From Desulfobacteraceae bacterium (GTDB lineage Bacteria > Desulfobacterota > Desulfobacteria > Desulfobacterales > SKZT01): 64,000 bases of DNA. The stretch spans positions 204,497 through 268,496 of the forward strand of contig JAABTQ010000001.1 of assembly GCA_011389745.1 (NCBI GenBank), given 5' to 3'. This document shows positions 1 through 64,000 of this stretch, piece after piece; the stretch's first letter is position 1; every line of letters starts with the position of its first letter. The notes below the pieces were generated by a model that had not been told where the DNA came from, made no database searches, and saw nothing but the letters and a program-made list of their open reading frames with translations. The position numbers were made by a program, and so were the translations under genes.

Positions 1-1794
1 AATTTCCTTATCGATGACAGCCACTTCTTTCTTTTTCCAGGCTACAGCATCTACAGGACAGGCTTTAAAACATAACCCGCACATTGTGCATAGCTCGGGA
101 TTTACTTCAAAATCAAGAAGATTCACACAGCGCTTGGCCGGACATTTTTTTTCATAAATATGCGCTTCATATTCATTACGAAAATAACGGAGCGTGGAAA
201 GAACCGGGTTTGGACCGGTCTGACCCAAACCGCATAGGGAGGATTCCTTGATTACATATGAGAGTTCCTCCATTTTTTGGATATCTTCCGGCTCACCCCT
301 TCCATCACAAATTTTTACCAAAAGCTCCTGAAGTCTTCTTGTCCCCTCCCTGCATGGTGTGCATTTGCCACAGGATTCATCCTGAATAAAGTCCATAAAA
401 AAGCGCGCCATGTCTACCATACACGTATGGTCATCCATAACAATGACACCTCCGGAGCCCATGATTGCACCGACTTTAGCGATTTCCTCAAAATCAACCG
501 GCGTGTCCAGGTGTTCTTCAGGTATGCATCCTCCCGAAGGTCCTCCCAGCTGAACGGCTTTGAACTTCCGCTTTCTTGGAATCCCTCCGCCGACATCGTA
601 GATAAGCTCCCTTAAAGGCGTGCCCATGGGAACTTCCACCAAACCGATATTGTTGACATCACCGGAGATGGCAAACACTTTGGTCCCTTTGCTGGTTTCC
701 GTTCCGACACTTGCGTACCATGTGCCACCTTTAATCATAATCTGGGACACATTGGCAAAGGTTTCAACGTTATTTAAAATGGTTGGTTTTTCCCAAAGGC
801 CTTTATGGGCCGGAAAGGGCGGGCGAGGACGAGGCATCCCCCGTTTTCCCTCTATCGAACGCATCAGAGCCGTTTCTTCTCCACAAACAAACGCACCGGC
901 TCCCTGATAAATCTCAACATCAAAATCAAAACCTGAACCTAAGATATCCTTTCCCAAAAGCCCGTGTTCCCGGGCATCTTTGATGGCAAGGCCCAGTCGC
1001 TTTACAGCCAGAGGATATTCGGTACGGCAATAGACATAACCTCTATGGGAATCAATCGCTTTTGCGGCAATAACCATACCTTCAACCACAGCGTGAGGAT
1101 CAGCTTCAAGGATACTTCTGTCCATGAAAGCTCCGGGGTCACCTTCATCAGCATTGCACAGGACATATTTAACATCTCCCGGGCTCTGCCTGGCAAAACC
1201 CCATTTAATACCTGTGGGAAATCCCGCACCCCCTCGTCCTCTAAGGCCTGAAATTTTCATTTGCTCGATAATATCTTCAGGGGTCATTTCCGTAAGAGCC
1301 TTGGCAAGACCTTTGTAACCATCCCTGGCAATGTAGTCATCTATGGATTCGGGATTTATAATGCCTTTATTTCGAAGGGCCCTGGGCAACTGATTGTGAA
1401 AAAAAGGAATATCGTCCTGGCGGGGAATACGCTTTTTGGTTACCGGATCCTTAAAAAGAAGCCTTTCAAGCGGTGTCTTTTTGAGCACCTGAGATTCGAT
1501 CAGTTCAGGAACATCCTCGGGCTTTATTTTCTCATAGAAAATTCCCTCGGGTTGTACCACCATGATCGGCCCTAATGCACAAAATCCATTACATCCTGTC
1601 TCAACCACTTTGACCGTGTTTTCCAAGCCCCTTGCCTTAACTTCGTTTCTAGCGACATCAATGACCTTAATACTTCCTGTTGCGTGGCATCCGGTACCAC
1701 CACAAATGAGCAGGTCGGTCCTGCCCTCTTTCATCAGCTCTCCGGCTGCTTTTTCCTGAAGCTTTTTAAGGCCATCCACGGATAATTTCACCAT
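1..1794 (-). CDS. nuoF: NADH-binding NuoF-like flavoprotein subunit, 3' end outside window
   Basis: This is the FMN/NADH-binding subunit of a complex I-type or electron-bifurcating oxidoreductase; 598 codons are visible and the C-terminus is cut by the window edge. In order: a thioredoxin-like [2Fe-2S] domain (C31, C36, C68, C72), a Rossmann-type flavin/NADH core with the glycine-rich motif GLRGRGGAGFPTG near residue 185, an SLBB region, a [4Fe-4S] motif CGKCTPCREGT, and a ferredoxin motif CTMCGLCFKACP just before the edge. A fused N-terminal 2Fe-2S domain and C-terminal ferredoxin are typical of HydB-type subunits of soluble bifurcating hydrogenases and of related NADH:acceptor modules rather than of plain NuoF. 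The ATG has GGAGAG upstream. The next gene downstream, not visible, would decide the complex. Confidence 0.93.
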   Translation of the reverse strand, partial: MVKLSVDGLKKLQEKAAGELMKEGRTDLLICGGTGCHATGSIKVIDVARNEVKARGLENTVKVVETGCNGFCALGPIMVVQPEGIFYEKIKPEDVPELIESQVLKKTPLERLLFKDPVTKKRIPRQDDIPFFHNQLPRALRNKGIINPESIDDYIARDGYKGLAKALTEMTPEDIIEQMKISGLRGRGGAGFPTGIKWGFARQSPGDVKYVLCNADEGDPGAFMDRSILEADPHAVVEGMVIAAKAIDSHRGYVYCRTEYPLAVKRLGLAIKDAREHGLLGKDILGSGFDFDVEIYQGAGAFVCGEETALMRSIEGKRGMPRPRPPFPAHKGLWEKPTILNNVETFANVSQIMIKGGTWYASVGTETSKGTKVFAISGDVNNIGLVEVPMGTPLRELIYDVGGGIPRKRKFKAVQLGGPSGGCIPEEHLDTPVDFEEIAKVGAIMGSGGVIVMDDHTCMVDMARFFMDFIQDESCGKCTPCREGTRRLQELLVKICDGRGEPEDIQKMEELSYVIKESSLCGLGQTGPNPVLSTLRYFRNEYEAHIYEKKCPAKRCVNLLDFEVNPELCTMCGLCFKACPVDAVAWKKKEVAVIDKEI

Positions 1795-1813
1795 ATTTTT
1801 CTCTCCTTCGATA

Positions 1814-2167
1814 TTACCAGGATCCATCCAGTCCCCTGAGGCCGGTCATGTAAAGTCGTCCACAAGCCACAAAAAGGGAAAAACGGGTGCTGAGAAGAGG
1901 CATGTTATGTCTTTTTGCAGTTTCAACAACCTCTTCTTCAGGCCTTTTTCCCCTCACAAAAACAATCGCCTCCACCCCGGCTTTCATGGCGGCATCAACT
2001 ACATCAACCTTGATTAAACCTGTTAGCAGTACAGCACCTTTGGTTCTTAGCTTCAAAATGTCATCAATCAAATCAGCGCCCCCTGCGATGGTTACATCTT
2101 TATGCAACTGTTCTTCACCATAAAGGACTTCGGCTTTCAGCTCATCTTTCAGATCCGATAATTGCAC
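1814..2167 (-). CDS. DRTGG-domain protein
   Basis: A 117-aa soluble protein that resembles the DRTGG domain (the N-terminal domain of HPr kinase and of some phosphotransacetylases): alternating strand/helix pattern, GGADLIDD near residue 30 and a central VLLTG...GVEAIVFVRGKRP segment. I infer a GTG start because GGGGA lies just upstream. It sits between the NuoE-like and NuoF-like genes, with 19 bp to the latter. DRTGG proteins recur inside operons for NADH-linked [FeFe]-hydrogenase-type modules, so it is probably an accessory or regulatory factor of that complex. No catalytic residues can be named. Confidence 0.8.
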   Translation of the reverse strand: MQLSDLKDELKAEVLYGEEQLHKDVTIAGGADLIDDILKLRTKGAVLLTGLIKVDVVDAAMKAGVEAIVFVRGKRPEEEVVETAKRHNMPLLSTRFSLFVACGRLYMTGLRGLDGSW

Positions 2168-2223
2168 ACAATCCCCTTTTTTGTTCGCAGACGTCCATAT
2201 GGAAAAGTGACTCCGCCTTTTGC

Positions 2224-2718
2224 CTATTGATAATTCTCAAGAATGTCAATGATTTTGTCGGATTTCACATCCCCGAGGGTATCGTGGCCAATGACTATTA
2301 CAGGTGCCAAACCACAGGCCCCCAGGCATCGCACTGATTCAAGAGAAAACCGTCGGTCCTCGGAAGTTTCGCCTTCCGCAACCTTGAAAGTATAACTGAT
2401 CCGGTCCATAACCTCTTTGATACCCTTGACATAACAGGCAGTACCCATACAAATTTTAATAACATGTCTTCCCTTGGGTACAAATGAGAATAGAGAATAA
2501 AAGGAGGCAACCCCGTAAACAGAGCTTCTGGGAAGATTCAGCCCGTAGCTGATATAGTCAATCATTTCCAAAGGAAGATATCCGACAACATCTTGGGACA
2601 TTCTCAACACCGTAATCACGGCGCCCGGAGTGTTGCGATGGTCGGCAATGATTTGATCGATATCAACCCACATTTGTTCTGTAATGTCCGGATGTTCTGG
2701 CTTTATACTCAATGCCAT
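2224..2718 (-). CDS. nuoE: NuoE-like [2Fe-2S] subunit
   Basis: This is the thioredoxin-like [2Fe-2S] subunit that accompanies the NuoF-like flavoprotein and relays electrons from FMN. The family pattern is clear: an N-terminal helical bundle, then CMGTACYVKG giving the first cysteine pair and CLGACGLAP giving the second. I chose the ATG at 2718 (MALSIKPEH) because GGGAG lies 8 nt upstream; an upstream in-frame start at 2745 lacks a good Shine-Dalgarno. At 164 residues the protein has normal length. It is the first gene of the minus-strand operon with the DRTGG and NuoF-like genes. NuoE/HydC/HoxE-type subunits cannot be told apart from this sequence alone. Confidence 0.92.
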   Translation of the reverse strand: MALSIKPEHPDITEQMWVDIDQIIADHRNTPGAVITVLRMSQDVVGYLPLEMIDYISYGLNLPRSSVYGVASFYSLFSFVPKGRHVIKICMGTACYVKGIKEVMDRISYTFKVAEGETSEDRRFSLESVRCLGACGLAPVIVIGHDTLGDVKSDKIIDILENYQ

Positions 2719-2854
2719 ATGCCAATCTCCCTTTTGCTGTTGCAAGATCGGTCGATCCTGCCCTTATTTAATATTTTCTCACCATTATTTCAAAAGCTCA
2801 CGAAATCAATGGAGAGCACCATCAAACCGACTGGAATTACATCGGACTTCTTTA

Positions 2855-2892
2855 TTTTAGTCAGTTAAAATTTCTTTTTTACCTGACTAAAA
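2855..2892. promoter_or_regulatory. 10-bp perfect inverted repeat, operator-like
   Basis: TTTTAGTCAG (2855-2864) is perfectly repeated in inverse orientation as CTGACTAAAA (2883-2892) with 18 bp between. It lies in the gap between the divergent nuoE-like and guaB genes, about 137 bp upstream of the nuoE-like start. Two half-sites about 2.7 helical turns apart (28 bp arm to arm) suit a dimeric regulator. It does not match the Rex operator pattern. An RNA hairpin is also possible. Confidence 0.4.
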
Positions 2893-2966
2893 CCATCGGG
2901 GACTATTCCATAATTTGTTATAAATGTCAATCAAACATCAGTTAAAAATTCAAATAATTAACTTGC

Positions 2967-2995
2967 TTGACTCTATGGCCACCCTGGTTTATGAA
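2967..2995 (+). promoter_or_regulatory. Probable sigma-70 promoter of guaB-dnaE
   Basis: TTGACT at 2967-2972 and TATGAA at 2990-2995 are separated by 17 bp and lie about 100 bp upstream of the guaB start. The rest of the 2746-3081 gap holds the inverted repeat at 2855-2892 and no gene I can support. Confidence 0.45.
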
Positions 2996-3099
2996 TGCCC
3001 TTATTCTTTTAAAACACTCTTGCCCTCACCCGCCTCGCTGCTGTATGATAAAAAATTTTCTGATGTAACTGTGTCAAACAATTGTATGGAGGTACTGTT

Positions 3100-4566
3100 A
3101 TGGTAATCATACCCCCTGAAGAAGGGTATTCATTTGATGACGTTATGCTTTTGCCCAATTATTCGGATGTGCTTCCAAAGGATGTCAACGTCCAAACCCG
3201 ATTAACCCGTAACATTGCATTGAATATTCCTTTAGTCAGTGCCGCCATGGATACGGTTACTGAAGCACGCACTGCCATTACCATGGCCCGCGAAGGAGGC
3301 TTGGGTTTTATTCATCGGAATATGAGCATTAAAAATCAAGCCATGAATATCGATCAGGTAAAAAAGTCCGAAAGCGGTATGATCATTGATCCGGTCACAA
3401 TTTATCCTGAACAATCCGTTCAAGAAGTTCTCAAAGTGATGGAAAAATATCGGATTTCAGGACTCCCTGTTATCCAAGGCGACCAGTTGGTCGGCATTGT
3501 CACCAACAGGGATCTTAGGTTTGAGAGCAACATGAATAAAAAGGTTTCAGAGGTAATGACCAAAGAAAACCTGGTAACCGTTCGGGAAGGAATCACACTG
3601 GAAGACTCTAAAAAGCTTTTGCATGAACATCGAATAGAAAAGCTTCTGGTGGTTGACGGCCAGGGGCGCTTGAAAGGAATGATTACCATAAAAGACATTG
3701 AGAAAGTCAAAAAATACCCCAATGCGTGCAAAGATCATATGGGGCGGCTCAGGGTAGGAGGGGCTGTCGGAGTCGGCGAAGATATGATGCCTCGGGCAGA
3801 AGCTTTAATAAAAGCCGGCGTTGATGTGCTATTAATCGACACTTCCCATGGACATACCAAGAACGTTATTGATGCTGTCAAGCGAATTAAACATACTTTT
3901 TCCGATGTTGATTTGATTGCCGGTAATATTGCCGCTTCAAAAGGAGCTGAAGACTTGATTAAGGCCGGGGTTGATGCTGTAAAAGTCGGGATTGGGCCGG
4001 GGTCTATCTGTACAACCCGAATTGTTGCAGGCGTTGGTGTTCCTCAACTGACGGCAATTATGAATTGCCGGTCGGTATCTGCCAAAACAGGTGTACCAAT
4101 TATAGCAGATGGCGGGATAAAGTTTTCAGGTGATCTGACAAAAGCTATTGGCGCAGGTGCCCATTCTGTCATGATCGGGGGGCTTTTTGGGGGTACCGAA
4201 GAAAGTCCGGGAGAAACCATCTTTTTCCAGGGAAGAAGCTATAAGGTTTATCGCGGAATGGGTTCCCTGGAAGCGATGCAACAAGGAAGCAAAGACAGGT
4301 ATTATCAAGGGGATACCAGCGAAGATAACGACAAGATGGTACCCGAGGGTATTGTGGGAAGGGTTCCCTACAGGGGATCTTTATCGGGAAATGTATATCA
4401 GCTTATCGGAGGACTCAAGGCGGGTATGGGATACGTGGGAGCACGGACACTGGATGAATTGCGGGAAAAAGCCCGGTTTATAAAAATCACCGCTGCGGGT
4501 TTGAGAGAAAGCCATGTACACGATGTGATCATTACTAAAGAAGCACCGAACTACAGGTTGGATTGA
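3100..4566 (+). CDS. guaB: IMP dehydrogenase
   Basis: GuaB oxidises IMP to XMP with NAD+, the committed step to GMP. The 488-aa product has the TIM-barrel catalytic domain interrupted by a CBS pair (about residues 95-205), the catalytic loop GPGSICTTR with the nucleophilic cysteine near residue 304, the IMP-binding [10 protein letters not shown] segment, and the flap with its YRGMGS...YRG region. The ATG at 3100 has GGAGG 7 nt upstream; an upstream in-frame TTG at 3082 lies before that Shine-Dalgarno and is rejected. dnaE begins 2 nt after the stop codon, so the two are almost certainly co-transcribed. No guaA follows, unlike the common guaB-guaA order. Confidence 0.97.
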
Positions 4567-4568
4567 TC

Positions 4569-7500
4569 ATGAATTTGATAACTAAGGATTTTGTCCATCT
4601 TCATGTACATACTCAGTACAGCCTTCTGGATGGAGCCATTCGGTTAGATCGTCTTATGCAACGGTGCAAAGACTTCGACATGGGGTCGGTGGCGATAACC
4701 GACCATGGCACTATGTTCGGAGTGGTGGAATTTTACGAAAAGGCTAACGCTTCACAAATAAAGCCTGTTATTGGTTGTGAATGCTATATAGCCCCACGAA
4801 GTCTCAAGGACAAAACACCTCTTGATAAAGAAGGTATGTCTCATCTGGTCCTTTTGGCCCAAAACCAGGAAGGGTATCAAAATCTTTGTAAACTGAATAC
4901 CATAGCACAGTTAGATGGTTTCTACTATAAACCGAGAATAGATAAAGAAATGCTTAAAACCCATAGTCATGGGCTTATCGCGCTTTCGGCATGTTTGCAT
5001 GGAGAGATTGCCTCCCATCTGATACACGGCCGGGTGGAAAAAGCTGATGAGGCAGCCCTTTTTTATCAAAACCTTTTTGGAGAGAATAACTTTTTTTTAG
5101 AAGTGCAAAACAACGGCATCGATATCCAGGAGAAGGTCAACAAGGGACTTCTGGATATTAGCCGACGGTTGTCCATTCCTCTGGTGGCCAGCAATGACTG
5201 CCATTATCTGGACAAGGATGATGTTCGGGCCCATGATGTGCTTTTGTGCATCCAGACCGGAAAGGTCATCCATGATGACAAACGCTTGAAGTTTCGAACA
5301 GATCAATTGTATTTCAAATCAAAAGAGGAGATGTGCGAATATTTCTGCGACTATCCCGGCGCCATTGAAAACACTGTGGAGATTGCCAACCGGTGCCATG
5401 TGGAATTTGATTTCAAGAATTACCATTTCCCCAAATTTGAAACGCCGCCGGAAGAAACCCCGGATTCATTATTTGAAAAAGAAGCATTAAAGGGTTTTGA
5501 GCGAGTTATGGAAAAAATTCGCAAGAAAATATCCGATGTGGATGAATCCATTTATAAAAACCGGCTGGATTATGAAATATCCGTGATAAAATCCATGGGC
5601 TTTACGGGCTATTTCTTAATTGTTGCTGATTTTATCCGCTATGCAAAAATCAGCAAAATTCCGGTAGGGCCAGGTCGTGGTTCTGCCGCTGGAAGTCTTG
5701 TGGCTTATTGCCTGGGCATTACCGATCTCGACCCACTTGAGTACGGGTTAATTTTTGAACGGTTTTTAAATCCCTCCCGAATCAGTATGCCTGATATCGA
5801 TGTTGATTTTTGTATTAACGGACGGGAGGATGTTTTTAAATACGTGGTCAAAAAATATGGTGGCGGGGATTATGTTGCCCAGATTATTACATTCGGAAAA
5901 TTAAAAACCAGGGCGGTGATTCGGGATGTAGGGCGTGCACTTGGAATTGCCCTTAAGGAAGTGGATGCCATTGCAAAAATGGTTCCGGATGTGCTGGGTA
6001 TCAAACTCAAAGATGCCTTGCAGCAGGAACCCAAATTAAGACAATTGGCGGAAGAAAGAGCGGATATAGACGATCTGATCCAGATTTGTCTGGTTCTTGA
6101 AGGGCTTCCGAGGCATGCTTCGACTCATGCAGCGGGTGTAGTCATTGGTGATAAACCCCTTGTGAACTATATGCCTCTTTTCAAAGGAAAAAAAGGGGAA
6201 GTGGTCACTCAGTTTGATATGAAATTCGTGGAGAAAATCGGCCTGGTTAAGTTCGATTTTCTTGGACTTCGAAACCTGACGGTGATTGAAAAAACATTAA
6301 CGCTCCTCGAAAAGCAAGGCAAAACCCCTCCTGATCTGACTGAAATTGATATGGAGGATGTCAAAACCTACGAGTTGCTTTCCGGGGGTGACACCACCGG
6401 CGTATTTCAGCTTGAGAGTTCAGGGATGAAAGATCTTCTGGTTCGTCTCAAACCGGCTTGTTTTGCCGATATTATTGCGCTTGTGGCCCTTTACCGTCCG
6501 GGCCCATTAGACAGCGGTATGGTGGATGAATTTGTAGAAAGAAAACATGGCCGAAAAGCCGTAGAATACCTTGTGCCTCAATTGGAACCGATCCTGAAAG
6601 AAACTTATGGGGTTATCGCATACCAGGAACAGGTGATGAAAATTGCCGGAGATTTGGCCAACTATACCATGGCCGATGCCGATCAACTTCGAAAAGCCAT
6701 GGGAAAGAAAATGCAGGCTGCGATGGTCCAACACCGCGAACTTTTCATGAAAGGAGCGCAGGAAAATCAAATACCCGGAGAAAAGGCCAAACAAATTTAT
6801 GACCTGATGGAAACCTTTGGAAGGTATGGCTTTAACAAATCCCACAGCGCTGCCTATGCTCTTATTTCCTACCAAACGGGCTATCTGAAGGCCCATTACC
6901 CCGTTGAGTTCATGGCTGCATTGCTCACCAGTGAAATGCATTCCACCGATGGCGTGGTCAAGTTTATTGCTGAATGTCGAAATCATAATGTGCAGGTGCT
7001 TCCCCCGGATGTCAACGAAAGTGAAAAAGAATTTATTGTCATAGATCAGAAAATCCGGTTTGGCCTGCTTGCGGTAAAAAATATCGGTGAAGGAGCTATT
7101 GAAACAATTGTCGAAGCCCGCAAAGAAGGTAATTTTATATCCCTGTTTGATTTTTGTCAGCGTGTGGATTTGAGAAAGGTCAACAAACGAGTGGTGGAAG
7201 CATTGATCCGATGTGGAGCATTTGATTCCACCGGGGTTTACAGGTCGCAAATGATGGCTGTTTTAGAGGAAGCTATCGATTTTGGTCAAAGGGTTCAGCG
7301 GGAGCGAACCGATCCCCAGTTGGGCCTGTTTGATATAAAAGGCAATGAACCTTCCCTGATTAATACCCCTCCGTTTCCCAATATTACCGAGTGGAATCAA
7401 AAACAGCTTCTGGCAAATGAAAAAGATTCGCTGGGCTTTTATATCAGTGGGCATCCTTTAGGCGAATATGAAGATATTCTTGATAAATTTACCAGTACCG

Positions 7501-8090
7501 ATACCCTGACCATTCAGGAAATTGCCGACAAAACAGCGATCCGTATCGGAGGGATGGTGAAAGAAGTCAAGGTGATCCGCACAAAAAAAGGTGATCCCAT
7601 GGCATTTGTTACGCTCGAAGATATGCATGGTTCGTTAGAAATAACGGTATTTACTTCCCTTTATGAGGATGCAAGCTCATTGTTGGTGGAGAATAATGCT
7701 GTACTCGTACAAGGACAGGTGCAAAAAGATGAAAAATCCATTAAAATTTTAGCTGATTCAATCATTCCCATGGACAAGGCCGAGGAAACCTGGACCGCCA
7801 ACATTCATTTGGACCTGGATATATCCAGCGTAGAAAAACATCATCTGCTGCAACTTCAGGAGATACTTAAAAAATATCCCGGTTCATGTGACGTCTATTT
7901 GCATTTGAGAAATCCTGGGAAGTCGGATATAATCCTTGGATTGCCAAAAACCATGACGATTAAAGCGGGAGTCAATCTGACCCGGGAAATCAAAGCTTTG
8001 TTAGGCTATAATGCCATAGAAACAATATGTTCCGAGGCTACCTGCAGCAACATGCGCTTTAATTCCAATAAATATCCAAAAAGACAATAA
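4569..8090 (+). CDS. dnaE: DNA polymerase III alpha subunit
   Basis: The replicative polymerase subunit, DnaE1 type, 1173 aa, normal for the family. The N-terminal PHP domain opens with HLHVHTQYSLLDG; the palm carries PDIDVDF near residues 407-413 with two catalytic aspartates and the third in KFDFLGLRNL near 561. The C-terminal part includes the helix-hairpin-helix region and an OB fold (VRIGGMVKEVKVIRTKKG-like strand pattern around residue 1000). An in-frame TTG at 4563 overlaps guaB, but the ATG at 4569 is preferred. The start follows the guaB stop by 2 nt without a strong Shine-Dalgarno, suggesting translational coupling. Confidence 0.97.
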   Translation: MNLITKDFVHLHVHTQYSLLDGAIRLDRLMQRCKDFDMGSVAITDHGTMFGVVEFYEKANASQIKPVIGCECYIAPRSLKDKTPLDKEGMSHLVLLAQNQEGYQNLCKLNTIAQLDGFYYKPRIDKEMLKTHSHGLIALSACLHGEIASHLIHGRVEKADEAALFYQNLFGENNFFLEVQNNGIDIQEKVNKGLLDISRRLSIPLVASNDCHYLDKDDVRAHDVLLCIQTGKVIHDDKRLKFRTDQLYFKSKEEMCEYFCDYPGAIENTVEIANRCHVEFDFKNYHFPKFETPPEETPDSLFEKEALKGFERVMEKIRKKISDVDESIYKNRLDYEISVIKSMGFTGYFLIVADFIRYAKISKIPVGPGRGSAAGSLVAYCLGITDLDPLEYGLIFERFLNPSRISMPDIDVDFCINGREDVFKYVVKKYGGGDYVAQIITFGKLKTRAVIRDVGRALGIALKEVDAIAKMVPDVLGIKLKDALQQEPKLRQLAEERADIDDLIQICLVLEGLPRHASTHAAGVVIGDKPLVNYMPLFKGKKGEVVTQFDMKFVEKIGLVKFDFLGLRNLTVIEKTLTLLEKQGKTPPDLTEIDMEDVKTYELLSGGDTTGVFQLESSGMKDLLVRLKPACFADIIALVALYRPGPLDSGMVDEFVERKHGRKAVEYLVPQLEPILKETYGVIAYQEQVMKIAGDLANYTMADADQLRKAMGKKMQAAMVQHRELFMKGAQENQIPGEKAKQIYDLMETFGRYGFNKSHSAAYALISYQTGYLKAHYPVEFMAALLTSEMHSTDGVVKFIAECRNHNVQVLPPDVNESEKEFIVIDQKIRFGLLAVKNIGEGAIETIVEARKEGNFISLFDFCQRVDLRKVNKRVVEALIRCGAFDSTGVYRSQMMAVLEEAIDFGQRVQRERTDPQLGLFDIKGNEPSLINTPPFPNITEWNQKQLLANEKDSLGFYISGHPLGEYEDILDKFTSTDTLTIQEIADKTAIRIGGMVKEVKVIRTKKGDPMAFVTLEDMHGSLEITVFTSLYEDASSLLVENNAVLVQGQVQKDEKSIKILADSIIPMDKAEETWTANIHLDLDISSVEKHHLLQLQEILKKYPGSCDVYLHLRNPGKSDIILGLPKTMTIKAGVNLTREIKALLGYNAIETICSEATCSNMRFNSNKYPKRQ

Positions 8091-8135
8091 ATATCGTTCA
8101 AACACGGAGTTAAAGGTTGGGAAAAACTTTTGGCA

Positions 8136-8370
8136 TGTCATTCTGAGGGAGCAACTCGCAGTGGTTGATTGGTTAAAAGAATATTTTTCCCTTATGTTGA
8201 TTAAAACCATGGCGACCGAAGAATCTACGGATTCAAGCCGGCACTGAAAATCAGTTCTGATATGCAGTGGCGGAAAAGACAGACCATGCTTCCGGAAACG
8301 AAAGATTCTTCGTCGGCCAATAATGTTGTGCCAAACAACAAAGTACGGAATCAGCCTCCTCAGAATGACA
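8136..8370. repeat. MITE-like repeat, full copy A (235 bp)
   Basis: Bounded by TGTCATTCTGAG (8136) and its exact inverse CTCAGAATGACA (ending 8370). Inside are the subrepeats GCGACCGAAGAATCT and AAGATTCTTCGTCGGCC. It is nearly the same length and arrangement as 29946-30181. A further right-end fragment (CTCAGAATGAC, 8412-8422) follows. The 8091-8483 gap holds nothing else I can support. Confidence 0.85.
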
Positions 8371-8483
8371 GAGGTCGAGCAATTAAACGCCCAAAGGGCA
8401 TTGTTAGCCTCCTCAGAATGACGGTTAAGATCATAACTCATTAAAAACAATATGAGTTAAGGATTAAAAATATGGGGTTGTAA

Positions 8484-9476
8484 ATGATCAAAATTAACAG
8501 TCGGTTTTATATATCGCTGTTGATAGTGTTGTTTTTTGTTTTTGGCTGTGCTCACCACAAAAAGCTGCCTGTGGAGCCTTCCCTGACGATTTATGCGGCC
8601 CGGGATGATTCCGATTCTTTGTTACTAAGATATGCCCCCTTATTTCTCACCTATGATTTTCAAAAAACTTATAATCGTATAGGCAGGCCCGAAGCGAGAA
8701 AAAATGAAAACGGAAAAATCAATATTTTCGTCAATTCTGAAAAGCCGGTCATATATACGCTGGAAAGAACCTTTTCAACAAGCAGGGGCTCATATACCAA
8801 CCTGATATACCGGGTACATTTTCCAAGAGTGCCTTTCAGCCTGATTCCGTTTAATTTGACCGCGGGAAACAACGTCGGCCTTATTGTGGTGATCACGCTG
8901 GATCATCAGCTAAATCCCCTCTTGTTTTCCACAGTGCACACATGCGGCTGTTACCTGGCCATTGTCTCCGCATCGGATCTTCCTGAAAGTGCGCTTCCTC
9001 AATGCTGGAAAGAAAAACCCCTGAATGTTTATGGGGAGGTGCTGCCGGCGGTTTTGGACTTCAGAGACAAGGAAAATTCCCGGTTATTGGTGCATTTACG
9101 TCCACAGGTGCATCGGGTGATGAATTTGGAAATTGTTGACGATCAAAAGCTTGAAGCTTCCCCATATTTCAGGATTATATCAGCTTCCTTGGCTCCGGTC
9201 GAAAAGTTGGAAGAGCTTTCGGTGAATAATGATAACATCAGTTTTTTTTATAATGCAGGGCTGTTACAAGGACATGTCAGGGGATCGATCAAGCCCTGGG
9301 AAACCATGTTTTTAAGTCTGATTAGCCTCGACTTGTTTGTAGGGGCGGACAAGGCCTATGATGATCCTCAAAAAACGGGAAACCCCTTTTATACCAGTTT
9401 AAAGCCCTGGAACCGCAATAAGAGCAATATGTGGTATTTTGCTGATTTTCTTAAATTTTGGGGATGGGGACTTTAG
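8484..9476 (+). CDS. Hypothetical lipoprotein
   Basis: I do not recognise this 330-aa protein. It begins with a signal peptide ending in a lipobox (LLIVLFFVFGC, cysteine near residue 22), so it should be lipid-anchored after export. The mature part is mostly beta-rich, with a cysteine pair in THTCGCYL near residue 155 and aromatic residues clustered at the C-terminus (KFWGWGL). GGGG occurs about 7 nt before the ATG. It stands alone: the preceding gap holds the repeat element, and its stop overlaps the convergent hydrolase gene by 4 nt. Confidence 0.8.
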   Translation: MIKINSRFYISLLIVLFFVFGCAHHKKLPVEPSLTIYAARDDSDSLLLRYAPLFLTYDFQKTYNRIGRPEARKNENGKINIFVNSEKPVIYTLERTFSTSRGSYTNLIYRVHFPRVPFSLIPFNLTAGNNVGLIVVITLDHQLNPLLFSTVHTCGCYLAIVSASDLPESALPQCWKEKPLNVYGEVLPAVLDFRDKENSRLLVHLRPQVHRVMNLEIVDDQKLEASPYFRIISASLAPVEKLEELSVNNDNISFFYNAGLLQGHVRGSIKPWETMFLSLISLDLFVGADKAYDDPQKTGNPFYTSLKPWNRNKSNMWYFADFLKFWGWGL

Positions 9477-10480
9477 GCTATGCCGTAGAATGCCTCCATG
9501 GCCTCTTTTTCAAGGATATGGCCATTGCCGGCATATCTGGGTGAAAAATGAAATACCGTCAATGCTTTGGCAGCGGATTTTCGGGCAATTGACCCTGCCT
9601 GCCGTGCGGTAAGGTGAAATTTTTTTTGGGCGATATCCCTGTGTTTATCTAAAAAGCTCGCTTCAATGAATAGATGATCGGAATTTTTTGCAAAACAGAT
9701 GATGTTTGCGATGTTTTCCTCACTGAAAACCACATCAGTAATATAAGTCACTTTTTGACCGGGACTGATGATAGCGATTTCATTAGCCAGATCATCCAGT
9801 TTAAAAGACCTTTTTCCTCCTACCTCTGTCAGCCCGGGCAATTCGAAAATGAAATCAGGGCATTTGTTTTGGTAAATGGCCTGCTTAAAATCATTGAGCC
9901 ATGGACCCATGGGAATACCCATGGATTCTAAACGATTTTTATTAATATTGATGTGAAATCTCTCCTGGAGAGAAAAACCCAAACATGGAATCTTATGATC
10001 CAGAATTACGGTTGAAACCGACAAGGAGGGTTCGTCTAAAAGCTTGCCTTCAAACGGGGTAACGCGGGTTTGGCCCTCCTGCTCAAATTGGGTACGGCAA
10101 GGATAGTGGCGGGTAAGAATATGTTCGGGGTGTATTTCCGAAACAATCAGAACAAACCGGTTGGTATAGTTTTGTACAAGATTCCATGAATATCCGGCAA
10201 GCTTTCCTTCGACATTCTTAAAAAAACTTTCAGGACCGTAAAGAAACAAGTTTTTATCCCGTCCCAACAAAAGTCTGAGAAGCCTGTCGAAACCCACAAA
10301 GTGATCCATGTGGGTATGCGAGACAAACACGTTGGAAATTTTCAGAATATCTTTTGGTGAAAGTGAATTTAGATCTCCAAGGTCAAAAAGAATGGCTCGT
10401 TTTTCATATAAAAACGGAATAAAAAGACCCGGATCTTCAAAAGGGCCATTGAACGGTTTCGGATGAAAATACAGAGGCAT
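9473..10480 (-). CDS. RNase Z-like metallo-beta-lactamase-fold hydrolase
   Basis: A 335-aa cytosolic protein of the metallo-beta-lactamase superfamily. The metal-binding motif SHTHMDHFVG lies near residues 54-63; a further aspartate (YITDVVF), and HLTARQAGSIARKSAA plus a C-terminal FHFSPRY give the pattern of the RNase Z/ElaC branch (HFSxRY is typical of that group). It may process tRNA 3' ends or act on another phosphodiester; a 335-aa length is compatible. Its ATG overlaps the stop of the 140-aa gene upstream by one base (TGATG), so the two are translationally coupled. Confidence 0.85.
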   Translation of the reverse strand: MPLYFHPKPFNGPFEDPGLFIPFLYEKRAILFDLGDLNSLSPKDILKISNVFVSHTHMDHFVGFDRLLRLLLGRDKNLFLYGPESFFKNVEGKLAGYSWNLVQNYTNRFVLIVSEIHPEHILTRHYPCRTQFEQEGQTRVTPFEGKLLDEPSLSVSTVILDHKIPCLGFSLQERFHININKNRLESMGIPMGPWLNDFKQAIYQNKCPDFIFELPGLTEVGGKRSFKLDDLANEIAIISPGQKVTYITDVVFSEENIANIICFAKNSDHLFIEASFLDKHRDIAQKKFHLTARQAGSIARKSAAKALTVFHFSPRYAGNGHILEKEAMEAFYGIA

Positions 10481-10902
10481 CAGACAGGCAATATTTTTTT
10501 TACCTGCTTATGAATGGTGAAATAAATTTCTTCATCTGACCCGAAAACATCTACGACATCTTTGTGGTTAACAAGTTTTTCGATAACAAAAGCGGTAAGG
10601 TATAAACTGACTACATGAGGTTGAGGTACCAGATTTCGGATAGGAGCCACCTGGTAATCGATGTCAAAATCATCCAAACGGGTCAATTTTTCCAAGGCCG
10701 ATAAAATCTGTTCTTGCAATGAGTTTTTGCTGGTGGTCTCAACAAGACTATGTTCCACAAGCTTTGAAGCAACGGCATTGCTAAGTTGATCAGAAAAATC
10801 TCTTACGCTGGTCAGTGCTTTTCTTCGTTCGTATTCTTTTGAAGACTCTATTTTGGAGAGAATGGTTGATTCTCTTGAGCTTGGTCGAAATACTTTCGCC
10901 AT
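10480..10902 (-). CDS. Conserved hypothetical protein coupled to RNase Z-like gene
   Basis: A 140-aa soluble protein with no signal peptide or membrane segment that I can assign. It has a basic N-terminus (MAKVFRPSSRES), a predicted helical middle and an IYFTIHKQVKKI C-terminus. It is the first of a two-gene unit; its stop codon and the start of the RNase Z-like gene share one base. The tight coupling suggests a functional link with that hydrolase, but nothing in the sequence reveals the role. Confidence 0.75.
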   Translation of the reverse strand: MAKVFRPSSRESTILSKIESSKEYERRKALTSVRDFSDQLSNAVASKLVEHSLVETTSKNSLQEQILSALEKLTRLDDFDIDYQVAPIRNLVPQPHVVSLYLTAFVIEKLVNHKDVVDVFGSDEEIYFTIHKQVKKILPV

Positions 10903-11050
10903 AAAATGCCACCTTAATTCATCAGGGTTAAAAAAGGATATGTATCCGAGCCGATATTTGGCCGAAAAACCATTAAAATGTTATAATAAAGTTAACAGGT
11001 GTTGATTGCAAGAAAAATGTTAAACCAGATTTTATCTGATTGATATTAAT

Positions 11051-12772
11051 TTATCCAATTTCCTCGATGACAATCTGTGCGGTTTTATTACCGTTCCATC
11101 GGTTCCACTTTAGACGAAAAGCCACAAAGGTCAAAAAGCCTTCCATATGTTGACGGGAATCAATATTAAAATGAATCGCATTTAATTTTTTTTGTGTTTG
11201 GCCGCCAGGTTGGCTCAAAAGCATTCGTCGATGGTTTTGACCGACAATGTTCAAATCTGACACAGCAATATTTCTGGACAGAAAAATAGGTTCGGGATTT
11301 CCGGAACCGAATGGTTTAAGTGCTTCAATCTCGTCTATAAAAGTTTCATTGATATCATCAAAAGACAATTCGCAATCGATGGTCAGTTCAGGAACCAGGT
11401 GGTCTTTTTGTATATGCTCTGATACAATTTGGTGAAAGGATTCTTTAAATGGTTCGATGTCGGATGTTTTTATTTTTATACCTGCAGCCATGCTATGGCC
11501 TCCGAAATCCTCAAGGAGCGAACTGCATTGGCAAAGGCCCGGATAAAGATCGAAACCTCGAATGCTTCGACAGGAGCCTTTGCCGAATCCATCACGAACG
11601 GAAATTAAAATAGTTGGTTTGAAAAACCTTTCAGCTAATCGGGAAGCGACGATTCCGAGAATACCTTCATGCCAGTGAGGGCTTGCCATCACCAGTGCCT
11701 TTTTGCTAAGCAGGTCGGGATTGCGATGAATCTGATTGAGAATATCTTCAAAGGTGTTTTGTTCAAATTCTTGACGTTGACTGTTTAGTTCGTTCAGAAA
11801 ACGTGCCAGTTCGGAAGCTCTGTCCGCCTGGTTTGTCATGAGCAGTTTAGCCGCCCATTCGGCATGTTCAATTCTTCCGGCAGCGTTTAATCTTGGGGCA
11901 AGACGAAAGGCGATGTCTTCACTGTCTAAGACCTGTTTAAAAAAGCCGCTTGCTTTTGCAAGTGACTTGAGTCCTAACCTTTCACCCGATTGAATAATCT
12001 CAAGGCCTGCTTTTACAAAAACCCGGTTTTCATCTTTTAGGGGCACTATATCAGCAATGGTGCCCAGTGCAACAAGATCACACATCTTTTTGAGGTTTGG
12101 TTCTGCATGATTGCGCCAAAATCCTTTTTCCCGAAGATATTTTCGTAAAGAAATGATCAGATAAAAAACAACCCCGACCCCTGCTAAATGATCCAATCCT
12201 GATTGGCAATCCTCGCGCTTGGGATTGACTATAGCGAGGGCATCAGGTAAAATTTTCCCAACATGATGATGATCGGTTATGATAACATCGATTCCGACCT
12301 TTCGGGCTTCCTGGATAGCTTCATGGCTGTTGGAACCGCAATCCACCGTAATAATCAAACGAATGCCGGAAGAAGAAGCCGCAATATTTTTTATCTGTTC
12401 CGGTTTGAGGCTGTATCCTTCCTCTATACGGTGCGGGATATAATATGAAACTCGTGCCCCGGTCACTGTTAGGAATTCATATAAAAGGACCGTTGATGTA
12501 ATACCATCCACATCATAATCGCCGAAAACCAGGATGGGTTCTTTTCTGTAAATGGCTTGTGCAATTCGCTCTATGGCAGGCTGCATATCGACAATGCTGC
12601 CGGGGTCTCGGAGATTCTTGAGTGAAGGTGATAAAAAACGTTTCACATCCTCGATGCAAACCAGGTTTCGATTGACCAGGACTGCTGCCGTTACCGGATG
12701 ACAACCCAGGCAACGGTATATTTCCTGTGTGGCTTTTGGGTCCGGTTTAAGAATCTTTAATTTTTTTTCCAT
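11051..12772 (-). CDS. recJ: Single-stranded-DNA-specific exonuclease RecJ
   Basis: RecJ degrades single-stranded DNA 5' to 3' in recombinational and mismatch repair. The 573-aa product has the DHH phosphoesterase motifs in order: FGDYDVDGITST near residues 81-92, TVDCGSN, ITDHHHVG near 167, and the DHHA1 region with HWHEGILGIVASRLAE and GGHSMAAG. A C-terminal OB-like domain follows. Length and motif order are normal. The ATG at 12772 is the first of the ORF and lies at the edge of a gap shared with the divergent zinc-ribbon gene. Confidence 0.96.
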   Translation of the reverse strand: MEKKLKILKPDPKATQEIYRCLGCHPVTAAVLVNRNLVCIEDVKRFLSPSLKNLRDPGSIVDMQPAIERIAQAIYRKEPILVFGDYDVDGITSTVLLYEFLTVTGARVSYYIPHRIEEGYSLKPEQIKNIAASSSGIRLIITVDCGSNSHEAIQEARKVGIDVIITDHHHVGKILPDALAIVNPKREDCQSGLDHLAGVGVVFYLIISLRKYLREKGFWRNHAEPNLKKMCDLVALGTIADIVPLKDENRVFVKAGLEIIQSGERLGLKSLAKASGFFKQVLDSEDIAFRLAPRLNAAGRIEHAEWAAKLLMTNQADRASELARFLNELNSQRQEFEQNTFEDILNQIHRNPDLLSKKALVMASPHWHEGILGIVASRLAERFFKPTILISVRDGFGKGSCRSIRGFDLYPGLCQCSSLLEDFGGHSMAAGIKIKTSDIEPFKESFHQIVSEHIQKDHLVPELTIDCELSFDDINETFIDEIEALKPFGSGNPEPIFLSRNIAVSDLNIVGQNHRRMLLSQPGGQTQKKLNAIHFNIDSRQHMEGFLTFVAFRLKWNRWNGNKTAQIVIEEIG

Positions 12773-12829
12773 GCCAAATGAAATATCCTAAATTCGCATT
12801 TGAAACAATATGAAAATTTTTATGAACGA

Positions 12830-12872
12830 CTGCACCCGGGGATTTTCTATTGGTAACTTACCGGGCATGCAG
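12830..12872. promoter_or_regulatory. Imperfect inverted repeat in recJ/zinc-ribbon gap
   Basis: CTGCACCCGG (12830-12839) and CCGGGCATGCAG (12861-12872) form an inverted repeat with a 2-nt bulge and a 21-nt loop. It lies between the divergent recJ gene and the seven-gene cluster starting at 13075, and could be an operator or leader hairpin. Apart from this, the 12773-13074 gap shows only AT-rich sequence. Confidence 0.35.
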
Positions 12873-13074
12873 TTGAACAAACAACTTCTCCATTCTTTAA
12901 TCATTTTTTCTGAAGTTTTTTTATTTAACCCATTTAAACAAAAAATTCATTTTTTCCTAATACCTTTCAAACAATCAAACCATATTTTTTGCTCTGTTAA
13001 TCTGATAAGACAAATAAGGTTTTTCCGGGAATATAAACCATTAGAAAGTAATTCAAGTAAATCACGTGTAACTT

Positions 13075-13344
13075 TTGGATAAATACATAAAATGCCCCGG
13101 CTGCAAAGATGATGCGCTTTATAAGTACGGGAAGACTCCCGATGGCAAACAAAAATATCAATGTTTGCTATGCAGTCGACAAATTGTGGCGGATTCACCA
13201 AGAGAAGATTTTGAAAAAAGGGTTGATTGTCCAAAATGCGGTGCCAAAATGCATCTTTACATGAAAGAAAAACATACAATTCGATTCAGGTGCGATTCAT
13301 ATCCGCTATGCAAAACCTATCTGAAAATAAATACGGAGGATTGA
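13075..13344 (+). CDS. Small two-zinc-ribbon protein
   Basis: An 89-aa protein with two cysteine-rich ribbons: CPGC near residue 7 with CLLC near 30, and CPKCGAKM near 52 with a further C...C pair around RCDSYPLCKTY. The second half resembles topoisomerase-type or transposase-associated zinc ribbons. The start is inferred: a stop codon lies two codons upstream and TTG at 13075 is the first usable codon, but it has no good Shine-Dalgarno. The following gene's GGAGG overlaps this stop. It could bind nucleic acid or be a metal-binding accessory of the next gene; I cannot choose. Confidence 0.65.
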   Translation: MDKYIKCPGCKDDALYKYGKTPDGKQKYQCLLCSRQIVADSPREDFEKRVDCPKCGAKMHLYMKEKHTIRFRCDSYPLCKTYLKINTED

Positions 13345-13348
13345 AAAT

Positions 13349-13720
13349 ATGACCTGTTTTATTCATCATGTGTCGGGAAGGCTTCGGGTTAAAATCGCCG
13401 GGATTAAACATCAGGAGCATCAGGCAAAAAAAGTCCGAGACCTTTTTAGCGGTCTCTATGGCATTGATAAGATTTCAGTCAATACCCTCACCGGCAATGT
13501 CGTGCTTTATTATGATCCATCTGTGTTTTCCGTGGATCAGCTTTTGAATATTCTTAAATACAATAATCTGGTTGACTCAAAACGACCCATTGTTTTTGAA
13601 AAACCTGTGAGCGAGCGTTCAACCCAAATGGGGATGGCCCTTGGAAAAGCCGTATTCAGTTGGGCGGTGGGAAAAGCCCTGGAGCGAAGCGGTCTTGGAT
13701 TCTTAGCGATATTTATATGA
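13349..13720 (+). CDS. HMA_2-like heavy-metal-associated protein
   Basis: A 123-aa protein whose first 75 residues have the ferredoxin-like fold pattern HHVSGRLRVKI...GIDKISVNTLTGNVVLYYDP, the signature of the HMA_2 group, which lacks the CxxC of classical metal chaperones. The C-terminal 30 residues (MGMALGKAVFSWAVGKAL) form a glycine/alanine-rich amphipathic or membrane helix. The fold closely resembles the N-terminus of the P-type ATPase at 24415-27420 and the protein at 27941-28423 (shared pattern: RLR/GRYKV...TLTGNI/NPLTGSI). GGAGG lies 9 nt before the ATG. It is 12 nt upstream of the radical SAM gene. Confidence 0.75.
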   Translation: MTCFIHHVSGRLRVKIAGIKHQEHQAKKVRDLFSGLYGIDKISVNTLTGNVVLYYDPSVFSVDQLLNILKYNNLVDSKRPIVFEKPVSERSTQMGMALGKAVFSWAVGKALERSGLGFLAIFI

Positions 13721-13732
13721 CGAATTAAGAAA

Positions 13733-15016
13733 ATGGATAATCAACAACATCGTATGCCTTTTTTTTATACCTCACAATTTCTTCGGGGTTTCTGCCGCTT
13801 TCTGCAAAACATCCCTCCGGGGCAACTGGTAATTCAGTTTACCAACCATTGCAATGCAACATGCCCCCAGTGCGGTATGCGTATTACCAATAAACTCAAG
13901 CGAAACCGCATTCCGGTGAATGATATCAAAAGAATCATTGATGCGGCCGTCCAAAGAAATATCCAAAGCATTTCTTTTACAGGAGGTGAACCTCTATTGT
14001 TTTTGGATGATCTGGCCGAGCTGATCGGTTATGCCCGGCAAGCGGGTATTCCTATGATTCGAACAGGCACCAATGGGTTTATATTCAGAAATTCCGATGA
14101 AAAAGAATTTACTTCCCGTGTGCAAAGGGTGGCAAAAAAATTATACGACAGTGGCCTAAGAAATTTTTGGATCAGCATCGATTCGGCAAATCCGACTTTG
14201 CACGAAAAAATGCGTGGGTTGCCCGGAATTATGGAGGGCTTGAAGAAAGGACTTCGGATTTTTCATGATGCAGGACTTTTTCCAACCGCCAATATGGGAA
14301 TCAATCGTAACATGGCCGGATTGCTCACTTCAGGAATACACCGAAAAGATTATTGCACTGAAACTGAGTATCTGAAAAATTTTTTTGAAAGTTTCCAAAA
14401 AGGTTTTGAGTGTTTTATCAGATCCGTCATTCGCATGGGTTTTACAATGGTCAGCTTTTGTTATCCCATGAGTATTGACAATGAAAAAACGACCGCTTTG
14501 AAACCTGTTTATGCAGCCACATCCACGAACCGGATTGTTGCTTTCGATGCCATGGAAAAGGTTCAAATCTTTACCGCCCTCAGGCTTGTTACGGAGCGGT
14601 TCCGGGATCAAATCAAAATTTTTACGCCGCAATGCGCTCTTTATTCACTGAGCCGGCAATATGCTGAGAAAACTGAACTTACATATTCATGTCGGGGCGG
14701 GGTGGATAACTTTTTTATCGATTCCCGCGATGGTTTGTCATATCCTTGCGGATATCGTGGAAAAGACCTGTTAGGAAAATTTGAGGAAGGCGTAAGATCA
14801 ACTATTAGCAATTGCAGATTGTGTAACTGGGAATGCTTTCGTGATCCTTCCGAATTGTTGGGCCCCATTTTTCAGTTTGTATCAGAACCCTTAAAACTTT
14901 TGCAAAAAATAAAAAGAGATCGGGCCTTTTTTAAATACTGGATGGCAGATATCCGGTACTACTTGGCCTGTGATCTTTTTAACGGAAGAAAACCTTTGCG
15001 TCGGGACAAAAGTTAA
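13733..15016 (+). CDS. Radical SAM protein with C-terminal auxiliary cluster motif
   Basis: A 427-aa radical S-adenosylmethionine enzyme. The SAM-cluster motif CNATCPQC (CX3CX2C) is near residue 38, followed by the SAM-binding FTGGEPLLFLDDL. The C-terminal region has CRGG...YPCGYRG and CRLCNWEC, resembling a SPASM/twitch-type auxiliary Fe-S site. Such enzymes modify peptides, proteins or small molecules by radical chemistry. Here the neighbours are an unrecognised 801-aa protein, a phosphatidylserine decarboxylase homologue and an Lgt-like protein, so a lipid or lipid-linked substrate is a reasonable inference. No small precursor-peptide gene is visible next to it. The Shine-Dalgarno is weak. 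Confidence 0.88.
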   Translation: MDNQQHRMPFFYTSQFLRGFCRFLQNIPPGQLVIQFTNHCNATCPQCGMRITNKLKRNRIPVNDIKRIIDAAVQRNIQSISFTGGEPLLFLDDLAELIGYARQAGIPMIRTGTNGFIFRNSDEKEFTSRVQRVAKKLYDSGLRNFWISIDSANPTLHEKMRGLPGIMEGLKKGLRIFHDAGLFPTANMGINRNMAGLLTSGIHRKDYCTETEYLKNFFESFQKGFECFIRSVIRMGFTMVSFCYPMSIDNEKTTALKPVYAATSTNRIVAFDAMEKVQIFTALRLVTERFRDQIKIFTPQCALYSLSRQYAEKTELTYSCRGGVDNFFIDSRDGLSYPCGYRGKDLLGKFEEGVRSTISNCRLCNWECFRDPSELLGPIFQFVSEPLKLLQKIKRDRAFFKYWMADIRYYLACDLFNGRKPLRRDKS

Positions 15017-15044
15017 TTACCTTCAATCAACCAGGGAGGGCATT

Positions 15045-17450
15045 TTGAATCATCCGGCCATTGATTTGCTCTTTTTTCAAAAACAACCTGCCGGTGTCAT
15101 TACCGATCACCAGAAACTCTGCAAACTCCTTAAAGTTTGCCGCAATTCTCCTGATCAGTTTGCCCGCACCCTGCCTTTTGCAGAGGAAGACACCACAGCG
15201 GGTGTGGAAAATGAGCTGCAGGTGGCTGTTACAGGTGCTCGTGACCGGGTGGATTTATCTCTGACCATCCAATCTTCCTCTTATTACAAAAACATGCTGA
15301 CGCGGTTTTACCGGGGTGATGTTTCCCGTGCGGTTGTCAGCGTGTTGGAACAGTTTTTGGACGAAAATCCCGAAAATATCTGGGAAAATAGTTGGGTACG
15401 CTTTCCCAGACGGTGTTTGAGCCCTTTTGCCGATCAGGTTTTTGAAAATGACCTGAAATCCGATAAAAGCCGGCCCGACAGTCCGCAGCGCGGGGATGTC
15501 GGGCGGTTTCTGATTTTTCAGCAGCAGGAGGAATTTTTGCGTATTCCGGTAAGTTACCTGCTCAAACTTGCTTTAGCGGATGTTATCAGCCGCCTACCCG
15601 CCATGCCGTCCCTGTTACGCAGTACCGGCGAACGCCTGATGCGCCATTTTTTAAATGACAACACCTCGCCGGAAACCTATTCCTTTCAACCGGTACTCCT
15701 TACCCAAAACGCGCCGGCAGGATATGGTATTGCCGCTGAGACCTTGAAGCGCTACCTGCTGACCCACCTATTGATAACGTATGCCAATCCATCTTTTGAC
15801 CTTGCCGCCTGCGGGCAAAAAGTTGAAATCTATTTTGCCCCTCATCCACCGGTACGTCAAAAGCGTCTGAATGATTTAATATCCGATAGTTTTTACCGTG
15901 AGCTGTTCATAAGTCCCTGCTTGTCAGGCTGGAACCACGGCCAGATCAAACATGCTTACATGGAGCTTTGCCACCAGGTATTATCCCGAAGCCAGCTGAA
16001 TGCTGTGGTTAAATTGCGTGATGCAGGTATCCTGAACACCAATCTGGTGGTTTTACCCAATATTTCCAATACAAGCCTAGCCAACAACGGCACCCATATC
16101 AGCCTTGGAAGTATTCGTCTGGCATCCTGTCTTCAGGATACAGCTTCCGGTTTTACAACCCTTGAAGAAAAATACGTGGGGGATCTGGCCATCAAAATCA
16201 TGGAACATTTCCTGCCGCTATTTGTCGGCACCTATAGTGCAGCCCCGTATCGTCTGGATTTTGCTGATTTTCATCCCGAAAAAGTGCTTGGTTTTCTTCC
16301 TCATGAATTGGAGTTTACCCACCTGCGCATGATCTGGCGTCGCTGGAAAAAAAAGGCCCGTTTGAAAATACTGGGGCATGCGGTTACACCTTTTGGGCTT
16401 TCCTGGTTGGATAAAAGTATCAGCCGGATGTTTGGATTAAAGGGTGATTTGGTAACGGATTTTCGCCTCCTGGATTACCTGGTGGCCCTGTTAAGCACCG
16501 AAACAAGCCCGGCTTTAGACGGGACATTGGACAATGGGTCGCGCCTTAAAAAAGACCTGCAGGCCATGGGGGTTTTTGACGGCGGTATGGCCCTGTACCA
16601 GTTATATCGCCAGCGGGAATTCAGGATAATGGGATATTCCGGTTTCGAAGGACGCTACTACAGCCAGTTTTCGAGCCTGCTTGAAGATATGGCCTTTGCT
16701 GCCGCCCTGCAGAACCTGCTGACGGCTCTGGCCTTTAAATACATTCTGAGCGGTCAGGTCAAACACGCCCATATTCCGGACACCCCCTTTGTGGAGAGTG
16801 AACGCCGACAGATTTTTTTCGGGGCCGCTATCGGTCTTCCCACTTTTTTTGTGCATAAGCAAACCAGCAACCGCTTTTTACACAATATCCTTGCCCAGGC
16901 GCAAAACACGCGCATCAGCCGGCGTTATACCAATCACATTCGGGTTCATCATATGTCTTGGCGGTCGGCACTGTTGCATATCATTCAGAAGGATGCCGCC
17001 GATTTGATAGAAATGATGAATTTACAGCCAATGATACAGGATCTGGAACGGCGACTGAAAGATCCCTCCTCTTATGCCGCCTCGGGCAAGTTGTTGAAAG
17101 GCATTATGACCCAGACCGGCACGTCCGATCCGCTGAAACTGCCCACGGAAAAATTCAATAAAGCAGCTGAAAGCTACTATCGCCGTGAATTGCGTCAAAA
17201 ATATCTGGATGAAGCCTTGACGGTGTTAATTGATGACTGGGAGACCGCCCTACAAAAAGGACAATTGGGAGAACAGTTCTTGGATACTATTTTGGATGAC
17301 ACGCTGAAAAATATATCACCGCCGGCGTTTCTCAATTCCTGCCGCAAGGTGTTGCACCAGGATGCTCTTACACCGGAATCCACACAAACCTTGCTTCGTC
17401 TGACCCTGCTGTCGGTTGCCATGGATGGTATGTCGCAACAGATGCAATAG
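15045..17450 (+). CDS. Unrecognised 801-aa protein in radical SAM/PSD/Lgt-like cluster
   Basis: I do not recognise this protein. The start is TTG at 15045, with GGAGG 5 nt upstream; longer in-frame starts overlap the radical SAM gene. It has no signal peptide or obvious membrane helix. Seen in the sequence: a central region with NNGTHISLGSIRLASC near residue 350 and a basic-aromatic stretch (MIWRRWKKKARLK) near 435, then a helical C-terminal third rich in Glu, Lys and Leu. Many charged and aromatic residues suggest an enzyme or scaffold. Being between the radical SAM gene (28 nt) and the PSD-like gene (49 nt), it is probably a core member of the cluster. Confidence 0.85.
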   Translation: MNHPAIDLLFFQKQPAGVITDHQKLCKLLKVCRNSPDQFARTLPFAEEDTTAGVENELQVAVTGARDRVDLSLTIQSSSYYKNMLTRFYRGDVSRAVVSVLEQFLDENPENIWENSWVRFPRRCLSPFADQVFENDLKSDKSRPDSPQRGDVGRFLIFQQQEEFLRIPVSYLLKLALADVISRLPAMPSLLRSTGERLMRHFLNDNTSPETYSFQPVLLTQNAPAGYGIAAETLKRYLLTHLLITYANPSFDLAACGQKVEIYFAPHPPVRQKRLNDLISDSFYRELFISPCLSGWNHGQIKHAYMELCHQVLSRSQLNAVVKLRDAGILNTNLVVLPNISNTSLANNGTHISLGSIRLASCLQDTASGFTTLEEKYVGDLAIKIMEHFLPLFVGTYSAAPYRLDFADFHPEKVLGFLPHELEFTHLRMIWRRWKKKARLKILGHAVTPFGLSWLDKSISRMFGLKGDLVTDFRLLDYLVALLSTETSPALDGTLDNGSRLKKDLQAMGVFDGGMALYQLYRQREFRIMGYSGFEGRYYSQFSSLLEDMAFAAALQNLLTALAFKYILSGQVKHAHIPDTPFVESERRQIFFGAAIGLPTFFVHKQTSNRFLHNILAQAQNTRISRRYTNHIRVHHMSWRSALLHIIQKDAADLIEMMNLQPMIQDLERRLKDPSSYAASGKLLKGIMTQTGTSDPLKLPTEKFNKAAESYYRRELRQKYLDEALTVLIDDWETALQKGQLGEQFLDTILDDTLKNISPPAFLNSCRKVLHQDALTPESTQTLLRLTLLSVAMDGMSQQMQ

Positions 17451-17499
17451 TTATCGGATATGAAAACGCTAACATTAAAGCAAGTCAGTAAAATTTGCC

Positions 17500-18513
17500 A
17501 TGTCTCCTTTTAACATGACCCATCAGTTCATTGACCGCCATAGCGGCAAAGTGATTACGGAAACCCTTCTGGGTGACCGAATGGTTGATTTTATGTATTC
17601 CAAACTGCGGGAATCTGTCCCGGGCCTGTTTAACGCATTGACATCGTCGCGTATGACCCGGGTTTTAGGATACCTGCGCTACGATGGTTTGTTTAACGAT
17701 CATCACATTGACATCCGAAGGGTGTCCGGCCAATTGGGCATTAACCTTGAGGAATGCCTGGAACCAATAAAAACATTGCGACAACTCTTTGAGCGTAAAA
17801 TACGGTACTGGGATGTACGGCCCATGAAGGAAACAGCCCGGCATGTGGTATCACCGGCGGATGCCCGTCTGCTGGTGGGTTCGCTTGATGATATGGCCCT
17901 TTTACCCATCAAAGGGAAATTTTTTGATTATCCGGAATTATTGGGAGCGCCGCATCACCGTGAATATAAGTTATTTCATGGCGGCGATGTAGCCATTTTC
18001 CGGCTGACGCCGGACAAATATCATTATAACCACGTTCCCGTCAGCGGACGGGTTTTGAATGTTTATGACGTGGATGGTGTATTTCATGCCTGTAATCCCG
18101 GCGCGGTGGTTTGCGTCGTAAACCCGCTTTCCAAAAATCGGCGGGTAGTGACCATCATAGACACGGATGTGCCCCATGGCACCATGGTTGGATGCGTGGC
18201 CATGGTTGAAGTGGTGGCCATGATGATCGGAGATATTCGACAGTTTTACAGCCGCTATTATTACGATAATCCTCAGGAGATAAAAGTGGGAATGTGGCTT
18301 GAAAAAGGCTGTCCCAAAAGTCTTTACCGGCCGGGAAGTTCGACCACCATTCTCCTGTTTGAAAAAAATCGCGTGAAATTTGCACAAGATATTCTGACCA
18401 ATTTATACCGCTGTGATGTTAACAGCCGATTTTCCATCGGTTTTGGACGTCCCCTGGTTGAGACCGATGTCAGGGTGCGATCGGAAATCGCGGAGACAAA
18501 GCACGCAGTATGA
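17500..18513 (+). CDS. Phosphatidylserine decarboxylase family protein
   Basis: A 337-aa homologue of pyruvoyl-dependent phosphatidylserine decarboxylase. Family motifs are present in order: RQLFERKIRYWDVRPM, VSPADARL near residue 127, YHYNHVPVSGRVL near 172, and PGSSTTILLFE near 284, where cleavage between Gly and Ser would create the pyruvoyl group. The protein should therefore self-process into large and small subunits at the membrane. An N-terminal extension of about 90 residues is not typical of housekeeping PSD. In this cluster it may decarboxylate phosphatidylserine or another serine- or amino-acid-bearing substrate. The Shine-Dalgarno is weak; an ATG at 17515 is an alternative. Confidence 0.87.
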   Translation: MSPFNMTHQFIDRHSGKVITETLLGDRMVDFMYSKLRESVPGLFNALTSSRMTRVLGYLRYDGLFNDHHIDIRRVSGQLGINLEECLEPIKTLRQLFERKIRYWDVRPMKETARHVVSPADARLLVGSLDDMALLPIKGKFFDYPELLGAPHHREYKLFHGGDVAIFRLTPDKYHYNHVPVSGRVLNVYDVDGVFHACNPGAVVCVVNPLSKNRRVVTIIDTDVPHGTMVGCVAMVEVVAMMIGDIRQFYSRYYYDNPQEIKVGMWLEKGCPKSLYRPGSSTTILLFEKNRVKFAQDILTNLYRCDVNSRFSIGFGRPLVETDVRVRSEIAETKHAV

Positions 18514-18568
18514 TTTCCACAAGGATTACAATAAAAGAACGATTACTGATGACGTCAGGGAGCATATG

Positions 18569-19633
18569 ATGCACAATGAAATTTTCATTGCGCTGCTAGG
18601 AATTTTGCTGTTGCTGCTTTTCAGGTGGGCTTTCCGGCATCTTCCCAATGAAAAATGGCAGATTCTGGCTGTAATACCACGACACAAAACTGATGCGCGT
18701 TACTGGCAGGGGCTTAACTTAACATATTATGGTGTTTTTATTGCTTCGGCATATACCTTCGCACTATCCATCCTGCTGGTGCTATTGCACACCACCGGGA
18801 TGAATTTGATCGGTGTCGGTTTTATCATGCTGGCCATGCTGGCCGTTTGTCTGCCGGCAGCTCGGATCATCGCCCGTATTGTGGAAAAAAAACCGGCTAC
18901 CAATACGGTGGCCGGTGCCTCTTTTGTCGGTCTGCTGCTGTTACCCTGGCTGGTCTATTTCACCAATTTGACACTGGGACGCTGGATGGATTTTCATTTA
19001 TCCTTGCGGATCATGTTGGCGGGGGTTTCAACAGCCTACGCCTTTGGTGAAGGCATAGGTCGCCTGGCCTGCATCAGTTTCGGCTGTTGTTACGGCAAAC
19101 CCCTTGAAAACTGTTCAGGTCGAATAAGCTCCCTTTTCCGTAATTTCCATATGACATTTACAGGCCTTACCAAAAAAGTGACTTATGCCGGCGACCTTGA
19201 AGGCAAACCGCTGGTGCCCATACAGGCCTTAACAGCCGTGGTGTGCTGCCTTGCGGGACTGGTTGGCTCCTATCTATTCTTATCCGGCTTTTTCATGACA
19301 GCGGCGCTGCTGACATTTACGGTTACGCAAGGGTGGAGACTTTTATCGGAAATCTGGCGGGCGGATTATCGGGGTGGACAGCGTTTCTCAGCTTACCAGC
19401 GTATGGCTGTCGCATCTTTGCTGTATATGATACCGGTGCTTTTGCTGACGTTTTCACCCGATCTGCAGCCGGCCGATATTGCTGAAGGATTAAAAGTGTT
19501 GTGGCAGCCTGAAACAATTATCGGGTTGCAACTTTTATGGACGGCCGTTTTTCTTTACACCGGCCGCAGCCAGGTAACAACTGCCGGCCTGGAATTTTTC
19601 GTTGAAAAAAAATACATTGGAAGCTGCGAATAA
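18569..19633 (+). CDS. Lgt-like polytopic membrane protein
   Basis: A 354-aa membrane protein with about seven hydrophobic segments. The motif GEGIGRLACISFGCCYGKP near residue 168 matches the conserved core of prolipoprotein diacylglyceryl transferase (Lgt), which moves diacylglycerol from phosphatidylglycerol to a cysteine. The HGG motif with the conserved histidine of true Lgt is not evident, so this is probably a paralogue with another substrate. I chose the ATG at 18569 because AGGGAG lies 6 nt upstream; the adjacent ATG at 18566 is an alternative. Its stop overlaps the following 66-aa gene (TAATG). Confidence 0.8.
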   Translation: MHNEIFIALLGILLLLLFRWAFRHLPNEKWQILAVIPRHKTDARYWQGLNLTYYGVFIASAYTFALSILLVLLHTTGMNLIGVGFIMLAMLAVCLPAARIIARIVEKKPATNTVAGASFVGLLLLPWLVYFTNLTLGRWMDFHLSLRIMLAGVSTAYAFGEGIGRLACISFGCCYGKPLENCSGRISSLFRNFHMTFTGLTKKVTYAGDLEGKPLVPIQALTAVVCCLAGLVGSYLFLSGFFMTAALLTFTVTQGWRLLSEIWRADYRGGQRFSAYQRMAVASLLYMIPVLLLTFSPDLQPADIAEGLKVLWQPETIIGLQLLWTAVFLYTGRSQVTTAGLEFFVEKKYIGSCE

Positions 19634-19833
19634 TGGGTCTAAAACCATATTCGAACTGCATACTCGCCTATATTCCAAGGCTGATTCGGCTGGTTTTTGC
19701 ATGGGTATTGGTGACTATAGGAGGAACACTCATGATTACGCCCTTTCCGGGGGGAATAATATTGCTGGGTGCAGGGCTTCTCCTGCTTTATTGTAGCTCT
19801 GACTCCATGCGCAACCTTTTTTACCTGCGATAA
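19633..19833 (+). CDS. 66-aa membrane protein, PGPGW-like
   Basis: A 66-aa protein with one or two membrane helices around LVFAWVLVTIGGTLMITPFPGG and ILLGAGLLLLY. The glycine/proline turn between the two hydrophobic stretches resembles small PGPGW-type membrane proteins. Its ATG shares one base with the Lgt-like stop codon, so expression is translationally coupled. It is the last gene I can support in the cluster. Confidence 0.7.
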   Translation: MGLKPYSNCILAYIPRLIRLVFAWVLVTIGGTLMITPFPGGIILLGAGLLLLYCSSDSMRNLFYLR

Positions 19834-20315
19834 CCAGCCACACCCGAATCAGCCCGGTATTGAGAATTTCACACCTATCGGTATTTATGAATTGCCCGAA
19901 TATTTTCCTGAGATTCGGGAATTGCTTTGTATCGGATTTGGTATGTCGTGCCGGGTGGTCCTGCCGTCTCCCAGTGAAAGAGGATACCATCGCGATAGGG
20001 AAAGGCAAGAAACCCGGCCGGTGGCAAAAATGAATGATTTATGGCACCAGGCTTTCCGCTTCCAGCTGCACAATACCGTCCTGAACGAACCCCGGCAACA
20101 TGACCGTTTTCACCAAACAGGACACTGATAAATTCATTTTCAGAAGGCGGGGGCTTGCAATAATAGCTATGTAATGAAAAGAACAATCTAACCAAATATT
20201 ATTAAAAATGTAACCTGGTTTTAAAACATTTGAGCTATTTGACGCACCAGAAAAGTTCTGAATCATGAACATTAACATAAATGACATTTTCTGACCGGCA
20301 AAGGAACAAATACCA
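19834..20315. other. Gap of about 480 bp without a supported gene
   Basis: Open frames exist on both strands, but none has a Shine-Dalgarno, a recognisable domain or clean boundaries. I see no terminator hairpin immediately after 19833. An old, degraded gene on the minus strand cannot be excluded. Confidence 0.5.
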
Positions 20316-20573
20316 ATGGATTCAGCCAAAAAAGATATTAAAAGATGTATTTTGAACAAATTCAAAACGTTTGTGGATACAGATCGTGAAATTCTATCCG
20401 CCTTTTGGATAGCCGACCTGATCAAACGACTGAATGTCTATGAAAGGGAATTTTGCTATCGGGCTATAGAAGAACTGATTCAGGCAGGGATTTTGGAACA
20501 GGTCACCGGTAAAGGTTTACCTTCAGGTCTTAAATTGACCCGAAAGGGAGAATGCCTGATTTATAGCTCGTAA
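20316..20573 (+). CDS. Small winged-helix-like hypothetical protein
   Basis: An 85-aa protein that looks like a compact winged helix: DREILSAFWIADLIKRL, then EREFCYRAIEELIQAGILEQV as a recognition-type helix, and a GLKLTRKGECLI wing-like end. It could be a DNA-binding regulator or a small partner domain. It stands 78 bp upstream of the EAL protein. AAGGAAC occurs about 12 nt before the ATG. No toxin or antitoxin partner is evident. Confidence 0.6.
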   Translation: MDSAKKDIKRCILNKFKTFVDTDREILSAFWIADLIKRLNVYEREFCYRAIEELIQAGILEQVTGKGLPSGLKLTRKGECLIYSS

Positions 20574-20651
20574 AAAAAAGACCTAAAGCCATATAAATAT
20601 TAAGGAATGTAGTCTGCCGAGGCATATTCATTCATAATAAGGAGTTCCACA

Positions 20652-22454
20652 ATGGTCACATCCAAATGGAAAGCTATTTTAGAAGTAGTATATTATGCTT
20701 TTCAGCCGATTGTAAACATACATACGGGTACCACTTTTGGTTTTGAAGCTCTTCTGAGGGGATATGAAGAAGCTGGATTCTCATCCATCCATCAACTTTT
20801 TGATACGGCATATCAGGATAAGGCACTATATGCATTGGATTTATCCTTGCGAGAAAAGGCGGTTAATAATTTTATCGATATTGGTTTGATCCATTCCACC
20901 AGGTTATTTTATAATATCGATAACAGGGTTCTTCAGATGCCGGATTATTTACCGGGAAATACTCAAAATATTCTGTCCAGGGCGGGTTTGAATCCCGGAG
21001 TCATATACTTCGAGCTATCTGAAAAATACGAGTTATCCTGCTGTAAAGAAACCATTGATATTTTGCACCAATATAGAAAACAAAACTATCACTTGGTTCT
21101 GGATGATTTTGGAACAGGATATTCCGGTCTGAAATCTATCTATGATTCTCATCCCGATATTATTAAAATTGACAGGTTTTTTATAGCCGACATTGATTCG
21201 GATAACAAAAAGAGAGTCTTTGTGGCCAATATCGTGGATATGGCACATTACATGGGTATTAGAATCATCGCAGAGGGTGTCGAATCAGTTAGGGAATTTT
21301 TTGTATGCAGGGAAATCGGATGTGATTATATTCAAGGTTTTTTGATTCAAAAACCCTCTGAAAAAAAAGAACACTTGTTGAAACGATATACATTGATTGA
21401 GGAACTTGTCAGCAATCACAAAAGGATTCCCAAGGATAGGAAAGAAAAACTCTCGGCTTTTCTGGATGTCATTCCACCAATTCACATCTCTGTTCCCATT
21501 GTGGAAGTTTTATCGAAATTCAGGGAAAACCCGGAATTAGCCTATTTCCCTATTATACACGGCAATAATGAACCTTTGGGGCTTTTATCAGAAAAAAAAC
21601 TTAAGTATTATGTGTACTCACCTTTTGGAATATCCATTTTGCAAAATAAAACTTATGGAAATCAAATCAGGTATTTTTTGGATAAAGCCCCCATTCTGGA
21701 AATCACAACTCCTTTGGAGAAAATCCTTGAATATCATGCGAAAGAACGAAATTCTGAAGCGGTCATTATTACTGAAGATGGCAGATATTGCGGGGTTCTC
21801 AGTTCCAAGAGGCTCCTTCAGCTTTTATATGAAAAAGAAATCACTACAGCCCGGGACCAGAACCCCCTGTCCAAGCTTCCAGGCAACAACATAATTAATG
21901 AGGTAATAGCTAAAAAATTGCATGGTGGATTGGCTGACAATGCTTTTATTTATTTCGATTTTAATCACTTTAAACCCTTTAATGATACATATGGATTCAG
22001 ACAAGGAGACCGCGTAATCATATTGTTTTCTGATATCTTACGGGAAGCAAGGAATACTCCTGATTTATTCATCGGTCATATTGGCGGGGATGATTTTATC
22101 ATGATTGTTTCCCTGGAAGAAAAATCATTTGAACAGCTTCTTCAGAAGGTCAGGAAAATTATTCTCCGTTTTAACAGTGATGTCAGGATGTTTTATCCTA
22201 AAAGGGATATTGAAAATGGTCATATTATTGCCATGGACCGGGATGGTGTTCAAAGGTCCTTCCCTTTGCTGACGGTTAGTGCCGGAGTCGTCTACTTTTC
22301 CCACAGCATCAGGGAATATGGCATGATGAATTTCAGCAGAAAAATTGCCTCTTTAAAAAAAATCGCGAAAAATTCCCCTCAATATCTTTCCTATGAAGTT
22401 GTTTCAGATTGTGTGGTGACTTCTATCAGAAAAGATTTAAGGGACGTGGCCTAG
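20652..22454 (+). CDS. EAL-CBS-GGDEF cyclic di-GMP protein
   Basis: A 600-aa cytosolic signalling protein. The EAL phosphodiesterase domain comes first and looks complete: FEALLRGYEEAG near residue 31, YFELSEKYEL, LDDFGTGYSGL near 150, IIKIDRFF, IIAEGVES and YIQGFL. A CBS-type pair covers about residues 265-400. The C-terminal GGDEF domain has HIGGDDF, a variant of the active-site loop, and no obvious RxxD inhibitory site. The protein therefore probably degrades cyclic di-GMP, with the CBS pair sensing a nucleotide; whether the GGDEF part makes the messenger is uncertain. AAGGAG lies 8 nt before the ATG. It has no membrane segment. Confidence 0.92.
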   Translation: MVTSKWKAILEVVYYAFQPIVNIHTGTTFGFEALLRGYEEAGFSSIHQLFDTAYQDKALYALDLSLREKAVNNFIDIGLIHSTRLFYNIDNRVLQMPDYLPGNTQNILSRAGLNPGVIYFELSEKYELSCCKETIDILHQYRKQNYHLVLDDFGTGYSGLKSIYDSHPDIIKIDRFFIADIDSDNKKRVFVANIVDMAHYMGIRIIAEGVESVREFFVCREIGCDYIQGFLIQKPSEKKEHLLKRYTLIEELVSNHKRIPKDRKEKLSAFLDVIPPIHISVPIVEVLSKFRENPELAYFPIIHGNNEPLGLLSEKKLKYYVYSPFGISILQNKTYGNQIRYFLDKAPILEITTPLEKILEYHAKERNSEAVIITEDGRYCGVLSSKRLLQLLYEKEITTARDQNPLSKLPGNNIINEVIAKKLHGGLADNAFIYFDFNHFKPFNDTYGFRQGDRVIILFSDILREARNTPDLFIGHIGGDDFIMIVSLEEKSFEQLLQKVRKIILRFNSDVRMFYPKRDIENGHIIAMDRDGVQRSFPLLTVSAGVVYFSHSIREYGMMNFSRKIASLKKIAKNSPQYLSYEVVSDCVVTSIRKDLRDVA

Positions 22455-22474
22455 CATTAGAAGCGAAAAAAAAC

Positions 22475-23188
22475 TTAAATTTTTACACCGGAATTGCTTA
22501 AATAGGTGACCATCAGGTATACGGTCAATAAAACAAGGCCGAACTGACGATTTAATTTGCCTTTTGACGAAAATTCGATCCCGATTCTGAATACCACCAA
22601 CACCAGAAGCATGGCTGGAAAAAGAAGTTCATAAAAGTGAACCGGAGCAATCAAGCCGCCCTTGGTTACCGAGGCGGCAGCTCCGGCTACAAATAAAACA
22701 TTGAGAATATCCGCTCCGATCACGTTTCCGATAGCCAGCTCACCGTAACCTTTTCGAACAGCAGTCAGGGCCGTGAACAACTCCGGAAGGGATGTTCCAA
22801 AAGCCACCAAAGTCGCACTGATAATGCTTGATGGAACTGATAACCTGATGCCGGTTTCCAATATAATCGGAATGAGCATCTGAGAGCTGGAAACAACCAA
22901 AAAAAAGGCAAAACTTAGTTTCAGTATTACAGAAAACGTTTTTGATTTATTTTGCACATTGTTTTCATCGACGATGCAGGCACTATTATTGCCGTTTTGA
23001 ACCCATCGGAAAGACTGAACCATATAAGCCACCAGCAGAATCAGAAATATAAAACCCATATATTGAGGAAGTCTTCCTCCATCAGTAAATATGGCATCAA
23101 CAGCCAAAAAAGGCGTACAGGAAACCACCAGCAGAAATCCGGAAGCCACCTGGATCAACCCCTGGCGGTTGACGAATTCCCGGTTCAA
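22475..23188 (-). CDS. C-terminal half of a Ca2+/cation exchanger, N-terminally truncated
   Basis: A 237-aa membrane protein matching the second half of CaCA-family sodium/calcium exchangers: several membrane helices and a full alpha-2 repeat (SIISATLVAFGTSLPEL near residue 123, with NVIGADILNVLFVAG). The alpha-1 repeat that should precede it is absent, because metK ends only 31 bp upstream. The TTG start at 23188 is weakly supported. Whole exchangers have two inverted alpha repeats, so this is either a deletion product or an unusual single-repeat protein acting as a dimer. It is last in the metal-ATPase locus. Confidence 0.65.
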   Translation of the reverse strand: MNREFVNRQGLIQVASGFLLVVSCTPFLAVDAIFTDGGRLPQYMGFIFLILLVAYMVQSFRWVQNGNNSACIVDENNVQNKSKTFSVILKLSFAFFLVVSSSQMLIPIILETGIRLSVPSSIISATLVAFGTSLPELFTALTAVRKGYGELAIGNVIGADILNVLFVAGAAASVTKGGLIAPVHFYELLFPAMLLVLVVFRIGIEFSSKGKLNRQFGLVLLTVYLMVTYLSNSGVKI

Positions 23189-23219
23189 GGTAAATATTTT
23201 GGATAATTAAGTGCATCGG

Positions 23220-24410
23220 TTACTTTGATGCCAAAAGTCCTGATTTATCGGTTTTTTCCCACGGAAGATCCATGTCGGTTCTTCCGAAATGTCCATAGGC
23301 GGCAAGGTTTTGAAAAAAAATGCCTGCATTGGCCGACGGCTGATGCCGAAGGTTGAATGTTTTTAAAATTCCTGCCGGCCGAAAATCAAAATGCTGATTC
23401 ACCAGGCGGTTGATTTTTTCCTCAGGAATTTTTTCCGTACCGAAAGTTTGTACCTCGAGGCTGATTGGACGGGTAATTCCGATAGAATAGCTGAGCATGA
23501 CTTCACATTCGGTAGACAGTTTGGCGGCAACAACATTTTTTGCCGCATATCTGGCTGCATAAGCACCGATACGGTCGATACGAATCGGATCTTTACCGCT
23601 TAAAGCCTTTCCGCTATGTCTTGTATATTCACCGTAAGTATCAATGGCATTTTTTCGACCGGTCTGTCCGGAATGGTGTGTAGGACCTCCCAAAAAGGGT
23701 CCGTCGGGATTGACAAAAATCAGGGTTTGGGCATCGGGTTTGATCGGTTCATTTTGAAATACCGGTTCAATCACGAATTCCCGGATATCCTTTAAAAGTT
23801 TTTTCATACCGGGTTCTTCGACATTTTTCTGGCTGGCAATGACAGCGATACTGTGAATTCGATGAGGTCGCCGATCTTTGAAATCAACCCCCACCTGAAC
23901 TTTTCCGTCGGGCATCAGGTAAGGCAACTTTTTTGAAAACCTGATATCGCTCAATTGACGTGACAGCCGGTGGGCCAGGATTATCGGCAACGGCATCAGC
24001 TCCGGTGACTGATCGCATGCATAGCCGAATACCGTCACCTGGTTTTTGGCGGGTATGTTATCAATTTCTTTATCCGTAAGGTCTTTTTCCACAAAAGTTA
24101 AACGTCGCTCGGAGGGTAGAGCCCGCGGTGAAGTCAGGATACTGCATATTTTTTCATTAAAATCGGGTTGATCATAACCCGCTTTTTTAATGATTTTTCT
24201 GGCAGCAAGTGACAGATCCACCTTGGCTTCGGATGAAAAACGTGCGGCAATAAAAACAATGGCGCTGGAAACGGCGCATTCCGCGCGAATCCTTGAATAG
24301 GGGTCCTGAAATAAAAACTGATCGACAATGGCATCGCTGATCTGATCGCAGAGTTTGTCCGGATGCCCCTGGGTTACCGACTCAGAAGTGAACATGAAAT
24401 TTTTGATCAT
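23220..24410 (-). CDS. metK: Divergent S-adenosylmethionine synthase homologue
   Basis: A 396-aa MetK-family protein that would make S-adenosylmethionine from methionine and ATP. FTSESVTQGHPDK near residues 7-19 keeps the catalytic histidine, and SGKDPIRIDRIGAYAARYAAKN keeps most of the second signature. Two usual signatures are altered: the GDQGLMFGYA loop reads KNQVTVFGYA, and GGGAFSGKD reads HSGKALSGKD. The ATG at 24410 is 4 nt beyond the stop of the P-type ATPase, with CAGGAG upstream. Coupling of a MetK to a cation pump is unusual; normal metK genes sit alone or beside ahcY. Activity needs testing. Confidence 0.85.
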   Translation of the reverse strand: MIKNFMFTSESVTQGHPDKLCDQISDAIVDQFLFQDPYSRIRAECAVSSAIVFIAARFSSEAKVDLSLAARKIIKKAGYDQPDFNEKICSILTSPRALPSERRLTFVEKDLTDKEIDNIPAKNQVTVFGYACDQSPELMPLPIILAHRLSRQLSDIRFSKKLPYLMPDGKVQVGVDFKDRRPHRIHSIAVIASQKNVEEPGMKKLLKDIREFVIEPVFQNEPIKPDAQTLIFVNPDGPFLGGPTHHSGQTGRKNAIDTYGEYTRHSGKALSGKDPIRIDRIGAYAARYAAKNVVAAKLSTECEVMLSYSIGITRPISLEVQTFGTEKIPEEKINRLVNQHFDFRPAGILKTFNLRHQPSANAGIFFQNLAAYGHFGRTDMDLPWEKTDKSGLLASK

Positions 24411-24414
24411 GGTA

Positions 24415-27400
24415 TCAAGCGCTCCTGTTTTTGATGAGTTCATTTATCAAAAGAGACAGAACCGAGGTGACCCCGATTACCAGAATATCCGGCAAACCCA
24501 AACGGGGAACTCCCAGAAAATTTCTTAAAGGTGGAAAGAACATGCTCAATGCCTGGGCTCCAAGTGATACTCCCAGTGCCGCGTTCAGCCATGGGTTCGA
24601 AGGGGGGCGTTTGCCTTCAAATATACTGCTGTGGCTGCTTCGGCAACTGACGGCATGCAGAAGCTGGCCAAGAGTCAGGCTTTGAAAAGCCAGACCACCT
24701 GCCCTGGCTCCCATCCCGTAACGAGCAATACCAAAACCATAGGCAGCCATAGCCCCCAGGGTAATATCGGCTGATTCCAGAAGCATTTGTTTGTAGTCCG
24801 TGCTGGAAAAAAGACCGGCTTGCGGATCTCTGGGAGGAAATTCCATGACATCCGCCTCAGGTTCTTCCATGGAAAGGGCTAACCCCGGAAAAATATCGGA
24901 TACGATATTAATCCAAAGTAATTGCATCACGTTAAGGGGAACCCCGATTCTTAACGCAATGGAAAAGAACATGATCATGATTTCACTTAAATTGGTGGAA
25001 AGAAAAAAATGGACTGATTTTCGAACATTGATGTGAATTGTCCGACCATCCCTGACAGCAATAATAAGTGTTTCAAGATTGTCTTCTTCTAAAACGACAT
25101 CAGCAACCTCCCGGGCCGTTTCAGTACCACTTCTCCCCATGGCAATGCCGATATCGGCGGCCTTGAGCGCCGGGCCGTCATTGATACCATCCCCGGTCAT
25201 GCCCACGGTCTTTCCGGCAGATTGAAGCGCCTGCACAATTCGCAATTTGTGGGCCGGGCTGACCCTTGAATAGACATGTACCCTTTTGGCAACGGCTTTT
25301 AGCACTTCGGGTTTGAATGCATTAAGTGTGGATGAATCCAGGATTTCCAAAGGACCTTCACGGGCGATGTTCAACTGCTCCGCTACGGCCTGTGCGGTGG
25401 AATGCTGGTCACCGGTGATCATGACGGTATCGATTCCCGCATGGTGGAAAACTTTGATCAGTTCACCAACCCCATCGCGAACAGGGTCTGACATGCCGAT
25501 AATTCCCGCCCAGATAAGACCGTCTTCATGGTTATTGGTATGTGATATGTTCTCCATTTCTTTCCAGGCAAAACCCAGAACTCTCAGGGCTTCACCGGCC
25601 ATCCGCTCATTTTCCGTTTCAATCTCCAAAAGAGACTCCTGGGTCAACGGCACCAATTCTCCGGCAATCATCTGCCATTTGCACATGGCCAGTACTTCAG
25701 GAGGGCTTCCTTTTATCGAAAATATCTTTTTTCCATCCGATCTTTCATGGAGCGTACTCATAAAAAGACGGCTATCGCTTCGTTGACTGACTTTTAACAG
25801 CTTATGGTTTTTCCTGACCGCAAATACATCCATACCGGCATCCTGTGCCACACATACCAATGCATTTTCCGTCGGCGAGCTGCAAATCGATTCAATATCG
25901 CACAGCTCATATGCATCAGTCATTGCTTCGTTGCAGAGTACGCAGATATTGAACAGTCGTCTAAATTCCTCAAGGTTTATCGGGACAACAACTTTCGGAC
26001 CGCTTTTAAATTTATTTTTGATAACATTGACACACAAATGGCCTGAGTAGATTTTCTGCACCGTCATTCGGTTTTGGGTAATGGTCCCTGTTTTATCCAT
26101 GCAAATGGTCTGTAAAGCCCCCAGGGTTTCAACGGCCTGGAGCTTGCGAATCAGGACCCCGTGGCGTTGCATTCTTTTGATGCCCAGGGCAAAATTGATG
26201 GTGGCCGCAGCCGGGAGCCCTTCAGGAACAGCCGCTGCCGCCAGAGAAATGGCCATGCGAAGCATCTGAAGTATTGCAAAACCCTGCATAAATCCCATTA
26301 AAAAGACAATTCCACAAACAACGGCACACATGATCACCAACTGATCCCCCAGGTGCCCAAGCTGTCTTTCGATAGGAGTTTCAGGAGAACTAATATCTCC
26401 CAGCATCAATTGAAGTTGCCCTACTTCGGTGCGTTGTCCTGTGGCCACGACCACTGCAAGACCCTGCCCGCCGATCACCAGTGTTCCCATAAAGGCCATA
26501 TTCACACGATCGGCCAATGCGATATGGTCTCCTTTCAGGGAAGCCGTTTTTTTGTGAACCGGTAAACTTTCACCTGTAAGAATAGACTCATCAATGGTCA
26601 GATAATCGGCGGCGATAATTCTGCAATCCGCGGGAACAGACATACCCGGCTTTAAAACCACCACGTCGCCTTTGACAATGCCGTCGGATTTGATATCCTC
26701 TTGTTCGCCATTTCGAATAACCCGTGCTGATGGCATCACCAGGGTTTTTAAAGAATGGATTGTTTTTTCGGCATGGCTTTCCGTAAAGTAACCGATTAAA
26801 GCATTAGCCGCCACAACACCGGCAATAACAACAGCATCAATAAAGCCCCCGGTTAAAATCGATACTCCTGACGCCGCTGCCAAAAGATAAACCGGGAGTG
26901 AATTGAGCTGATCCCAGAGGATTTCCAGACCCGATCTCGGTTGTGATACGGGAAGGGTATTGGGGCCATAGCGCTTTAGTCTTTCTATCACCTGATCCGG
27001 AAATAGTCCTGTTTCAGGATTTGTTTCCAGTTGGGCAAGCACCGAAGATGTGTCCATCAAATGCCAGGGATTATTCATCTCTTCAGGTGAAAAAAACAGA
27101 TTTTTTATCATTTGACGAAAGCTTGCTTTTTCGTCGGTTGTAATGCCGCTCTCCTGTTTTGAAAGATGCTTATCCGGCAAACAGATGTCTTCGGCTTCTT
27201 TCAGCGCTTCCCGGATCAGTTCCTGAATTCCCGTATGGGTATTTTCCGAGTTAAAACATACCAGAATGTTGCCGGTAAGCGTGCTGCCTGAAACTTTATC
27301 TATACCGTTATATCGTGAGAGTCGAAGCTCGAGGAAAGTTTTACACTCTTCACTTTGAAACAGGCCATCGACTTTATACCTGCCCCGGCCTTCAATATGG

Positions 27401-27420
27401 GTATGGATAGCGGTAACCAT
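24415..27420 (-). CDS. P2-type cation-transporting ATPase with N-terminal HMA_2-like domain
   Basis: A 1001-aa P-type ATPase. The first ~75 residues (GRGRYKV...GSTLTGNILVCF) form an HMA_2-like domain without CxxC. The transporter core has TGES, VPEGLPAAATI in TM4, the phosphorylation site DKTGT near residue 441, KGSPPEV for nucleotide binding, and GDGINDGPALKAADIGIAMG as the hinge. PEGLP and an ion-site helix with NIVSDIFPGLALSMEEPE fit the P2 (Ca2+/Mn2+-type) group rather than the CPx copper/zinc pumps. The pumped ion cannot be read from sequence. Two HMA_2/DUF5132-like genes lie upstream on the same strand and metK follows immediately, forming one locus. Confidence 0.93.
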   Translation of the reverse strand: MVTAIHTHIEGRGRYKVDGLFQSEECKTFLELRLSRYNGIDKVSGSTLTGNILVCFNSENTHTGIQELIREALKEAEDICLPDKHLSKQESGITTDEKASFRQMIKNLFFSPEEMNNPWHLMDTSSVLAQLETNPETGLFPDQVIERLKRYGPNTLPVSQPRSGLEILWDQLNSLPVYLLAAASGVSILTGGFIDAVVIAGVVAANALIGYFTESHAEKTIHSLKTLVMPSARVIRNGEQEDIKSDGIVKGDVVVLKPGMSVPADCRIIAADYLTIDESILTGESLPVHKKTASLKGDHIALADRVNMAFMGTLVIGGQGLAVVVATGQRTEVGQLQLMLGDISSPETPIERQLGHLGDQLVIMCAVVCGIVFLMGFMQGFAILQMLRMAISLAAAAVPEGLPAAATINFALGIKRMQRHGVLIRKLQAVETLGALQTICMDKTGTITQNRMTVQKIYSGHLCVNVIKNKFKSGPKVVVPINLEEFRRLFNICVLCNEAMTDAYELCDIESICSSPTENALVCVAQDAGMDVFAVRKNHKLLKVSQRSDSRLFMSTLHERSDGKKIFSIKGSPPEVLAMCKWQMIAGELVPLTQESLLEIETENERMAGEALRVLGFAWKEMENISHTNNHEDGLIWAGIIGMSDPVRDGVGELIKVFHHAGIDTVMITGDQHSTAQAVAEQLNIAREGPLEILDSSTLNAFKPEVLKAVAKRVHVYSRVSPAHKLRIVQALQSAGKTVGMTGDGINDGPALKAADIGIAMGRSGTETAREVADVVLEEDNLETLIIAVRDGRTIHINVRKSVHFFLSTNLSEIMIMFFSIALRIGVPLNVMQLLWINIVSDIFPGLALSMEEPEADVMEFPPRDPQAGLFSSTDYKQMLLESADITLGAMAAYGFGIARYGMGARAGGLAFQSLTLGQLLHAVSCRSSHSSIFEGKRPPSNPWLNAALGVSLGAQALSMFFPPLRNFLGVPRLGLPDILVIGVTSVLSLLINELIKNRSA

Positions 27421-27528
27421 ATGTTATTATTCTAATTTTAATAGTTGAAATATCAGATGATGGTTTCAAAAAAATTTCAGGCCAAGGTAATCCTTTGAAG
27501 TTCCATCGGCATCAGGTTCATCTTCTAA

Positions 27529-27601
27529 CGTCATACCGGCGAAGGCCGGTATTCAGATTGTTGGGTTCACCTACTGGATTCCGGCCTGCGCCGGAATGAC
27601 G
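27529..27601. repeat. Palindromic CGTCATACCGGC-type intergenic repeat
   Basis: CGTCATACCGGCGAAGGCCGG at the left end is mirrored by CCGGCCTGCGCCGGAATGACG at the right, and the two arms flank a short centre with CTGGATTCC. This is the widespread proteobacterial palindromic repeat type. It is different in sequence from the TGTCATTCTGAG family. Confidence 0.75.
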
Positions 27602-27714
27602 GTTATATGTCATCGGAATCACTCAACTTAGGTTTAAAGACCCTCATTCTGGGAAGGCCCGCAACATTTGTTTGCAATAAGCTGGGCCTAATTGGATTTC
27701 CCTCTGTCATTCTG

Positions 27715-27800
27715 AGGAGGCCGACACATTTGTTGATCCGTGACCACAGAAAAATTGGCCGACGAAGAATCTTTCGTTTCCAAATTCACGGCCTGCTTTT
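27715..27800. repeat. MITE-like repeat, partial copy C, inverted
   Basis: Starts TGTCATTCTGAGGAGGCC, then GGCCGACGAAGAATCTTTCG, matching the right end of copies A and B in reverse orientation. The other end is missing. The 27421-27940 gap holds this, the palindromic repeat at 27529 and no supported gene, although a degraded repeat end lies near 27645. Confidence 0.75.
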
Positions 27801-27940
27801 GATGCCACTTCCTGCCAGATCTGTTACTTTATCCAACAAATAAGGCAATACTTCACCTTTCGATGTGATACATCGTAAAAAAAGATAATCTAAAAGATGA
27901 ATGTTAGGATGGAACTAGATGAATCTTAATTTTTGTTTGT

Positions 27941-28423
27941 TTATCGGCTGTCGAAAATGGATTTGCTGAATACACCAAAGGCATACCAAAAGGCAGTGTA
28001 CCAGGGAGGCATTTTAAAATTGCCTCTCAAAATTTCAATGACACCGAATGCCAGAAGAAGTATGAAGATCGCAATGGGAAGATCAACATCTCCGCCGGAA
28101 ATTTTTTTCAAATCAGCATTGATTCCAGAAAGAGGCGTGGTGACTTTTTGTAAAAGAATTTCATTTCCTGATTCTTTTTTCTCTGAAACAGCCATGGCAA
28201 AAAGTTTGTTTTTTTTGCCGAAAGCAGCAATTTCGTCAACCTTAACTCCTTTCTTTTCGATGATAATACTACCTGTTAGAGGATTTGCGACACTCTGTGC
28301 AAAACCCGCTTTCTGCAATTTCTCATGAACCGATGAAAAATACTTATGGTCTTCTCTGCGCCCGGTGATTTTTAATCTCAGGCGTTCATTGGTAACATGA
28401 CATATTCTTGCTTCAGGGATCAT
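27941..28423 (-). CDS. HMA_2-like membrane-anchored protein
   Basis: A 160-aa protein with an N-terminal HMA_2-like fold (RLRLKITGRR...SVANPLTGSIIIEKKG) and one or two membrane helices near the C-terminus (LPIAIFILLLAFGVIEIL, then WYTAFWYAFGVFS). It matches the fold of the ATPase N-terminus and of the 13349-13720 protein, again without CxxC. Being between the DUF5132-like and ATPase genes on the same strand, it is probably an accessory of the pump, for example a metal relay or membrane partner. The Shine-Dalgarno is weak. Confidence 0.75.
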   Translation of the reverse strand: MIPEARICHVTNERLRLKITGRREDHKYFSSVHEKLQKAGFAQSVANPLTGSIIIEKKGVKVDEIAAFGKKNKLFAMAVSEKKESGNEILLQKVTTPLSGINADLKKISGGDVDLPIAIFILLLAFGVIEILRGNFKMPPWYTAFWYAFGVFSKSIFDSR

Positions 28424-28469
28424 AAAAAAATTCTCAGTCCGTATTCAGCAAATTAAACACCATCCAAAT

Positions 28470-28790
28470 TTATTTTTTGGCAGCCTCTGCTTTGGTTTCC
28501 GGTGCTTTTTTTACACTTTCCGCTTTGGCTTCCGGTGCTTTTTTTACACTTTCCGCTTTGGATTCCTCTGCAATTTCTGATTTGGCCTCGGCAGCCAGGT
28601 CTTCAAGATTCTCCATGGCCTCAGCGGTGGCGATTTTTGCCGTGTTATAGGCGATCAGACCTCCTTTGATGGTCGCCTTGGTCAGGGATCTGAGCAACAC
28701 GGTGGCGACCGGGATAATGACCGGAGCCAAAACCACTGCACCGGCACCAACCCAAAAACCACTTCCAAATTTAACGCCTAAAAGTTTCAT
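28470..28790 (-). CDS. DUF5132-like protein with Lys/Glu/Ala repeats
   Basis: A 106-aa protein. The N-terminal half has glycine-spaced hydrophobic residues (FGSGFWVGAGAVVLAPVII), a single membrane helix, followed by an amphipathic helix; the C-terminal half is a charged Lys/Glu/Ala tail with an 11-residue tandem repeat (AESVKKAPEAK, AESVKKAPETK; 33-bp DNA repeat). The start is ATG 28790 because GGAGG lies 5 nt upstream. Its layout recalls the mycobacterial PacL (DUF1490) partners of P-type ATPases, in which a membrane helix and a soluble tail organise pumps. Here it precedes an ATPase locus on the same strand. Confidence 0.7.
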   Translation of the reverse strand: MKLLGVKFGSGFWVGAGAVVLAPVIIPVATVLLRSLTKATIKGGLIAYNTAKIATAEAMENLEDLAAEAKSEIAEESKAESVKKAPEAKAESVKKAPETKAEAAKK

Positions 28791-28989
28791 GAGATACCTC
28801 CTATGCTTGTAAGATGTATTGGTGAAAAGATATGTTGAATTACTATTAAACGGCACAATTTGATTTTGCAATAATCTCTTTCATTCAATACCTATAATTA
28901 AAATTTTATAGTATCGCACATTAAGTGTTTGAAAATTATTTAATTTTTATCAGTTTTAAATTACCTATTCACCTTTCAAAGAGTTATTA

Positions 28990-29002
28990 ACGAACGGTTC
29001 GT
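28990..29002. promoter_or_regulatory. Short palindrome ACGAAC-G-GTTCGT
   Basis: A 6-bp perfect inverted repeat around one base, within a gap upstream of the 28790 gene and upstream of the phosphonate fragment. It could be a TetR-type operator. The 28791-29504 gap otherwise holds the repeat at 29226-29419 and AT-rich sequence. Confidence 0.25.
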
Positions 29003-29225
29003 AATCTTTGACACCATAAGCCAACGCTCTGGTTTTTCCGAGTCTGCTCTTGCGGATTTTTTAAAACAATAATCCAATTAAAGCTCCCCTAATATTACAT
29101 AAACATAAACATCGCTATAAAGCGAAATTATTTGAATGAACTTATTAAAAAGTTCAGGCAAAGGTTCCTTGATTTATGCGTTCGCCCAAGTGCGTCAAGC
29201 TGATATCAGGGTTATGAATACAATC

Positions 29226-29419
29226 TGTCATTCTGAGGAGGCCAACAGGAAGAGTTGTTATTTGGTAGCTGACATTTGGCCGACGAAGAATCTTTCCATT
29301 CAGCTGGCTTGACACCATAGATTCTTCGGTCGCGTGTTATTGAAAAGCATTTTAAAATTAATTGCCCCCATAGGCTTTAGAGGTTTTGTTTCAATATTCA
29401 ATGCTGCCTCAGAATGACA
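29226..29419. repeat. MITE-like repeat, copy D (194 bp)
   Basis: TGTCATTCTGAG at 29226 and CTCAGAATGACA ending at 29419 are exact inverse ends. The interior has GGCCGACGAAGAATCTTTCC and AGATTCTTCGGTCGCG, shorter by about 40 bp than copies A and B. Confidence 0.85.
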
Positions 29420-29504
29420 TACAAGATTAAAAAGCCTTTAATTAGATGCAATGAGCTTTTAACAGAATAAAGAAAATAACCCCGCTAAATATGAAGGAGA
29501 AAAA

Positions 29505-29936
29505 ATGAAAAAATGGTGTAATGCGTTTGCATGTTTTATTGGATTCAGCATGGCGATAGGCTTTTATCCTGTAGTCGCGCCGGCTGCAGATTTGACCGTC
29601 TATACGGCTTTGGAAGATGACGAGCTTGCTATTTACGTGCCGGCGTTCGAAAAAGCTCACCCGGAAATCAAATTAAATATCGTACGGGATTCCACCGGAA
29701 TCGTGACGGCCAAAATCCTGGCTGAAAAAGACAACCCGGTGGCGGATGTGGTCTGGGGTACTCCCGCCACAAGCCTTCTGATCTGTGACGATCTGGGAAT
29801 GCTCGAGGGGTATAATCCCAAAGGTGTTGAAAAAGTCAAATCAGGCATGAAAGATACCAAAAATGATCCGGTACGCTGGGTTGGAATCAAAGCCTGGGTG
29901 ACAGGCATTGTCGGAAATACCATTGTTCAGGAGTAA
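29505..29936 (+). pseudogene. Truncated 2-aminoethylphosphonate-type ABC substrate-binding protein
   Basis: 143 codons encode the start of a periplasmic iron/phosphonate-type binding protein: signal peptide MKKWCNAFACFIGFSMAIGF...AAD, then LTVYTALEDDELAIYVPAFEKA and DVVWGTPATSL. Family members are about 330-350 aa, so roughly 60% is missing. The frame ends 9 nt before the repeat element at 29946. phnW follows the repeat, which suggests the lost material included the rest of this gene and the membrane and ATPase genes. A Shine-Dalgarno (AAGGAG) is still present, so a short, probably non-functional product may be made. Confidence 0.8.
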
Positions 29937-29945
29937 CCCTCGGAA

Positions 29946-30181
29946 TGTCATTCTGAGGGAGCAACTCGCAGTGGTTTATGGGTTGAAAAGAAAATAATTT
30001 ATAACATGCAGGTTGAAACCACAGCGATCGAAGAATCTCCGGTACCAAGCCGGCTCTGATTATCAGTTTTGACCGGAGTGTCAAAAAATTCGGATGGTGC
30101 CTGGGGAAACGAAAGATTCTTCGTCGGCCAATTATTGTATACCAAACAACAAAGTATGGTGCCGGCCTCCTTAGAATGACA
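29946..30181. repeat. MITE-like repeat, full copy B (236 bp)
   Basis: Begins TGTCATTCTGAGGGAGCAAC and ends CTTAGAATGACA, with GCGATCGAAGAATCTCC and AAGATTCTTCGTCGGCC inside. It is alignable with copy A at 8136-8370 along its length. It starts right after the truncated binding-protein frame, marking the breakpoint. The 29937-30317 gap holds nothing else I can support. Confidence 0.85.
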
Positions 30182-30317
30182 GTCTTTGATATTGGGTCTA
30201 CATCTTTGTTAAACACCTATGGATAGATGCCGTAATCCATTGTGGGTTTCTGAAACATAATTAACTGAATTATTTGACAAACTATCAACTTTTTATGTAA
30301 TTTCAGGAAAGAAAACC

Positions 30318-31450
30318 ATGATAGCAGAACAAGTTCCCGACAATCCCTATATTATCCTGACCCCCGGTCCCCTGAGCACCACCAAAACCGTCAAGCAAAC
30401 CATGCTCAGAGACTGGTGCACCTGGGATGAGGATTACAATCAGATAGTCGAGCAGATACGACAAAAACTGTTACAACTGGCCTCGGCTTCCGATAACTTC
30501 ACAACGGTTTAATGCAGGGAAGCGTGACTTTCTGTGTCGAATCGGTCATCACAACGGCTGTTCCGAACAACGGTAAACTGCTGGTTTTGGCAAATGGTGC
30601 ATACGGTCTCAGAATCGCCAAAATTGCAGAGCGTATCGGAATCAGCCATTCGGTAATTGACAGGGGGGAAGTCACCCCTCTTTCCCCGGACCGAATTGAG
30701 CAAGTCCTTGTCGAAGATCAGGAATTTACCCATGTGGCGGTGGTGCATTGCGAAACAACTACCGGCATGCTCAATCCGGTAAAACCAATTGGTGATATCG
30801 TTAAAAAATGCGGAAAAGAATATATTGTCGATGCCATGAGCAGTTTTGGCGGAATTCCGCTGGATCCAGCCGACATTGGAGCGGATTATATTGTCAGTAG
30901 CGCCAACAAGTGTATCCAGGGTGTGCCCGGTTTCGGGTTTGTGATTGCGTTGAAAGCATCCATCGAAAAAACAAAAGGCCGGGCCAGGTCGTTGAGCTTA
31001 GATTTATACGATCAATGGGCAACTATGGAACAGCATCACGGCAAATGGAGATTTACGTCACCAACGCATACGGTTCGGGCGTTTTTTCAGGCTCTTATTG
31101 AACTGGAACAGGAAGGAGGCATCGCAAAACGCTTTGATCGATACCGCAAAAATCATGAAATCCTGATTAAAGGAATGACATCTTTGGGTTTTAAACCCCT
31201 TTTACCGAAAAAATATCAGTCACCCATTATTACTTCCTTTTTAAGCCCAGGCCACCCGGGTTACAATTTCAAAATCTTTTATCAAAAGCTCAAGGACCAG
31301 GGGTTTGTGATATATCCGGGTAAAGTCACCCAAAATGATACTTTCAGAATCGGCAACATCGGTGAAGTTTACCCTCAAGACATGCGCCGCCTGATTGGAG
31401 CGGTGGAATCCTCAATGTATTGGTATAGTAAGAAAAGAGAGAAAAATTAG
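30318..31450 (+). pseudogene. phnW: 2-aminoethylphosphonate-pyruvate transaminase, frameshifted
   Basis: PhnW transfers the amino group of 2-aminoethylphosphonate to pyruvate. Two frames cover it: 30318-30512 ([19 protein letters not shown]...) and 30512-31450 ([12 protein letters not shown]...[15 protein letters not shown] with the PLP lysine). The expected junction, threonine-valine-leucine-methionine-glutamine, would be restored by one extra T in the TTT run at 30508-30510. A single-base deletion therefore breaks the gene, unless it is a sequencing error. Otherwise length and motifs are normal. There is no binding-protein or permease partner left. Confidence 0.85.
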
Positions 31451-31470
31451 CCACGGCATGCTTCATTTTA

Positions 31471-31830
31471 ATGTCATCCAAGATATATTCAAGCTATGAA
31501 CAGGATAGTATTGCTGTTTACAATTTAATTATGGATTGCCAACATACCCGGCATGATGCTATCTTTAAAACTATGTTTAAATCGAATGATTTACAAACTG
31601 TAAGGAGAATGTATCGTGTGGATACTTCTCAAATATCCTTTTTGAAATTTATTCTTGAAGCCTATGACGGAATGGCGCAGTTAACAACATTAAATCCCGG
31701 CTTAGGATTGGTTGAGGTTTATGTGGCTTCAGGGTGTATAAAAGATTTTGAAAAGATCATTATGGATTTAAAAAAGCAGATGCTAATCGAATTGATAGGA
31801 TACGCTGAGGAAAATTCCGCTTACCCATGA
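31471..31830 (+). CDS. DUF4911-like protein
   Basis: A 119-aa soluble protein resembling DUF4911: a central FLKFILEAYDGMAQLTTL...GLVEVYVA segment and a helical C-terminus. The function is unknown. Its stop overlaps the miaB start by 4 nt (ATGA), a pairing common in Desulfobacterota, so it is probably co-translated with miaB. No enzymatic motif is visible. Confidence 0.75.
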   Translation: MSSKIYSSYEQDSIAVYNLIMDCQHTRHDAIFKTMFKSNDLQTVRRMYRVDTSQISFLKFILEAYDGMAQLTTLNPGLGLVEVYVASGCIKDFEKIIMDLKKQMLIELIGYAEENSAYP

Positions 31831-33245
31831 AAAAGAAAAAATTGTATATAAACACCATAGGCTGTCAGATGAACGTCTATGATTCCGAAAAAATAGTGTC
31901 GGACCTGGCATTTTATGGATACGAAAAAACCGAGTCTGTCGAGTCGGCGGATCTTGTTGTTTTAAATACCTGCACGATTCGGGAAAAAGCCGAACAAAAA
32001 GCGTTCAGCTTTTTAGGACGGCTGACCAAGTTAAAACAAAAAAAATCCCACCTGATTGTGGCGGTGGGTGGATGTGTCGCTCAACAGGAAGGAGAAAAGC
32101 TTGTAAAACGAGCACCTGTGGTTGACATTGTTTTCGGAACTCACGCCATTGATCGTTTGCCTCAACATATTAAACAGATTGAAGATCACAAACATCGGGT
32201 TATTGATGTTAAAATATCGGAGTCTATTTATGAAAAGGACTTTCATAAAAAAACCCGTGAAAATGAAGTTGTCACCACTTTTGTGACGATTATGCAGGGA
32301 TGTGAAAACTATTGCACTTATTGTGTTGTGCCCTATGTTCGCGGAAAGGAAATGAGCCGCCAACCCGATCGCATTATCGAAGAAATTAAACATCTGGTCA
32401 ATGAAGGTGTGCGGGAGGTCACCCTTTTGGGACAAAATGTCAACAGCTATGGCATAAAACAGGGTTTTTGCTCATTTGCACAACTTCTTGAAAGGATAAA
32501 TGTTATCGACGGGTTGATGAGGATCCGGTTTACCACGTCGCATCCCAAGGACCTTTCGGTCAAACTCATGAATGCATTTGTGTCGTGTGAGAAGTTATGC
32601 AATCATATTCACCTGCCGGTTCAGTCCGGGTCTGATCGAATACTGAAACTGATGAATCGTCGATACAACCGCGATGATTATCTGGAAAAAGTGACAAGCC
32701 TCAGAAAAATTCAACCGGACATCTCCATTAGTACGGATATCATTGTCGGCTTTCCAGGGGAGACTTCCGAGGATTTCGCGCAGACTTTGGATTTGATTCG
32801 GGAAGTCGGATATGACAGTCTTTTTGCCTTTAAATATTCGGATCGACCCAAAGTTCCTTCCAGACACCTTTCCGGCAAAATTTCTGAGAATGAAAAAACA
32901 CTTCGTTTACAAAAAGTATTGGCATTGCAAGAGGAAACGACCCTGAAAAAAAATCGGGCTTTGGCCGGTTCAATCCAGCAGGTACTGGTGGAAGGCCTTA
33001 GTAAAAAGCAAAAAGGAAAGGAAAACCAAAATCATGATATACAATGGACCGGCCGCACTCAAAGCAATATCGTGGTAAATTTTAGTTTTACTTCAAACAA
33101 TGACATTACTTTTGATCAAATCTTGACAGGAAGGATAGTTGGTGTCAGGATTGAAAAAGCTTATCCCCATTCATTATGGGGTAAATCGGTCTATATTGAA
33201 CCTGAAAATCAGGGTTTGAAAGGAGATGAGTGCTATGCTGCATAA
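31827..33245 (+). CDS. miaB: tRNA-2-methylthio-N6-dimethylallyladenosine synthase
   Basis: MiaB adds the 2-methylthio group at A37 of tRNAs using two [4Fe-4S] clusters. The N-terminal methylthiotransferase domain has INTIGCQMN, LNTCTIREKAEQKA and AVGGCVAQQEG; the radical SAM motif GCENYCTYCVVPYVRG lies near residue 157; LPVQSGS and the TRAM domain follow. At 472 aa it is slightly long, with a lysine- and asparagine-rich insert (KQKGKENQNHD) in the TRAM region. It overlaps the upstream DUF4911 gene by 4 nt and the downstream bifunctional nuclease gene by 11 nt. Confidence 0.96.
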   Translation: MKKKKLYINTIGCQMNVYDSEKIVSDLAFYGYEKTESVESADLVVLNTCTIREKAEQKAFSFLGRLTKLKQKKSHLIVAVGGCVAQQEGEKLVKRAPVVDIVFGTHAIDRLPQHIKQIEDHKHRVIDVKISESIYEKDFHKKTRENEVVTTFVTIMQGCENYCTYCVVPYVRGKEMSRQPDRIIEEIKHLVNEGVREVTLLGQNVNSYGIKQGFCSFAQLLERINVIDGLMRIRFTTSHPKDLSVKLMNAFVSCEKLCNHIHLPVQSGSDRILKLMNRRYNRDDYLEKVTSLRKIQPDISISTDIIVGFPGETSEDFAQTLDLIREVGYDSLFAFKYSDRPKVPSRHLSGKISENEKTLRLQKVLALQEETTLKKNRALAGSIQQVLVEGLSKKQKGKENQNHDIQWTGRTQSNIVVNFSFTSNNDITFDQILTGRIVGVRIEKAYPHSLWGKSVYIEPENQGLKGDECYAA

Positions 33246-33738
33246 GGTCACCATAGCGGGATTGACAATGGATCCCAATTCAAATACACCCATTATCATT
33301 TTAAAATCCGATGAGACGGATCAGGCCATTCCCATTTGGATTGGGCTGCTCGAGGCTACATCCATTGCCTCCGCTCTTCAAAATATTAAGTTCGATCGAC
33401 CCATGACCCATGACCTGATTAAAAATTTTCTGGATTATATCAAAATACAAGTTGCGAAGATTGAGGTTTGCGATCTCAGAGACAACACATTTTTTGCGAA
33501 GATTTATTTTATGTCCGATGACACGACTTTCAGTATCGATGCCCGACCTAGTGATGCAATCGCCATCGCGCTAAGGTTTAACGCACCCATTTTTGTGGAT
33601 GAAGAAGTCATTATCAAGTCCAAGGCAGGAGAGACCGGGGGCGAAGCCGAAGTGGCCGACCAGAGCGAGGAAGGTAAAAAATGGGCTGAATATCTTGAAA
33701 ACCTGGATCCCGATGCATTTGGAAAGTATAAGGTATAA
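33235..33738 (+). CDS. Bifunctional nuclease (BFN, DUF151) domain protein
   Basis: A 167-aa protein with the BFN/DUF151 fold: IPIWIGLLEATSIASAL near residue 30 and DARPSDAIAIALR near 100. Family members have been linked to DNase/RNase activity and stress in several bacteria. The start is ATG 33235 because AGGAG lies 9 nt upstream; the ATG at 33226 would leave no spacing. It overlaps the end of miaB and is followed by a strong hairpin. Confidence 0.88.
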   Translation: MLHKVTIAGLTMDPNSNTPIIILKSDETDQAIPIWIGLLEATSIASALQNIKFDRPMTHDLIKNFLDYIKIQVAKIEVCDLRDNTFFAKIYFMSDDTTFSIDARPSDAIAIALRFNAPIFVDEEVIIKSKAGETGGEAEVADQSEEGKKWAEYLENLDPDAFGKYKV

Positions 33739-33752
33739 TAAAGCATATTCAA

Positions 33753-33790
33753 AAGGGAAGGTTCCATCAATGCCGCTGGAACCTTCCCTT
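33753..33790. terminator. Hairpin between convergent genes
   Basis: AAGGGAAGGTTCC (33753-33765) and GGAACCTTCCCTT (33778-33790) form a perfect 13-bp stem with a 12-nt loop. It ends the DUF4911-miaB-BFN unit and, read from the other strand, the secreted-protein gene; the U-run on either side is short. Confidence 0.75.
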
Positions 33791-33803
33791 ATTATGTTTG
33801 ACA

Positions 33804-34298
33804 TCAGTCGCTTGCTCTTTCTTTTTCCAGTTGTTCTTCGCTCATTGTCCAAAACGGGGTACCATCCCTGGTTAACCGAACCTTAAACTCGTAATAATCT
33901 CCTTTTTTTATTTTTGCTGCCATAAAAACATCCTGCCCCTGAATTTCCGCCCAGACACCCCTGATTTTTAGCCGATCACCCTTTTTCAATCCAAGGCTCT
34001 CTTTTCCGGCAAACCAAGTCGGACAAATATGGACCAATATGGGTGAATCATCATCTGATTCTTTAACCGTGATTGCAGTGGCGGGGGACATTCCTTTCAT
34101 GGGAATAACCTCTGTGACGTCGACCACCGTGGCCCTGAAATTATCCAACTCCGAAGCCTTGTAAAGCTTGTTGTAAGGGCTTCCAATCTCCCACCCTTTC
34201 ATATCCTTTTGCGTACCTTCTGCAAATACCTGAACCTGAAAAAAAATAAACGAATTTATCAAAATCAAACTTCCCAGCAACACACTTTTGATCCGCAT
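33804..34298 (-). CDS. Secreted OB-fold-like hypothetical protein
   Basis: A 164-aa protein with a clear signal peptide (MRIKSVLLGSLILINSFIFF, cleavage after VFA near residue 26). The mature part has a beta-barrel-like pattern: FRATVVDVTEVIP, ILVHICPTWF, KKGDRLKIRGVWAEI and VFMAAKIKKGDYYEFKVR. This resembles OB-fold periplasmic proteins without identifying a ligand. AAAAGGAGG precedes the ATG. Confidence 0.75.
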   Translation of the reverse strand: MRIKSVLLGSLILINSFIFFQVQVFAEGTQKDMKGWEIGSPYNKLYKASELDNFRATVVDVTEVIPMKGMSPATAITVKESDDDSPILVHICPTWFAGKESLGLKKGDRLKIRGVWAEIQGQDVFMAAKIKKGDYYEFKVRLTRDGTPFWTMSEEQLEKERASD

Positions 34299-34518
34299 AA
34301 AAGCCTCCTTTTGGCATTGTATAATTTATTTAGCCATTAAATTACTTACTCAGGTATTTCTTGTCAAGGCGACCAAAAAGGGTATGACTTTGCCACAGTT
34401 AAGTGAAAATATCATTATATCCTTGCATCTGATCCCAAAGCAAAGCTATATTGAACGATAAATATGGAAAAATTACTTTTTTTCGGTTTGAGATGGAATT
34501 TGTTAGGGAGGCAATACC

Positions 34519-35088
34519 ATGGAGAGTCAAAACCAATCCATAATGAAAGCACAGTTTCTGATTGCGATGCCCGGACTTCTGGATCCGAATTTCAGTCAGA
34601 CCGTAACATGTATTTGTGAACATACAGCGGAGGGCGCTCTTGGAATTGTGGTCAACAGGGCCCATCCGGCACTTTCCGCAAAGGAAATTTTCAGTGAACT
34701 TAAATTGGAATATGTTGCGGCAACGGAAAATATGCCCATCTATATGGGTGGACCTGTGCATTTCGATGAAATCTTTATTCTCCATGGTCCTCCATTTGGC
34801 TGGCATGGATGCCTTCAGATTACTTCAACATTGGCTTTGAGCAATACCAGAGATATCCTTACATCCATTTCTCAGGGAAAAGGTCCTGAAAAAGTGATTA
34901 TTGCTTTAGGATGTTCAGGCTGGGGCCCGGGACAATTAGAATCGGAAATCAGTCAGAATGCATGGCTTACTGGCCCCATATCGGATGACATTATTTTTGA
35001 AATACCTGAAGATGAACGCTGGAATGCGGCCGTTAAAAAAATGGGAATTGATCCGGTACTGCTTAGCCATACAGCCGGCCATGCGTGA
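34519..35088 (+). CDS. YqgE/AlgH family protein
   Basis: A 189-aa protein of the UPF0301 YqgE/AlgH family: QFLIAMPGLLDPNFSQTV near residue 11, EGALGIVVNRA, YMGGPVHFDEIFILHG and CSGWGPGQLESEI. The family is widely conserved and its biochemical role is unresolved. AGGGAGG lies 8 nt before the ATG. It stands alone, 100 bp upstream of the dynamin-like gene. Confidence 0.93.
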   Translation: MESQNQSIMKAQFLIAMPGLLDPNFSQTVTCICEHTAEGALGIVVNRAHPALSAKEIFSELKLEYVAATENMPIYMGGPVHFDEIFILHGPPFGWHGCLQITSTLALSNTRDILTSISQGKGPEKVIIALGCSGWGPGQLESEISQNAWLTGPISDDIIFEIPEDERWNAAVKKMGIDPVLLSHTAGHA

Positions 35089-35198
35089 GGGATTGGTTTT
35101 GACAATGAGTTGATTTCATAGTATAAACCGGACAACCTCTAATGGTTGCATCACCTTAATACCTCGTTGATGGAAAGGCAAAAGAATATTAATTGATC

Positions 35199-37436
35199 AT
35201 GAACTTATATTCAAGCTTGAAACAGGAGCTGCTTCAACTGAATCAGGATATCTTGTTTTTGCTCAACAACGCAAAAAAAATTCCGGGAATGTCGGATGAC
35301 AGCTTTGTCAAATGGGATAGGACTTGCAGTGATATTCACCGACAGATTTCGGAAGAAATTATTAGAGTTGCAGTAGTCGGAGCGATCAAGTCGGGAAAAA
35401 GCACCTTTGTAAATTCATTGCTTGACGGAGACTACCTCAAAAGAGGTGCAGGAGTGGTCACCTCTATTGTCACCAAGATTCGGAATGGGGAAAAGCTTTC
35501 AGCCAAACTGTTTCTGAAGTCATGGGATGAAGTTAATTCGGAATTGCAGCAAGCCCTGGTGCTGTTTCCATCTTTTAAATGGCCCGCTGAAAACAAGTCC
35601 ATCGATATCCAACGAAACAAAGACCGAACGGAACTTCAGAAGGCTTTAGACTCACTGAGCACCGAAAATCTTTTTACAAGTGACGCCAGAAATATTAATA
35701 GCGTGCTGATAACCTTATATCTTAAAGGTTATGACAGAGTAAAAGATATGGTGAGTTCGGAAAACAAAATCAGAGAATATGGTCCGGATCAGTTCTACAA
35801 GCACATGGATTTTGTCGGTGACGATTCCATGGCGGTCTTTCTTAAAGACGTGCAGTTGGAAATTGTCGATTCCTCGCTTGAATCCAATATCCAGATTGCA
35901 GACTGCCAGGGAAGTGATTCTCCAAACCCCCTTCATTTAGCCATGATTCAGGACTATCTGCTTCGCACCCATTTAATTGTCTACGTCATCAGCAGCCGAA
36001 CAGGACTCAGAAGAGCGGATATCAGATTCTTGTCCATGATCAGGAAGATGGGAATCATGGATAATATCATTTTTGTAATCAATTGTGACTTCAGCGAACA
36101 TGATTCACTGGAAGAGCTTTCCGGCCTGGTACAAAAGATAAAAGATGAAATTGCTTTAATAAAATCCGAACCGGAGGTTTACGCTTTTTCTGCTTTGTAT
36201 CATCTTTTTAAATCGCAACGGAGCCGATTGCCTGAAAAAGATGCGGACAGGATTGGCCATTGGGAGAAAGAAGGGTCTCTTATTGAACTGTCCCGACGGC
36301 AGTTTGAGGCGTTCAATGTATCTCTGCGCAAAAAATTGACCTCTGAAAAACACTTTCTTCTTTTGAAAAACCATTTGGAACGTATGTCTGTCATAGCATC
36401 AGGTTTCAAGGGATGGATCGGTGTCAGCCGGGATCTTTTGAATCGGGATTCAAACAGTGCCGGGGAGATTACCGAAAAGGTAAAACAGCACCAAAAGAGG
36501 ATCACCCAGTTGGAATCCGTGATTAAAAATACCCTTGACGGTGCTGTTGAAAAACTCAAAAAAGATTTAAAAAAGGATGTGGACAGATTTTTTGATACTC
36601 GCGACAGCGATGTGATTAATCGTATCATTGATTACATCCACGGCTACAGTATATCCTATGAAAGCAATGGAGATCAGCTCAGATCCGCCGGATTTACCAA
36701 CACGCTGTATTATATATTTCAGGAATTTAAGCAGGGTCTCGACACTTTTATGACCGAAATCATCAACCCTGAAATTATCCGGTTTATTAAAGAACTCGAA
36801 AAAAAAACCGAGGAGCATATGATGCTCATCGGAAAGCCTTATGACGGGCTGATACAAGAGGCTATCACCGAATATAATGATACCATGCAAAATTTTGGTA
36901 TATCCCTGGGCCAAGAAGTGCAGCCCCTTGAAATTCCGAATATTTCGACCATAAAAAATATTTCGGGCTTAACGCTTCCTTCGGCAGGCGCTACTTTGCA
37001 TTACTCGACAAAAATTAAAACCGAAGCGATTATGCGTTTAGGTTTTTACAGAGTGTTTGGCTTTATCCGTAAAGTTATCAGGCGATCCGGTCGCGATAAA
37101 ACCCATGAGAGTTTTGCAGCATTGAAAGATGGTGTAAAACGAATGAAACGTGAAACGGAAAAATCCATCATCAGCCATTTCATGGATTACCGCGAAAATA
37201 TCAAGTTCCAATACATTTTCAAACTTGTTGATGCGGTTTCAAACGCCCTTTTCGAGGCATTGCTTGACCGTTTTCAAACTTATGTTACCGATTTGTCCAG
37301 GCTTGTGGAGGGAATTGAGGGCCACAAAGAGGGTAAGGATGGCGCCACCGGTCTTTTGGAAGAAATGGAATCGGTATCTTTCAATATTCAGGAGCGAATT
37401 CGGCAAATTAGAAACAAGATAAGCCAGGAGGTTTAA
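35199..37436 (+). CDS. Dynamin-like GTPase
   Basis: A 745-aa large GTPase of the dynamin superfamily. The P-loop VVGAIKSGKSTFVNS is near residues 59-73; GVVTSIVTKI supplies the switch-I threonine region; DCQGSDSPNPLH near 234 is the G3 site; IFVINCDFSEHDS gives the G4-like motif. A long helical stalk with coiled-coil character covers the rest, and GLTLPSAGATLHYS near 590 is a possible membrane-contacting segment. Such proteins remodel membranes. It ends 2 nt before a ParA-type ATPase gene with a strong AGGAGG, so they form an operon. An in-frame TTG at 35193 is an alternative start. Confidence 0.9.
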   Translation: MNLYSSLKQELLQLNQDILFLLNNAKKIPGMSDDSFVKWDRTCSDIHRQISEEIIRVAVVGAIKSGKSTFVNSLLDGDYLKRGAGVVTSIVTKIRNGEKLSAKLFLKSWDEVNSELQQALVLFPSFKWPAENKSIDIQRNKDRTELQKALDSLSTENLFTSDARNINSVLITLYLKGYDRVKDMVSSENKIREYGPDQFYKHMDFVGDDSMAVFLKDVQLEIVDSSLESNIQIADCQGSDSPNPLHLAMIQDYLLRTHLIVYVISSRTGLRRADIRFLSMIRKMGIMDNIIFVINCDFSEHDSLEELSGLVQKIKDEIALIKSEPEVYAFSALYHLFKSQRSRLPEKDADRIGHWEKEGSLIELSRRQFEAFNVSLRKKLTSEKHFLLLKNHLERMSVIASGFKGWIGVSRDLLNRDSNSAGEITEKVKQHQKRITQLESVIKNTLDGAVEKLKKDLKKDVDRFFDTRDSDVINRIIDYIHGYSISYESNGDQLRSAGFTNTLYYIFQEFKQGLDTFMTEIINPEIIRFIKELEKKTEEHMMLIGKPYDGLIQEAITEYNDTMQNFGISLGQEVQPLEIPNISTIKNISGLTLPSAGATLHYSTKIKTEAIMRLGFYRVFGFIRKVIRRSGRDKTHESFAALKDGVKRMKRETEKSIISHFMDYRENIKFQYIFKLVDAVSNALFEALLDRFQTYVTDLSRLVEGIEGHKEGKDGATGLLEEMESVSFNIQERIRQIRNKISQEV

Positions 37437-37438
37437 CC

Positions 37439-38230
37439 ATGAATGGGAAGGCAACTCGTATTATAGCTGTAGCCAATGAAAAGGGAGGCGTAGGAAAAAC
37501 CGTCACCGTTATCAACCTGGGAGCTGCTTTGGTTCGTGAAGGAAATGAAGTTCTGATCGTTGATATGGATCCTCAGGCCAATGCCACGAAGGGGCTTGGA
37601 TTTCAAATCAAAGAACAACAATTGAGTATTTACGATCTCTTAAATGATCCTGAATCACACACGGTCGACGACCTGATTTCGGCTACCCAGTGGAAAGGGT
37701 TGTATCTGATACCATCCCATGTGGATCTTGCGGGAGCGGAAGTTGAGTTGGTAAATGTACAGGGAAGGGAGAATCGGTTGAGAGAAGTTTTTGGAAACCT
37801 TGGGAGAAACTTCGATTATATTCTTTTGGACACCCCGCCGAGCCTGTCTCTTCTGACGGTCAATGTGCTTACATACGCCAAAGAAGTATTGGTGCCGTGC
37901 CAGACACAACCCTATGCATATGCGGCACTTGAAGATCTTTTTGACACCATCGAGGCCGTTAACGAAGAAATCAATCCGGAATTGCGCGTATCCGGAATTG
38001 TCGCCACATTTTTCAGTAAAAGGACCCGGGTGAGCCAAAATATTCTCGAAAAGCTTAAAGAAAACGAAAATTACCGACCTTTATTATTTGATACTGTCGT
38101 ACGCACAAACACAACTATTGCCGAAAGCGCAGAAGTGGGAAAACCCGTGGTCTTTTACCGCTCCGGAAGTTATGGTGCAACTGATTATTTGCAGCTGGCA
38201 CGGGAGTTAATGGACAGAGCCGCGGCGTAG
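37439..38230 (+). CDS. ParA/Soj-family ATPase without ParB partner
   Basis: A 263-aa ParA-type ATPase. The deviant Walker A motif KGGVGKT is at residues 15-21, DMDPQANATKGLG at 42-54 gives the switch-I region, and YILLDTPPSL the Walker B. ParA proteins position chromosomes, plasmids or protein complexes. No parB or parS-like repeats lie in the window, and the partner is the dynamin-like GTPase 2 nt upstream. It may therefore position or recruit that GTPase rather than DNA. AGGAGG lies 7 nt before the ATG. It ends 8 bp from the convergent copA. Confidence 0.92.
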   Translation: MNGKATRIIAVANEKGGVGKTVTVINLGAALVREGNEVLIVDMDPQANATKGLGFQIKEQQLSIYDLLNDPESHTVDDLISATQWKGLYLIPSHVDLAGAEVELVNVQGRENRLREVFGNLGRNFDYILLDTPPSLSLLTVNVLTYAKEVLVPCQTQPYAYAALEDLFDTIEAVNEEINPELRVSGIVATFFSKRTRVSQNILEKLKENENYRPLLFDTVVRTNTTIAESAEVGKPVVFYRSGSYGATDYLQLARELMDRAAA

Positions 38231-38238
38231 ATTGGTGA

Positions 38239-40698
38239 TTACCGCTCACTAACGATATCGGTACGATAGAGCCTTAAGCTGTTGGTTACCACGGAAACGC
38301 TGCTGAAAGCCATGGCAAAGGCGGCCAGAATTGGGTGAAGCTGCCTTAAAAAGAGCGGGAAAATTTCAAACGGATACAGTACTCCGGCTGCTACGGGAAT
38401 TAGCAATAAATTATAAAAAAACGCCCAGAAAAGGTTTTGTTTAATAGTTCTCATGGTGGCCCTGCCCAATCGGATGGCATTTGGAACACCGGTAAGCTTT
38501 CCGCTGGATAAAATGACATCTGCGGCTTCAATGGCTACATCTGTGCCGGTTCCGATGGCAATACCCACATGGGCTTGTGCGAGGGCCGGAGCGTCATTGA
38601 TTCCGTCTCCGACCATACCAATTTTGCCGCCCTTATCTTGAAGTTCTTTGATCTTTGAAGACTTGTCTTCAGGGCGAACTTCAGCGAAAATATCATTGAT
38701 TCCGACCTGCTTTGCAATGGCTTTTGCTGTTTGGATGTTGTCACCGGTCAGCATGATTACAGAGATTTTTTGATCGTGAAGTTCTTTAATGGCCTGTTTA
38801 GATTCCGGTTTAATGATGTCGGATACGGCAATCAAACCTGCCGGCTGATCCGCCACGCTTACCACCATAACGGTTTTTCCTTCAGACTGAAACTTTTCTA
38901 TTGCATTTGTGGTTTCCGAATTATCAGGTTCCAATTGATCAAACCATTTTGGCTTGCCAACCCGCACTATTTTACCGTCAACCATGGCTTCTACGCCATG
39001 GCCTCCAAAAGCCCTGAAGTCAATGATTTTATCAAGGAACAGATTTCGTGATTCAGCTTCCTTGACAATCGCCTTTCCTAATGGGTGTTCGGAACCTTTT
39101 TCCACTGTTGCAGTAATTCGAAGCAAATCGTTTTCATCGTTACAAACCGGAGTAAAGGGCAACAAGTCAGTCACAACGGGTTTTCCCTGGGTAATTGTAC
39201 CGGTTTTGTCCATTACAATATAATCGAGCTTGGTAGACATCTCAAGGGCTTGACTCTTCTTGAAAAGCACCCCCATTTCCGCCCCTTTTCCGGTACCTGC
39301 CATGATAGCTGTTGGTGTAGCCAGTCCTAATGCACAGGGGCAGGCAATGACCAAAACCGCCACCAGCCGAATCATGGATTGGACAAAATCTCCCGTTGCA
39401 AACCACCACGTGATGAAAACCATTAATGCAATACTGATGATGACCGGCACAAATACAGCGGCAACCCGATCCGCCAATGCCTGAATGGGGGCCTTGCTTC
39501 CCTGGGCTTCCTGAACGAGACGGATAATTTGAGCCAGCACGGTTTCTTTACCGATACGGGTAGCCTTAAAGGTTAACACACCATGACCATTGATGGTCCC
39601 ACCTGTTAACGTGTCCCCTGTTTTTTTATCCACAGGAATCGGTTCACCGGTCAGCATGGATTCATCTACCGTGGACTGACCGTCAGTTATTATGCCGTCA
39701 ACCGGAATTCGTTCTCCGGGTCGAACCACTACCTGATAACCAACCTGAACGTGTTTGATTGCAATGTCTTTTTCTTCATCTTCAATAATAACTGTGGCGG
39801 TCTTGGGTTGAAGACCCATAAGTTTGCGAATCGCTCCCCCTGTTTTTCCCTTGGTTCTGGATTCAAGCATTTTTCCAAGCTTGATAAGGGTAATGATCAC
39901 AGCCGATGTCTCGAAATATACATGATGACCGGCGGATGGAAACAGTAAAACGGCAACAGAGTAAAAATAGGCTACTGATGAGCCCATTGCCACAAGAACA
40001 TCCATGTTGGCGCTTTTGTTTCTTATACTTTTGAAAGCCCCCACATAAAAGTCAAACCCGGTATAAAACTGAACGGGTGTGGCCAGAGCGAGAAAAAGCC
40101 AACTGACCCATGGGGCATGACTCCAGGTTCCGGTGAGCGCAAAATCTCTTCCCATGGACAAAATAAACAAAGGAAGCGTGAACATGACACCGACAAAAAA
40201 CTTGATGGTCTGGTTCCGAATCTCAGCTTTCCGCGCAGTCTGTTCGGCATCAGTCTCATCCAATCCATCTTCTTCGGATGCCACGGCTCCAAAGCCGGCT
40301 TTTTCAATGGCGTTGAAGATATATTTGATATCGACCATGGATGGAACATAATCAACCGATGCTCTTTCAGATGCAAAATTTACAGAAGCACTGATAACAC
40401 CGGGAACTTTTCGGCTTAAAGTCCGCTCGATATTCATGGCGCAGTTGGCGCATGTCATCCCTGTGACGGCAAAATCCTCTCGCGCTGTGGGAACATCATA
40501 GCCGATATCTTTTATTTTTTTGACAATATCGGAAATGTTGATCTTTTTCGGATCAAATGCCAGTGAGGCATTTTCAGCCGCAAAGTTGACCGATACCTCC
40601 GCAACACCGTCGATTTTCTTTAGTGTTCTTTCGATGTTTTGGGCGCAATTAGTGCAAGTCATGCCCGAAACAGGCAATATGCTTTTGGTTTCACTCAT
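38239..40698 (-). CDS. copA: Copper-translocating P1B-type ATPase
   Basis: An 819-aa CopA-type exporter that pumps Cu(I) out of the cytosol. Two N-terminal metal-binding domains carry GMTCTNC (C15, C18) and GMTCANC (C83, C86). The core has TGEPIPV, the [13 protein letters not shown] ion-site helix, the [11 protein letters not shown] phosphorylation site, the P1B HP motif in SEHPLGKAI, and [13 protein letters not shown]. Motif order and length are normal. It is 26 nt downstream of a CopZ-like chaperone gene on the same strand. Confidence 0.96.
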
Positions 40699-40724
40699 AA
40701 GTTATCTTAATAAAAGTTAAAAAA

Positions 40725-40928
40725 TCAAGCTGACGGATAATTTATTTCCTTTAACTTGTTTTTAATGTTTTCTATTGTGGCCGGAGCATCCCATTCAATG
40801 GTAATGGTTTTATCCCCGGGATTTCCCTCAACGGACTTAATGCCGTTCACTTCGGTCAGTTCATTTTTGATTGCATTGACACAATGTCCGCAAGAAATGT
40901 TTGGTATAGTGAATGTTTCTTTTTCCAA
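40725..40928 (-). CDS. copZ: CopZ-like copper chaperone
   Basis: A 67-aa HMA-domain protein with NISCGHCVNAIKNEL (the CxxC metal site) and the ferredoxin-like fold pattern. It should deliver Cu(I) to the adjacent CopA. The start is TTG 40928, with GGAGG about 9 nt upstream. It forms a two-gene operon with copA. No CueR- or CsoR-type regulator is visible beside it. Confidence 0.9.
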   Translation of the reverse strand: MEKETFTIPNISCGHCVNAIKNELTEVNGIKSVEGNPGDKTITIEWDAPATIENIKNKLKEINYPSA

Positions 40929-41027
40929 TTTCGATAACCTCCGTGTCTTAAATGTAACTTTTCACAAGTACCCCTTTGAAAGGGGCATTTAGGGGATTTT
41001 TAAAACGGCATCAGCCAGTCAAATCAG

Positions 41028-41120
41028 AGATCCTTCGGTCGCCGTGATTTCAAACTATATATCGCAAAATATGGTCTTGACTGTCATCAACCTGCTGCGA
41101 GTCGCTCCCTCAGAATGACA
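41028..41120. repeat. MITE-like repeat, half copy E
   Basis: AGATCCTTCGGTCGCC at the left and GAGTCGCTCCCTCAGAATGACA at the right match the left half of copies A and B in inverse orientation. The opposite end is missing. Confidence 0.75.
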
Positions 41121-41195
41121 GGCAAAAAATATGACCTGTCTATAGGAGTGTCAAATTTTATGGCGGTTTTAATAAAAGCAAATCGACATTTCTAT

Positions 41196-42926
41196 TTATC
41201 TTTCACAGAGTTTTTCCAGACTCTGCCGGGCAAAATCGATGGATGGATCCAGTTCCAGGGCGATCCTATAATAGCGCACAGCATTATCATATTGGCCCAT
41301 ATCTCTATAATTGGAGGCGATATTGGCATAATCGATGGCCGAGGAAGGGTTACGTTTCAGGATATTCTCAAAACAATTTATAGCTGCTTCATGCTCTTTT
41401 AATTTGAAATGGCAAAATCCCATCAGGTTATAGATATCGGTACGGTCCGGATCTGCTGTTATACCTTTGTCGAGAACCTTCAATGCCTGTCTGTACTCCT
41501 GAAGTTCTTTCAAACAAACTCCCATATAAGAATAGATACTGGGAATATCTTCCGGCGTAGGGTCGAGTTCCATGGCACGGTCAAAACAGGAAAGGGCTTT
41601 TTGAGGTTCATCCATTTTAAGGAGGCAAGTACCCATATAAAACTGGATATAGTATTTGTTTGGAAGAAAATTTTCGGCATGCTTCAGTCTATACAGGGCT
41701 TGTTCGGGAGGAAGCTTTTCAGCAATCAGTTTTGTGGCAAACATGCCCACGCTAGTGCCCACAGCCCTTTCCCTAAAATGCGCACCGGGGATAATGGTGT
41801 AAAAGGCGGGGATTTGAATGACCGGGTGCATTGTATTGATCACCAGAACCTCCATTTTTTTTCGCCTCAGAGCCGAAACCAGGTTTTGAACCTCCAGTTT
41901 GATATTGTCGTTTGAGAGGTTCGGGAGGGAAGATATGGGTACAAAGCTGTCCGCATGGGTGATAAACGAAGCCTGTTCTATATGGGCGAATTTTGGAAGA
42001 CCACTGGCCACATAATTTGAGCCGCTATTGAAATCACCTGCCAACTGCGCCGTTTCACTTAGCGCCCGGCTCAATGATTTTTGCGGATCAGGCGTGGTTC
42101 CGGCAGTCCAAATGATCTCACTTTTTTCAGGAAATGTTGAGGGGTCATAGGCCATGACACCGATTGAAGGGATACCCATATCCAGGGTAAAATCCGATAT
42201 GAACAACTTGATGCCGGCTTTTTGATATTTTATCACCATGTCAGATACAAGAGGGTCGGTTATACCATCAGTCAGTATTGCCGGCACTGAAAGCCGGTTT
42301 TGACTGATAATGGAGGAAACATGTCTTTCCACAATCTCACAAATTCCCTGACTGAGGGCCTCTTCATTGCAATTTCCGGCGGAAGGGCCGTTAAACTCGT
42401 TGATTGCAAAAAACCAGTCAAAGGGTACCAGTACCGGTTTCTCACGAGTCAGATTGTAACCCCATGTCCACCTCATGGGAAGTGTTTCAAAAACCTTTTC
42501 GGCCCCCGGTAGTTCCTCTGAGTTGTCGTGGACCGAGCGGGCAATCATTTCAAATGGGATAGACTCTCCTTTCACGCTGCCGTAGGTTTCCACCTTAAAG
42601 TTTTCAGGGTTTGAGGAAAAGCTGAAAAAACTAAATCTTTCAGCAAGTTCCATCACAGCGCTTGCTTCGGCCTGTTGCGGGGTTCCCCCCTTTCCCATTT
42701 GTTTTTTCGTTCCGATAATATTAGCAGCGTCCTTTCCGCAGATGCTAAAAAAAACAGGTATATCCAACCTCCCATTATCAATACGCACGGTCGATTTTAA
42801 TATGTCAAGGTCCACCTTTTTAAGCTTTTCCTTGAACCTTTCCACGGTTTTTTCAGGAGAGATAACCTTGTCCTGATCCAGGGTAAATTTTTTGAAAGCA
42901 TCTTGCATTTTAATGATGTAACTCAT
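41196..42926 (-). CDS. YcaO-domain protein with C-terminal TPR repeats
   Basis: A 576-aa protein. Residues ~60-395 are a YcaO domain with the ATP-binding motifs: EASAVMELAERFSFF, EEALSQGICEIVERHV and ALSETAQLAGDF. From about 405 to the end are tetratricopeptide repeats (YYIQFYMGTCLLKMDEPQKALSCF and three or four more). YcaO enzymes activate amide backbones with ATP to make azolines, thioamides or amidines. The length and layout resemble the stand-alone E. coli YcaO linked to RimO-mediated ribosomal protein S12 methylthiolation. No precursor peptide or partner gene is next to it. GGAGGTGA precedes the ATG. Confidence 0.92.
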   Translation of the reverse strand: MSYIIKMQDAFKKFTLDQDKVISPEKTVERFKEKLKKVDLDILKSTVRIDNGRLDIPVFFSICGKDAANIIGTKKQMGKGGTPQQAEASAVMELAERFSFFSFSSNPENFKVETYGSVKGESIPFEMIARSVHDNSEELPGAEKVFETLPMRWTWGYNLTREKPVLVPFDWFFAINEFNGPSAGNCNEEALSQGICEIVERHVSSIISQNRLSVPAILTDGITDPLVSDMVIKYQKAGIKLFISDFTLDMGIPSIGVMAYDPSTFPEKSEIIWTAGTTPDPQKSLSRALSETAQLAGDFNSGSNYVASGLPKFAHIEQASFITHADSFVPISSLPNLSNDNIKLEVQNLVSALRRKKMEVLVINTMHPVIQIPAFYTIIPGAHFRERAVGTSVGMFATKLIAEKLPPEQALYRLKHAENFLPNKYYIQFYMGTCLLKMDEPQKALSCFDRAMELDPTPEDIPSIYSYMGVCLKELQEYRQALKVLDKGITADPDRTDIYNLMGFCHFKLKEHEAAINCFENILKRNPSSAIDYANIASNYRDMGQYDNAVRYYRIALELDPSIDFARQSLEKLCER

Positions 42927-43007
42927 ATTTTTTCACCTCCGGTGGTTGGTATGATTTTTTTTATATTATCATGGGATCAATCTTAAAATCTGATGCTAAC
43001 ATTGGCA

Positions 43008-43036
43008 TTGACCATTTTTTTTCAATTTGATATGGT
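43008..43036 (+). promoter_or_regulatory. Sigma-70 promoter of tRNA-Ala
   Basis: TTGACC at 43008-43013 and TATGGT at 43031-43036 are 17 bp apart. The expected start of transcription lies about 7 nt before the tRNA 5' end. Confidence 0.65.
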
Positions 43037-43049
43037 TCAGAATCCTGAT

Positions 43050-43122
43050 GGGGATGTAGCTCAGCTGGGAGAGCGCGGCGTTCGCAACGCCGAGGTCGGG
43101 GGTTCGAACCCCCTCATCTCCA
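43050..43122 (+). tRNA. tRNA-Ala (anticodon CGC)
   Basis: A full cloverleaf. The acceptor stem pairs GGGGATG with CATCTCC and includes a G3:U70 wobble, the alanine identity element. The anticodon loop is TTCGCAA (anticodon CGC). The T-arm is GGGGG TTCGAAC CCCCT with one mismatch-tolerant end. CCA is not encoded; the discriminator A is followed by CTTTTT, which may act as a terminator. Confidence 0.97.
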
Positions 43123-43358
43123 CTTTTTATGTTTCTCACCGTCTGTTTTCGATCATTTTGTTCATTTGTATACTTTACAAAAGTGTATGGGTGAATTCTA
43201 CAGGAAATCATACAATAGTTGCAAGTCCCTGCTGTTTTATTCAACCCGATACCTGACTTGACTCCAATATTGTAAGCTTTTTGTTGCTTTTTATAAAAAA
43301 ATGTATTACTTATTAAGGCTGATTGTTTTTTGATCGAAAAACTTTTTGCGAGGTACTC

Positions 43359-44066
43359 ATGATCGAGATGTCCCAGTCTAATCGGCCACTCACCCTGACC
43401 AATCTTATCCTTTTATTAATACTTGGATTTTTTTTGGTTTTTTTTTCCGGATGTGCATCCGGGCAACCCATACAAAAGCCGACTGAACCGATACAAATGG
43501 GTACCATCCTGGTAATGCCTTTTCAGAATCTGCACCAGACATGCGGAATTGACATTAGTTTCAGATGTCCATTTATTGGCGATATATATGAAATTAACAT
43601 GGTTAATGAAGGAGCTGCCGAGTTTTTGACGGAAAAATTGTTTTCCCGGCTCCAGGACCGTAAAGATTTGAATCTTATTGAACCCCAACAGGCCTTGGGT
43701 GCAAGGTCAGCGGTATTGGCGAAAAGCATCGGAGAATTACCTGAAAAAGAGCTTATTCTTGAGACGGCTCAAACAGCCGGTGCTGATTCGATTATTGTAG
43801 GGCGTATATTTCGTTACCGGGAAAGAGTCGGCACAGCTTATTCGGTTGATACTCCTGCCTCCGTGGCGTTTGACATTCTTCTCATAAGGGTTTCCGATGG
43901 GCAGTTATTATGGGTCGGTCGTTTCAATGAGACTCAAAAGTCCTTGTTTGAAAACCTTTTTTGGCTCAGTAAGTTTATCAGCAGAAGTGCCCGCTGGCTC
44001 ACGGCTGATGAATTGGCAAACTCAGGATTGGCAGAGGTGATGAAAAGTTTTCCGGATTCTTTTTGA
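43359..44066 (+). CDS. Lipoprotein with CsgG/TolB-N-like domain
   Basis: A 235-aa protein with a lipoprotein signal peptide (LILGFFLVFFSGC, lipobox cysteine near residue 32). The mature part has ILVMPFQNL, AAEFLTEKLFSRLQ, AGADSIIVGRIFRYRER and FDILLIRVSDGQLLWVG, the pattern of the CsgG/TolB N-terminal-like fold found in outer-membrane-associated lipoproteins. It may take part in surface assembly. The start is ATG 43359 with GAGG upstream; MSQSNR at 43368 is an alternative. Confidence 0.78.
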   Translation: MIEMSQSNRPLTLTNLILLLILGFFLVFFSGCASGQPIQKPTEPIQMGTILVMPFQNLHQTCGIDISFRCPFIGDIYEINMVNEGAAEFLTEKLFSRLQDRKDLNLIEPQQALGARSAVLAKSIGELPEKELILETAQTAGADSIIVGRIFRYRERVGTAYSVDTPASVAFDILLIRVSDGQLLWVGRFNETQKSLFENLFWLSKFISRSARWLTADELANSGLAEVMKSFPDSF

Positions 44067-44493
44067 TCATTAATTCTGCGGTGAATATGAAATGGAGAAT
44101 CAGTTCTTGTTTCCGGCGTCAATGCTTGGAATTCCGTTTAATAATTTTATGTAAAACGACCATGGATTTTCTATTGGTATTGCCAAGGTGATATTAACCA
44201 AGAGCATATTTCCAAGGCCGTCTAAATCTTGACAGTCCTAAATTGTATAGTTAGTTTATATTGATTTTTTATAAAATATAGAAATAAAATAATTCGTAAA
44301 GAGCTCTAATTTTCCGCTTTGCAGCCCTTTAGATTTTTACGGGTTCATCAAAACTAATTATAATAAAATGTTAAAGTACATATGCGCAAACCATATTTGA
44401 CAGAAAAATACATATGGCACAGGCCATTTCATAAAGCTGAAATCCTTCCGTTTATCCAGTTTTTGACAAAACCCGCGATGGAGGGTCCTTTTC
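44067..44493. other. Gap before dnaG, no supported gene
   Basis: AT-rich, with TTGACA at 44229 and 44397, but no well-spaced -10 box for either. I see no RNA or coding gene. The promoter of the dnaG-rpoD operon should be in this gap. Confidence 0.4.
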
Positions 44494-46368
44494 TTGGCTG
44501 GTTTTATCCCTGAGGATAAAATATCCGAAATTCAAAACAGTGTCGATATTGTCGACATCATATCCGAAGTGATTCTTCTGAAGCAGACTGGAAGAAACTT
44601 TACGGGTCTTTGCCCTTTTCATTCGGAAAAGGCGCCGTCATTTTCAGTGAGTCGGGAAAAGCAAATTTTTTATTGTTTCGGATGCGGAGCCGGTGGCAAT
44701 GTTTTTAGTTTTTTGATGAAACAAGAGGGCCTGCCTTTTATCGAGACGGTTAAAAAGTTGGCCCGTCACGCAGGTATTAAAATACCGGACCATGACATGA
44801 GTCCGGAAATGAAAAAGAGAATCAAAGAAAAAGAGCAACTTTATGCAGTCAACAAAGATGCACTTGCTTTTTTTCAAAAAAGCCTCAAAGGATCGTTAGG
44901 ACAGCAAGCTGTTCAGTACCTGGAAGCTCGCGGGATTAAAAAGAAAGTCATTGATTTTTTTCAGATAGGGTTTGCCCCTCGTGGTTGGGACAACCTTGTT
45001 CAGTTTTTTTCAAAAAAGAAAATTCGGTTGGACACTGTCGAAAAAGCCGGCTTGGTTGCGGCGAGGGCATCCGGTAAAGGTTTTTATGATCGATTCAGAG
45101 AAAGAATCATTTTTCCCATTTTTAATACCCACAACCAGGTTGTTGGGTTTGGGGGCCGAGTCATGGATGATTCGCTTCCTAAATATTTAAATACTCCGGA
45201 GACGCCCATATTCAATAAAAGTCGAAACCTTTACGGATTATGTCAGACCATGGGCGCCTGCCGGAAGGCTTCAACTTCATTTGTGGTGGAAGGATACTTC
45301 GATCTAATCGCCCTGTATCAGCATGGAATTGAAAATGTTACGGCAACTTTAGGAACTGCATTGACATTGGACCATGTGCGGACATTGAGGGGTTTTGTTA
45401 AAAAAGCGATTCTGGTGTTTGATTCGGATGATGCCGGAACCAAGGCGGCGGTAAGAAGTATTACGATTTTCAGACAGGAAAATGTTGATGCCCGGGTGAT
45501 GGTTTTACCCAAGGGGGATGATCCGGACTCTTTTGTTTTCAGGTTCGGGGCCAAGGCGTTTCATGAGACTGCTGATCAGGCCTTGGGCATCATATCCTTT
45601 TTAATGGAATCCGCAATTGCAAAGCATGGTCTTACAACGGAAGGACGGCTATCGGTTATTGAGGAAATGAAAGGTCCATTGAGTGCCATAAATGATCCGG
45701 TGGCACGATCCATTTATATCAAAGAGCTGAGTGAAAGAATAGACGTTGATCAAAACGCTGTTCTGGAAATAATTCGCAAGGAATCCTTTAGAAGTCAGAA
45801 ATGCAATCGGTATGCAAAAGGATCATCCCGCGCAGATGGGATCGATCATGGCAACCAGGAGCAATCTTCGGGAAAATTACTTGTCGGTGTGGCCTACAGG
45901 GCAGAAAGCAAGATCATCTCTATGATGCTTCAGTGCCCTGAAATGCTGGCCGAGATAATGGCTCATGATGTCCTGGAATTGTTTGAAGATGAAAATTTAA
46001 AGTCCATAGGCAAAGCAATACTTTTTCATCTGGAATCGACGGGGTCTAGCCGCATAGATCCGGCAGATATTTTTCCCTACCTTGAAACAAAGTTTCAAAG
46101 AAGCTTAACCGCGTCTTTGGCAATGGATGATGAGGACTGCTGGAATGAAAGCCAGGGTAGAAAACGCCAACTTATTTTCCAATTTATGGAATATGCAAAA
46201 GGTCGCAAAGAAAAAAAACTAATTGATAAAATCAAAGTTGCAGAGGCAAGCAATGACATGGAATTGCTGGCAAAGCTTTTATCAAAGCAGCAAAAGTTGG
46301 CTTTGGCCAGTCAGGAGCAAAAATTGGCCTTATTGAAACAGTTGCCTAATAGCAACATATCAGAATGA
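44494..46368 (+). CDS. dnaG: DNA primase
   Basis: DnaG makes RNA primers for replication. The 624-aa protein has the CHC2 zinc finger at C40, H43, C61, C64 (CPFHSEK...CFGCG), a catalytic core, and the Toprim site with VEGYFDLIAL and VFDSDDAGTKA. The C-terminal DnaB-interacting part is helical. The start is TTG 44494 with GGAGGG 8 nt upstream. It precedes rpoD by 40 nt, the usual macromolecular-synthesis arrangement but without rpsU. Confidence 0.96.
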   Translation: MAGFIPEDKISEIQNSVDIVDIISEVILLKQTGRNFTGLCPFHSEKAPSFSVSREKQIFYCFGCGAGGNVFSFLMKQEGLPFIETVKKLARHAGIKIPDHDMSPEMKKRIKEKEQLYAVNKDALAFFQKSLKGSLGQQAVQYLEARGIKKKVIDFFQIGFAPRGWDNLVQFFSKKKIRLDTVEKAGLVAARASGKGFYDRFRERIIFPIFNTHNQVVGFGGRVMDDSLPKYLNTPETPIFNKSRNLYGLCQTMGACRKASTSFVVEGYFDLIALYQHGIENVTATLGTALTLDHVRTLRGFVKKAILVFDSDDAGTKAAVRSITIFRQENVDARVMVLPKGDDPDSFVFRFGAKAFHETADQALGIISFLMESAIAKHGLTTEGRLSVIEEMKGPLSAINDPVARSIYIKELSERIDVDQNAVLEIIRKESFRSQKCNRYAKGSSRADGIDHGNQEQSSGKLLVGVAYRAESKIISMMLQCPEMLAEIMAHDVLELFEDENLKSIGKAILFHLESTGSSRIDPADIFPYLETKFQRSLTASLAMDDEDCWNESQGRKRQLIFQFMEYAKGRKEKKLIDKIKVAEASNDMELLAKLLSKQQKLALASQEQKLALLKQLPNSNISE

Positions 46369-46408
46369 ATAAAAAAAAACACCTGGATAATTCAGGAGGC
46401 GAAATTTT

Positions 46409-48169
46409 ATGACAAGAAAATCCGCTATGGAAGAAACAGATACAAATAAGGTCGATGAAATCATTATCAAGGAACTCATTGATAAAGGCAAGGATCAGGG
46501 GTATTTAACCTTCGATGAAATCAATGAAGTTTTATCCGAAGATATGCTTTCTGCGGACCAAATTGATGAAACACTCGCTATGTTTGAAGATGTCAATATT
46601 GAAATCATTGACAACAAAAAGAGAAAAATGGCGGGCATCATAAAAAAGAAAAAAATGAAGCATGACGACGACCTCGCCATGAGCGATTTTGGTGCTGTAA
46701 CCGACCCGGTGAAAATGTACCTGCGTGAGATGGGCATGGTAACGCTCCTGAGTCGGGAGGGAGAGGTTGTGATTGCCAAAAAAATAGAGGCTGGTGAACA
46801 GGAAGTATTAAAGGCTCTTCTGGAAACCATCACGGGTGTTGACTGTATCCTGGATCTTGGTGAGCATATTGAAAAGGGAAGCCTTCGTCCCAAACATGTT
46901 TTAAGGGATATCGACGAAGGGGATTCATTCCTGGATGAATCACACCAACTGGAAAAATTTCTTGACACGATAAAAACGATTAGATCCCTTAACGAGGAAA
47001 ATGAACAGTTCAGAGAGCAGCTTTTTAAAGAAAATTTCAGTCAGGAAGAACAGAGGCGAATCAGAAGAAGTATTACCCGAAGAAACAATAAGATATTTGA
47101 ATCGTTAAAGGACTGGAGGCTAGAAAGCAGTGTCATCGATAAAATTGAAAAGATTATTCGCCGCCAAATCGAGTGGTTTGATTCCATTAATAAAAAGATG
47201 TCGATGATTGCGGACAAGCTGGATGCATCTGTTAATGAGATTCGGGAACAACTCGATTCCGGCAATGATTTTATTCCATGGGTAATGGAAAGATCGCAAT
47301 TGAGAGAAGAGGATGTATTGGTTCTCTGCTCGGATTTGAAATTTATCGCTGATAAAATTGAAGAAAAAGAAAACGCGATCAAATCAACTAGTCGAACGCT
47401 CAAGCGGATAATGGCCGGCGTCGATGAAGGTCGCGAAAAAGCCAAGGCGGCAAAAAGTGAACTGGTTAAGGCCAATCTTCGGCTTGTGGTCAGTATTGCC
47501 AAGAAATATACCAACCGTGGGCTTCAATTTCTGGATCTTATCCAGGAGGGAAATATCGGACTCATGAAGGCCGTGGATAAATTTGAATATCGGCGAGGTT
47601 ACAAATTCAGTACTTATGCCACCTGGTGGATCAGACAAGCCATCACGCGAGCAATTGCGGATCAGGCCAGGACCATCCGAATTCCTGTCCATATGATTGA
47701 GACAATCAATAAGCTGATCCGAACTTCCAGATATCTAGTTCAGGAACTTGGCCGAGAGCCCAAACCCGAAGAAATCGCGCAGAAAATGGAAATTCCATTG
47801 GAGAAAGTCCGGAAGGTGTTGAAGATCGCACGAGAACCCATTTCTTTGGAAACACCCATCGGAGAGGAAGAAGATAGCCATTTAGGGGACTTTATTGAAG
47901 ATAAGAAGTTTATGCTTCCCTCTGAAGCCGCTATCAGTCAGAACCTGGCCGAACAGACCCGAAAGGTGCTGGCAACACTGACACCCAGGGAAGAAAAAGT
48001 CTTGAGAATGCGCTTCGGAATCGGTGAAAAAGCCGATCATACATTAGAGGAAGTCGGACAAGATTTTGCCGTTACCCGTGAACGTATTCGTCAGATTGAG
48101 GCCAAAGCACTCAGGAAACTTAGACATCCGACAAGAAGCCGAAAACTTAAAAGTTTTATCGATACTTAA
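46409..48169 (+). CDS. rpoD: Housekeeping RNA polymerase sigma factor RpoD
   Basis: A 586-aa primary sigma factor. Region 1.1 is at the N-terminus ([15 protein letters not shown]), region 1.2 includes [11 protein letters not shown], region 2 [19 protein letters not shown] and [11 protein letters not shown], region 3 [11 protein letters not shown], and region 4 has [19 protein letters not shown] long non-conserved region lies between 1.2 and 2. It follows dnaG and has AGGAGG before the ATG. Features near the end of the gene (48174 onward) lead into the tRNA promoter. Confidence 0.97.
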
Positions 48170-48173
48170 CACC

Positions 48174-48202
48174 TTGACAAAAATCTTTTGTGAGGATACG
48201 AA
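48174..48202 (+). promoter_or_regulatory. Possible promoter for the CAU tRNA
   Basis: TTGACA at 48174-48179 and TACGAA at 48197-48202, spaced 17 bp, lie 57 bp before the tRNA. The -10 is poor. Read-through from rpoD is an alternative. Confidence 0.35.
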
Positions 48203-48258
48203 TACACATTCTTTTAGAGTTCAAAAGAGAGTTTAACTGAAATCTTTTTATTAAAGAA

Positions 48259-48334
48259 GGGCCCATAGCTCAGCTGGCAGAGCCACCGGCTCATAACCGG
48301 TCGGTCCCTGGTTCGATCCCAGGTGGGCCCACCA
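48259..48334 (+). tRNA. tRNA with CAU anticodon (Met or Ile2)
   Basis: A complete cloverleaf with encoded CCA: GGGCCCA pairs with TGGGCCC, the anticodon stem is ACCGG/CCGGT around CTCATAA (anticodon CAT), and the T-arm is CCTGG TTCGATC CCAGG. It is not initiator type, since 1-72 is paired. Elongator Met and lysidine-type Ile2 share this anticodon. The C4-G69 and C5-G68 pairs resemble TilS determinants, which leans to Ile2 but does not settle it. Confidence 0.95.
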
Positions 48335-48441
48335 GATCACTCTAATGATCAGGATGTATTGTATAAAAAAAATGCATATTGAATTTTTACATATTTTGTT
48401 ATCAGAAGGGATTGTTATTCAGTGCCCTGAAAAAAAAAGAA

Positions 48442-48526
48442 AAGGGCCAACGATGATGGAAAGCAGATCAAGAGCCCTTAGAACAGAAGAAAAGGCGTGG
48501 AAAAGTTTTAAAACCGCGCCTTTTTT
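48442..48526 (+). ncRNA. Possible small RNA or leader ending in a terminator
   Basis: A first stem AAGGGC (48442) with GCCCTT (48474-48479), then an intrinsic terminator: AAAAGGCGTGG (48490-48500), a 13-nt loop and CCGCGCCTTTT (48514-48524) followed by U residues. The terminator may simply end the rpoD/tRNA transcript. The double-hairpin form could also be a small RNA. No homology is claimed. Confidence 0.3.
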
Positions 48527-48589
48527 GTTTTATTGAATGATAAGCGACCGAAAAATGTCAAAACAAATAAGTTTTTTCCAGAAAAAGTT

Positions 48590-49714
48590 ATGGTGAAAAT
48601 GCCGGTTACGGTTAATGATATCATCGCAATCATGGAACTTATAGCGCCTTCAAACCTCGCTGAAAGCTGGGACAGCGTGGGGCTTCAGGTCGGGGACGGT
48701 TGCTGGAATGTTGACCGAATTCGTATCGCTCTGGACCCGCTTCCTGAGGTGTTGGAACAAGCGTGCCATGATGACATTGACCTTTTGATCACTCATCATC
48801 CACTTCTTTTTCGCCCCTTGAAAAATTTGAATGTGTCAACACCTGTCGGGAAAATTATCCGAATGGCTCTCGAGAACAAAATTGCTGTTTTTTCGGCTCA
48901 TACAAACCTGGACAGCGCCAAAGGGGGAGTAAATGATTTCTTGTCCGAGAAATTGGGACTACAAAATACCAAGGGGCTTCAGGAATCAAAAAAAGATGAC
49001 CAGTGCAAACTTGTCATCTTTGTACCGAAACAACATCAAAGGGAGGTTTTAACCTCCCTTTTTGCATCGGGAGCAGGACAAATCGGTAACTACGATTGCT
49101 GTTCTTTCAGAAGTACAGGTACAGGCACCTTTATGCCCCGTAAGGGGGCAAAACCTTTTTTGGGAAAGCTCGATGAGTTAAACGAGGTAGACGAAACCCG
49201 TATTGAAACTTTAGTGACACAAAAGGATTTACCACAAATCCTTGAAAGTATTAAAAAAAGTCATCCATATGAAACACCGGCCTATGATATCTATCCGCTG
49301 GTGACGCCGGAATCCATGGGATTGGGGCGAGTGGGAGACCTTGAAACTCCCATGGCCCTGAAAGATTTTGCCCGGTATGTCAAAAACATTTTAAGCCTTC
49401 CCTACCTGAAAATCGCCGGAGATCCTGAACTGAAAGTGGAAAAGGTTGCTGTTTGTTCGGGAAGCGGCTCCGGTTTAATGAAATTATTTTTCGCTTCAAA
49501 GGCTCAGTGTTATGTCAGCGGAGATTTACACTATCACGATGCCAGGGATACTGAGGCTTTCAACCTGAGCCTTCTGGATATCGGTCATTTCGCTTCTGAA
49601 CATATTATGTTGCAAATGCTCGTTCAAAGACTGCGACTCGTAATGGAAGAAAAAAACCTTGGTGTTTCAGTAGATGCTTGCGGGCTCGAAAAGGATCCAT
49701 TCAGGATCATATAG
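48590..49714 (+). CDS. Nif3-like dinuclear metal center protein
   Basis: A 374-aa protein of the Nif3/YbgI family. LLITHHPLLFRPLK near residue 67 has the metal-binding HH pair, HTNLDSAKGGVNDFL near 104 and GHFASEH near 345 complete the dinuclear site. The long form with an insert between the two halves is common. Function in vivo is unsettled. The start is uncertain: ATG 48590 or 48599, both with weak Shine-Dalgarno; an upstream TTG lies in the terminator region. Confidence 0.88.
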   Translation: MVKMPVTVNDIIAIMELIAPSNLAESWDSVGLQVGDGCWNVDRIRIALDPLPEVLEQACHDDIDLLITHHPLLFRPLKNLNVSTPVGKIIRMALENKIAVFSAHTNLDSAKGGVNDFLSEKLGLQNTKGLQESKKDDQCKLVIFVPKQHQREVLTSLFASGAGQIGNYDCCSFRSTGTGTFMPRKGAKPFLGKLDELNEVDETRIETLVTQKDLPQILESIKKSHPYETPAYDIYPLVTPESMGLGRVGDLETPMALKDFARYVKNILSLPYLKIAGDPELKVEKVAVCSGSGSGLMKLFFASKAQCYVSGDLHYHDARDTEAFNLSLLDIGHFASEHIMLQMLVQRLRLVMEEKNLGVSVDACGLEKDPFRII

Positions 49715-50468
49715 ATTAAAAAGTCATTATATTATTTTATATTGGAATACACCATGAAGTCGATACCTAAAGAACAAATTGATACGCTTATACGGATTCA
49801 GGAACTTGAGAAACAGGCATACCTTTTTAATGCCAAGCTCAATGAAATTCCCAAAAAGTTAGGAGCTTTGGATTTGAATTTGGAAATATCCAAAGAGGCT
49901 GAGAATACGATGGAATCTGAGTTGAAAGATCTTAAGAAAAAATATCGGGCCATGGAAGACGAAACTCGCTTCAGCCAAGGTCAGGAACAGAAAAATCAGG
50001 AAAAACTCAGATCGGTCAAAACCAATAAGGAATATCAATCATCTTTGAAAGAAATCGAGGATCTTAAAAAAAAGATGTCTGCAATGGAAGACGACATGCT
50101 TTTGGTTCTTGAACAGATTGATCATTTTGAGTCGTTAGTTTCGGAGAAAAAGAAAGAAACCGAGACCTTATACCAGAAGATAGCTATGGATAAAAAGGTA
50201 ATCCAGGCAGAAGCCGAGGAAGCAAAGAACAACCTGGCTAATATTAAAGGCAAAATCGAAGAATCAATAAAAGTGGTCGATCCGGTTCTTTTTACCAGGT
50301 ATAACTGGGTACAGCAAAAAGTTGGCAGGCTTGCCATTGTATCGGTTGTCAAATCGGTGTGCCAGGGCTGCCACCTCAACATTCCTCCCCAGATGTATAA
50401 TGAACTGCACAGGGGTGACACCATCAGGTTTTGTCCTCATTGTCAAAGAATGATATACTGGAACGGCG

Positions 50469-50866
<398 letters not shown>

Positions 50867-50928
50867 CCATTTTAAATGTATGATGATTTTTTAATATGAC
50901 CAAAGATTATATATGGATGTTTTAAAAA

Positions 50929-52242
50929 ATGAGTGTTAAAAAACCCGGAAACGACCTTTCCTTCAAAGAGAAAGCCAGGGTTTTTTCCCATGATTACTTA
51001 AAGCTGTGCAAATACCTGACAAGCCCTGAGGCTGAAAACTATTCATTTACAAAAAAGCTGTTTTCCAAGTTGATCTCCACATCACAGCTTTTGGAGGACT
51101 TCCTGGATTTTCATGGAAGTAAAAACAATAAGCGCTGGTACTTTTACCGCGAATTATCAGCGGCAGTTAGACATTTAAGTCTTGGAGGTTATTCACAAAA
51201 CCATATCAGCAATCGTCTGAAGTTTTACGACCTTCCCGACATTTTGGAGTTCGAGGCCTCAGGTCAGGAAACACAGGACTTTTTAACGTTGTCTTTGAGA
51301 AAACTCGCTGCGGTCATTTTGGATACAGCCCGGAAATTAGAAATTCCCATTCCCGGTGACTGTTTCAGCTATAACGATTTTCCCGGCGTAACCACCAATG
51401 AAATTCTCGATTATGATATTGACGATGTCAACCGGGACCAGCAAAAAAAAAATATTGTTAAAATCGCCAGCGAATTTTTGTCCATTGCATCCAATTTCGA
51501 TCAGCTTGGCCTTTACGAGCCTCTCGGATTTGAAGAAATCCTTCAGATCGTTCCTGATAAAGTTAATGAGGTCGAAATCAGACGATTTGAAATGGTGGTT
51601 CACAACCTTCAGTCATCTTTTGACACCTATGTGATTCATGGTGGTTTCCGGTATGGGAATCGGAAACTTAAACAGCTTCGAGGCTATTTTTCGTGTGTAT
51701 TTCATTTACTTCAGATTATTGGCCGGCTGTTGCATTTTTATGAGCGGCACCTTTATGAAGCCGGGTATAAAAATATCTACAAAAAGGTTCAGGTTCGACT
51801 TTCAGAACTTGTTGTCCCGGAAACGCTTCTGGACAGAACCATCAATTACGGTCTCTTTTATGTTTGCCATTATCTGAATATCGGTAAAAAACTTGCTAGG
51901 GAGATCTTAAATGAAAACATTGAACGGTCATCTATTCGGGTGGGTATTCCCGTGAAAAGAGGTTTTCATTTGCGACCCAGCCTTCTTGTGGCAAAAATTG
52001 TACAGGAATTTGGCGGCCAGGTAGAAATGTGCGTCGGGGAAGATCGCTTTGATGCCAGCAGTGTCCTTGATATCCAGTGGGCAGGCGGAAAAATTGCCAA
52101 AGAAAATATCAAGGAAGTTATCTTTGAGGGAGACACAAGAGCCTTGCATGATATTCAAATTCTTGCCACCGTGAACTATGGTGAAGACACCATGGGAAAA
52201 GACATTCCTCTTCCCAAGGAGCTAAAGTATTTAAGATCTTAA
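50929..52242 (+). CDS. HPr-domain protein with novel N-terminal region
   Basis: A 437-aa protein. The C-terminal 95 residues are an HPr-like phosphocarrier domain: RGFHLRPSLLVAKIV near residue 344 has the histidine in the HxRP motif, and DASSVLDIQWAGG follows. The first 330 residues are helical and unrecognised. HPr proteins carry phosphate in the PTS or in its nitrogen/regulatory branch. No EI or EIIA gene lies near, so the domain may be regulatory. ispD follows after 16 bp and may be in the same transcript. Confidence 0.82.
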   Translation: MSVKKPGNDLSFKEKARVFSHDYLKLCKYLTSPEAENYSFTKKLFSKLISTSQLLEDFLDFHGSKNNKRWYFYRELSAAVRHLSLGGYSQNHISNRLKFYDLPDILEFEASGQETQDFLTLSLRKLAAVILDTARKLEIPIPGDCFSYNDFPGVTTNEILDYDIDDVNRDQQKKNIVKIASEFLSIASNFDQLGLYEPLGFEEILQIVPDKVNEVEIRRFEMVVHNLQSSFDTYVIHGGFRYGNRKLKQLRGYFSCVFHLLQIIGRLLHFYERHLYEAGYKNIYKKVQVRLSELVVPETLLDRTINYGLFYVCHYLNIGKKLAREILNENIERSSIRVGIPVKRGFHLRPSLLVAKIVQEFGGQVEMCVGEDRFDASSVLDIQWAGGKIAKENIKEVIFEGDTRALHDIQILATVNYGEDTMGKDIPLPKELKYLRS

Positions 52243-52258
52243 AGGAATCCTTTCACCA

Positions 52259-52963
52259 GTGAGCATTCTCTGTGCTTCAGCAATTATTGTTGCCGCGGGT
52301 AGCGGTGTTCGGATGAAAAGCCCGTTGCGAAAGCAATATCTGCTTTTAAAAGACCGTCCGATCCTTGCTCATACTTTATCTGTTTTCGAAAAATGTGCGG
52401 TGATCAGCCGTATCTGTCTGGTGGTTCCGGAAAAAGATTTCACTTTCGTTCACAACAATATTCTGGACCATTGCTGCAAAAACAAAAAAGTTATTCTGGT
52501 CTCAGGTGGAAAAGAACGGCAGGAGTCGGTATTCAACGCTTTGGGTGCTTTGAGTGATGAAGAAAAATTTGTGATTGTCCACGATGGTGTCAGGCCCGTG
52601 ATTGCGCCCGAAATGATTGAAGACTGCTTGAAAGGTGCCGTTGAATATGGCGCTTGTATCATGGGGCTGGCTGCAAGAGAAACCATCAAACAGGTAAATC
52701 ATGATCATTTTATTCAAAAAACCCTGAGCCGTGATACCTTATGGATAGCCCAGACTCCCCAGGCATTCGAATGTGATTTGCTTCGAAAAGCCCATCATAA
52801 AGCAAAGGCTGAAAACTACCAGGGCACAGATGATTCTTCCCTTGTGGAGCGCTTGGGCATTAAGGTCAAAATGATTGCCGGAAGCCCCTATAACATCAAA
52901 ATTACTACTCCGGAAGACCTGTTTTTGGCTCAGAATATTCTGACCGGATCTGATATGCCTTAA
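52259..52963 (+). CDS. ispD: 2-C-methyl-D-erythritol 4-phosphate cytidylyltransferase
   Basis: IspD couples CTP to methylerythritol phosphate in the non-mevalonate isoprenoid pathway. The 234-aa product has the N-terminal SAIIVAAGSGVRM and KQYLLL signature, VLVSGGKERQESV, VIVHDGVRPVI near residue 101, and QTPQAFECDLL. The start is GTG 52259, with AAAGGAA about 11 nt upstream. No ispF follows. Confidence 0.95.
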   Translation: MSILCASAIIVAAGSGVRMKSPLRKQYLLLKDRPILAHTLSVFEKCAVISRICLVVPEKDFTFVHNNILDHCCKNKKVILVSGGKERQESVFNALGALSDEEKFVIVHDGVRPVIAPEMIEDCLKGAVEYGACIMGLAARETIKQVNHDHFIQKTLSRDTLWIAQTPQAFECDLLRKAHHKAKAENYQGTDDSSLVERLGIKVKMIAGSPYNIKITTPEDLFLAQNILTGSDMP

Positions 52964-52975
52964 AGTGATAGCAGG

Positions 52976-53461
52976 TTAAAATAGAAGTAACTTAATGGTG
53001 TCTATGACTTCTTCAGGTGTTTTTACGAAAACCAGTTGCCCCGTTTTCCGGTAATTGTCAAATCCCGTGCCGGGATTAAAATCGAGCAGGATCACTTTTT
53101 TTCCGTATTTAAGAGCCAGGGCGATTTCCGAAAGGGTTCCAGCGCCACCCGGACAAGCAACCACAACATAGCTTGAAAGCACATTGATACAATTCCGGGC
53201 GCTTCCCATACCTGTTATAATCGGTATGGAAACATAAGAGGATTTTCTGTTATCATGATCATCCGGCAGTATCCCCACGGTTAACCCACCATTTTCGAAA
53301 GCACCTTTGGCAGAGGCCTCCATGATACCGGAATTTCTTCCGCCATTTAAAAGAACCCAACCCTCCAGTGCAATCAAACTGCCCAGATGGTAAGCGTTTC
53401 TTTCATCCACCGGCTGAGCAATGCCGCCTCCCATAACACCGATAATGAATGTTTTTTTCAT
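52976..53461 (-). CDS. LOG-like nucleotide-binding protein (TIGR00725 type)
   Basis: A 161-aa protein resembling the lysine decarboxylase-like/LOG fold: IGVMGGG near the N-terminus, LLNGGRNSGIMEASAKGA near residue 38 and VACPGGAGTLSEIALAL near 100, in which PGGxGTxxE is the nucleotide-binding signature. Members act as nucleoside 5'-monophosphate phosphoribohydrolases or bind molybdopterin; the substrate is not determinable. The start is ATG 53461, with AGGA 6 nt upstream. It lies downstream of minE. Confidence 0.85.
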   Translation of the reverse strand: MKKTFIIGVMGGGIAQPVDERNAYHLGSLIALEGWVLLNGGRNSGIMEASAKGAFENGGLTVGILPDDHDNRKSSYVSIPIITGMGSARNCINVLSSYVVVACPGGAGTLSEIALALKYGKKVILLDFNPGTGFDNYRKTGQLVFVKTPEEVIDTIKLLLF

Positions 53462-53548
53462 GCGAGTCCTTTTTAGATCATCAATACCCTTAAAACAGGA
53501 GGCGCCTTGATCATCGGCTCCCACGAAAAAATTCCGGACAATGGGACA

Positions 53549-53818
53549 TCATGCACTTGGCGAACGTCTGGCCGATAAAATGGGTGTATTCAGAGTCAAG
53601 GAAGAAAAGTTGTCAGATCGCTTGATATCCAGCTTGATAGCCTCTTTATCGACTATAAAATATTTTGAAATGACATCCACGATATCTTGCTGAAGTTTGG
53701 AGATAAGTTCATCGGAGACTTCAAGCTTGTCGTATACCAATGCAAGCTTGAGCCGCTTTTTAGCGGATTCTTTACTTTTTTCTTTTCCAAACAGCTTTTT
53801 GAACCATCCTTCGATCAT
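53549..53818 (-). CDS. minE: Cell division topological specificity factor MinE
   Basis: MinE stimulates MinD ATPase and drives the oscillation that places the division site at mid-cell. The 89-aa product has the N-terminal amphipathic helix MIEGWFKKLFG, the anti-MinCD helix region KRLKLALVYDKLEV and the C-terminal topological domain. Its start lies 9 bp beyond the minD stop. Confidence 0.93.
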   Translation of the reverse strand: MIEGWFKKLFGKEKSKESAKKRLKLALVYDKLEVSDELISKLQQDIVDVISKYFIVDKEAIKLDIKRSDNFSSLTLNTPILSARRSPSA

Positions 53819-53827
53819 TGCTTCTCC

Positions 53828-54628
53828 TTATTTGTTGCGACTCAGCCCAAAGCCGATTTTTTTCCAAAATCCTTTTTTGGCCTGTGGAACTTCTATAGGC
53901 AGATCCGCATTGCCATTTAAACGCAAGGCAACACGTCTGAAAGCCTGTCCGGCTTTGGATTTATTGTTTTGTATCAGATGAGCGCCCGTATTGGTAGATA
54001 CTATCACCGATTCATCCATGGGCACCAACCCAATTAAATCGATGGATAGCACATCCACAACATCCTCATGACTGAGCATATCTCCTCTTTCCACCATTTC
54101 GGGGACAATTCGATTGACCAGCAATTTCGGTTGGACAGATTTTGCGTATAAAAGCCCAATGACCCGATCTGCATCTCGAACCGATGAGACTTCCGGAGTG
54201 CAGATGACTATTGCCTGATCAGCACCAATTACTGAATTTTCAAACCCCTGTTCAATACCTGCGGGGCAGTCCAGCAGCACAAAATCAAATTCTTTGCGTA
54301 ACAGAACGCAGAACTTTTTCATTGCCGCTGGTGTAATAACATTTTTATTGTCACTCTGTGATGCCGGGATTAAAAAAAGATTATCTATTTTTCGATCTTT
54401 TATCGCTGCCTGCTGGGTTTGACACTTGCCATTAACAGCATCCACAATATTAAAAACGATTCGATTTTCAAGTCCCATAACCACATCAAGGTTTCTAAGA
54501 CCTATATCCATATCGACGACTGCAACCTTTTTACCTTCAAGGGCAAGTGCAGCACCGATAGAAGCCGTAGCAGTTGTTTTTCCCACTCCGCCTTTTCCTG
54601 ATGTGATAACGATGATTTTTCCTTCCAA
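53828..54628 (-). CDS. minD: Septum site-determining ATPase MinD
   Basis: The 266-aa MinD has the deviant Walker A KGGVGKTT at residues 12-19, DMDIGLRNLDVVMGLENR near 40, LLDCPAGIEQG and, at the extreme C-terminus, a basic/hydrophobic membrane-targeting helix (KKGFWKKIGFGL). It binds the membrane and recruits MinC or MinE. The gene is between minC and minE. Confidence 0.97.
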   Translation of the reverse strand: MEGKIIVITSGKGGVGKTTATASIGAALALEGKKVAVVDMDIGLRNLDVVMGLENRIVFNIVDAVNGKCQTQQAAIKDRKIDNLFLIPASQSDNKNVITPAAMKKFCVLLRKEFDFVLLDCPAGIEQGFENSVIGADQAIVICTPEVSSVRDADRVIGLLYAKSVQPKLLVNRIVPEMVERGDMLSHEDVVDVLSIDLIGLVPMDESVIVSTNTGAHLIQNNKSKAGQAFRRVALRLNGNADLPIEVPQAKKGFWKKIGFGLSRNK

Positions 54629-54669
54629 GGGTCACCTCATGTCATTAAATGTCCTTACTGTTTATTTCC

Positions 54670-55377
54670 CTATCGGACTTTCGGCCAGGGAAGACGTCCG
54701 AAAGGGTTTGCCTCGATATAGTCTTCCACAATAATCGTCCCATTCTCCACATGGGCAAACTCCAGATACTTTCCTGAAGATTCCGACGTTCCGGCTGCTA
54801 CATAACCGGCAATTTGAATCTGGGTCGGCTTGAAGTCCAGCGCAAGAATGATGGATTCCGTGTTGCCGCGCTGACCAGCCCATGCTGTGCCGAGAAGATT
54901 TCCCAAAATCAGTATATCACCGCCGGCAATTACCTCTCCACCGGGGTTAACATCCCCCATGAGCAATAGATGCTTTCTGGCGTTGATTTTCTGTCCCGAT
55001 CTCACACGTCCGGTAAGCATGAGCACGTCACTGCTGTGTTGATACCAGGAGCGGTCCAAATCTCGCTGACGAAGTCTTATTTCCGAATTGGAAATATTGT
55101 CGGGGGGTAAGGAAACCGAGCCGACCTGATAATTTTCCTTAAGAAATTGCCCCAGCAACTCTACCAGTTTATCATTTTCTCCGCGTATGCCGCTATCGAT
55201 GATCACCCGTGCACCTTTTGCAAGATGATCCAGTTTTCGAAAAAGAGTGTCAAGTTCTTCCTTAAGCTCTTCAGTAGATCTGGCTGCATCGATGGTAACC
55301 CAAAGACTATCGCCTACGCCCCTTAACTTTGCAGCCGGATTTTTTTTCTCACTTATTTGTGAATTTGAATCTTCCAT
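54670..55377 (-). CDS. minC: Septum site-determining protein MinC
   Basis: MinC inhibits FtsZ assembly away from mid-cell. The 235-aa product has an N-terminal domain with GVGDSLWVTI and ARVIIDSG, and the C-terminal beta-helical domain with LLLMGDVNPGGEVIAGGDI and GNLLGTAWAGQ. It is the first gene of the minC-minD-minE operon; its promoter should be in the AT-rich 55378-55609 gap. Confidence 0.94.
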   Translation of the reverse strand: MEDSNSQISEKKNPAAKLRGVGDSLWVTIDAARSTEELKEELDTLFRKLDHLAKGARVIIDSGIRGENDKLVELLGQFLKENYQVGSVSLPPDNISNSEIRLRQRDLDRSWYQHSSDVLMLTGRVRSGQKINARKHLLLMGDVNPGGEVIAGGDILILGNLLGTAWAGQRGNTESIILALDFKPTQIQIAGYVAAGTSESSGKYLEFAHVENGTIIVEDYIEANPFGRLPWPKVR

Positions 55378-55609
55378 ATTTAAAAAACAAATAATTCTGA
55401 TGGTTAATATTCAGATTGATATATATTGTGTGTAAATGGTGACAAGTTACAGCATTTTTGACGGTTAAGTATAAAGAAGGTAGATTTGTGTGTCAAGTGA
55501 GAAAAGTACGCAATATATAGTTAACTAAAAACATTGGTTTCTTAAAAATCTGGGTTTTTCTATGTATGAACCACTTGTCCTATTTTTTTAATAAATTACA
55601 AAAATGGGG

Positions 55610-56935
55610 CTAATAAATTTTCATACGAATTTCATCGGCTATGTTACGGACATTTTCCATCACCTTTTCTATGTCCATAAAAAGGATTTTTCTATTTTCC
55701 ATGACGATTTTTCCGTTAATAATGACTGAATCGACATCGCTTCCTCTTGCAGCATATACCAAATGTGATTCAGGATGATACATGGGGGTCAGATGAGGTT
55801 TTTTTGTATCGATAACAATAAGATCAGCTTTTTTTCCGGGTTCAAGGGAACCGATTGAGTCTGAAAGTCCCAATGCACGGGCTGAATCGATGGTGCACAT
55901 TTTAAGTACGGTTTTGGCATCCATGACCGTAGGGTCACCGGTGCTGACTTTATGAAGTTTTGCAGCAGTATCCATTTCCAGAAACATGTCCAGATTGTTG
56001 TTGCTGGCGCAACCATCGGTGCCGATACTCACGCATACACCTTTTTCGAGAAGTTTTGGTATGGGAGCTACACCTGAAGCCAGTTTCATGTTGCTTTCAG
56101 GATTATGGGCGACTTTTACGTCAAATTGACCCAACAGATCCATGTCTTCATCTGTGAGGACAACACAATGACATGCCAGAAGATTGGATGTAAGCACTCC
56201 AAGATCGGCCATATGCCTCACCGGAGTATTTCCATAGCGATCCTGTATTTGTTTTACTTCACTTTCGGTTTCCGATAAGTGAATTATAAGAGGAATACGG
56301 TTATCAAGAGCTATTTCTGAAGCCTTTATTAAAAGCTTTGGCGAACAAAGGTAGGGTGAATGCGGCTCAACCGCGATGGTTACCAAGGGATCATCTTTCC
56401 ATTTTTCGATGAGCATTTCAGTGTATTCGAATCCTTTTTCAATCGGGCCGTAATTCGGGGACGGAAAATCATAAAGGACTTCTCCGACCACTGCACGGAT
56501 ACCTGCTTTTTTTGCGGCGATGGCGACGGCATCTTCGAAAAGGTACATATCGCTAAAGCAGGTCGTACCGGACAAAATCATCTCAGCACAGGCCAGAAGC
56601 GCCCCGTAAAATACCTTATCATGGTCAAGACCGGCTTCTGCGGGAAAAATATGCTCGTTGAGCCAGGTCATTAAAGGGAGATCATCTGCCAAGCCCCTGA
56701 AGCAAGTCATTGCGGCATGGGTGTGAGCATTTATCAGACCGGGCATCACAATACCACCGTGGACATCAATTATTTTTTCAGACATATCCGGGGATGAAAG
56801 ATTTGCCATAGGCCCCAGGCTGATTATGCGATCATCTTTTATGGCCACAAAACCAGGGTCGAATTTTTGTTCCCTGGAATTCATGGTCAAAACCAGTCCG
56901 TTAATTATCAGGATATCCGCTAAGTTCTCGCTCAT
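55610..56935 (-). CDS. mtaD: 5-methylthioadenosine/S-adenosylhomocysteine deaminase
   Basis: A 441-aa amidohydrolase of the MtaD/TrzA group, which deaminates S-adenosylhomocysteine, methylthioadenosine or related nucleosides. Metal ligands include PGLINAHTHAAMT near residue 60, HLSETESE near 209, HCVVLTDEDMD near 235 and IGTDGCASNNNLDMF near 290. The start is ATG 56935 with GAGGGA upstream. It overlaps the purine nucleoside phosphorylase gene by 35 nt, and the two could form a salvage pair for methylthioadenosine-type nucleosides. Confidence 0.93.
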   Translation of the reverse strand: MSENLADILIINGLVLTMNSREQKFDPGFVAIKDDRIISLGPMANLSSPDMSEKIIDVHGGIVMPGLINAHTHAAMTCFRGLADDLPLMTWLNEHIFPAEAGLDHDKVFYGALLACAEMILSGTTCFSDMYLFEDAVAIAAKKAGIRAVVGEVLYDFPSPNYGPIEKGFEYTEMLIEKWKDDPLVTIAVEPHSPYLCSPKLLIKASEIALDNRIPLIIHLSETESEVKQIQDRYGNTPVRHMADLGVLTSNLLACHCVVLTDEDMDLLGQFDVKVAHNPESNMKLASGVAPIPKLLEKGVCVSIGTDGCASNNNLDMFLEMDTAAKLHKVSTGDPTVMDAKTVLKMCTIDSARALGLSDSIGSLEPGKKADLIVIDTKKPHLTPMYHPESHLVYAARGSDVDSVIINGKIVMENRKILFMDIEKVMENVRNIADEIRMKIY

Positions 56936-57755
56936 CGATTCCCTCAATTACCTGCTTTATGATGGTTTCCAGTTTCGGAGCCGTGTTTTCCGCAACAGCA
57001 ATAATTTCTTCAACGGTTGAAGGAACGGGGTCGTCCGGATTGTGAACGTTGGTAATGATTGACAGACCCAGTACACGTATAGACCCATGAACAGAAGCGA
57101 TTACCTCCTGAACCGTTGAAAATCCCACAGATTCCGCACCGATTACCCTTAAAAAGCGAACTTCAGCGGGAGTTTCCAAAGATGGCCCCTTGAGTCCTGC
57201 ATACACTCCTGTTTGCATTTTAAATTTTTCTTTTTTCCCAATTTTTTTTGCGAAGGATAAAAGGCGTCCATCGTAAGCGCAGGACATGTCCGGAAAACGA
57301 ATTCCCCAGCTTTCTTCATGGTAACCGATTAATGGATTTTCTCCGGTCAGATTGATATGATCGGAGATAACCATGATATCTCCAGCAGAAAATGAAGAAT
57401 TCAGGCCTCCAGATGCATTAGACACGATCAGAATTTTTACACCCATTTCCTGCATGACACGGACAGGGAATACAACCTCTTTGGGAGAATACCCTTCATA
57501 CAAATGAAAACGCCCCTGAAAGGCCATGATCTCTTTTTGTCCATGGTGGCCGATCAGGAGCCGGCTTAAATGGGTTTGAACTGTAGAAACCGGAAAATGA
57601 GGTAGTTGGCCATATTCAAAGGAGTGGGACACATTCATGAACGCAACAATATCTTTTAACCCGGTTCCGGTCAAAATAGCAATTTTAGGGCTTTTACCTG
57701 ATTTTTCAATGATAAACCGTGCCGTTTCGGTCGCTTTATGTTTTTGGCTGACCAT
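56901..57755 (-). CDS. Purine nucleoside phosphorylase
   Basis: A 284-aa PNP/MTAP-family enzyme that splits purine nucleosides with phosphate. LTGTGLKDIV near residue 28, FQGRFHLYEGY near 79, SNASGGLN near 113 and GFSTVQEVIASVH near 220 are family features; the ST at that site is typical of PNP rather than MTAP. ATG 57755 has AGGAA upstream. It is the first gene of the two-gene operon with the deaminase, so deaminated methylthioinosine or inosine could be its substrate. Confidence 0.9.
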   Translation of the reverse strand: MVSQKHKATETARFIIEKSGKSPKIAILTGTGLKDIVAFMNVSHSFEYGQLPHFPVSTVQTHLSRLLIGHHGQKEIMAFQGRFHLYEGYSPKEVVFPVRVMQEMGVKILIVSNASGGLNSSFSAGDIMVISDHINLTGENPLIGYHEESWGIRFPDMSCAYDGRLLSFAKKIGKKEKFKMQTGVYAGLKGPSLETPAEVRFLRVIGAESVGFSTVQEVIASVHGSIRVLGLSIITNVHNPDDPVPSTVEEIIAVAENTAPKLETIIKQVIEGIDERELSGYPDN

Positions 57756-57855
57756 GATATTTATTCCTATCGATTTTCAAGGGTTATTGAACTGGTCTTA
57801 AGCAATCCTTAATTTGTCTGCTTGACATTAGTTCCGGGCAATAATAAAATTTTAT

Positions 57856-58464
57856 ATGCTAATTGAAATCAATCCCATAAATCCGCAATCCAGGCTGATT
57901 CAACAGGTGGTCGATATTTTGAAAAAAGGAGGGGTGATCGCCTATCCCACGGACACCTTTTATGGAATCGGATGCGATATTATGAACAAAAAGGCCATCG
58001 AAAGAATCTATCTGATAAAACAACGGCATAAAAGCAAGCCCTTCAGTTTTATTTGTGCAGATCTCAAAGACATCAGCCTGTATGCAAAAGTTTCCAATTA
58101 TGCTTACAAAACCATGAGACGACTCCTTCCGGGTCCTTATACCTTTATCATGGAAGGTACTAAGCTGGTGCCCAAAATGATGCTGACCAAAAGAAAGACA
58201 GCGGGTATTCGGGTCCCTGACAATCAAATCTGTATCCACCTGGTTCATGAACTTGGAAACCCAATATTATCAACAAGTGCTACAGATCCGGAGGGTAAGG
58301 TTTTTAACAGCGCATCTTTTATCCACGATTTTTTTGGTAACAGGCTGGATGCCGTCATTGACGGCGGCCCTGTGGTCGGTGAACCCTCAAGTGTTATCTC
58401 ATTGATTGGGGACGAGCCTGAAATTTACAGAAAAGGACTGGGAGATGTGGATATTTTCGAGTAA
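57856..58464 (+). CDS. Sua5/YciO/YrdC family protein
   Basis: A 202-aa protein of the family that makes threonylcarbamoyl-AMP for t6A tRNA modification. AYPTDTFYGIGCD near residue 29, KQRHKSKPFSFIC near 55, LLPGPYTFIME and TAGIRVPDN are present. The spacing and the KPFSFIC sequence resemble YciO rather than TsaC/Sua5, so the activity is uncertain. It stands alone and is followed by a bidirectional terminator. Confidence 0.9.
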   Translation: MLIEINPINPQSRLIQQVVDILKKGGVIAYPTDTFYGIGCDIMNKKAIERIYLIKQRHKSKPFSFICADLKDISLYAKVSNYAYKTMRRLLPGPYTFIMEGTKLVPKMMLTKRKTAGIRVPDNQICIHLVHELGNPILSTSATDPEGKVFNSASFIHDFFGNRLDAVIDGGPVVGEPSSVISLIGDEPEIYRKGLGDVDIFE

Positions 58465-58497
58465 AAAATCAGCCCATTGAATCAGGGATCAAATGGC

Positions 58498-58533
58498 AAA
58501 AAAGGCCGTTTCAACATTGAAGCGGCCTTTTTT
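58498..58533. terminator. Bidirectional intrinsic terminator
   Basis: AAAAAAGGCCGTTTCA and TGAAGCGGCCTTTTTT form a 16-bp stem with one G-U pair and a 4-nt loop, with A- and T-runs on the two sides. It ends both the Sua5/YciO gene (plus) and rpsA (minus). Confidence 0.88.
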
Positions 58534-58566
58534 TATTTAATTAAACAACAATCGCGGGTAGCTGTT

Positions 58567-60441
58567 TTAAGGCTTTTCGTTTAATTTTTCCTGAAGATTT
58601 TCTCTTAAAATCTCACCAAATGCCGATGTTGCGGGTCCCATATTATTGACATAATCTGACAGAATCCCCTGTTCATCATCGATTTCAAGGCGCTTGATGG
58701 ATAGGCCGATTCGTCTTTCATCACTATTGATATTCATTACCTTGGCGGTAATGACATCACCCATTTCGAATTTGCCCACAGGAGTTTTAACCTTCTCTTT
58801 GCTTATTTCAGAAACATGAACCAATCCCTCGATCCCTTCTTCCAATTCAACAAAAACCCCAAAATCGGTAATATTGGTTACTGTACCGGTAATTTCTTTT
58901 CCGACTTCATATCTCTCGGAAACTGTTTCCCAGGGGTCGGCCTGAAGCTGTTTGATTCCTAAAGAGAACCGCTCGTTATTTTTATCAATATCCAGAACGA
59001 TAGCCTGCACCAAATCGCCTTTTTTATATAATTCAGAAGGATGTTTGATACGTTTTGTCCATGAGACGTCGGAAATATGAACCAGTCCGTCAATACCTTC
59101 ATCAATTCCGATAAACAGCCCGAAGTCCGTAATATTTTTAATCTTACCTTCGATGGTAGTCCCTACAGGATATTTTTCACTGATGACATCCCACGGGTTT
59201 GGTACCACCTGTTTCATACCCAATGATATTCTTCGACTCTCAGGCTTAATGTCGAGCACCACCGCACTAACTTCTTCACCAACGGATACGACTTTTGACG
59301 GATGGCGAATCTTTCGGGTCCAGGACATTTCAGATACATGGATAAGTCCTTCAATGCCTTCTTCCAATTCAACAAATGCACCATAATCTGTCAGACTGAC
59401 CACTTTCCCGGTGATGCGTGATCCCACCGGGTATTTTTCAGACGCCGATGCCCATGGATCTTCTGAAAGCTGTTTCATACCCAGGGACACACGTTCACGT
59501 TCCAGATCTAAATTGAGTATCTTAAGGGTAACTTTGTCTCCAACCGAGAAAAGCTCGGATGGATGTTTGACCCGACCCCAGGATATATCGGTAATATGAA
59601 GAAGTCCGTCCACACCACCCAAATCGACGAAAACACCATATTCCGTGATGTTTTTGACAACACCTTCCACAACCTTATTTTCCTGAATCGAAGACAATGT
59701 GTCGGTTCGCTGCTGCTCTCTTTCCTCTTCAAGGATAACCCTTCTCGATAGAACAATATTGCTTCGCTTTCGATTATACTTGAGAATCTTGAAAGGAAGT
59801 GTCTGCCCGACCATTTCATCCAGGTTACGAATTGGTCTCAGGTCCGCCTGTGAACCGGGCAGGAATGCCTGTACCCCGATATCAACTGAGAATCCACCCT
59901 TGACACGGCTTTCAATGGTACCATTTACGATTCCGTTTTCATCGTAGGCTTTCTTGATATCCTCCCAGACCTTAACCTTGGCTGCTTTCTCTTTAGATAG
60001 AACGACGACTTCATCATCTTCATCCCACCACTCTACCATCACCTCTACACTGTCACCTTCTTTGGCGGTGTTATTGCCGTCCTCATCAATAAACTCCCGA
60101 ATGCGAATCTGCCCTTCGGATTTATATCCGATATCAACAAGGACATAATCCTTATCAACTGATATAATTTTTCCGATAACGACCTCACCTTCCTGGAACC
60201 GCTTGAAACTCTCTTCATACATGTCCATGAGAGCTTCCATGTTTCCACCGGATTCCAAAAGTTCATCATCGCTATCGGTTTCTTCCAAATGTTCCTCTAC
60301 CTCCGAATCCATCTCGGATGTTTGTGTTTTCAGAGTTTCCGCAGAATCTGAAACCTCATCTGCCACATCCACATCACTTTTGGTTTCGTTGTTTTCCAGA
60401 TCTGATTGATCTGCTGAATCGTTTTTTAGTTGCTCTGTCAT
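58567..60441 (-). CDS. rpsA: 30S ribosomal protein S1
   Basis: A 624-aa protein with six S1 RNA-binding repeats, starting near residues 84, 170, 255, 340, 427 and 514 (for example GEVVIGKIISVDKDYVLVDIG and, later, repeated ITDFGVFVELEEGIEGLVH). It recruits mRNA to the ribosome. The first ~80 residues are an acidic extension (EVEEHLEETDSDDELLESGG), longer than in E. coli. It follows cmk, a classical pair. The downstream end has the bidirectional terminator. Confidence 0.96.
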   Translation of the reverse strand: MTEQLKNDSADQSDLENNETKSDVDVADEVSDSAETLKTQTSEMDSEVEEHLEETDSDDELLESGGNMEALMDMYEESFKRFQEGEVVIGKIISVDKDYVLVDIGYKSEGQIRIREFIDEDGNNTAKEGDSVEVMVEWWDEDDEVVVLSKEKAAKVKVWEDIKKAYDENGIVNGTIESRVKGGFSVDIGVQAFLPGSQADLRPIRNLDEMVGQTLPFKILKYNRKRSNIVLSRRVILEEEREQQRTDTLSSIQENKVVEGVVKNITEYGVFVDLGGVDGLLHITDISWGRVKHPSELFSVGDKVTLKILNLDLERERVSLGMKQLSEDPWASASEKYPVGSRITGKVVSLTDYGAFVELEEGIEGLIHVSEMSWTRKIRHPSKVVSVGEEVSAVVLDIKPESRRISLGMKQVVPNPWDVISEKYPVGTTIEGKIKNITDFGLFIGIDEGIDGLVHISDVSWTKRIKHPSELYKKGDLVQAIVLDIDKNNERFSLGIKQLQADPWETVSERYEVGKEITGTVTNITDFGVFVELEEGIEGLVHVSEISKEKVKTPVGKFEMGDVITAKVMNINSDERRIGLSIKRLEIDDEQGILSDYVNNMGPATSAFGEILRENLQEKLNEKP

Positions 60442-60552
60442 TAAAAAAATACCCCCTTAGCCTATTTTAAATTCTCACTTTTAATTTATCGTGAGATAAT
60501 CGTATAAGTATATCAGCGGATTTTTAAAAATCAATATTTATTTTAAAAATCA

Positions 60553-61203
60553 TTAAAAAATATACTGAAGCATTTTTTCCACGACTTGTTCGGCGGATAA
60601 TGTTGTGGAATTGATCGTGATTGCGTCATGGGCTGCTTTTAAAGGGGCCACGTCTCTTGAACTGTCATTTTTATCGCGTTTTCTGATCTGGATTTCCACT
60701 TGACTGAGTGTCTGTGAAGATCGAAGTTCAAGTTCATTAAAACGTCGTAACGCCCTGGTTTCCACTGAGGCATCAAGGAAAAATTTTATATCCGCATCCG
60801 GAAAGACCACGGTTCCCATATCACGCCCCTCTGCAACCACATTTTTTTTTTCTCCAATTTCACGCTGTAAACTTAGGAGGGCTTTTCGAACAACAGGTTT
60901 GGCAGAAATTTTTGACGCCATCATGGAAATTTTTTCGGTCCTGATTTTGTCGGTCACATCCTCACCGTTGCAAAACAACCGAAAAACTCCATCTCTTTGA
61001 ACAAAATTAATGGTGAGTTTTCGGCAAAGCTCCTCCAGATCATGATCGGATGACACTTTATTTTCAATGACCTTAAAAGCAACGGCCCTGTAAAGAGCGC
61101 CTGTGTCCAGATACCGGTAACCTAACCTGTTCGCGAGATTGCGGCTTACTGTAGTTTTTCCGGCCCCGGCCGGTCCGTCAATTGTAATTAACAAGGATTT
61201 CAT
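60553..61203 (-). CDS. cmk: Cytidylate kinase
   Basis: The 216-aa enzyme phosphorylates CMP and dCMP. The P-loop TIDGPAGAGKTTVSRNLA is at residues 7-24, YLDTGALYRAVA near 31, and EGRDMGTVVFPDAD near 125 complete the family. Its ATG overlaps the stop of the oxidoreductase gamma subunit by 4 nt (ATGA), and rpsA lies 111 bp downstream. Confidence 0.96.
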   Translation of the reverse strand: MKSLLITIDGPAGAGKTTVSRNLANRLGYRYLDTGALYRAVAFKVIENKVSSDHDLEELCRKLTINFVQRDGVFRLFCNGEDVTDKIRTEKISMMASKISAKPVVRKALLSLQREIGEKKNVVAEGRDMGTVVFPDADIKFFLDASVETRALRRFNELELRSSQTLSQVEIQIRKRDKNDSSRDVAPLKAAHDAITINSTTLSAEQVVEKMLQYIF

Positions 61204-61748
61204 TTCTCAGCCGGCATTTCAACTGCCTTTTTTCCTTCTTCAAGAGCGTTTAAATTCAATGATAAAAAGTTATTCTTATTGACGAATTCTTCATGGACAC
61301 AATGCCGAAGTGTATCAAAACCAACAATTTTTGACCGTGCAACAAACGCTCCCAGCGCCACAATATTGGCAGCTCTTACACTTCCCAATTCCTTGGCAAT
61401 GGAGGTAACCGGCACCTTAATGACATCGACATCTGTCCTGCCGGCATCAATCGAAATTAAAGACGAGTTGATCAAGACTATACCGGCACTTTTTACCACC
61501 GATGCAAATTTTTCAAGAGAGGGCCGATTCATGGCCACCAGATGTGATGGATTACGAACCACGGGAGAACCAATCGGTTTGTCACTGATCATCACGAGGC
61601 AATAAGCAGTTCCACCGCGCATTTCAGGACCATAGGAAGGAATCCATACCACTTCATGACCTTCCTCCAAAGCTGCATGTGCAAGAACCTTTCCGCACAT
61701 TAGAATTCCCTGGCCTCCAAAACCGGCAAACATGACTTCACTTTGCAT
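61200..61748 (-). CDS. 2-oxoacid:ferredoxin oxidoreductase, gamma subunit
   Basis: A 182-aa gamma subunit that binds coenzyme A-reaction components of the oxidoreductase: GFGGQGILMCGK near the N-terminus, YGPEMRGGTAYC near residue 41 and GAFV near 132. I chose ATG 61748 because GGAGGTGA precedes it; a longer start at 61787 lacks one. It overlaps the beta subunit by 11 nt and cmk by 4 nt. Confidence 0.92.
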   Translation of the reverse strand: MQSEVMFAGFGGQGILMCGKVLAHAALEEGHEVVWIPSYGPEMRGGTAYCLVMISDKPIGSPVVRNPSHLVAMNRPSLEKFASVVKSAGIVLINSSLISIDAGRTDVDVIKVPVTSIAKELGSVRAANIVALGAFVARSKIVGFDTLRHCVHEEFVNKNNFLSLNLNALEEGKKAVEMPAEK

Positions 61749-62502
61749 CTTCACCTCCGGATATACTCTCGGGTGTCTTATATTCACCCAATTGGTAATA
61801 GCCCAGAAGAGTATTTTCAGTCCACTCTACTGCTTCTGCCGGGGTCATTCCCCAGTTGGTGGGACAGGTGCTTACCAATTCCACAAAACTGAAACATTGA
61901 TTTTCCAGCTGATAAGTAAAAGCTCTCTTAATCGCTTTTTTAGCTTTTATGATATATTTGGGTTTAATGACTGTCTGACGTGTAATAAAAGCAGGAGTTT
62001 GAAGAGCGGCCAAAAGTTCGGCCATTTTGATAGGCATTCCCACATCCTCAACATTACGTCCGAAAGGAGAAGTTGTCGTATGCTGACCCGGCATAGTTGT
62101 CGGCGCCATCTGGCCCCCGGTCATACCATATACGGCATTGTTGACAAAGATGCTCGTAAACTTTTCACCACGGTTTGCGGCATGTATAATCTCCCCCATT
62201 CCAATACTGGCCAGATCTCCGTCTCCCTGATAGGTAAAAACGATCAGGTCCGGGCGCACCCGTTTAATTCCAGTGGCCATGGCGGGGGCTCTTCCGTGGG
62301 CAGCTTCCTGAAAATCAAAGGTAAAGTAATTATAAGCCAACACCGCACACCCAACCGGTGCAATGCCGACACAACGTCCCCTGAAACCAAGTTCATCGAT
62401 CACCTCGGCAATCAGGCGGTGGATCACCCCATGGGTGCATCCCGGACAATAGTGGGTATGCTGATCGGAAAGGGATTCAGGCTTTTGATAGGTCTTTCCC
62501 AT
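61738..62502 (-). CDS. 2-oxoacid:ferredoxin oxidoreductase, beta subunit
   Basis: A 254-aa thiamine-pyrophosphate-binding subunit. CPGCTHGVIHRL near residue 19, GHGRAPAMATGIKR-like (HGRAPAMATGI) near 67, and GDGDLASIGMGEIIHAANR near 93 with NNAVYGMTGGQ give the TPP and Mg site. Together with alpha and gamma subunits it oxidatively decarboxylates a 2-oxoacid to an acyl-CoA. AAGGAGT precedes the ATG. The exact substrate (2-oxoglutarate, branched chain or other) is not readable. Confidence 0.94.
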   Translation of the reverse strand: MGKTYQKPESLSDQHTHYCPGCTHGVIHRLIAEVIDELGFRGRCVGIAPVGCAVLAYNYFTFDFQEAAHGRAPAMATGIKRVRPDLIVFTYQGDGDLASIGMGEIIHAANRGEKFTSIFVNNAVYGMTGGQMAPTTMPGQHTTTSPFGRNVEDVGMPIKMAELLAALQTPAFITRQTVIKPKYIIKAKKAIKRAFTYQLENQCFSFVELVSTCPTNWGMTPAEAVEWTENTLLGYYQLGEYKTPESISGGEDAK

Positions 62503-62535
62503 GAATTTAGCACTCCTTATTGTTTCTGGCTCTGA

Positions 62536-63606
62536 CTAAACCAGAGATTTTACAACTTCCATAACCTTTTCGGGCGTAGGCACATTTCCTCCGCACTCCC
62601 CGTACCAATGCACGGGTCGTAATCCCTGTACGCAACGTTGCACATCTTCCACCATCTGTCCCATACTCAGCTCAATGCTGATCACTGCCTTACAGGTTTC
62701 TTTGGACGCTGCTTTAAAAACAGCCACTTCCGGAAACGGAAAAAGGGTCTGGGGCCGAATCATACCTACTTCAAATTTATTTTCCTTCAAATGATCAATG
62801 GCTGTCTTGCATACCCTGCTCATGGTTCCATAGCTAACGATCAGCACCTGATAAGGGCTATCGATGTTATAAGGTTCAAAAAGGGTATCTTCTGTTTTCA
62901 TCCTCTCATACTTGGCTTTCAGGATAAGATTGTTTTCATTAAGCTGATTCGGGTCCAGAAACAAGGATTTGACCAAATTGGGCTTGTTGCTGTTTCTAAA
63001 TTGCATGCCATTGGTGGCCCATTCATCTTTTTTGGTGGGCTCGGTTTTCAAATAATCCGGAAATTCAACCGGTTCCATCATCTGTCCGATTAGTCCATCA
63101 CCTAATATGATGACTGGATTGCGGTATTTTTCCGCCAGCGGAAAAGCCCTCATAACCATTTCCGCAGCTTCCTGAACGCTGGCCGGCGCCATGACCAGCA
63201 AATGATAATCACCGTGCCCGCCACCTTTTGTCGCTTGAAAATAATCTGCCTGTGAAGGAAGAATCCCACCCAAACCAGGACCGCCTCGCATAATATTGAC
63301 AAAAACCGCAGGGAGTTGTGCTCCGGCAAGATAGCTCAACCCTTCGGACATCAGGCTGATTCCTGGACTGGATGATGTTGTGAAAACCCGTGCCCCCGCA
63401 CCGGCAGCCCCGAATATCATATAGGATACCGCCACCTCACTTTCAGCTTGCAGAAAAACCCCACCAACTTCGGGAAGTCTGTGTGACAGGTACTCAGCCA
63501 CTTCTGATTGAGGTGTGATGGGATAAGCAAAATAATTGAGGCAACCTGCCCGGATAGCAGCCTCTCCGATGGCTTCATTTCCTTTCATTAAAACTTTTTT
63601 ACCCAT
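62536..63606 (-). CDS. 2-oxoacid:ferredoxin oxidoreductase, alpha subunit
   Basis: A 356-aa alpha subunit of the KorA/VorB type: GNEAIGEAAIRAGC near residue 9, YPITPQSEVAEYL near 28, QAESEVAVSYM near 53, TTSSSPGISLMSEGLSYL and the C-terminal PQTLFPFPEVAV. It most resembles VorB, the 3-methyl-2-oxobutanoate group, but KorA cannot be excluded. GGGAGGA precedes the ATG. It is followed by beta and gamma genes and preceded by a ferredoxin-like gene. Confidence 0.94.
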   Translation of the reverse strand: MGKKVLMKGNEAIGEAAIRAGCLNYFAYPITPQSEVAEYLSHRLPEVGGVFLQAESEVAVSYMIFGAAGAGARVFTTSSSPGISLMSEGLSYLAGAQLPAVFVNIMRGGPGLGGILPSQADYFQATKGGGHGDYHLLVMAPASVQEAAEMVMRAFPLAEKYRNPVIILGDGLIGQMMEPVEFPDYLKTEPTKKDEWATNGMQFRNSNKPNLVKSLFLDPNQLNENNLILKAKYERMKTEDTLFEPYNIDSPYQVLIVSYGTMSRVCKTAIDHLKENKFEVGMIRPQTLFPFPEVAVFKAASKETCKAVISIELSMGQMVEDVQRCVQGLRPVHWYGECGGNVPTPEKVMEVVKSLV

Positions 63607-63624
63607 TGGTTCCTCCCAATATAA

Positions 63625-63852
63625 TCATGCTGCAGATTCCTTGCCCTCTTCGATGATGGTAATGGCCACATCCGGACACATTATGCAGCATTTGGTGCAA
63701 TATATACAATCTTCGGGTCTTGCCTGATATGCCGGAAAATACCCTTTTGAATTCACCTTATCGGATATTTCAAGAACATTCTTCGGACATATAACGACAC
63801 ATAACCCGCATCCTTTGCATCGATCAACATCAATGATATGCTTGAAAGCCAT
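63625..63852 (-). CDS. Ferredoxin-type delta subunit
   Basis: A 75-aa protein with two [4Fe-4S] motifs: CKGCGLCVVICPKN near residue 11 and CIYCTKCCIMCPD near 46. It accepts electrons from the 2-oxoacid oxidoreductase. The start is ATG 63852, with AAGGAG about 6 nt upstream; a longer frame to 63900 runs back into the neighbouring gene. It is the first gene of the ferredoxin-alpha-beta-gamma-cmk-rpsA run. Confidence 0.93.
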   Translation of the reverse strand: MAFKHIIDVDRCKGCGLCVVICPKNVLEISDKVNSKGYFPAYQARPEDCIYCTKCCIMCPDVAITIIEEGKESAA

Positions 63853-63899
63853 TTTCAACTCCTTAGAGCTCAACAAAACAGGCTGAGCTGAATTAATCA

Positions 63900-64000
63900 T
63901 TAAACCAGTTTAACAGCCTTTTTCCAGGGAGGAACCAACTGTCTCTCGATTGGAAGCACCGGATGGGAAAACCGATTATGATCCAGACTGGACAAGAGAT
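63900..64000 (-). CDS. C-terminal fragment of an unidentified protein
   Basis: A frame entering from the right edge ends in VLPIERQLVPPWKKAVKLV and a TAA at 63902-63900. Only about 32 codons are visible. The charged C-terminus looks protein-like, but a competing frame also stays open over this stretch, so the call is tentative. It would lie 47 bp upstream of the ferredoxin gene on the same strand. Confidence 0.4.
   Translation of the reverse strand, partial: LLSSLDHNRFSHPVLPIERQLVPPWKKAVKLV

Follow-up and report, generated by a model that had tools for sequence, protein, structure and literature searches.

Gene organization of the cluster

The window analysed here is a stretch of 64,000 nucleotides from a Desulfobacteraceae bacterium (contig JAABTQ010000001.1) and harbours a compact cluster of seven open reading frames, all of which were confirmed on the plus strand. 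The cluster starts with the genes for a zinc-ribbon protein (13075..13344; NF050000, E 4.2e-11; PF01396), an HMA_2 protein of 123 aa (13349..13720; PF19991, E 1.7e-8) and a radical SAM protein (13733..15016; PF04055, E 9.4e-16). These are followed by the genes for an 801-aa protein, here termed P801 (15045..17450), a PSD paralogue of 337 aa belonging to the pyruvoyl-type decarboxylases (17500..18513; PF02666, E 1.8e-35), an Lgt-like integral membrane protein (18569..19633) and a small membrane protein of 66 aa (19633..19833). The intergenic gaps measure 4, 12, 28, 49 and approximately 55 nt in this order, and the last two genes overlap by one base in TAATG, so that the tight packing given in the preliminary description was reproduced. 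The TTG start codon of P801 at 15045 is preceded at a distance of 5 nt by the Shine-Dalgarno sequence GGGAGG (15034..15039, plus strand), and the length of 801 aa is therefore better supported than a longer open reading frame of 826 aa with a GTG start. The promoter scan remained near background, and promoter and terminator scans were uninformative.

The zinc-ribbon, HMA_2, radical SAM and PSD proteins exceeded their Pfam cut-offs, in agreement with the identities assigned beforehand, and no Pfam family was matched by P801 or the 66-aa protein.

Co-occurrence of P801, PSD and the Lgt-like protein

In a sample of 297 genomes of the phylum, P801 was found in 31, the Lgt-like protein in 32 and the PSD paralogue in 32 genomes, and these were the same genomes (31/31; Fisher 3e-41). 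The three genes, termed the triad in the following, are adjacent in nearly all loci across phyla. A total of 354 loci were found in GTDB, and the triad recurs in records of Brocadia-type anammox bacteria, Nitrospinae and Acidobacteria, the three genes lying side by side in four or more phyla while the genes flanking them vary. Carriers number in the hundreds and are anaerobes, among them sulfate reducers, Geobacteraceae, syntrophs and anammox bacteria; Citrifermentans bremense, Trichlorobacter thiogenes and Desulfatibacillum alkenivorans are cultivated examples. Adjacency and perfect co-occurrence confirm that the arrangement exceeds chance, and a lack of co-conservation elsewhere, named in the preliminary description as grounds for giving up the cluster, does not apply to these three genes. 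At one locus (L047) no recognised PSD is located behind P801, and in one genome (G035) P801 is split.

Dedicated copies are involved, as another PSD was present in 27/27 and a canonical Lgt in 19/19 of the triad genomes tested; in the genome studied here these are located on contigs C25 and C4, respectively.

Predicted functions of the triad proteins

P801 of the window had no Pfam or NCBIfam match, and no family was common to 30 members. The AF2 model (pLDDT 87.6, pTM 0.91) was compared with known structures by VIA-align, which gave Z 16.9 for E. coli GshA (421 residues at 4.4 A), Z 15.4 for YbdK and Z 14.7 for PafA; the first 20 rows were all GS, GCL, PafA or Dop structures, and the next row had Z 5.0. 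Foldseek alone returned no match with E < 0.001 for the same model. The motif G53-x-E55-x-E57 is invariant in 30/30 members and lies on model strand 50-57, in agreement with GhExE, the signature of the carboxylate-amine ligase superfamily on core strand 1 (PMC2588565); position h is occupied by V in the window and by A, S, T or others in relatives. Also invariant is N347-N348-G349-x-H351, of which H351 lies on strand 350-356 and is followed by I-S, giving HxS compared to [HD]x[NH] on core strand 4 of the superfamily, a pairing made by order and not by superposed coordinates. Invariant E535-x-R537 on strand 533-538 gives ExRx2S compared to Ex[RK]x2D on core strand 6, an invariant S540 standing in place of the D. 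As hhalign against small GCS2 alignments gave a probability below 1%, the place of P801 in the superfamily rests on the predicted structure. A search of the P801 profile against PDB sequences gave nothing significant. Modelled fold and Mg-ATP signature point to a carboxylate-amine ligase, for which ATP-dependent amide formation is predicted. An identity as PlsB-like acyltransferase was considered and dropped, since there is no family match and the fold differs.

The PSD paralogue conserves SPADAR, YHYNHVPVSG and GSS in the alignment with canonical PSDs, as had been noted before, at an identity of 17-24% to the canonical copies. With processing and catalytic motifs intact, it is predicted to be a decarboxylase. 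Its long N-terminus had been regarded as an oddity, a view that does not hold, since the NCBIfam PSD model NF001941/PRK00723 aligns to residues 9 to 301, albeit below cut-off (114.8 bits vs 371).

The Lgt-like protein of the window matched no Pfam or NCBIfam family at threshold, and 17 relatives at the same position of the triad exceed the Pfam LGT cut-off. Homology to Lgt was detected by hhalign (E 1.2e-12), and the AF2 model (pLDDT 87.5) gave Z 13.4 to 5azb in VIA-align. Residues R165, R257, E261 and R264 correspond to E. coli R143, R239, E243 and R246, and R165 and R257 are invariant among relatives. The essential H103 of the HGGL motif, assigned to binding of the lipobox peptide (PMC4728403), is absent and replaced by V120 in the window and by V, T, L, A, C or I in relatives; R143 and R239 have been assigned to the donor site (PMC4728403). 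Due to the missing histidine the protein was not filed as a lipoprotein Lgt. Judged from residue columns and model, it is an Lgt homologue that keeps the phosphatidylglycerol/diacylglyceryl site without the histidine for the lipoprotein acceptor.

Phosphate and lipid genes in the neighbourhood

Phosphate genes (pst, phoU, ppk, ppx, PiT, phn) were found near the triad in 22/50 loci compared to 0/40 control windows (p 1.8e-7), only 2/17 loci of the order Desulfobacterales having them and the window itself having none. PsiE-family genes also occur near the triad, in Brocadia directly upstream. PHO boxes of the E. coli-type consensus were not enriched upstream of P801 when compared with shuffled sequences or randomly drawn segments. 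Among lipid-related neighbours are a methyltransferase in the Brocadia cluster with OlsG/PmtA as closest models, a similar one at the same position in the Nitrospinae record, DgkA in genome G415, Zn-PLC-like and DUF2062 genes in Geobacteraceae, and a GT4 closest to GlcNAc-PG synthase. Genes for AIG2/gamma-glutamyl cyclotransferases are located near P801 in 5 loci vs 0/40 controls and are confined to one lineage. No small gene was conserved among the P801 neighbours (ORFs of 60 aa or more).

Proposed pathway and alternative interpretations

We consider it a serious, if still tentative, possibility that the triad constitutes one dedicated pathway building an aminolipid head group, with a phosphorus-free (gamma-glutamyl)amine-type lipid for phosphate shortage as product. 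With phosphatidylglycerol as donor, the Lgt-like protein would transfer diacylglycerol to an acceptor that is small and not a peptide, releasing glycerol-1-phosphate; PSD would decarboxylate an amino-acid head group, so that a primary amine is left; and at the expense of ATP, P801 would join to that amine a carboxylate, for which the gamma-carboxyl of glutamate is the likeliest candidate. These steps are given in no particular order. The resulting phosphorus-free lipid may serve under phosphate shortage, and the triad is probably used when phosphate is scarce. Perfect co-occurrence, adjacency, ligase fold, Lgt homology, dedicated paralogues and the phosphate and lipid neighbours speak for such a pathway, whereas the missing profile link of P801 to GCS2, the partial fit of two superfamily motifs, the lack of PHO-box enrichment, the small number of Desulfobacterales loci with phosphate genes and the single lineage behind the cyclotransferase link speak against it. 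With greater reserve, the product might even represent a new class of phosphorus-free diacylglyceryl lipids, in which an amine made by PSD carries a gamma-glutamyl (or similar) amide formed by a new GS-fold ligase family and an Lgt paralogue lipidates a small molecule rather than a protein.

The triad PSD might do no more than make PE. In a rather unlikely alternative, the product would contain phosphate: PSD would make PE locally, P801 would amidate it, e.g. to N-gamma-glutamyl-PE, and the Lgt-like protein would use or move the lipid. The match of the PSD motifs to ordinary PSDs, the PmtA/OlsG-like methyltransferase within the Brocadia cluster and DgkA, which could recycle diacylglycerol, would fit this, but a separate PSD for PE exists in every triad genome tested, the neighbouring phosphate genes better fit a phosphate-saving product and the retained donor site of the Lgt-like protein suggests diacylglyceryl transfer.

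The seven genes had been taken as a possible single system, to be supported by a conserved block of P801, radical SAM, PSD-like and Lgt-like genes. Only the triad part of this block is co-conserved, the radical SAM gene being present in 5/31 triad genomes and missing from 26/31, and the unity of all seven genes was rejected on the co-occurrence data. A lipid role, as suggested beforehand, is likely for the triad. The cluster consists of two modules, the triad and a looser one to which the radical SAM gene belongs together with a PHP-glycosyltransferase (PHP-GT) gene, HMA_2 being an associate of the latter module. The radical SAM protein, which contains CxxxCxxC (C39, C43, C46) and C-terminal cysteines, is encoded in 8/297 genomes, in 8/8 alongside PHP-GT, and three of these genomes have no P801 match; in the genome studied here PHP-GT is located on a different contig beside a broken duplicate of zinc-ribbon, HMA_2 and radical SAM genes. 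That radical SAM and HMA_2 proteins share a pathway with the triad is accordingly improbable, despite the contiguity in the window, the contiguous radical SAM, PHP-GT and triad genes in locus L035 and in Brocadia (L083) and an enrichment of the radical SAM gene in triad genomes (5/8, p 4e-4). HMA_2 occurs in 4/50 loci; relatives carry it in L036, L083, L319 and L124, in some cases as the gene immediately preceding P801. The zinc-ribbon protein, whose N-terminal ribbon is of the IS1/IS1595 type and which also has a C4 ribbon of the Top1 type, was found in 1/50 triad loci and has a second copy at C23:35124-35394 (DNA 91% identical), and a relative of the 66-aa gene was found in only 1/20 other loci; neither gene is conserved.

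It is very improbable that P801 acts like a Pup ligase in protein lipidation, coupling the carboxylate of a protein or peptide to a protein or an aminolipid. The nearest folds include PafA and Dop (Z 14-15), PE from PSD could supply the amine and Lgt is a lipidation enzyme family, but among ORFs of 60 aa or more no small Pup-like gene is conserved with the triad, the 66-aa gene included, and the histidine for the acceptor peptide is lost. That PSD and Lgt are backup copies which persist by chance beside an unrelated enzyme is barely plausible, as the co-occurrence and adjacency across phyla and the divergence of both proteins from the canonical versions outweigh the mere existence of housekeeping homologues in the genome. 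A link to ladderanes was rejected, since ladderane-like gene clusters of anammox bacteria and deltaproteobacteria involve FASII and other radical SAM genes (PMC2649909), not those found here.

Comparison with known systems

A described pathway combining a GS-fold ligase, PSD and Lgt was not found in literature searches, nor were lipid data on triad carriers, and the triad looks like a dedicated, hitherto undescribed pathway for an unusual membrane-lipid head group. It is widespread and perfectly co-inherited, and its largest member has no Pfam or NCBIfam name. If the proposal is true, it would add a lipid head-group chemistry, a phosphate-saving route for anaerobes, an Lgt relative acting on something besides lipoproteins and a gene target for lipid biomarker research.

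P801 resembles GshA, GCS2/YbdK and PafA/Dop in predicted fold (Z 14-17), in GxExE on the first core strand and in the order of the invariant His and ExR motifs, but differs in the lack of a detectable profile match, the HxS and ExRx2S variants, its length (801 aa vs ~360-510 aa) and its conserved association with lipid enzymes, not with glutathione or proteasome genes. The PSD paralogue shares pyruvoyl enzyme motifs and a similar N-terminal extension with NF001941/PRK00723 PSDs and is distinguished by a conserved C-terminal tail, SRFSxGFGxPLVET, and by always occurring with P801. The Lgt-like protein has profile homology, fold and invariant equivalents of R143, R239, E243, R246 and G154 in common with Lgt, in contrast to the replaced H103, an extra N-terminal helix, an invariant SFGCCYG motif and the canonical Lgt encoded elsewhere in every triad genome tested. 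As a whole, the triad resembles phosphate-stress lipid remodelling by PlcP-Agt, OlsF or BtaAB, for which agt/olsF of D. alaskensis are an example (PMC5193443), in its location near phosphate, GT4 and lipid-modifying genes, whereas the enzymes themselves differ.

Annotation of the seven-gene cluster

The seven tightly packed open reading frames were recovered as in the preliminary description, all on the plus strand of the window (13075-19833). Names from Pfam and NCBIfam were obtained for the zinc ribbon protein, in which an IS1/IS1595-type N-terminal ribbon is combined with a Top1-type ribbon, the HMA_2 protein, the radical SAM protein (rSAM) and the PSD-like protein (PSD), while the 801-aa protein (P801; 15045..17450, plus strand), the Lgt-like protein and the 66-aa protein had no match at threshold. 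The P801 frame begins at a TTG codon that is preceded, at a distance of 5 nt, by GGGAGG. The long N-terminus of PSD is not unusual, since the existing PSD model NF001941 has the same extension. Another HMA_2 cluster lies on the minus strand (24415-28871), 10 kb from the first, and encodes a 1001-aa P-type ATPase whose N-terminal domain is of the HMA_2 type, a 160-aa HMA_2 protein and a DUF5132 protein.

Conservation and distribution of the triad

A P801 gene occurs in 33 of the 146 genomes searched in the order and in 31 of the 297 in the phylum, the full-length copies having about 48-59% identity, and at 354 loci in GTDB. The best 80 of these 354 loci include Geobacteraceae, Syntrophaceae, Desulfosarcina and Desulfatibacillum as well as the anammox bacteria Brocadia and Anammoxibacter, one Nitrospinae and one Acidobacteria record. 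The gene order in nearly all loci is P801, PSD, Lgt-like (the triad). At the 50 P801 loci of at least 15 kb, PSD was present in 49 and the Lgt-like gene in 47; both were absent from the control windows (0/40). An Lgt-like profile search matched 32 of the 297 genomes, i.e. the 31 with P801 and one outside the P801 set (G260), in which the triad PSD is also present (Fisher p = 3e-41). Of the block named in the preliminary description, P801, PSD and the Lgt-like protein are conserved together elsewhere; rSAM is not part of this core and occurs in 8 of the 297 genomes, 5 of these with P801. The P801 tree, with weak support at its root and deeper nodes, nests the sequences from anammox bacteria and Nitrospinae inside the deltaproteobacterial diversity, which suggests horizontal transfer. 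At one locus (L053 of G035, 9074-11529) a stop splits P801 into two open reading frames, due to either decay or an assembly error, and in G129 (L047/L023) the genes that directly follow P801 are efflux genes, neither PSD nor the Lgt-like gene being recognised at that position.

The rSAM and glycosyltransferase module

In all 8 genomes rSAM is accompanied by a PHP-domain glycosyltransferase (PHP-GT) of about 815 aa. PHP-GT is present in a total of 49 genomes, among them 14 of the 31 P801 carriers (p = 6e-5), and at 14 of the 50 P801 loci. Its gene is placed between PSD and the Lgt-like gene in Trichlorobacter, and the order in Brocadia is PsiE, P801, PSD, Lgt-like, methyltransferase, PHP-GT, rSAM, HMA_2. 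The N-terminal domain is called PHP because of the motif DLHVHS in its sequence and because one split copy weakly matches a CehA/McbA metallohydrolase; Pfam names only the GT4 part, which is nearest to the GlcNAc-phosphatidylglycerol synthase model, below cut-off. In the window's own genome (G000), PHP-GT is located on a separate contig (C23:32398-34797) and adjoins the gene of a zinc ribbon protein 85% identical to that of the window. The region C23:32398-35394 (L185, L317), with, in this order, this second zinc ribbon, fragments of HMA_2 and of the rSAM C-terminus and the intact PHP-GT, is a broken duplicate of the front of the window operon. Apparently, an operon of zinc ribbon, HMA_2, rSAM and PHP-GT in an ancestor underwent duplication and splitting, and its front half would have stayed beside the triad in the window. 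In G411 (L319, 14169-18131), PHP-GT is immediately followed by a third PSD, of the canonical type, and by a methyltransferase, with the triad 3 kb away, and in G415 (L320, 9819-13324) PHP-GT is split into two genes, with DgkA between these and P801.

Predicted fold and motifs of P801

The window protein has no Pfam or NCBIfam model, no family was common to 30 aligned members, and a profile search against PDB sequences found nothing. The AlphaFold model was good (pLDDT 87.6, pTM 0.91). VIA-align matched it to E. coli glutamate-cysteine ligase (Z 16.9, 421 residues, 4.4 A), YbdK (15.4), PafA (14.7) and Dop; the first 20 matches all belonged to the ligase superfamily or glutamine synthetase, and the following one had Z 5.0. 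Foldseek placed the same proteins at the top with weak E-values. The superfamily is defined by GhExE in strand 1, [HD]x[NH] in strand 4 and Ex[RK]x2D in strand 6 (Iyer et al., PMC2588565). The first strand of P801 carries GhExE as the invariant G53-x-E55-x-E57, while the invariant H351, in HxS, and the invariant E535-x-R537-x2-S540 agree partially with the second and third motifs. Sequence-profile comparison with small GCS2 alignments gave no link. By its predicted fold, P801 is placed as a new family within this known superfamily.

The Lgt-like protein and paralogy

True homology of the triad Lgt-like protein to Lgt is shown by hhalign (E = 1.2e-12), by the match of its fold to E. coli Lgt (Z 13.4) and by 17 relatives that score above the Pfam LGT cut-off. 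The E. coli enzyme has R143 and R239 in the lining of its diacylglyceryl donor site, and a role in binding the lipobox peptide has been proposed for its essential H103 (PMC4728403). Equivalents of R143, R239, E243, R246 and G154 are retained and the H103 position is occupied by V/T/L/A/C/I, from which we infer a changed acceptor. Since a canonical Lgt was also present in 19 of 19 and a second PSD in 27 of 27 triad genomes tested, the triad copies are dedicated paralogues.

Genomic neighbourhood

At least one of PstS/A/B/C, PhoU, Ppk, Ppx, PiT and PhnJ was found within 22 of 50 triad loci and in none of 40 control windows (p = 1.8e-7), the controls being from only four triad-carrying genomes and related loci not being independent. 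The identities of the phosphate genes were checked. The genes differ among lineages, e.g. ppk in Geobacteraceae, and a same-strand phoU-phoR-response-regulator run lies upstream of the triad in L086 and L099. PsiE-family genes occur near the triad in Brocadia, Geobacteraceae and L046. Against a phosphate link count, besides the limits of the control sample, the finding of phosphate genes at only 2 of 17 order-level loci, their absence from the window, and a search for PHO boxes that gave no enrichment upstream of P801. The presence of phnJ (C-P lyase) near the triad in six loci (L104, L118, L120, L085, L146, L040) indicates that the triad may also be linked to phosphonate use.

Genes related to lipid chemistry are a Brocadia methyltransferase downstream of the triad, closest to the models of PmtA and of the ornithine lipid N-methyltransferase OlsG and below both cut-offs, DgkA immediately upstream of P801 in G415, and both a zinc-dependent phospholipase C-like gene and a DUF2062 gene in Geobacteraceae loci.

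Proposed pathway

Most likely, the triad constitutes a pathway that acts when phosphate is limiting and yields an aminolipid free of phosphorus: the Lgt-like enzyme would transfer diacylglycerol from PG to a small acceptor, PSD would decarboxylate an amino-acid head group, and P801 would cap the amine with a carboxylate in an ATP-dependent reaction. The predicted fold, the motifs, the co-inheritance and the neighbourhood are results of the analysis, whereas the substrates, the order of steps and the final lipid are inferred. The main rival is a phosphate-containing product, e.g. N-gamma-glutamyl-PE. An AIG2/gamma-glutamyl cyclotransferase is encoded close upstream of P801 in five Geobacter-lineage loci (L111, L114, L121, L126, L127) and in none of the control windows. 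Enzymes of this family act by opening gamma-glutamyl amides, and their presence is consistent with a gamma-glutamyl product. The literature search found no described pathway with the triad gene set. The proposed triad pathway would add a new form to the known routes of lipid head-group synthesis, and the lipid product itself may be new.
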